Shown in pieces: positions 1-64,000 of a stretch of DNA of 64,000 nt. The stretch comes from Rhea pennata (taxonomy: Eukaryota; Chordata; Aves; Rheiformes; Rheidae), in NCBI RefSeq assembly GCF_028389875.1, contig NC_084682.1, forward strand, positions 4,102,001-4,166,000, read 5' to 3'. Position numbers and translations under genes: made by a program. Below the pieces are notes generated by a model. It searched no databases, had not been told where the DNA came from, and saw only the letters and a program-made list of their open reading frames with translations. Each line of letters begins with the position of its first letter. Within the stretch, counting starts at the first letter, position 1.

Positions 1-728
1 CAACCTGGCCTTGCTCCCGAAATCGGTGCTGAGAGCTCAGGCTGGGAGTTGCCACTGGAAATGGGGAAGATCTGCTCACCCGTGGGCGGGAGCCGCGAGG
101 AGCCACCACTAGACTCCAGAGTTAACGGGCGCTGCAGCCCAGCCAAGTTTCGCCTGCGGCAATTTCGTGGCCCTGCTAGTCCTGCTCATCCCATTGCGTG
201 GCGGCTCCGGGGGTGGCCGCAGCGCCCGTGGTGGGACGCCGAGCCCGCGGGCAACTCCCAGGCCCCGGATCCCGCGCCCAGCGCCGGCATTATCCGATTA
301 GGACGTTTGTTTAATTCGGGCACGAGCCGCCACCTGCGCCTGAGCCGCACGTTCCCGCGACCCGGCGGCCGGGGAAAAAAAAAATGACGTGTCGTAGGAA
401 CACACAAACTATCCGCGCTGATCTCGTTGCACCCGGGAGCTGTAGCTGCCGCTCTGCGCCCCACCGGCGACGGTGCCTCAGCAAAACGTGGTCTCATCCT
501 CCTGCCTCGCCGGAGCCAGCCCGAGGCTTCGGAGAACATCCGCAACCTGGAAACGGGGAGAAAAAACCCACCCCCTCCCCTTTTCATGGCGTTGAGAAGG
601 GCGAGCAGCAGTTACAGAGCCAAAGCTTTATTGGATCCAGTACTAAACACCGCATAAAAGTTGTGAGGGTGGAGAAGAGAACAACAAAAACAACCACGAA
701 AGCAGCGCAAGCCATCGGGGGCGACTTT

Positions 729-740
729 GCGCTGTCCGTG
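729..740 (+). promoter_or_regulatory. Possible RE1/NRSE half-site
   Basis: The 12-mer GCGCTGTCCGTG matches the left half of the REST-binding element exactly. The right half is only weakly matched (next bases CTCCTC). REST half-sites can bind weakly. The neighbouring genes are neuroendocrine, which makes it plausible but does not prove it. Confidence 0.3.
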
Positions 741-1424
741 CTCCTCCTGCCCACCCTGACCCAGCGCGGAAGGCAGTCACCCGGGCCAGGCTCGCGGTGG
801 CATTTTAACCAGGGCTCCCGCCGCGGCCCCCCGCAGCCGCCTGCCGACAGCGCAGCCCGGCTGGGGTAACTCCACGGGGCCAAAACAGAGCGTATGCAAA
901 CCAAAATAACGACCCCCCCCACCACCACCCCGGTGTTGGCCCGTTCAGAGACGGGGCTGACGGGTTTAAAAAGCAGCGCCCAGCCCCGCGCCGGGACCCC
1001 GGGGCGAACGGGCTCCGCGCGCTCGGCGGCTCCTTCCCAAGCGCCACCCGACGGGCTCGATCCCGTCCTCGAAAGGGTGCAAACGACCCGCAGAGCTGCA
1101 GGGACTGCCCAGCACCCTGCCAGAGCGCGCTGGCCGGGAAGCGGCACCCAAGGGAGACGCCCGGGGAGGAAGGCTGGCGCCAACGGGCGCGGATCGCCTT
1201 AAAAGCCACGGCTGCAGGCAGAACTTTGGGGAATCCTTCACTCCTTCAGCAGAACGCGGATCAGGCCCGAAGCGCTTCGCCAAAACCCTGCAAACTCCTA
1301 CTTGCCTAGTGCGAGTTTTTGTTCAGGCCTTCAAAGACTTAGGTGCTCCAGAGATGTCAAGTAATTTGATTTCTTTTTTCTCATCAGGCCTCGGAGGGAA
1401 GTTGTGCATCGCAGCAGCGAAGCG

Positions 1425-1531
1425 GCTGGGTGCACGGCCAACCCGCGGGTGCACCATCAAGTGCTGGGTGCACGGCCAACCCGCGGGTGCACCATCAAGT
1501 GCTGGGTGCACGGCCAACCCGCGGGCGCACC
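1425..1531. repeat. 38-bp tandem repeat, about 2.8 copies
   Basis: Units begin GCTGGGTGCACGGCCAACCC at 1425, 1463 and 1501. The first two are identical over 38 bp and the third breaks down after about 31 bases. Each unit contains two GTGCAC-like words. Confidence 0.9.
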
Positions 1532-1951
1532 GCGGCAGGCAGCCAGGCTCGCTGCGCGCAGCTGAACCACGAGCCCTCGCTCCCACGGGAGACAAGGTGC
1601 ACACGGGCGGCAGGAGGAGCTGCCGAGCTTGACGAGACAGAGTCATTTAAAAGCTTTTAGCGGCTGCCAGCACGCCGGGGCGGTGGGCGCCCCAGCCGCC
1701 CCCCTCCTCACTGGTGCTGCCGGCTTCTCCGGGCGCCTCTTCCCGAGCCCTGGCGTCTCCCGGCCCCCCCGTTTGGGGGGAGCGCGGGGGGAGCAGGGCC
1801 GCGGGGCGGCCGGGCGCCGTCTCGGCCTCCGTCAGCAGCGGGGACCGGAGCGGGCGCGCCGCGGGCCTGCAAAACACAGACGGGCGCGTCGGGGAGCGGA
1901 GCGGGGCGCAGCGCGGCCACGGAGCCGCCTTCACCTCCCCGGCGCCGCCGG

Positions 1952-2038
1952 TGTCTTTTTTCTTATTTTTTTTTCCTTATTTTCTTTTTCTTTTTTTTTG
2001 CACTCTTCTTTTCTTTTCTTTTTTATTTTTATTTTTTG
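1952..2038. repeat. T-rich tract with short TTTTC/TTTTA runs
   Basis: Almost pure pyrimidine with T runs and scattered A on the plus strand, hence A-rich on the RPH3AL strand just beyond its polyA signal. It is low-complexity sequence. Confidence 0.85.
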
Positions 2039-2100
2039 CACTGCAGAGCTCTGGGAAGAGCCGTGCCTGGCTCTAAGAGGCGCCTAGTGCTAGGGAAAAA

Positions 2101-2106
2101 TTTATT
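2101..2106 (-). terminator. RPH3AL: RPH3AL polyadenylation signal AATAAA
   Basis: Plus-strand TTTATT reads AATAAA on the gene's strand, 144 nt past the RPH3AL stop. Cleavage would fall at about 2075-2095. More A-rich AATAAA-like words lie in the homopolymer tract at 2010-2038. Confidence 0.55.
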
Positions 2107-2249
2107 CTCTTACAAAGCAGCTGGTCTGCTCCGCTTCAGCAGAAGCTGCCGCGGGCGCCGCTGCCTGCCCAGGGCAGGCGCGAGCTCCGGGCCTCGGCGG
2201 GGGCCTGGCCCCACCACCGCCGTCTCGGTGCCGAAGGTGACCGAGACCC

Positions 2250-2491
2250 TCACCCAGCGCGACCGCCGCCAGCGGGCTGCGCCCGTCCAGGGCAGCCAAG
2301 GGCTTGGCCAAAACCCACCGCGCCGAGAGCCAAAGGTGGGAGCGCTTCACGCCCCGCGAGGAACGGCGATTCCTCACCCGCGTCTGCCTGCTGGTCTGCG
2401 TCCTGCGAGGCTTGGGACCTCCCGTCCAGGGGCCTGTCGTCCAGGCTGGAGGAACTGAGCTCCGAATCGCTCTCGCTGTCGCTAGAAACCA
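2250..2491 (-). CDS. RPH3AL: RPH3AL terminal coding exon 6 (residues 205-284 and stop)
   Basis: The acceptor TTTTTCGCAG is followed by TG, which completes Val205. The exon then reads [19 protein letters not shown], strongly matching human VVSSDSDSDSDLSSSSLEDR. After that the tail is low-complexity and unlike the mammalian one, ending GGGRAG at a TGA in 2252-2250. The stop lies inside a good donor consensus (GG|GTGAGG, GT at 2253-2252), so an alternative splice to a further exon cannot be excluded. A polyA signal about 145 nt downstream supports termination here. Confidence 0.82.
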
Positions 2492-5400
2492 CTGCGAAAA
2501 ATACATCGGGCGGGTGGTGGTGGTGGGGGGGGACGAGGGAGAGGAGAGAGACAGTTATTCACAATGTTCATAACACTTACCAAACAGGGTGCCAGATGGA
2601 GCCAAATAAAACACGAGCAAACGCTGACTCGACGATCACGCTCTCCCTCTCCAAAAGGCGCCCTACCTGCAGTTCCTCCACAGCTGTTCGCACTTCCTCT
2701 CAAACACCATGTGCTTTTACTTTTTTTTTTTTATATATAATATATATAGAGAGAGACAATTTGCAGCTCAGCCGCGCAGGCTCCAGCGGTGCCAGCGCCC
2801 GAAGCAGACGGGCGAACCACCAGCGCTGCCCCGCCGGACGTGCCGGGGATCCCAGATCGCAGCCCAGGTCTCGGGGGGCACGGACGTGACGTCCAGGGGC
2901 CTGCTGCCCCGCCTCGAGGCCTCTTTCTTCCCGAATCCCGGCCCCTGCAGGGAGGCGCTTCCCGGCGGCGCGGCGAGGGCCCGAGCGCGGGGCTCCGGCA
3001 CCGCCCGGCCTCCCGGGGCTGCCGCGGCGCCGGCCGCGAGACCCGCTCATCCTTTCTTTGGCCTCACGGATTTGTAAAACGCATCGCTTTAGAACAGCTC
3101 CTTCCTCCGTGAATCCTTTAAAAACGCTGGAAGTGAGCGTTTATTTGGAGAAGGCCCCCGTGAATCAGCAGAGGTGACTCCCACCCGCCTCCCCTTCTGC
3201 CGCTCAGCAGCGCGAAGGGGTCCAGCACGGGAGGAGAAGGATGTTAACGACACGCGGGCACTCGCGCCGCAGGAACAGCCCTGCCGGCTCGCCTTCCCTC
3301 TGCTGCCAGTAAAAGCGCGTTTTACCCAATGCACCAACACTTCCCTTTAAGGTAATTTTTCTCCCCAGACTCCCAGACCTTCTGCTGGCACCTTCCAGAG
3401 CCCAGAAGTCATAAATCCGGTGTTCCAGCAGCGGCTGCTGTATCAGTAAGAGCGGCTGGACAGCTGTACTTTCAGCGGACGTAACAGATTCATCCCTCTC
3501 CAGCTCCAGCTGACTGAAAAAGCTCGTAAAAAGGAATTCGCTGAGCTCGAATTTGCAGGAAAAGCAAAACTCCTACGGGGCTGGGTGAGGGCACCGAGGC
3601 CCCACGCGAGGACGGCTTCGGCGCTGCCCAAAACCTCCGGAGAAGCCACCGGGGACCCCGCCACGGTGCCGCCGGGAACGTTCCCATGGCAACGGCTCAG
3701 GAAAAAAAAAAAAAAAAAAAAAAAAAACATGAGGAGGAAAACCGCAGGCGGCGGCGAACCCCACCCGCACGAGCGGCCGGCGGCGGGGCGCCCTTCGCCC
3801 GCGAGCGCGGGGCGCCCGGCCGACCCGTTCGCCTGCCCGGGCCGCGTCCCCGCGGCGCGCTCCTCGGAGGGAGGCTCGGTCGCCCGCCGTCGATCCGGTC
3901 GGCCTCGAGCCGCACAAGTCACGGCGGGGCGGGAGCGCGGCCGCGGCCCCGAGCCCCCTCCTCGCCGAAAGGCCGCTTCCCGCCGCGGCGCCGGGCAGGG
4001 AGCGCGGGGAGTCCCGCCGACCCGCGGCGGCAGCGATCCCGGGCGCCACGCGCGATCCCACGGCCTGCTTCACTCAAGGTCTCTACCTCGAAGAGCGGCG
4101 GCGCGAGCGCTGGAGCTCCTCAGCCTTCCGGCCTCCCCCGGCTCCGGCCTCAGCCCCGCGCGGGGCCCAGTCGATCCCCAGCTGCTTCTCCGAGACGCGC
4201 CTGAAGGCCAGCGCGGCCCCGCGCCCTCCGCGCCGCGGAGCTCAGCCCAGCTCCGGGCCCCAGGAGCGAGCTCGCCCTCCTCGTCCCACCCACGCCAGCT
4301 CCCTCCGCAGTCCCAGCAGAACGGCGGGGCCCGCAGGGAGCAGAAGGCGGCCGGGGGGGGACGGGACGGGACGGGACGGACACACTGAAGGACAGAGCCC
4401 TGCAGGACCAGGGCTAGCCCAGGCTCCACCAACGCACGCTCAAGCCGGGGCGGCACGCGGAAGACGCACCGTCCACGCGGAGACCCCGCGCCCGGTCAGC
4501 ACGCCTCCAAGAGCGCGCGTCCCCGCGAGCCACGGCAGAGGCCCCCTCCATCCCGCCGCCGGCCCGCCGGCTCCCCGGGCGAGGAGCAGACAACCAACCT
4601 TGGCGCCGGGCCCAGGTGAAGGAACGGCTGCTCCCAACGCCGTCCGCCGCCGGCGCGGCGGCCTCGCTTTGCCAAGGCTGCGAGTGCCGCTCGCTGGGTT
4701 TGCTGGCGCTCTTCGGCGGCGCGATGTACTTGGGCAGCGCTTTGTAGAACCAGGCGCCAGACCTCTTCCAAACCTGTTGGAGACAAGGACACCACCACCA
4801 CCACCACCACCTCAGGTCGGGGCTCCTCCCGCGGCCGGCACAGGTCTACGGGGCGTCGAGCCGGGCCGCCTCCCCCGCTCCGCCGTCCCCCCGCCGCCCG
4901 CAGCGAGCGGCAGGCACAGCTGGAAGGAGGGGGAGAGGGCGATGGCGCGAGCGCGCTTGAAAACCCCCGAGCAAGGAGAACCCCACTCCAATGACCCAAA
5001 GCCGCAGCACCAAACGAACCGAGCGCTCTGCGCTGGAACATCTCCTGGGAGGACACCTCTGCTCGCCAGCTCAGCTTTAACGCAGCTTGTGATGAAGGAG
5101 CGCTGTTAAGTATATTTAATACGGAGCCTGCCGTGAGCCGGAGGAAGGGGAGAGGATGGCAGCTCAGACAAAGAGAAATATTCTCTGAAAACACAATTTC
5201 TTTGTGCCTTCCAGGAGCGTAACAAGGAGTTAATGAGACAGCCAGGGCAAAAATAAGTTAATATAGTAAAAATACAATGGAGTAGTAGAAATGTTGCACT
5301 TCTGCTCAGAGTGAAGGAGCTCATACGTGTTTCTATTCCAAGTACTTCTATTCCAAGCTATAGCCACGTTTTAGCTGTAGCGTCGCCAGGATGCGACGGG

Positions 5401-8400
5401 CGCAAGTGCAGATATCCCCAATCACAGTAAGAATTTTGCAACCTGGGTTTTAGCTACAGGGCTTAATCAGGGGGCAGTGACAACCCCTGGCACCAGCCCA
5501 GAGCTGCTCTTAGAGAGGCACAAGGGAGGAAGAGGATCGCCCCCGTCTCCATCTCACTGCTACATCGCTCAGCCCGTCGCCCGGTTCATCGTCCAGAGCC
5601 ACCAGCATACGCAGCTGGGCAAAAGCACGGCGCGCTCCCGGCTCCTCCGGCGCGCAGGCGAGCGGCCGAGCAGCCGCCCAGCTCGGTCGAGGCACGAGCC
5701 GACGCGGCTCCCTCCGTCCCGCCGGCTCGCAGGCGAGCACGGCGCAGCGCCCGGCACAGACGCGGCCGGCGGAAGGGCCTCCGGCACCGCGGGGCTCGCG
5801 GCGCCGTCCCCGCGCCGCGGCAGGCCGGCTTCCCCGCCAGAACCACTGGGGTCGCGGCGAGCTCTCGTTACAGCCACCGCTCTCCGAACAGACCTTGCAG
5901 CATCTGTAATTTAATTTGAAGCACTGAAGAGACCTATTATCTTCAGGCGCGCTCCAATTCAGGCACACCATAAAACCAATCAGACACAGCAAGGAGGGCT
6001 GCAAGGAAAGGCTGGTCGCCCTCAGGTTTCTGCCGCTACCACAAAGCGAGCTCAGCTATGGAAAGAGTTAAATGATGCAGTAATACTGGTATAAAATTGA
6101 TTCTGTGCATACATATTCTCTTTAAACTGGTGCTTCTAATAGAGTTTGGTCTAATTACAGCAGTACTGAAATTTGTTTCGAGATCAGCTCTGCAATAGCT
6201 GCAGCAAGGTGCTCTCGCGTATAACAGCTCAGTGCATCTGCTCCCCGCCGGGCCAGCAGCGTGCGGCATCTGGAACGACCCGCGGTCCTCGCTGCGCTCT
6301 GCACGCGAGCGCGCGGGTTGGGTTTAGCGTCCGCGCGGCAAGGCGGATCGATGCTGCTGAGGCCAGCTTCGCTGATCGCAGGGGCGGCCCAGCAGCAAAG
6401 TTCTTACCAGATTTTAAATTAACGAAAGAAACCCAAAGCAATGCTTGGAAATTAGAGCTCCGGTTTATCAGCGGGAGCTTTGCTCCCACCAGACCAGGGT
6501 GAAATCCTGCCCCGCCAGCCGCCCGCGCGGAGCGGACCGGCGCGAGGGACAGCAAGCCGCTTCCAGGCACCCGCGACAACCCGCTTCTAAATAACATTCA
6601 TCCTCCTGAGAGAGGGGAGCAAACGCGCGCGTGTGCCTTCGCCCAAAGCCAGATACGAGAACGCCCGCGGGGCATCAGCTCGCTCCCGGCCCTTCTGCCC
6701 GCCCCAGCAGCCCCGTGGGGCAGGACGCCGGGGAGAAGAGCGGCTTTAGCAACAGACTCCTCCGGTTATCGCTCCAGACCGGCTGAACGGCCACAGCCAC
6801 GGCAAGTCCAGAGAGCTCAATGCAATTTCACAAGCCCGATAATATTCCCATTAAAGCTGCATCAAGCCATCATTATAACCGCAGGATGAGACCGTATGCA
6901 GACGGCCAGAAGCAGATGTGTCCTGTTATCCAGCGCGCTCGGGTGCAGCCTGCGAGCGGGACCGAACGGCCCTGCTGAGGAAGGAGCTGCTGCTCAAACC
7001 TCTCCCCCCTCTCTGCCCCCTTTTCCGAGCACGCAGATGCTGAAACGAGCTCCTGAAGAGCGCAAACGCGAGGGCTCGCGGCGCAGGGACGGGAGCCCCG
7101 GCAGCGCCCGCAGGAGCTGCCCCCGGCCAGCCGGGACCCCCGGAGGACGACGCTCGGGGGGGCTCTTCTCGGTGCAGCCGCCCCGCCGCGGGTCGGGCCC
7201 CGGCTCCCAGCGGAGGGGAAGGGGCCGCCGCGGACCCCCGCCGCAGACCCCCGCCGCCAGGCAGGAGGGGCGAGCGCCCTTCCGCTTCGCTCTTTGCATT
7301 CATCCGCCTTTTCCATAACACAGAGATTTCCAATCACATTATTTACAGCAATCTGTTGTCAGCTCCCACATTCAGCACTTGAGGATGAAGAAAATTAAAA
7401 GGCAGCGAAATTGCTGTTCAGAGCTTTGTTTCCGGAATAGCAAAATCCATTGCACCTCTGACCCCAGCGCCTCTCAAGCTGCAGTGGCTGCCAGCCTGCA
7501 GCGATTTACCATTCCCCTCTTAATCAGGCCTCTTTTTTTCCCGTGGCTCTATTCTAGAGGACACTATTTTGAGTCTAACCACTTGCTATCCCCCTCCAAA
7601 AATCATATGGTAGGCTATTGATGAGCGCTTTGAATTGCAAACAGGTGCACATCACTTCAGCTCAATCCAGAGTCACCCAAAATAAACGCCCCCCTCCATC
7701 CGCACGGTGCTTTGCCAGGAAACCATCGCGCCAGGCGGGAGCAACCCTGGGCCGCGCTGGTTTGCAGCGTTCGACACGGTGCGAGCACATACGTGAAAAG
7801 GGAAGCCCTGCAGGCACAGGGGGAGGAGACAAAGTGATTTTTCCAGAGCAGCAATCATCTTCCCTTGCATGGTTTATTGTGATAAACCAAGAAATGCAGC
7901 TGGCCATGAAAACGCTGTTTAGCGGAAGAGAAGAAATTAAAGGGAAAATGGAGCAGAGGAGGCAAATAAAAACTTCAGCAGGTCCCTGATAGCTAACACT
8001 CTCTTTGGTATTTCACAGGGTTTATAAAAAGCTATCTCCCCCCAACCTGCTTAAACTGTTTTCATTATCGCTACAGTTTTGGATGTGTCAATTCAAATGT
8101 AAATGTGCATGAACGCTTCCAAGAGGATTTTAATTACGATGATAGCATCGCTAATTATGGATATAAAAAATACATATATAAAGTGGTAATTCAGGAAGGT
8201 GCTTTGCAAAACCTGCCGGTATCAGTCAAAACAAGCCCGTGCAGAGTTAAACGGCCGCGCAGGGATTTGACAAAACGCAGCAGCTCGGCGCAGGAGGTGA
8301 TGGGCAGTTTTCAGCCACAGGCAATTCGCTCACGGCGGGCACCACGCGCTCTGCCGGCAGCTCCGCTCCTCCGACCTCGCTGCAGCGAGCCCGCCCGTGC

Positions 8401-11400
8401 CCCGCTTGGCCGGGGGGCTCGCTCGCTTTCCGCCCCGCGCCGCCGCGGGCTGCCGAGCGAGCGGCCCGGCTCACCGCAGACCCCGGGCCAGCGGGTGCTG
8501 CAGTCAGGCACCGGCCTCCCCGGTCGTGCCGGGGGACCCCGCACACGTGCACGGAGAGGCCTGCCCTAGGCAGGATGAGCCCACCCACCCTCCACGGTCG
8601 GACTCCAGAAGGGCAAGGAAGAGAGAAAGCAAGAAACGAAGCCAGAGAAGGAAATACAGCACGTGGGGAGTGAGGGAAGAAGAAAGGGAGCTTCTTGCCC
8701 CCCAAAGCAAACGTGACTTGACTGAATTTGCCCCTACCCTGGCTTGCCTGGACAGTAAAACATGGTCTGTACTTGCATTAACTCCACCAGCCTGAGAAGA
8801 TGCTGCAAAGTAAAATGTGCACAAAATCCTGGAAGAATAAAAGGTTATTTCTTCTTTTTCTTCCAGAGATGCTTCTGTAAACAGCCAGGACAAGCGGTAT
8901 CTGCAGTCAGGCCAGCGCTGGCCTAACGCAGGTCAGCTCTGCTTCAGTCCGGGCAGGAGAGACGCACTTACGGTGCAGGGGCATCGGGCAGCCCCGGGGA
9001 ACATTGCCAGGGGGCTGCCGTGCCCCCGGCCGCACAGCACGTCCCTGCCCGGGCCCCTCGGGCAGCTCGGGGCCCCTCGCCCGGGACGCAAGCGGCGGGC
9101 AGAATCCATTAATCACCTCCGCTCTCCAGAAATAAGACGCTGTCAGAGCAACTTGTTCCTCATTGCTATGCAGCGCAGCCTTCCCGGCGGAGGTTTTCAA
9201 GGAAACAGAAAGCAAAGAGCACTTCTGAGTGGCTGAGACTGGAATTTCCAGAGGGATCTGTAGGAAGCAGGTATTCGACTCCCACTGAAAAATCGATGTA
9301 AACAGCAGCTCGTCACCTCGGCCTTCGCTTTAACCTAGGGATACTCACGACTTAACGATAGCTGGTGCCAGCGCAGGTTCTGCCTACGCAGTAGAAGGGG
9401 GAAGATGACTGCAACGCGCCGCTGAACTTTCGCTAGCTTAAACCGAGCCTGCAGGTAGGAACAGCAGCAAGGGAGACGCCGAGCTGAAAGCTCCAGCCCG
9501 TACGAGCTCCGCCGCCGGCTCTGGCTGCTAGCCGGCCGCTAGCCCAGCCCCACCGTCCTGGCTTTAGCACCTGGCGGGCCACGCGGTGCACGGCAGAGGC
9601 TGACGGGGACAACCAGTCCCGGGCTCCCGTCCCGGCCAGGCGACGCTCGTCCGCCCCAGCCAACAGCAGTCAGTGGGTGCAGGCTCCCGCGCGACCTGCC
9701 CTTCCCGCTCCAGCGCCTGCCGGTCTCGCGTTGACGGGGCTCACGGGAACATCACGCCCAACGAGGGCTCAGAAATCCGCAGACTGGCGTCAAAGCGCTC
9801 CCGCGGACGGGATCACCCAGCCCGGCAACGTCCGCTCGCACCGCTCCTCCCGCCGCGTCCCGTCTCGTCGCGCCAGGCAAGGCCGCGCTAATTACACCGC
9901 GCTAATTACCGCCCGCCTCCGCCAAACGCCCGCTCGCTAGAGCGGGCCGAGTCCCAGGGCCGCAGCCCCGCGAGCCGGGGGCTTGGCCAGAGCTCTGTGG
10001 CCTGGCACGAGCCAACTTGAAGCACATGCTTGGCCGGCACGTGCTAGCAGAGGCCGCGTCCCGCCACGCCGCGCAGCGGGAACGGGCAGGAGGAAGGGCC
10101 GAACTGGCTCGTTACTGCATCCCACGACCCACGGTGCCCACGTGGGATGCTGAAGCTCCCTGTCCCGGACCCCAGCAGATGAGATGGGGCCAATACCCAC
10201 TCTCCGGGCAGGGGTTTTGAGGGTCATCAACAGAAGAAAGAGTATCTGATCCCATCGAGCAGACATCCATCTGCACTTGCTGAAGGCAGATATCCCCTCC
10301 AGCAAAGAGCGTGGCCAAATGGGTTTGCTCCAGAGCAGATGGCAGCACAAGACAGATCCAGACCACAGAAACAGACGGCAACGCGGAACTGGTCGTGAAC
10401 GCAAGCCCTGCAAAGAAACTGAGCTATTTTGCGCAAGCTCTGTAAACATGACGACACCTGAACCAGCTTTGGGGGCTGCACTAGTACCAGCCGTTGGCCT
10501 GGGGCCCAGAAGTCCCGTTTCTTTCTTACACAGAGTCTAATGGCAGATCTGATCAAAGCCAAAAGCAAGGACTCACTTTCCAGGCATTTGACCTGAAGTT
10601 TAGGACCGGGAGAGAAGATGAGGCTATTTTTCAGTTAGTCTAAGAAGGAAGCTTCTATCCATTTTCATCAGAGAAGCATTTTGGCCAGATTTCAGGTTTC
10701 ACAGAGGGAGAGAGCTCTGAAGGTTACTGCACCCTCGTACGCTGGCCACACATAACACTTACTGGACAGGTTAATGTTCTTCTCTGTCTAGTGACCACGG
10801 CTCCTCATTATTTTTATAAGAAATTGGAGGAAAAAAAAAAGGCAATTACAAAGCAAATACTGCAGCAAAGAGAAAAAAACACAAAGAACAGAAAAAACAG
10901 ATGAAGTCAATTTAATTCCACCCCCATTGCTCTGCACAACCCAGAGAATATCTTGACCTGCCTCACTCTCTATTCTGGGACCTCCATTTGGAATTCAAAA
11001 CATCTGGATGACTCAGCACAGTGAACTATCAGCAATACCCAGGGTGCTGGGGTACTCCTGCTGCCCTAGCGACGCTGCTGCTCAGAAATTAAAAGCAGAG
11101 ACGCGCAGCATCCATGGATTCCTCATCTTACCTTGGACATGAACTTTCCAAGTACCTGCACACAGACAATCCCCTCTTATTTAAAACCTGAGCAATGCTA
11201 AATTTCCACAACTACTATAAAAATCTTACCATCTCAAACACCTGCAGAAATGCTCTGGCTACGGTTAAAAACACACTTGAATGGATCTAGCAGAGCACCA
11301 GGTTCCAGGGCTGGCTGCAGTGGTCAGAAATAGCTGCTGCGCTGGAATGATGCTTAGGGACCCCCAAGCAAAAGTCCAACAGAAGTTGATGGAACAAGTG

Positions 11401-14400
11401 CAAATCTCCCTGTAATCACTGAGCAGCTGCACTGACTTCACTGCACAGCGGCGAGCCCTGAAGTTGGTGGATGCTGGCTGGCAGACGAGAATTGGGGCAG
11501 GCTATGACTTTTTTGCGATGTAAAGTCAAGGATGAAGGATATAAAAATTCAGAGACTTGTGCTGGAAGCCTCACGCACCGTTACAGGATTTGAGGGGGAC
11601 GAGGCAGACTTAAAAGCTGCAGTGCTAGTTATTTTTAGAGGGACAAATACTGCAGCTATGCTACAGCTTCCCCCAGCTGCATTAAGGCACACGCGGCAGC
11701 CGAGCGCGTTTGCCCCGGAGCCGGGACGGCGCAGCGGCAAACCGTAATAGCCTCTTCACGGCCGCAGCCGGAGAAGCCCCACGGCACAGAAAGCAGCGCG
11801 GGCTGCAGCCCGGTGGGTTTCTTCCCCCACCGCAAACCGAAGCCGTTGCCACTACGTGCATTCCCGGAGGCTGCCTGGCCTCGGGCCGAGCCTCCCAAGC
11901 CCCGTCCGGAGCTCCAGCCCGCTGCCCGGGCACCGGGACGAGCCCGCCCGCACCCGGCACCGCCTCCCGGCAGGTCGGCGTGCCCGCCGGGCCTCGTCTC
12001 CCCGCAGGCGCGCTTTACCTCTCTCTGCTCGCTGCAGATCTTGCACAACCAAAGCGGACGTTTCTGGCTTCCAACAGTTTCTATTCCACATTTGGTGCAA
12101 ACTTTCTGAAACAAGGAGAGAGGAAAAAAGAAGGGGGGGGGGTGTTAGCACCTATATTCCTCACAGCCGTACAGCCCTTGGCAGAGAGGGGGCTGACAAG
12201 CACCTGACCCAACAGCTTTGTCTCGCTTTCCTTAAAAGCCTAAACAGGGCACAGTTCTCTTATTTACCCTGGAGAACTGCTAATCCCAAGAAGCTGCTTC
12301 TGGTCTACAGAGATGCAAGACAAATGCAAACCTACCGCGGAGTCCCTGACTCCAGGCTGAGACGAGAGCCAGACAGGGCAAATCAAACCACTAAACCAAC
12401 AGGAACAGTTCCAGAGCATTTTTATTATTTCCCACGCTCAGCCAAGTGTAAAACGAACACTGGTTTGTTATAGCTCAAAACCCAAACTGAAGCAAACATC
12501 AAAAACTGTATTAGTGGGTTTTTAATTACTCCATGTTTGTGCAAGACTGGAAACCCTCCCTTCTCTTTCTTCACGTACATAGTCTTAGATCCCATGGCTT
12601 CGCCTTAATTTCAGCAAGCACTTGGCAGCTATTGATTCGTGGCTGCTCGGCCATGCCTGCTTGCGCAGCTCCTCAGCACGGCGCCGCGGGGCACCTCTCG
12701 CCGCACAAGGGCACCGTCCTTCCTCCGCTGGCATTACGAGCCATTTACAACCCAAATCGCTCAATAACGAAGCTGACGTGTATCAGGCTTGGCTTACAGC
12801 TCAAATGAGAAATTGGATGAATTCTTTGATCCTCACAGAGCAAAAGCCGCTCACAAGAGGGCCCTGGAGAGCAAAACCTTGCTCGGCGAGACGAGCGAAT
12901 TTAATCTCCCCAGCTAAGGCTTCCCACGCGCCCTGCTCGGCCGCTCCTCCGCCAAGCCAGGCGGCCTGTCCGCAGGGACGAACGTCTCCGTGGGGCACTC
13001 AGCCCCCGGAGGAGGCGAGCGGCAGAACGACGGTGCCCGAAGCTTTGCCCTCGGCGTGCGAGCAAACTTAACACGTCCAACTATTTTGCTCGGTGCGACC
13101 CAGAGGCAGGACTCTCGGCTCAGCCGCCAGCTCAACACGCAGCTTTTGCCAAGGCTCAGCTCAGCGTCCGTGCCCAGGGGGCTGTTTAACAGTGTTTCAG
13201 CTCGGGCTGGGATGCCCGCAGCTTTTTTACGAAGGGTAGACAGCACGGCCACACCGTCCCCTCCCAGCTCACCAGCCGCCGCACGGCGGCATCGCTGCCA
13301 AAGTCATCAGCCAGGCTTCAGGACGCCCCTCCAGTCCCTCCTCGGAGGCAGCACCGGCAGCGAGGTCGGGACTTTCCTCCATCTCTGTTCCCATCCTCGC
13401 TGTTTCTCTCCCAGAGAAACAAGGAGCGACCTATTCGGTTTGGCACACCAGTACCCAACGCGGCGCTGCCCAAGCCAACAGGAACCGCAGGTGCCAAAGG
13501 CGGATGTCTCCTCCCCTCCCACCTACCCCAAATTCTCAGGGGCAGGCTGCCGACTCCGCCATACGAACCCTCAAAGATTTCCATCCCCACGTGGGCATAG
13601 CACATTCCAACGCTCCCTCTAGTGGAAGTTTCCAAGAGATTTTATTCCTAGCCATAAATTTTGAAAGCTCAGTATATAACACAGGGCTTTCTTCCTCCTC
13701 TTCTCTGCAGATTAGCTGGAAAAATGAGCATCCCCCACAACCTCTCAGAAGACGACATAAAAATTAAGGACACTAAATGCAATGCTGTTCCTCATTAAAT
13801 ACAAGAAAAAGCATTTTCCTCTCCTACTTATATTTCACCTTTCATACGCAATGCTGATACCCTCTGCATGATAAATTGCACATTATGCTTTGTCTAACTG
13901 CTGCTACTGTTAACTGATCTGTATTTTCATACATCTGTCTTCCATAATGCATTTATTTCTAAGATAATAAAACTAATATTAAAAATATTCTTCATTTTGA
14001 TTTATAAATGCTAAAACAGAAAGTGGCACTTAGAAAATCCATCTGACTACAAGAGCTATAGAACCTCTATTCTACAGAAAAAACTTACTGAAGGTAAGTT
14101 CACAGCTACATTTCAGATGCATCATTACAACAATTCTTGTTACTGACCTAAATGGGCTACAACGACTTTCCAATCAGACAGTAATATAGCAATGCTAGGA
14201 AGAAAAATATGAGCTTTAAAAATCCATAATTCCCTGCAAGTCATTGCTTACTGCACACAATACTGCACGAGTGATGAATACCCCGGGAGGAGAGGGAACG
14301 AGCTTGAAGTAACAGCCCCCTCCACGTGCGCCCTGCTGCGGGCTCACTGTTCCCTCAGCTCACGCTGTAACACGGAAAAGTCCTGCGGGACAAGCCCGGG

Positions 14401-17400
14401 GCGCCCAGCCAGCCTTGCCCGGAGCTTGCACGGAGCGGAAAAGTGCAGCCAGGCTGAGAGCAGCTGCAAAAGGCACACTGGAAAGCAGGACCTCACCTTA
14501 AATCAACTTGCGTTTGTATCTTCCTGAACTGCCCCACGGACTCCAGGCAAAAAGGGAATAACCACAACCCCCCCCCCTTTTCCTCGGCGGTTTGCTGACC
14601 GCAGCCCCCCAGGAGCGCTGGGCTCGCGCAGCCTCGCTCGCTAAGGGGGCTCCTGCCTGCCGCCGCGAGGAGCCGGAGCGGGGGAAGCTCTGCTCCGGCT
14701 TCTGCCTCCTCATTAGCGCCCAGGGCTCGTAAGGCGGAGGTTGGAAAGTGCTGCAGCAACGTGACCCTCTGCACTAGCTGGCTTTGGGCGAGGTGAGAGC
14801 AGAAACACCAGGGGAAGAGGGCAGGAACGCAGCACATCCTGTTATTCCGCGTGCTTGGAACGCAGGAAGCGGCCAGCGGGCTCCTGTCGGCAGCCAGCCC
14901 CTTACTCCCCCCAGGTGCCTGCGCCCGGAGCCCGCGCGTCCGAGGGAGCCGTGCCGCAGCTCCCATTTAAACCAGACTTACTTCCCAGTACCTTACTGCC
15001 GCCTCCTTCGCTACCCCTTCCTCGGAGCGCCGGCCGAGGACCCTGGTGCTCAGAAGTTTGCATTTACCTCCCCAGCTCCTGCTGGGAGCAGCAGATCACA
15101 GGCTCTGCCAACGGTCAGTGCCAGCGCAAAACGCCCTCCACCATGACCTCCACGGGGACCAGCACAGCTGCAGGGGCCCCAGCTCACACCAGTCCCCCCC
15201 CCCCCCGAGGGCACCAGCTGGGGGGTCAGTGCTGTCCTGGGGGCTCATCTCCCTAGTGATGGGGCGGGTGGCACGGGCCAGCGTCTCTTTGGCTCTGGTC
15301 CCCACCAGGGCCAGAGTCAGCACAGGCTGCTCCCTTCCACCCGAGCACCAGGCAGAAACGCTCCGGGCACCCACCAGGCCCCCCGGCCTCTCCCCAGGCA
15401 CCACGCCGAGGCAAAGCCGCTTACAAACAGACACATCTCCCCAGGGAACGAGGACAGGCTTCAAGTGTGGGGAAAACAGCCTCCCGGCAGAAGGAGGGTA
15501 AGGTGGTTGCCTTGGAGATCATCATCTCCACAGCAATACGGGTTAACGCTTGCCTGCCCGAGTCCACCGAACGCAGGTAGCACAACCACCTCCCTGCAAA
15601 CCGCTGCTCCAACTCCGACAGCGGCACGCAGTCCTGCCAGCGACAGACTCGGAGAGAGGCACCAAAGCACAGGCTAATTTAGGTATCAGGGTTGGAAACC
15701 TTACACTGGTTTGGGGCTTGAAGATGGGCTCGAGCCTTTTTTCCTCCAAAGACCCATGCTGTTGAAAGATCTAAGGACAGACCGTGCAGTAGCAGCACAG
15801 AGCACAGCTCCTTTGCTGAGCTGCCTCTGATGACCATACCGTTCTGCCCCGTCCCCCATCCCCAAGCCCAGGGTGGTCAGTCAGCACCAGGATCTTTCAC
15901 CCCCTCTAACTGCAGTTCAGGCTCGGGAATAAACTCCTTAGTCCTGGGGAATGGGGTACCCGGGCTGCGAGAGAGAACTTGAGAGTATGGTAGCACAACC
16001 CCGGGCACGCGGAGCTACGGTAAGCCAAGACTACAGAGCCATCTGAGAGCCCTGGTGGCCTTCCCTAGACAGACCTGCTATCAGGAACGGGCAGGAACCG
16101 GCAAACCTACCTTTCTGCAGTCCTGGCAGAAGACGGACGTGCTCCCCAGCAGCCCGAGCAGCTCGCCGCAGAGCAAGCACTGGGAGAGCCCGTTGCCCAT
16201 CGCGTTCTTTCTCATGTTCTCCAGCCGCTCCACCAGGCGCCTGCAAGGCGACGGGGCAGAGCTCAGATCACAGCAGTCACCTCGGAAATTGAAGCGCACG
16301 ATATTGTGGCAACCGCACTGCTCTGGGAAGAGGCACGCCACGATCCGGGCTCCAGACTCAGCCTATCATTGCTGCTTCTGCGCAGGTTTGGGCACCTTGC
16401 TAGGACCATAGCTACTTCCACTTCAGCCTCTACACCCAGTGTCTTCTATCAGCCGGCTGTTGGCCTTCAGGGGACCCCAGCCCATCTACAGATGCTCACC
16501 AAGCCTGGAACCACCAGCTCAGGAACCCGACAGACCTGGCTCAGCTAGTGGGCGCAGGGCAGACAGTTTGCAAGAAGGGCTTGGTCCCAGCACCCTTCGG
16601 GAGCTCAGCGTCACCTGGGCTGCACAGCCTCAGCGCCGTGATTTCCTGGCCACGGAACCACAGAAGCATCCAGGGCTCAGGCCAGGGAAAGCGAGACAGC
16701 AGCAGGAAAGAGCAGAGCCGTCAGCGCCACGACGCCCAGCTCTGTTCACACCCTTCCCCTGAACACAGCCCTGCAGGAACACGACTCGCCAACATCTCGG
16801 TAGAAGCAGGAGGGCCAGAGTGAAGCCGCCAGACCCAAACGAGCCCGGCACATCCCAGGAACACCAGTAACTGCTCTCCGCTTCGCTCAGCAGCCTGCTT
16901 GGAAAACAAGCGGCACATATGTGTGCACAACGCCCGCGGCAGCAGGACTACGGAAGGGAAAGAAGGAAAGAGGAGCAATTAGGATGCAGGATGCGGAGAG
17001 CACGCAGAGCGAGGCTGCTGCCACGAGCTCACTGCCTGGCGAGTCTCAGACGGGAGGGTAACGGCCAGGCCGTTTATCAACGGCAGGCACCAGCCGCCGT
17101 CCACGCGGCCCCGCCGTCCACGCGGCCCCATCCTCGGTTCTCGTTAGCGCTAACGCTCCATCAACCAAGCCCCGCACGGAGAGGGAGGCCAGGTCCGTCT
17201 GAAAGAGGGACCGCCCGCGGTGGCGAGGTCAGGCAGCGCAGCCAGGCGTTGCTGCGTTCACGATCCTTGACTTGAGCGCGCGAGAGCACGCAGAAGCTCA
17301 CAGCAGCGTTTCAGAGAGGGCTCAAGCGCAAGGCGGCAGCTCTCCGCAGCTGCATCAACAACCGCGCAGGAGCGATCAGCCCCTCGGGGTCACCGGCCGC

Positions 17401-19003
17401 TCCCGGGGGCCGGATCCTCCCGCGGACCACGCGAGCGCTCCCGCCAGCTCCCGCCGGCCGGCACCGCGCAGCGACGGAGGTCAGCACAGGAGAAGCAAGC
17501 CGGGTCTGCCGAGCCCGGGCCGGGAGCCACCGGGGCTTCCTGCTCGGCAGACCCGAAGCGCGGCTGGAAAACGGGGCAGGACCGCCCAGCCGCCCGGCTT
17601 TGAAGGCCGGCGGCACTGGACTGCCACTGCCGCAGCTGAGCCCAGCGCTCCAGCAGGGCTGAAAGCAAACGAAAACCAGCAAAAAGGAGGAGGAAGATGC
17701 CCATAAATTCAATAATCCAAGCTAACAAGCCCCTTCCAGAGAAGTCAGCCAACTAGAACACGAACTCATTCACTACTCCAGGCAAAATCCCAGGGGGCTG
17801 CTGCGGACAAGGGAAAAAGCTGGCCGCGCTGCCGGGAGCGGGCTCCGAGCCGTGCCCTCCAACGAGCAGCCGGTGCAGCTGCACAGCTCGGCGCCTTCCC
17901 GAGGCTCTTCCAGAGCTGCTGGGGCAGCTGCCTTAGCACAGGCTGCGTTTTCCAGGCACTGGGCTGGTGGCCGTAACTCCAGCGAGCCCCAAGGCTCGAA
18001 GAAGATGTGGCAAAGGCTTGAGCCATGGGGAGAAAGAGAAACCCCGTCCTTCCCAGCTCTCATCACCTCCAAACGAGCAGCACAGGAGGGGTAAAAGACG
18101 TGACCTAAGGGAAGCCCTGGCTGATGGCGCCCGAGCTCAGGCAGCCCGGAGAGCTGGCCTCCGCCTGCACTGACCTTTCCTTCTGGGGGAAGGGGACAAG
18201 CGAACGTGACCGTACCCGATGCGCTGCTGCTCGATGATGTCCAATTTCTCCGCCTTGCGGATGACTTCCAGAATGACCTCAAGTTCCTGCGGGCTCAGAG
18301 CCTGCATCTTCCTCTGCTTCTCGGTCTGGAACGTGTGCACCGACCAGCCGGTCTGGAGCCTGCAGGGATCGCGATGGACGGAGGAGTCCAGCTGCGAGAG
18401 GAGAGCGCAGGACCCCCGGCCGCGCGCGCGGGCCGCTCCGCACGCGCCAGCCCGCCTCCAGAGGAGCCTGCTGCCCGGCCGGGGCCCAGAGCAGGAGTCT
18501 CCTCGCACTCTCCCAGCGGCGCCGAGCGCTGGCGACTCTCTCCCTGCCATTTGATTTGCCTTTCTGGTCCCATTTGTGTTTTACCGCCCCGTACCCTCGC
18601 TCTTGTTTGACTCTGCCCTGCAGAGGGGAGGGATCGGTGGGAGCACGTGAGTAAGAGAAAAAAAAATACACAGTTGCATCTAGGGCGAGGATATCTTGGG
18701 GGTATCCTTGCAAAGACGGGCGCCCATGCGAGATGCTGCAAGCGCCAGCAGCAGGCTCCAGAACCGAGCAGCTACCTGCACCCTCCTCCCCCTGCCCTTT
18801 ACCTTCGAGTGGCAGCAATTTAATTTTGGTGGGGGGAAAAAAAATGACAAGTTCCTGCCACAAAAGGGCGCCGACAGCTGGGGAACGGCATCGCGGGGCG
18901 CCGCGGAGGGGTTTGCTCCAACTCACTTGGCGCGCAGGGCCAGCTGCCGGTCGTTGGGGCAGACCCACTGGCCGGTGCCGCTGCCGAAGATGGTGTCGGC
19001 CAT
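2250..19003 (-). CDS. RPH3AL: RPH3AL (Noc2, rabphilin 3A-like without C2 domains), complete coding span, six exons
   Basis: The coding sequence joins 19003-18927, 18359-18216, 16240-16111, 12105-12019, 4773-4599 and 2491-2250, in total 855 nt or 284 residues plus stop. All five junctions are GT-AG and the phases agree. The protein opens [18 protein letters not shown] and has a helical Rab-binding segment (about residues 27-90). An eight-cysteine FYVE-like zinc finger follows, made of four CxxC pairs at C95/C98, C112/C115, C120/C123 and C138/C141. Next come the Rab-contact motif SGAWF (151-155) and an acidic-serine tail beginning [11 protein letters not shown]. Noc2 is a cytosolic effector of Rab3/Rab27 on secretory granules and lacks the C2 domains of rabphilin; human Noc2 is 315 residues, so this one is a little shorter, mainly in the poorly conserved C-terminus. 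The gene ends before the left flank, where DOC2B would be expected, and RFLNB lies upstream, as in human. Confidence 0.93.
2492..4598 (-). other. RPH3AL: RPH3AL intron 5
   Basis: GC-rich intron. It holds a T run plus (TA)n/(GA)n at 2720-2757, a 26-base A run at 3702-3727 and (GGGAC)n at 4358-4379. Near its 3' end (2513-2527) it carries CCA triplets on the transcript strand. No other gene is seen. Confidence 0.7.
3702..3727. repeat. Poly(A) homopolymer, 26 nt
   Basis: An uninterrupted A run on the plus strand. No SINE or retrocopy body is recognisable beside it. Confidence 0.9.
4599..4773 (-). CDS. RPH3AL: RPH3AL coding exon 5 (residues 147-204, SGAWF Rab-contact motif)
   Basis: The acceptor TCTCCAACAG precedes [17 protein letters not shown], which carries the SGAWF motif shared by rabphilin and Noc2. 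The rest is a serine/alanine-rich linker ending SFTWARRQ, matching human YTWARGR. The exon ends in phase 1 (G) before the donor GTTGGT. A run of GGT triplets lies just upstream of the short pyrimidine tract of the acceptor. Confidence 0.9.
4774..12018 (-). other. RPH3AL: RPH3AL intron 4 (7.2 kb)
   Basis: Alternating CpG-dense patches (about 5570-5870, 6490-7290, 8290-8560, 9500-10000, 11700-12000) and AT-richer stretches. Open frames here are GC-driven. None resembles a known protein or carries a convincing splice pair. A (GGT)n run on the transcript strand lies at 4791-4810, next to the acceptor. Confidence 0.6.
4791..4810. repeat. (ACC)n microsatellite next to the RPH3AL exon 5 acceptor
   Basis: About seven ACC units on the plus strand read GGT on the transcript strand. 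They end 17 nt before the first base of exon 5. Confidence 0.9.
12019..12105 (-). CDS. RPH3AL: RPH3AL coding exon 4 (residues 118-146, second half of zinc finger)
   Basis: The acceptor TTGTTTCAG precedes 87 nt, exactly 29 codons. It reads KVCTKCGIE and then [14 protein letters not shown], giving the third and fourth CxxC pairs. The donor is GTAAAG. Both ends are in phase 0, matching human Noc2. Confidence 0.92.
12106..16110 (-). other. RPH3AL: RPH3AL intron 3 (4.0 kb)
   Basis: Mostly unique sequence, with an AT-rich block at about 13660-14280 between GC-rich sides. It contains a CTCF-like motif at 13612-13625 and short C runs near 14569 and 15191. No further gene is seen. Confidence 0.6.
13612..13625 (-). 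promoter_or_regulatory. CTCF-like motif
   Basis: The minus strand reads CCACTAGAGGGAGC, which fits 13 of 14 positions of the CTCF consensus CCASYAGRKGGCRS. It lies inside RPH3AL intron 3, at the edge of an AT-rich block. Confidence 0.4.
16111..16240 (-). CDS. RPH3AL: RPH3AL coding exon 3 (residues 74-117, first half of zinc finger)
   Basis: This 130-nt exon has the acceptor CCTTGCAG and the donor GTAGGT. It encodes [19 protein letters not shown] followed by the first two CxxC pairs (CLLC and CQDC) of the FYVE-like finger. Bases 15-126 of the exon are repeated in inverted orientation at 20525-20636 with a single mismatch. This copy retains the reading frame and splice sites and is the functional one. 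Confidence 0.92.
16241..18215 (-). other. RPH3AL: RPH3AL intron 2 (2.0 kb)
   Basis: GC-rich unique sequence with a CpG-dense patch at about 17040-17660. A 17-bp unit (GCCGTCCACGCGGCCCC) occurs twice in tandem at 17096-17129. No other gene is seen. Confidence 0.6.
17096..17129. repeat. 17-bp direct repeat, two copies
   Basis: Two adjacent identical copies of GCCGTCCACGCGGCCCC within a CpG-dense part of RPH3AL intron 2. Confidence 0.8.
18216..18359 (-). CDS. RPH3AL: RPH3AL coding exon 2 (residues 26-74, Rab-binding helix)
   Basis: The acceptor CCCTGCAG is followed by G, which completes Lys26. The exon reads [10 protein letters not shown] and then the charged helix [20 protein letters not shown], the N-terminal helix of the Rab-binding domain. 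It ends in the codon for Gly74 before the donor GTACGG at 18215. Confidence 0.9.
18360..18926 (-). other. RPH3AL: RPH3AL intron 1 within the coding region (567 nt)
   Basis: CpG-rich at both ends with a short AT-rich centre. No other feature is recognised. It lies between the two exons that the inverted exon copy and coding exon 3 would bracket in the pre-mRNA. Confidence 0.6.
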
Positions 19004-19025
19004 GGCGCCGGGGCAGAGCTCGCAC
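18927..19025 (-). CDS. RPH3AL: RPH3AL coding exon 1 (22 nt 5' UTR plus residues 1-25)
   Basis: The acceptor CCTTCCAG ends at 19026, leaving 22 nt of 5' UTR before the ATG at 19003-19001. The start sits in a strong Kozak context (GGCGCCATGG). The exon encodes the conserved Noc2 N-terminus MADTIFGSG and stops after two bases of Lys26. The donor GTGAGT begins at 18926. Confidence 0.9.
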
Positions 19026-20524
19026 CTGGAAGGAGCGCGGGCAGCGTCGGCGCGGCGGCACGGCGCCCGTCGCCCGGGGTCGCGTGCCGCAGAGGTCTCT
19101 CCTCCGCACCCAGCAATAGAGACAAACCGTCACCCTTGCAAAATATAAGCCAGCAAATGCCTTCAAACACTGCATTAAGACAAGTCTGGAAGTTCAGATT
19201 TTCATGGCACTCTGGAAAAAACCCACACTCTTCCCCAGCGCTGTCGCAATTTTTCATTTCAAGTGAGCGAAAAGCGTTGTTTATGAAAACAATCCCTGCC
19301 CCATCCCTAACGGGGCAGCCCGGACAGGGAAAGCCCTTCCGACGGGCACGGAGCAGCCACGGCTGCCGGCTTTCACCCCTTAACGGGGCAGCAAACAGAA
19401 ACCCGCACAACAGGCGGCACGAATAGTGGCAGGTCATTAAAACTGCCTCCGTAACAGCCCGATATTTATAACCGCAGCCCACAGTACCGCTTTGAGTAGC
19501 GTTTGAGGTCTCTGATGTTTAAGACAGCAGCTCTTTTAGCAGAGCTGCTGTGGCTCGTGCGCAGCAGAGCCACGCCGACGAGTCCCCGCGTTCAACAGCA
19601 GTTTTGCCACGAGCAGATCAGCAAAGGCAGCAAGGGCCAACTGCAGGGCAGTTTTTTGAGGAAAGGCATCCCCAGAAGCACCTCCACAGCTAGGCAGTCC
19701 TGGCTCCTACCAGCAGCTCCGATGAAGGGAAGGCGCCAAGGATCAGAAGCAGCCAAACGACTTCAGCGAAGGCAAAACCGGCCTCGACGTACCGAGCTTT
19801 CCTCCAGCTGGATTCCCTCTCCGGCAGGGTAAGCGTCTCATGAGCCCTGATGCATAAATTTGCAGGCATTAGTGCTTACCTTTCCCAAAAGGGACACTCG
19901 CTAGCTCTAAAACCGCACCTGCTGGGCAGAGATAACGTGTTTGAAGCAGTTTGGCAAGCGCAAATCAGATACAATACCGAGCGGGTTACATCACCCGCCA
20001 ACCGTGCCGTAATCCCCAAGGAAACGCACGTTCTCGTCCCAACCCTCAGCACCCTTACGGCGCGCCCGCGCCGCTCGCTACCCACCGCCGACCCGCGGGT
20101 CGCGAAGCTACGCCTTCACCTAGAGCGGCCAACGTGGGATTTTGCAGAGGTTTTCCAAGCCTGCGGCGAGCTGCTCCAGGGTTACAGGCAGGCATAACCC
20201 CCCCCCCCCGCGAACGCACGCGTTGAACGGCTCCTCCAGCGTGCCCCGCGCACGCCTGCGCAGCCCGCGGGACCGGCGTCCACGCGCAACCAGCCCCGGC
20301 CCCGCGGGATGCTCAGCAGAAACCCCCGGGCAGAGAGGGCCCCGGGGCCGGGCAGAGCAGCGCAGCTCGCTCGCCAGCAGGAACGTTTACGGGAGCGTTT
20401 TCTTCCAGCAGCGCTGAGCATCTGCTGCTCCCTCTGAATTAATCCGGCACTGCAGGTGGCTTTGCAGCCCTGCCTCTGAAGAAAAGCAAAGCCCAGCGTG
20501 GTTTGACACGAGCGTCTCACAGGA

Positions 20525-20636
20525 GGCTGGAGAACATGAGAAAGAACGCGATGGGCAACGGGCTCTCCCAGTGCTTGCTCTGCGGCGAGCTGCTCGGGCT
20601 GCTGGGGAGCACGTCCGTCCTCTGCCAGGACTGCAG
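20525..20636 (+). pseudogene. Inverted 112-bp copy of RPH3AL coding exon 3
   Basis: The plus strand here matches the minus-strand exon segment 16226-16115 at 111 of 112 bases. The one difference, at 20620, changes TTC (Phe) to CTC (Leu). Homology starts at exon base 15 and stops at base 126 of 130, and the flanking introns do not match. An AG (CTCACAG) precedes the copy, but no GT donor follows the homologous part. The frame is open ([20 protein letters not shown]), but the copy is antisense to RPH3AL, so it cannot be an exon of that mRNA. It may be a recent exon-limited duplication or an assembly error. Confidence 0.85.
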
Positions 20637-22434
20637 GACTGCGAGGAATTATCAGCAAGCTCTTTTCTTACTGATGCTCTACAGCTTGCTTTAAAAACCT
20701 TCCACCCGTCTGCCCCTTTGCTACGATGGAGGAGGGCCGTCACACGAAACTCAACCTCACGAAGTCCGAGCCCACCCGACCGCACGAGGCGCAGAGACGC
20801 CGAGGCTTTTCGGTTTTCCTCGCCAGAACAACAGCTTGGACAGAGCTTACCTCTCATACCGGAACGGACACAGCGGACCAAACCAAAGGCGAGCACGGGA
20901 CCTGCTATCTGATGAGCCCCGAAAGCAGATGCTTAACGAGCACAGTGAGGATCCAGCAACGCTTCTCCAGAACAGCCCCCAGTGACTCCTGGGCCAGGCG
21001 CTCCCTGGACCAGGCTGCAGCTCTGTATTTAACACCCTTAACATTTTTCCATCCCAAACTTATCTACTTGGTTTTTGAGCTCACATACGGTTTTAGCATC
21101 ATCTTAATATACCGAGTCCCTTCTGTATTGCCCCATTTCAAACGCATTTTTTTACCTTGACTACGTCAAAAGCGTAGGGTCTTGCCTGCAGACGCTCTGA
21201 CATTGAGATAGTCACTGCTGCAGAAAACACGTCCTCGCGGCAGCAAAAGCAGAGCCTGTGCAAGGCCTCCTGCAGCGGGGCTGATTACAGGTGCCCACGA
21301 AGCGTGAAATCCCCGGGGCCCTGCGGACACCCCGCACGGGCCCAGGAGCGGCTCTCTGCTCAGCCATCGTTTGCCTGATTATTTCAGCGAAGCAGCTCAC
21401 GTCTATGTAAATTTGTTTTTATAGGGAATTAATTAGGCTTTTTTTTTTAAAAAAAAAAAAAAACAGTTCATTTAAAAAGTAAAAATTAAACAGCTGGCCA
21501 GAGCCAAGCTCCTGATTCCCAGGCTGAGCGGTGCCAGTGTAATTAACTCGCCCGCTTCCCAGCGGACTCCCCGCTCGCGTCGGGCACCTTTCTGGCCCAT
21601 TTTTCCTCTTAGCCACTGCTCCCTCAAAGACACGGCGTAATTGCTCTCTGCTCCGCACACCAGACCCTGTTATCCTGGGAAACCTTGGCAACTAAGTGAA
21701 TGTTTGCTCCTGTTGCTATGACAGAGGATAAATGACTCGCGGCGAGAGATAACGTTAACGGAGGCGCTGCCTCCCCGCTCCTACCCGACGCTCGTCGCGC
21801 GGCGGGGGACGAGTGCCAGCGATCGCAGAAGGTTATTTCTTGCGGATGCAAGCCTCCCTCTCAGGTTTTACAGATCCTGGGGCTGCAGCCGAGCTTCAAA
21901 GCGCAGGACTGTTTCTAAACAAGCCTCAGAGGCTGCGGGAGCGCGACAGGAGACCTGCGCTTTGCTTCCAAGATGAGGCCACGTCGCGGGGAAGGGAGCA
22001 GACCCGTAAGAGCTGGAGGGCCACGCGATACAAGCGGTTGGACGCGCTCCGACATGACTGACATCTCCATGGCCTGGGCCAGCACAGACGGAGAAAACAC
22101 GGTGCCCCAAAAAGCACCACGAAGCCCGGGCAAGCTTTTAAGGATCCCGTGAGACCTTCTCCGAGTCTGTCCCACCGCGAAGGCTTGGCCTGAGCGGCAC
22201 CACAAACCTGAAACGTTCGCTCACGTTAACTCAGAGGCTCAAGCTCCTGCAAACTCTCCCCTCCCGCTACCAGCAGCGTTAGCTCCGCTCTCCCACGCGC
22301 GAACACCCGCTGCGCAGCTTGGCCGCGGCCCCCTCCGACTCCATATGGAAAAGCCCGCAGGACCGGCGCTCCTCGTAGCGACGGCAGCAGCTCGGGCTCA
22401 CGGGGAAGGAGCTGGGGCAGTCCCTGCAGCGTAC

Positions 22435-22580
22435 TCACCGATCACAGCGCGAGCACCAGCCGCCGCGGCCCTGCGGCGCTCTGCAGCAGGGAGACGAGCG
22501 CCAGCGCGGCACGCAGCGGAGCGGCCGCGCTCAGAGCCAGGCGTTCGGGTCTGGTCGGCCCCGTTCGAGGTGAACTCAGC
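22435..22580 (-). promoter_or_regulatory. Candidate RPH3AL 5' non-coding exon with donor at 22438
   Basis: A CpG-dense stretch on the minus strand ends in the consensus donor CG|GTGAGTAC (last exonic base 22439). It lies 3.4 kb upstream of the exon carrying the ATG, which itself opens with a splice acceptor, so at least one non-coding exon is required upstream. The exon's 5' limit cannot be seen. Placement is inferred from the donor and the composition. Confidence 0.33.
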
Positions 22581-23520
22581 CCGGCCTCAGCACGCAGAGG
22601 TCTCGTAAGGACAAGCTGCAACAGGAGCAAGCGGGGTGAGGTTCGGGTGGGAGCCACAGAAGGTTCCCGGGTGCTCGAGCTGCTTCCCAACCCTAGCAAA
22701 AATGGCAAGAAACTTTACTGCTCTTAAGATGGAGCTGGTTAAAGAGATTATAAAACCCAGTGCCCTGGAGGTCCCTGCCAGGCCTGTAAGTGGGAAGATA
22801 AAATCAGCTCTACAGAAAACCTGACATATGGTATCAACCATCCTGCACTCGTGAGACGCACTCATTAGTGCAGCTACTTGATGCACAGTAAGCTACGAAG
22901 AACTAGATTTTTCCCAACCAAAGCAGTCTTCTGGCTCCCCAGCACCCGGCAGTGCCGGGGAGGAGAGCCAGCCCGCTCCCAGCTGCCGAGGTGCACCCTT
23001 ATTCATCAGCCCTTGGCCCTGGCTCCCTCTGATCCCTCGCCAGGCAGGTGCGCGGGGCGGAGTGAATAATTCATGACTGCAGCAGACTCGGATTCTGGGG
23101 CAGGTTGATCTGGCGTAGGCTTCGGAGAAGGCAATTAGCATCTAAATGGCCAATTAGAGAGACTCATTTCGCTATTCTGATATGCTAAAAAAGCCCAGGA
23201 GGCCTCACGTGTGGCAGGAGGTTGGCGCAGCCGAGCCGGCGCCTCCCGAGAAGCTTAGAAAGAACCGGCCGGAACAGCGACGGACAGAGACGAATCCCTC
23301 GTCGGAGGGGAAAAAAAACCCGACGCGCCGGGCGGGCAGCGCCGGAGGCAGCGTGCGGGGCCGCCCCGTGGGCGGGCTGCCGGGGCCGCGGGGCCCCGCG
23401 GAAGCAAAGCCGGCGGCTCGGCGCCCCTCGACGGCGCGGCGAGCGGCACACGCGTGGGCCCGGCGGCACGTCCAGGCCCGCGGCGCCGGGCGTTTTGGGG
23501 CTGAACACGCTGCTTCCAAC

Positions 23521-23577
23521 CCCCCCCCCACCCAAAAAAAAAAAAACAAAAAAAAAAAACAAAAAAAAAAACAAAAA
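23521..23577. repeat. C run followed by interrupted poly(A)
   Basis: A C-rich run, then three long A runs separated by single C bases. It is simple sequence inside the CpG island. Confidence 0.9.
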
Positions 23578-23860
23578 CACAGAACTCTCGCTGGTGTTAA
23601 CTGCACGAGGGGAAAAGTCCCCCGCGGGGCGCTGCCGCCTCCCCCCCGCCCTTCCCGGCTCACCGCCGCCGCGCAGCGCCCGCCCCGGCGATCGCGGAAA
23701 CGCCGCGCACCTGCGCCGCGCCGCCGAGCGGCCCCGCCCCCCGCCGGCCCCGCCCCCCGCCGGCCCCGCCCACCCCGCGCGGCCCCGCCCACCCCGAGCC
23801 GGCGCCCCCCGCGGGCCGAGCACCCCCTGGCGGCGCCCGCGCGGCGGCCGCGAAAGCCCG

Positions 23861-23891
23861 GAGCGGAGCGGAGCGGAGCGGAGCGGAGCGG
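23861..23891. repeat. (GAGCG)n pentamer repeat, about six copies
   Basis: Perfect GAGCG units inside the CpG island, just upstream of the GC boxes relative to RPH3AL transcription. Confidence 0.9.
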
Positions 23892-24600
23892 AACCTCCCG
23901 TCCCGGCGCCGCTCGCCGCACGCGGCCGCGCTATGGGGCGTGAAACGGGACCTCCCCCCCCGACACCCGGCAAAAATACACGCGCGCACACGGAGACACC
24001 TCGGCGACGGCGCGAGCAGGCAAACGAGCGCACGCCCCAGGCAGAAACCGCCTCCGGGCAGAAACCGCATCCCCAGCAAAAACAAGAATGAAATCAAATA
24101 CCCGCCCCCAGCCAAAAGAACCTGCGCCTCCACCCCAGCAAAAAGAGCCAACACTGCCTGCAAAAATCACCTCCAAGGAAGAACACCCCCAGCAAAAAAA
24201 GGAACACAAGCACTCTCCCCCCAAGAAAAAAAGAAAAACCCACCTCAGAAAAAAAAGGAAAAACCCAGTAGAAATATCCGCAGAAACGCACGCAGAGTGA
24301 AACCGCCCGCCTCCTGCAAAAACATGTCCCCCCCGCGCAGCAAACGCACCGGGGGCCCCGGCTGCAGCGCCCGCGGGGCCGGCCCCGAGCTGCCTCCGCA
24401 GACGCGGCCCCGAGAGCCGCGGTGGGGGGAGGCACCGCGGCGGGGGGGAAGGCCCGGGGGGCGGTGGGGTGGGAGGGGGCCCGTGCCAGGCCCCGCTCCC
24501 CGGGCCGAGCCGGCTGCTCCCCCCGCCGACGGCACCGGGCGGCGCTGGCGCGGCCGCCCGACGGGGGCGAGTCCCGCGTTTTCCCACGTTATCTGAAAGT

Positions 24601-26700
24601 TTCTAGAAACCTTACTGCGAAAATCACCTCGCTCTCTGCGTCAACGGATCGCAGCTTAAAAATATAAACCCAGCGGCCAGGAACGGGGCCCGGGGAGCAC
24701 GGGAGCCGGGGTTACGTTAGGCAGTCAGATAAACGTACGCTTCCCACTTAAAAAACAAGATTTTAGATCGTTACAGCTTGGGCTTCTCATTTTGGGGCGA
24801 GCGCAAGGCAGGGCAGGCCTCGGCGCGGCCCCTCTGCTCCGGGCACTGCCGGGGGAGCTCGGGGGCACGCGGAAACGCGCGAGGTTTTAGCACCGGCCCG
24901 CGGCCTGGGCGAGCTAACGCAGCACCGAGCTGTTAGCGTCGCGGAAAAGCTCCTAACAAGCTGCGTAGCTCAGTGCTGCTCACTCCGCCGCTTTACGGCT
25001 GCGCAGAGAACGGGACACCAGCGTTTAAAAAGCAGCAAACAAACCAGACAGAACCTTTACTTAAAATTCAGCTATTTCAACAATGTATTTAGAGTCCTCC
25101 TGTCCGTACTGCCCATTCGTCCTAAAGTACCGCTAATCATTGCTATTAGTTTATTCCTCAATAATATGCATTGCATTATCCCTGAGCATTTAATGATTCA
25201 TGTATGTTGTAAAACTAACAGGGAAAGCCCTTGTGGCTGTTGGGGAAACGACGTCTGTGATGTGATATTTGAAGGCTAAAACGACTTACAGGCATACATA
25301 CTTACCGAGCATTTCAAACAGAGCCAGCTACACGGTTGGGACTGGAATCCAGCCCTCTGGTCTCCTGGCCGGTGATCTAATTGCCAAGCACAGTGTTTTA
25401 TTTTGTTACAAAAACATGCATTGTATAGGTCCCCCAGAGCTGACATTTTTGAGATGCAGAGCATATACAGTGAAAAATGGGCTTATCCATAGTATGGGCT
25501 TACCCCGTGGTATCTACTAACTAGAAGCCTGTATTGCAATATGATTTTAGAAACACGTCAGTGAGCGGGCTGCCCTGCACCCACCTGCTTCAGCAGAAGA
25601 GCAACATCTATCACGCTGTGTCCTGCTACAGTGTTGAAATTAAAAACAAGCAGAAAAAGCCAAGGGCACGCAGAAGGAAGTATTTCGAAGTTAGATGGCA
25701 CATCTGAAAGGAGCAAAAGGTTTCTAGTTTCCTGACGCCCTCCTAAAAGATACAGCTCTGATTTAAAAGTTTTTCTTAATATCTCTTTGTTTGCACTTTT
25801 ATAAAGCAATTAAGGTTTATATATAGCTTTTCTGCTGTTTAGTACTTTAAACACTGCACGATACTGGGATGCTTGCGCAGACTTTTGTGGCGACGGGGGC
25901 GTGCTTCAGAACAGCTTCAGAGCTCCCTAGATTCCAACAATGTCATTGCATGTAAATCTGGAGCGTTTGCAAACAGATAACCAAATGAACAATAAAAAGT
26001 AAATGAAAAATCCTATTATGAATTAATTAACTGATGTTCTATTGTATCCATTTCTGCTCTGCTGGAGGTACGAACAAAATCAGCACGCCTGCAAATCCAG
26101 AAGGGTTTAACACCACATTAACTGTCTAGAAAAACAACACAGCATTTCTCCCAAAATGATAGTTTGTGACCACCTACCTCGCTCATATAAAGTTTCACAC
26201 GTAACACAATCGAGTAAATATAGCATAAAAGCCAGACTGATGTAGCATTTGAACATCTACATTTTTATCCAAAATTAAAAAGAAATTATTGTCTGGTTAA
26301 ATACTTGTTATATTTAAAAAGGACAACTGCTTCAGCTGCAGGATGTGCTGAAGTCCACAGCAGAGACTCTCCCTGTAAAAATAAAACTGTACCAGATGAA
26401 AGACTCAAATACATACTGGAGGGGATTTTCAGCTGTCTTCGAGGCACTTTTTCAAGCATCTTACTAAACTGATAAAGCCACAACATTTGTTTTCTTCTGT
26501 TTTTCTTTAAATACAGACAGTTTTATATAGGAAATGCCTTCCTCGAATGTGCAACAGTAATGCCTGATGTAAGAGAAACAAAAGGGGATCTCAGACTGGC
26601 AGGATATATTACATATTTATTTCCAAGTAAATACCATAACAAACAGAAAAATTTTGAATAAAAAATAAAAAGACCTCCCTATATTACAGTTTTCAGAACA
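24601..26700. other. Intergenic DNA between RPH3AL promoter and RFLNB 3' end
   Basis: The composition shifts from GC-rich to AT-rich at about 25.0 kb. No coding exon, RNA gene or repeat family is recognised. In human the small gene LIAT1 lies in this interval on the opposite strand, but no LIAT1 coding sequence was identified here. Confidence 0.5.
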
Positions 26701-26706
26701 TTTATT
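26701..26706 (-). terminator. Candidate RFLNB polyadenylation signal
   Basis: AATAAA on the minus strand, about 1.9 kb past the RFLNB stop; a second AATAAA lies at 26616-26621. No AATAAA was seen closer to the stop, so a 3' UTR of about 1.9-2 kb is inferred. Confidence 0.35.
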
Positions 26707-28630
26707 ACTAGTTAAAATGAGAAAATCAAGAGGAGGAGCTGGGGAATGTCACAGACACCAGAGCACTTGCGCAGAGCTAATCAGAGCTTCGCAAATGTTG
26801 GATCTCCGATAATTTAAAAAGCATCTCTACCGATTAAAGTACGTTTGAGAGGTACACGGTTAAACCTGCTTGTTTTATACATCGGGTGTTTTATCCTAAA
26901 GGCGTAACGTAAGGGTCGTTTCGTTTCTAATTTAACCAGGAAGGAGTAACGATTACAACTTAACGCAGTCTCTCAGCTCTCCCGGCGGTGAATTCACGGG
27001 CAGGGCGCAGCCGGGGCGGTCCGGGCACCTCGGTGCTCCCGCACGCCGTGCCATGCCGTGCCATGCCGTGCCATGCCGTGCCGTGCCGTGCCGCGGCGGC
27101 TCCCCCGAGGAGACCCTGGCTCACGCCCCCTCCGAGCGGCCGGGCCCCGGGGCGCCACGGCGTGCCCGGCACCGAGGAGCTCAGCGGGAAGGCTGTGCTG
27201 CTCCGACGAGCAGCGAAGGCGACCCGAACTCGGCACGTCCCCCGCGTCCACGGCACGCTGCGTCCCCCGGGAACTGTTGTAGGGTCTGGTTTTCTCAGGC
27301 AAGTACCAAAGATTAAGGACGTTCTGCCTTGAGCTAATATATAAAAAAACAAACACGAAACCACGCAAGCTCAAGCCTTCCGTCCCCGCTGCGCTTTCAG
27401 CCCCGCGGGAACCCTTGCGCGCCGCTCAGCACGCGTGCACGCCCTCACCTCAGCACCCTCTCCGCACCCCGCTGCAGGAAAACCTCCCGGGCAAGGTAGG
27501 AAATCTCCACGTTGCTACTTCCATCAAAGCACATGACAAACTAACGCACACACCATCCAGCTGGACTTCGCAGAATCCGAAGTTATTCCCTTTGGCCATA
27601 AAACACACCCGTGTTCCTGCCTACCTCTTCCTCGGAAAGGACCCGCAGCCGCCACCACGACGGCTCCCGCGCCCGATCCCAGCACGTCCTTCCCCGCCCG
27701 CGGCCCATCGCACGCTGCGGGTTTTCCAAACCTTTCCTGGTTACTAACTCGGCCAGTGCGGGCAGCACAGGCAAGACTGGCCGCCGCCGCCTTCGAGACC
27801 TCGCTGCCGAGGGCTGGCTTTGCAGCAGCACTTTTCAACCTGACGCTCTCCGTTACGAGTCCACCTACCCGCGCGCGAACGTGCGCGTGTTACACTGAGA
27901 CAACAGGGTTGCAGGAGTCGGCACGGAAAACGCGCTGTTCCGCTCGCCCGAATAACGTGAATAACCTGATCCCTGCTTGGCTGCCTGGAGCTGCAAGAGC
28001 AGTTTTCTCCCACTCCGCTCCTAAATCCTCTTTCCAAATCGCACCTCTGAACCGGACGTGAATGCAGCAGGGTAACATTTCTGTACGTGTTAAATGCAGA
28101 GTTCCAGATTTTCTCCCGGTTAGCTTCTTCCAGGAAATTTCAGGAGATCGTTGTGTCAGAGAAAACAGCCCCATGGTTTAAATTGACACAAATGATAGCT
28201 CTGCTCGTATGTAATCAAATGATCTGGTAGATTTTCTGCAAGAGAGCGAACTGCCCTTATTTTTGCACACCGCTACAAAGCGGCGAATGCATTTCCACCT
28301 GTCAGACGCTATTCCCGATTCTTCCCTACCTGTGAAATCGCAATTAACTTTTTCTCTAGAAAAATACTTCCCCTTATTTCTATCTGATTACTGCATTGCA
28401 GGGGAGGGGAGGGGAACTAACAACTTTTAAGGCAACGAAACAAGCTCCTTACGAAGGGATGCTCCCGCGGAAGACTGGGGTCAGGCCATTCTCGTGCTTA
28501 AAGCAGGAATTAAGAGCTGAGACAGGCGGCGACAAGTAGGGTCCCTTACCCCGGCCGGAGCGCTGCGGTCTGCCCCCCCTTTAGCTAACGGGGGGCTAGC
28601 GCAGCGCCCGGGCCGGACCGCAGCCGGCAG
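26707..28630 (-). other. Probable RFLNB 3' UTR
   Basis: The stretch between the RFLNB stop and the first downstream AATAAA. The middle part (26980-28060) is GC-rich and contains a pentamer repeat at 27044-27093. Assignment as UTR is inferred only from the absence of a nearer polyA signal. A separate CpG-island transcript cannot be ruled out. Confidence 0.35.
27044..27093. repeat. GCCGT/GCCAT pentamer repeat
   Basis: Ten pentamer units, first alternating GCCGT and GCCAT, then only GCCGT. The repeat creates several ATG words on the plus strand that have no coding meaning. Confidence 0.9.
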
Positions 28631-28961
28631 TCAGCAACCGTCCAGGACGCAGTCGTTCCCCAGGGACTCCGACGTTTCCAGCTCGACGCTGGAGAGGAAG
28701 CGCCGCAGGGATTTCCGACGGTTGTAATCCAGGGTGGTGGTGTACACAGCCTTGGCGTGCTTCGGGTAGACGATGGTGGTGCTGGTGAAGCGCAGGGGCT
28801 TGTTGCGGGGCTCGAAGCGGAGCTCCGCTTTGTAACTGCGCCACGTGCAGTTCGGGACGCACACGACCGTCTGGCTGCAGGACGAAACGCTTAAGCCCAC
28901 GGGCATGTAGACGTCGTCGATGAAGTGCTTCTCTGAGTCGTATTTAACTGAGGACGTGTAC
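28631..28961 (-). CDS. RFLNB: RFLNB coding exon 3 (residues 105-214 and stop)
   Basis: The acceptor GTACTTCAG is followed by G, which completes Arg105. The exon encodes YTSSVKYDSEKHFIDDV and continues through the conserved refilin body to RRFLSSVELE. It ends NDCVLDGC and TGA at 28633-28631. The reading is continuous and closely matches human refilin B. Confidence 0.95.
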
Positions 28962-30025
28962 CTGAAGTACCAGAGAGAGACGGAGGCGGGTTTCAATTCC
29001 ACCGCGGGACGGCAGGCAGCACTTGTCGGAAAAAGAGCTGGCAGGACTCTAGGTCGCATCCTCAGCTCTGGACCCGGCCGCTGAGCCGCGAGGACAGCCG
29101 CCAAGCACAGAAACCGTCTACCGGCAAAACCGACGCTGCTGCAGCGCCCGGGTTGCGAGAGGCGGCCCCCCTCCTCCCCGCCGTGCGCCCAGGGGTTGCC
29201 CTCAGCACGTTGCAGCGCGTTGAAAAGCATGCCCGTGGACATCCCTTAATGCTGACTTTTAGTTCATGCAACTGGCGATAGTTGGTAAGACAGAAACTTC
29301 TTATTACAAAGTCACAGGAAAAGCAAAATTCCTTTCCTCTAATAAAACAGCCTCTCGGAAAGACTACCGCACCGAAGACCTTCCCTCGCGACGGCGTTCA
29401 ACCTGCACAAGGGCGATGCTTGGGAGCCATGCAACGAAATAAAAAGCAGGAGAGCAAAATCCAGGAAGTCTTCCTGGAAAAAAGCCTTTCCCTGCGAGAG
29501 CGCCCGGGGCCGGGCCCGCGCAGCAGCTCTGCGAGGGGAGCCGCTCGGGCCAGGCCCGGCGCGCCGCGGCGGTTACCTGATTTCCGTCGGCGGCAAGGGG
29601 TCAAACTCGACGCCTTCGCCGAAGGAGAGCGGACAGAGCCTCGGCGGGCAGCCGGAGAGCGAGGGGCTGGGGGGCGACGCGGAGGTCTGCGAAGGAGCAA
29701 AAATAACATAAAATAAAGAGAAACGAAATAAAAGAGCCGTTTTAAGGGCGGGCGCCGGCCGCAGCCCGGGCGGGGGCGGGGGCGGCCGGCACCTCGGCGC
29801 CCTCCCCGCGGGCGCGCTCACCGCGGCGGCCGGCGCGGCGCCGTCGGGCTCCGGGAAGCCGCCGGGCGAGCGGCGCTCGGGGCTGCCGGCCGGCAGCGGC
29901 CAGGCGCCGGGGCCCGGGCCGGGGCTGGGGGGCAGCCCGGAGTCGGGGCTGTCCAGCGGCCCGTCGCCGCGCTTCCTCGCGTCCGGCAGCTCGGGCACCT
30001 CCCGCAGGCTCAGCCGCCCCACCAT
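28631..30025 (-). CDS. RFLNB: RFLNB (refilin B, FAM101B), complete coding span, three exons
   Basis: The coding sequence joins 30025-29822, 29686-29577 and 28961-28631: 645 nt, 214 residues, the same length as human refilin B. The N-terminus MVGRLSLREVPELPDARK and the segment LDSPDSGLPPSP match human FAM101B. They are followed by a proline-rich variable region, then RLCPLSFGEGVEFDPLPP, and the conserved C-terminal body ending YNRRKSLRRFLSSVELE. Refilins bind filamins and reorganise actin into perinuclear bundles; they are cytoplasmic and short-lived. Introns are small (135 and 615 nt). The gene lies between RPH3AL and VPS53 on the same strand, as in human. Intron 1 is stop-free and a multiple of three, so its retention would keep the frame. 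Confidence 0.95.
28962..29576 (-). other. RFLNB: RFLNB intron 2 (615 nt)
   Basis: Bounded by GTAACC and ACTTCAG. The part from an ATG at 29242 down to exon 3 is open in the exon 3 frame. Otherwise nothing is recognised. Confidence 0.8.
29577..29686 (-). CDS. RFLNB: RFLNB coding exon 2 (residues 69-105)
   Basis: The acceptor TCCTTCGCAG precedes TSASPPSPSLSGCPP and the conserved RLCPLSFGEGVEFDPLPP. The exon ends two bases into Arg105 before the donor GTAACC. Confidence 0.92.
29687..29821 (-). other. RFLNB: RFLNB intron 1 (135 nt, stop-free)
   Basis: A short intron with a good pyrimidine-rich 3' end. It is 45 codons long in the reading frame and contains no stop, so unspliced transcripts would still encode an in-frame protein. 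Confidence 0.85.
29822..30025 (-). CDS. RFLNB: RFLNB coding exon 1 (residues 1-68)
   Basis: The ATG at 30025-30023 has a strong context (GGCCATGG). The exon is exactly 68 codons and ends in phase 0 at the donor CGCG|GTGAGC. It encodes the conserved MVGRLSL start and the SPDSGLPPSP motif, then a Gly/Pro/Ala-rich stretch typical of refilin N-termini. Confidence 0.93.
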
Positions 30026-30150
30026 GGCCCGGCGCGGCTCGGCACGGCACGGCTCGGCTCGGCGCGGCTCCGCCGGCAGCGCCCGGGGCGGGGCGGGGCT
30101 GGGGGCGGGGCAAAACAACAGGCCCCGCCCCCCGCCCCGCCCCCCCCGGC
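30026..30150 (-). promoter_or_regulatory. RFLNB: RFLNB promoter region with GC boxes
   Basis: Immediately upstream of the RFLNB ATG are pentamer runs (GGCTC/GGCAC on the plus strand, 30034-30070). Clustered GC boxes (GGGGCGGGGC and its complement) follow at 30084-30150. No TATA box is placed at a usable distance; the AT-rich tract at 30298-30370 is too far and too repetitive to count as one. This looks like a CpG-island promoter. Confidence 0.5.
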
Positions 30151-30297
30151 AGGAGCGCGGACCCCGAAGGGCACCGGGGGGCTGGGGGGGCGGTGGGAAA
30201 AGGCCCCGGAAAGGGGTCACGGTGAATCGCAGCAGCCCCTTCCCTGGCGGCGGCGGCCGCACGGACGTGCTGGCTGACAACACACTGCAACAATAGT

Positions 30298-30370
30298 AAA
30301 AAAATTATATATATTATATATGTATTAAAAAATACATATATATAATATATATATTATATATAAAATACAT
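30298..30370. repeat. AT-rich imperfect palindrome
   Basis: TATATATTATATATGTATT and its near-complement AATACATATATATAATAT flank a short A run. The tract can fold as a hairpin or cruciform. It lies about 270 nt upstream of the RFLNB ATG. Confidence 0.8.
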
Positions 30371-33007
30371 TTCTATCTAATAGTACCTGCGCCGCAGCAG
30401 GCTCACTGGGGCACCGCTGGCACCCCGTCGCCGTCAGACCGTAACGCCACAACTCCCGCCGGGACCGACCAGCTGTGGGGCCCGGGAAGCAGCCGGGGCC
30501 AAAAATCCCGCTTTTACCGACGGCGCCAACCCGGCCGAGGAGGGGACCGGCGTTTTCCTGTGTTCCTGCTGCGGTCTTGCACGGCTGTAACCCCCGCTCC
30601 CTCCGCAGCAGCTCCCTGCGTTTTGCAGTGAGCGGCGGCGCTGGAGAGTTGCAGCTCCCCCGAGGGCAGGGAAACCCCAAAACGGCGCCCGCACCGTTCA
30701 CTGCAGTCCGGGGGCTTTGCCCGCTCTGCCCCCAAAACAGCACTTGCAGCATTAAGTGCAATTTTTGGGGCAGAGCAGGCAAAGCAAGAAACAGGAGGGA
30801 AAGGCCAGTCTCGCCTTGTGCAAGAATTAATAGAGTGTTTTTTTTTTTTTTTTTTTGAAAATCCTAATGAAATAATCGTGCCGTGTCATCAGATTCGGTG
30901 GGGGAATACTCCTGCGGAGGGAAAGCAGAGGCTCGCGGCGGCCAAAGTAAACACTTCGCCGTGCAGCAAGCAGCCGTCAGGCCCGACGGGTCCAGCACAA
31001 GCGAACCCAAACCCTTGAAAAGAATTCCTCCGCTACCCCCAAATTAAAAGCAGAACGGCGCTCTCGGCCGTAGGCGTCTGTGGTTTGCAGCTATGCAGCG
31101 CTGGGAACTCCGGATGCCTCCTCAAGGCATTTACATTCCTTTGAAGAAATACTATGAGGTTGTTTGTCTTTGCTGAGAAACGCAGATGGAGAGGAGGAGG
31201 AAAAAAAAAGAACATAAATTTTGATTGGAACTGCTGGAGTCTGAGGAAAAAGTGTTGGACAGGTGTTCTGTTGCTTTTGATTAAAATATCATCGAAAAAT
31301 ATATATATATTGGGGTTTCTGTGAATAACGGGAAAGCTGAGCCCTTGGAAATCGCCCCTAAAAGCCCCTTTCTGGAATCGGACGCCTGCAGAGCAGCTTC
31401 CAGAAGAGCAAGAGCAGCGCTGCAGAGCCCCCAAAAAGGAGGATTCTGCCAGTAACAGGGTGAGCGGGATTCACATATATGATTTTATACGTGCACGTAT
31501 GTTTGGGCAAGGCACAAGGCAACGCGCGCCCTGCCCGGCCGGCGGCTCGAGGCCCGGACCGAGCCCCTGCCTCTTAGCGACTTCCAAAGGAAGAATTCGG
31601 CTCTTGCAAAAAATGTCCCAGGCAAGCTAGGATTAATCAGAAACCTTCCTGTTATTTCGGCAGAGAAAGGCAGCGTGTCCCGGAGCGCCGGGACTCGGCT
31701 CGGCGGAGACGGGGCGCGAGGGAGGGAAGAGGCGGCACCCGCGCCGAGTCCCCGGGGCCGCCGGAGCCCTCGGCCCGCGTCCGTGCGCGGCTCGTCCACA
31801 AAGAACACCCCAAAGCTGAACACCGGCAACCATTTAATTCATTTTAGTCTGATACGCCAATGTACAACCAGCAATAGCCCTCTACCAAAAAAAAAAAAAG
31901 AAAAAAAAAGTAAAAAGTGGCTTTTATACAGGAAAAAAAGACCCACCCATTCATCCCCTGGAGACACAAACTCCCAACAGCTAACATGTACACATACAGA
32001 AGTGCCAATGCTGATAAATACCCAAGAGTCAGGGGGAATAAAAACCTTTTAAACCTGAAAGTGGAAAAATATAAACTTGCCTTCTTAAAAAAAAAAGAAA
32101 GAAAGAAAGAAGAAAAAGAAAAGAGAAAGGAGGAACTCAAAATACCCAGGCCTACAGCATTCTTCCAAAGGTTGAAGCTAGAAATCCATTTTTCCTTTTC
32201 TCTTTGGAATTAAACACAGAAAATGGAACAGGAGAAGCCTTCTGGGAGAGAGACGTGACGATAACTTGAATGTAGTCTTCAGCTATTCACGATTTATTTA
32301 GCAAGTTGTCACGGACATCGCAAAGAGAAATTAATCTAAAAGAAATTATTTATCATCCACCCTGGGAATAATGAATCTCTGCAAACCCTGTATTCCTTCC
32401 GCCCTGGCTGCTGCACTTGCTAACGCAGGAACGGCTCTGCGCGTACACCTTAGCGTCACTCGCCCTCCGGGAAAGGCTGCTCCTAATCCCGCCGGGCTTC
32501 CAACGCTGTTTTTGTCACTTGACATACCCCAAGTGCAAACGCGACTCCTTGTGAAATCAGGATAGGAAACGAGAAACTCAGTGAAGTAACAACAGATTTA
32601 GAGAATATTTCTAAAAAAAATGGAATAGTTTCTGGAATCCCTCCTGCCAACCGTTCCGACGCGAGTCCCCGCTGCTCCGAGTGCTGCCTGCTCCCGATGG
32701 ACGTCGCGGCCGCGGCTCTCCCGGCCGAGCAGCGGCATCCTCCACCGGGCTCCGGTCTCGGGGACCCGCAAAAAAGATTTCCAGTGGGGCTACCAGCGAG
32801 GTGGTGCATGCCCGCGTGGAGGCTCCTCCGGAAGCTCAGGCAAAGGTCAGTTCAGCAGAGCTCAGGTCCACCAACCCCAGCCCAAGCCCTGCTCCGTGGC
32901 TGGGTGCCAGCGGGAGCAGAAAGGTGACACAGGTTATCCAAAACACTTCACCTCTGGTTCTCCTCTCCTCTGCACTGGCTCAAGCTGATGCTGGGAGGAA
33001 GAGACCA

Positions 33008-33030
33008 AGGAGGAGGAGGAGGAGGAGGAG
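33008..33030. repeat. (AGG)n microsatellite
   Basis: Uninterrupted AGG triplets, intergenic, just beyond the VPS53 3' end. Confidence 0.9.
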
Positions 33031-33795
33031 AAGAGGAAGGCCCTTGACGTCCGAGGCTGCTCAAAGCCCTGGCAGCCGCAGGCTCCTCACCGAGACCAAC
33101 ATTCCCAGCGCCTCCTCCGCAGGGCGGCGAAGGTGCCAGAGGGGCACACGCGGGCTCGGGACGCGCCGGCGGCAGGAGGCCGAGGGATGCTGCTGTTCGA
33201 CGCTTATTCCGTGAAGGGCCCTTTGCAGGGAGAGGGCGAGAGGAGCACGGAAACTCCCGTCGGGGACGGCGAGCGAGTCCAGCACACGCGGGAGAAGTAA
33301 CAAGAAGCTGGAGACAGGCTCAGCAGACGTCTGGTTTGGCCTTTAAGCTGCAACAGCTACAGATGCTGCTGGCAGGCGATTTGCCAAGGTGCAGAACACA
33401 CGAATCCACTTCTCCTTTACTCCTTTGCTCATGTTCGGAAAGGGATTTCTGCCTCGCTGTTTCACTAGTGGTTTCTGCATGCCTGCCTGCCTGCCCAGGG
33501 AGCAGGGGAGAAATCTGCTTCGGGGTTCTCTCCTGGGCATTGCTAATGATTTCCATGTGCTGCAGGTGCCTGCGTCCCAGCTGTTAAAGCTCCTTTATTT
33601 TTTTAAATAAATAATGAAATAGAGAAACAGCTCTCAACATGGAGTGGGGAATAACATCAAATTCTCAGACAGGATCCTTAGTGCTGCAGTGGGAGAGCCC
33701 AGCAGGGCTGACAGCACGCCAAGCGTATCCCACCCAAATATTTTGAGTGGATAATCCACCTAAACCGTTTTCCTAGCCCATGGCTTCCAGGTACC

Positions 33796-33801
33796 TTTAT
33801 T
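33796..33801 (-). terminator. Candidate VPS53 polyadenylation signal AATAAA
   Basis: Minus-strand AATAAA, about 255 nt past the VPS53 stop; another lies at 33594-33599. Either would give a short 3' UTR. Confidence 0.45.
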
Positions 33802-34056
33802 TTCTCCACCACATGGACCTAGCAGTGTCCTCAGTTTCACTCATGCTAGGATATCTACAGGGCAAACTCCTTGGTCAGATCCTCCCTTGATCTGAAGGGA
33901 GATGCAGTGCCGCAGTCTCTGATGGTTAATAGATCATAGGGCATGGGAGCGACCAGACACTGATTTTTCAGCAGCGTAGTGTAAAGAGTAAGTCTGAAGA
34001 ACTCTGCTCCCAGTGCCTGCAGCTAGTCCTGAGCAACAAGTTTTCCTTCTGCTCAC

Positions 34057-64000
<29,944 letters not shown>

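Follow-up and report, generated by a model that had tools for sequence, protein, structure and literature searches.

The RPH3AL locus

The window, by which we mean the whole 64,000-nt stretch of Rhea pennata DNA under analysis, carries on its minus strand coding exons 1 to 3 of a zinc-finger gene and, on its plus strand, an inverted copy of most of the third. The features, with the evidence for each in brackets, are as follows.

16111 to 16240, minus strand: 130-nt coding exon 3 of RPH3AL, which encodes the first half of the zinc finger of FYVE type (reading frame, with TTGCAG as acceptor and GTAGGT as donor)
16115 to 16226, minus strand: source stretch inside RPH3AL coding exon 3 (alignment with the copy; splice signals and frame)
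18216 to 18359, minus strand: RPH3AL coding exon 2, 144 nt (edges from the reading frame; trial edges 18217-18362)
18927 to 19003, minus strand: coding part of RPH3AL coding exon 1, where the start codon lies (sequence and frames)
20520 to 20524, plus strand: CAGGA abutting the left junction, a possible short target duplication or microhomology (junction comparison)
20525 to 20636, plus strand: inserted copy, 112 bp, in exon-sense orientation, antisense to RPH3AL (111/112 to the reverse complement of 16115-16226)
20634 to 20638, plus strand: a second CAGGA, spanning the right junction; the copied piece ends in the first three of these bases, CAG (junction comparison)
23001 to 25000, no strand: strong CpG-rich block, an inferred candidate for the RPH3AL promoter (GC content and CpG ratio)

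The three coding exons are in frame and add up to 351 nt (77 + 144 + 130). The translation of the joined exons matched Pfam FYVE_2 (E 8e-28) and, as its sole match in PDB at E ≤ 0.001, rabphilin-3A (1zbd chain B, 1zbd_B; E 1.3e-30). We presume, following the first-pass annotation, that the gene is RPH3AL and not RPH3A. A search of the assembly with the RPH3AL exons gave eight matches, namely four RPH3AL exons, the one copy and three places on contig C17, which presumably represent the paralogue RPH3A.

A likely acceptor, recognized by eye, lies about 23 nt upstream of the RPH3AL ATG and suggests a candidate upstream exon in the 5´ UTR. In seven windows of 500 bases within 23001-25000, GC content was 0.63-0.74 and the observed/expected CpG ratio 0.81-1.22, with much of the 16-25 kb region GC-rich as well and not the CpG block alone. 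If this block at 23-25 kb is the promoter, it and the acceptor together suggest that the copy lies in a 5´ UTR intron of RPH3AL (intron 1).

A unique inverted copy of part of exon 3

In an ungapped alignment, 111 of 112 bases of the plus strand at 20525-20636 agreed with the reverse complement of 16115-16226; the two arms are separated by 4,298 nt. This was the sole inverted repeat of at least 40 bp reported in 10000-30000 (seed 14), and comparing the window with itself by BLAST at E ≤ 1e-4 returned, besides the exon-3/copy pair (E 1e-50), a single short pair in direct orientation at 1.4-1.5 kb. A 361-bp query (20400-20760) searched against the 1.27-Gb assembly, with very common words skipped, had two matches, the copy and RPH3AL exon 3. 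The assembly has 180 contigs, and the chromosome-scale contig with the copy is 13.0 Mb long. Given its length and identity, a chance origin of the match is excluded; the inverted copy 4.3 kb away that the first-pass annotation had described is thus real in the alignment, the inverted-repeat scan and the assembly search alike.

The single mismatch (exon 16131, copy 20620) is T to C on the exon-sense strand and changes TTC to CTC, the Phe-to-Leu codon reported earlier. The residue at this position is Val in rabphilin-3A (the 1zbd match) and Phe in human Noc2. The resulting divergence of 1/112 has a 95% Poisson range of 0.02-5%, and three assumed neutral rates (1.5, 2.2 and 4 × 10^-9 per site per year) give point ages of about 2-6 My, with 95% ranges that span approximately 0.1-33 My. 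If the error was made by repair synthesis itself, the mismatch gives no date. The suggestion that the event was very recent is thus compatible with one change in 112 and is only weakly bounded by it.

Edges, junctions and flanks of the copy

Aligned with the exon at 16111-16240, the homology stopped 14 nt inside the 5´ exon edge and 4 nt inside the 3´ edge, at the distances given in the first-pass annotation. The copy omits 18 of the exon's 130 bases, and none of the splice-site sequence was copied; introns, splice sites and junctions to other exons are all absent from it. It had been called bounded almost exactly at the exon; it is indeed wholly exonic, but it is contained within the exon and does not match its edges.

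Just outside the junctions, in-register identity to the flanks of the exon was 3/30 and 9/30, and the 300-base flanks of the copy aligned with those of the exon no better than mononucleotide shuffles did (score reached by 53/300 shuffles for the 5´ flank and 300/300 for the 3´ flank). The flanks are not homologous, and the claim that copy and exon have no intron in common was borne out. A decayed segmental duplication was ruled out by the same flank alignment. No poly-A tract was found after the copy at the 20525-20636 junctions, and the 112 bp contain no exon-exon or back-splice junction.

The CAGGA repeat at the junctions is only a hint, since, among 20,000 random segments per definition, a 5-mer repeat arose by chance in 0.8% when the definition was strict and in 35% when it was lax. 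At the left, priming junction we saw by eye at most a broken GGA match and no clear microhomology. If CAGGA is a 5-bp duplication, the empty ancestral site would read ...CTCACAGGACTGCGAGG..., with CAGGA once. As to the marks of a LINE-type retrocopy or class 1 templated sequence insertion polymorphism (TSIP), poly-A is absent and the CAGGA repeat is 5 bp long, with three of its bases common to the copied piece.

A second local inverted copy nearby

We compared with itself a stretch comprising the window and the 200 kb to its left on the same chromosome (264,000 bases, 84 of them N; BLAST, E ≤ 1e-6, low-complexity filter on). This survey yielded 28 self-similar pairs, 23 direct, among them tandem arrays and copies of a unit of approximately 525 bp, and 5 inverted: the exon-3/copy pair, two pairs involving a dispersed repeat, one 72.6% pair, and the following.

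L017:2799-2903 against L017:3952-4052 (C20:4044799-4044903 against C20:4045952-4046052): inverted pair, 105 and 101 bp, 94% identical, 1.05 kb apart

The two places of this L017 pair were each other's sole matches in the assembly. A 13-bp direct repeat, GAAGCTTGGAGGT, at L017:3935 and 4050 marks the edges of the 3952-4052 copy, and this identifies 3952-4052 as the inserted copy and 2799-2903 as the source; by a crude null that also counted tandem arrays, repeats of at least 10 bp occur at such junctions in 1,355 of 200,000 segments drawn at random. The source lies within an open frame of 87 aa, but the translation of this frame had no Pfam match at E ≤ 1 and a best PDB match at chance level (E 0.88), and the source has no relatives in the assembly besides its inverted copy. 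We read the source, without proof, as non-coding, though it may be an unrecognized exon. Because it gives no sign of coding beyond the one open frame, the process that places inverted copies of approximately 100 bases of nearby unique DNA is probably not exon-specific. The view that the exon limitation of the RPH3AL copy needs a special explanation is weakened by this pair, whose source is apparently non-coding, although one example cannot settle the matter.

Other self-similar sequence was also noted in the survey. The 72.6% inverted pair, over 186 bp and 0.87 kb apart (C20:4017090-4017261 against 4018133-4018312), may be an older event of like kind or a repeat. The inverted pair C20:3916668/3995600 was rejected as a local copy; it is a dispersed repeat (at least 40 scored matches of 2,253 candidates). 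L004:4668-4798 is a dispersed repeat of approximately 135 bp found in at least 40 places genome-wide at 92-96% identity, and in its sequence it resembles a tRNA-derived SINE with a CR1-like tail. At C20:4059715-4063161 (L018-L019), three direct copies of the ~525-bp unit, 97-99% alike, lie within 3.5 kb and are a young local direct duplication.

Potential of the copy for pairing and splicing

In the transcript orientation of RPH3AL, the copy would pair along its full 112 nt with the 130-nt exon 3, the one difference forming a G-U pair. The predicted duplex energy was -277 kcal/mol; among 195 other segments taken from 16.3-30 kb, the mean was -88 and the best value -124. In principle, the copy could act as a cis-encoded antisense of exon 3, with the 112-bp pre-mRNA duplex changing splicing or recoding the zinc finger by A-to-I editing, an effect we consider very unlikely. 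The plus-strand frame through the copy is open for 83 aa. We nevertheless rejected a functional plus-strand alternative exon, for which we found no plausible donor downstream: the 124 bases at 20637-20760 contain only two GT dinucleotides, both far from the consensus, and this makes the copy implausible as an exon on that strand.

Probable origin of the copy by local templated insertion

The first-pass annotation had named template switching as one option among several, and with sharp ends, unrelated flanks and a local donor this is the best-supported reading. We consider it probable that the copy arose as a local templated insertion while a germline DNA break was being repaired, an origin for which no function is needed. 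The observations in its favour are the copy itself, its sharp ends and unrelated flanks, its uniqueness, and the second similar local event; an intact donor for the inserted piece is present nearby (exon 3, 16115-16226), and its distance of 4.3 kb, with no further match in the assembly, favours a local template.

The break would have occurred near 20524/20525, approximately 1.5 kb upstream of the exon with the RPH3AL start codon, and synthesis from one of its ends would have used 112 nt of nearby sequence as template, from 16226 down to 16115. By fold-back, the left end would have been resected and the 3´ end of the plus strand would have read its own strand from 16226 to 16115, a geometry that would yield exactly the strand seen. 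The new piece would then have been joined to the other end, possibly via CAG, the 3-bp match within the 5-bp repeat CAGGA. The existence of a break is our inference, as are the fold-back or template switch, the polymerase involved and the pathway of joining. Exon 3 would have been copied because it lay within reach of the break, and its edges were not respected, as the 18 missing nucleotides indicate.

Events of this kind are known in other systems. According to a yeast study, inverted local templated insertions at breaks measure 2 to about 150 bp, mostly <14 bp; one end primes at a microhomology while NHEJ joins the other (PMC11724301). Such fold-back or template-switch insertions (of polymerase-theta or MMBIR type) resemble the copy in being short, copied from nearby and inverted, with an intact donor, sharp ends and, in the copy possibly, a few bases shared at the junctions; the copy is longer and further off (112 bp, 4.3 kb) than most fold-back events described in yeast (PMC11724301). 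For human meiotic breaks, another study describes polymerase-theta joining together with template switching, gives 2-4 kb of single-stranded DNA per break, and infers from its model a polymerase error rate of 1.2% in the inserted duplications (PMC7615360). With these figures, a distance of 4.3 kb and a single mismatch in 112 bases agree roughly, not exactly. The human class 2 TSIPs are alike in lacking poly-A, in keeping an intact donor and in size, the copy falling within the experimental range of 73-414 bp, but their donors are distant, whereas the donor here is 4.3 kb off (PMC5110952). Short-range template switch mutations in great apes likewise copy nearby sequence as its reverse complement and leave an inverted repeat; in that study, the template was required to lie within 100 nt of the mutation cluster, compared with 4.3 kb here (PMC7954356).

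Several considerations count against this origin. Clear microhomology is lacking at the left junction, where priming would have taken place, and the 87-aa open frame over the L017 source leaves the comparison event only putatively non-coding. A DNA template makes the exonic content of the copy improbable a priori, since approximately 0.5% (50 per 10,000) of 112-bp pieces within 5 kb lie wholly in coding exons 2 and 3, although this is less unlikely than it appears, the event having been picked by a reader who recognizes exons. An intramolecular fold-back would also require approximately 4.3 kb of single strand, a length that most fold-back events in yeast do not approach.

The exon limit is the sole argument for an RNA template, that is, for the reverse transcription, into a break near the gene itself, of either a piece of spliced RPH3AL mRNA or a circular RNA made of exon 3 alone. 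There is precedent in the study of human templated insertions: these include cDNAs with several spliced exons, reverse-transcriptase inhibitors cut experimental insertions more than three-fold, and neither poly-A nor a target duplication accompanies class 2 events, which could hold for such a copy too (PMC5110952). The copy nevertheless has no exon-exon junction, back-splice junction or poly-A, although an RNA fragment shorter than the exon would look alike in the first two respects. Its position 4.3 kb from its own gene further disfavours an mRNA or circular RNA acting in trans, which by chance would land within 5 kb of that gene approximately 8 times in a million (10 kb of 1.27 Gb), and nascent RPH3AL RNA at the locus includes introns and so would leave the exon limits unexplained. 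No other RPH3AL retrocopy was found among the eight exon matches in the assembly. We therefore did not find support for the insertion of a spliced or circular RNA, as had been suggested, and regard an RNA-templated patch as unlikely. A processed pseudogene or retrocopy would share with the copy its intron-free exon sequence, but the copy lacks a splice junction and poly-A, lies beside its own gene and represents one partial exon; this candidate was rejected, no other copy of RPH3AL exons having been found in the assembly save in the presumed paralogue on C17. An edited RNA as template was also rejected: the change would be A to G on the RPH3AL transcript strand, and a single transition carries no weight.

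The near-identity of exon and copy could also reflect an assembly or library artefact, in which an inverted piece of the exon entered the consensus through a chimeric read. The usual chimera has one junction; here a 112-bp piece has two junctions that return to one target, plus one base difference, in a chromosome-scale assembly (180 contigs, the contig itself 13.0 Mb). The similar, diverged (94%) L017 pair nearby, with its 13-bp flanking repeat, indicates that real events of such form seem to occur here, and we judge an artefact quite improbable. Inverted repeats can convert each other, and similarity limited to exon sequence might be all that gene conversion has kept alike of an older, larger inverted duplication, another explanation proposed in the first-pass annotation. 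The flanks do not support it, as the 300-bp alignments left no residual similarity above shuffles and in-register identity just outside the junctions was 3/30 and 9/30, and conversion tracts would need to stop at both edges of the duplicate; we find this scarcely credible. A last alternative is that the copy is a selected element, kept because its pairing with exon 3 in the pre-mRNA controls splicing or A-to-I editing. The complete 112-bp complement, its predicted energy far below that of other segments, and a CpG-rich block at 23-25 kb that suggests transcription of the copy in a 5´ UTR intron would fit such a role, yet any inverted exon copy inside its own gene gives such a duplex, and skipping the 130-nt exon 3 would shift the frame. 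We hold selection for this function to be exceedingly unlikely.

Implications

On this reading, the copy is a clean example of a local, inverted templated insertion that caught an exon. Since a similar copy of apparently non-coding DNA (L017) lies approximately 76 kb off, it looks like an ordinary mutation that happened to strike an exon. The inverted RPH3AL exon copy is a known kind of event; among the papers listed in our literature searches, which do not prove absence from print, we noticed no published report of this one.

The copy illustrates how a sharp, exon-limited DNA copy can mimic an RNA insertion. Together with the L017 pair, it suggests that scars of approximately 100 bp copied from 1-4 kb off may be countable in this genome, the two in 264 kb being too few for a rate. 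Should the cis-antisense reading be true, a repair scar would have turned into an exon-specific switch. If the site of the copy is transcribed, it would provide a natural test of how a near-perfect intronic antisense exon affects splicing and editing.
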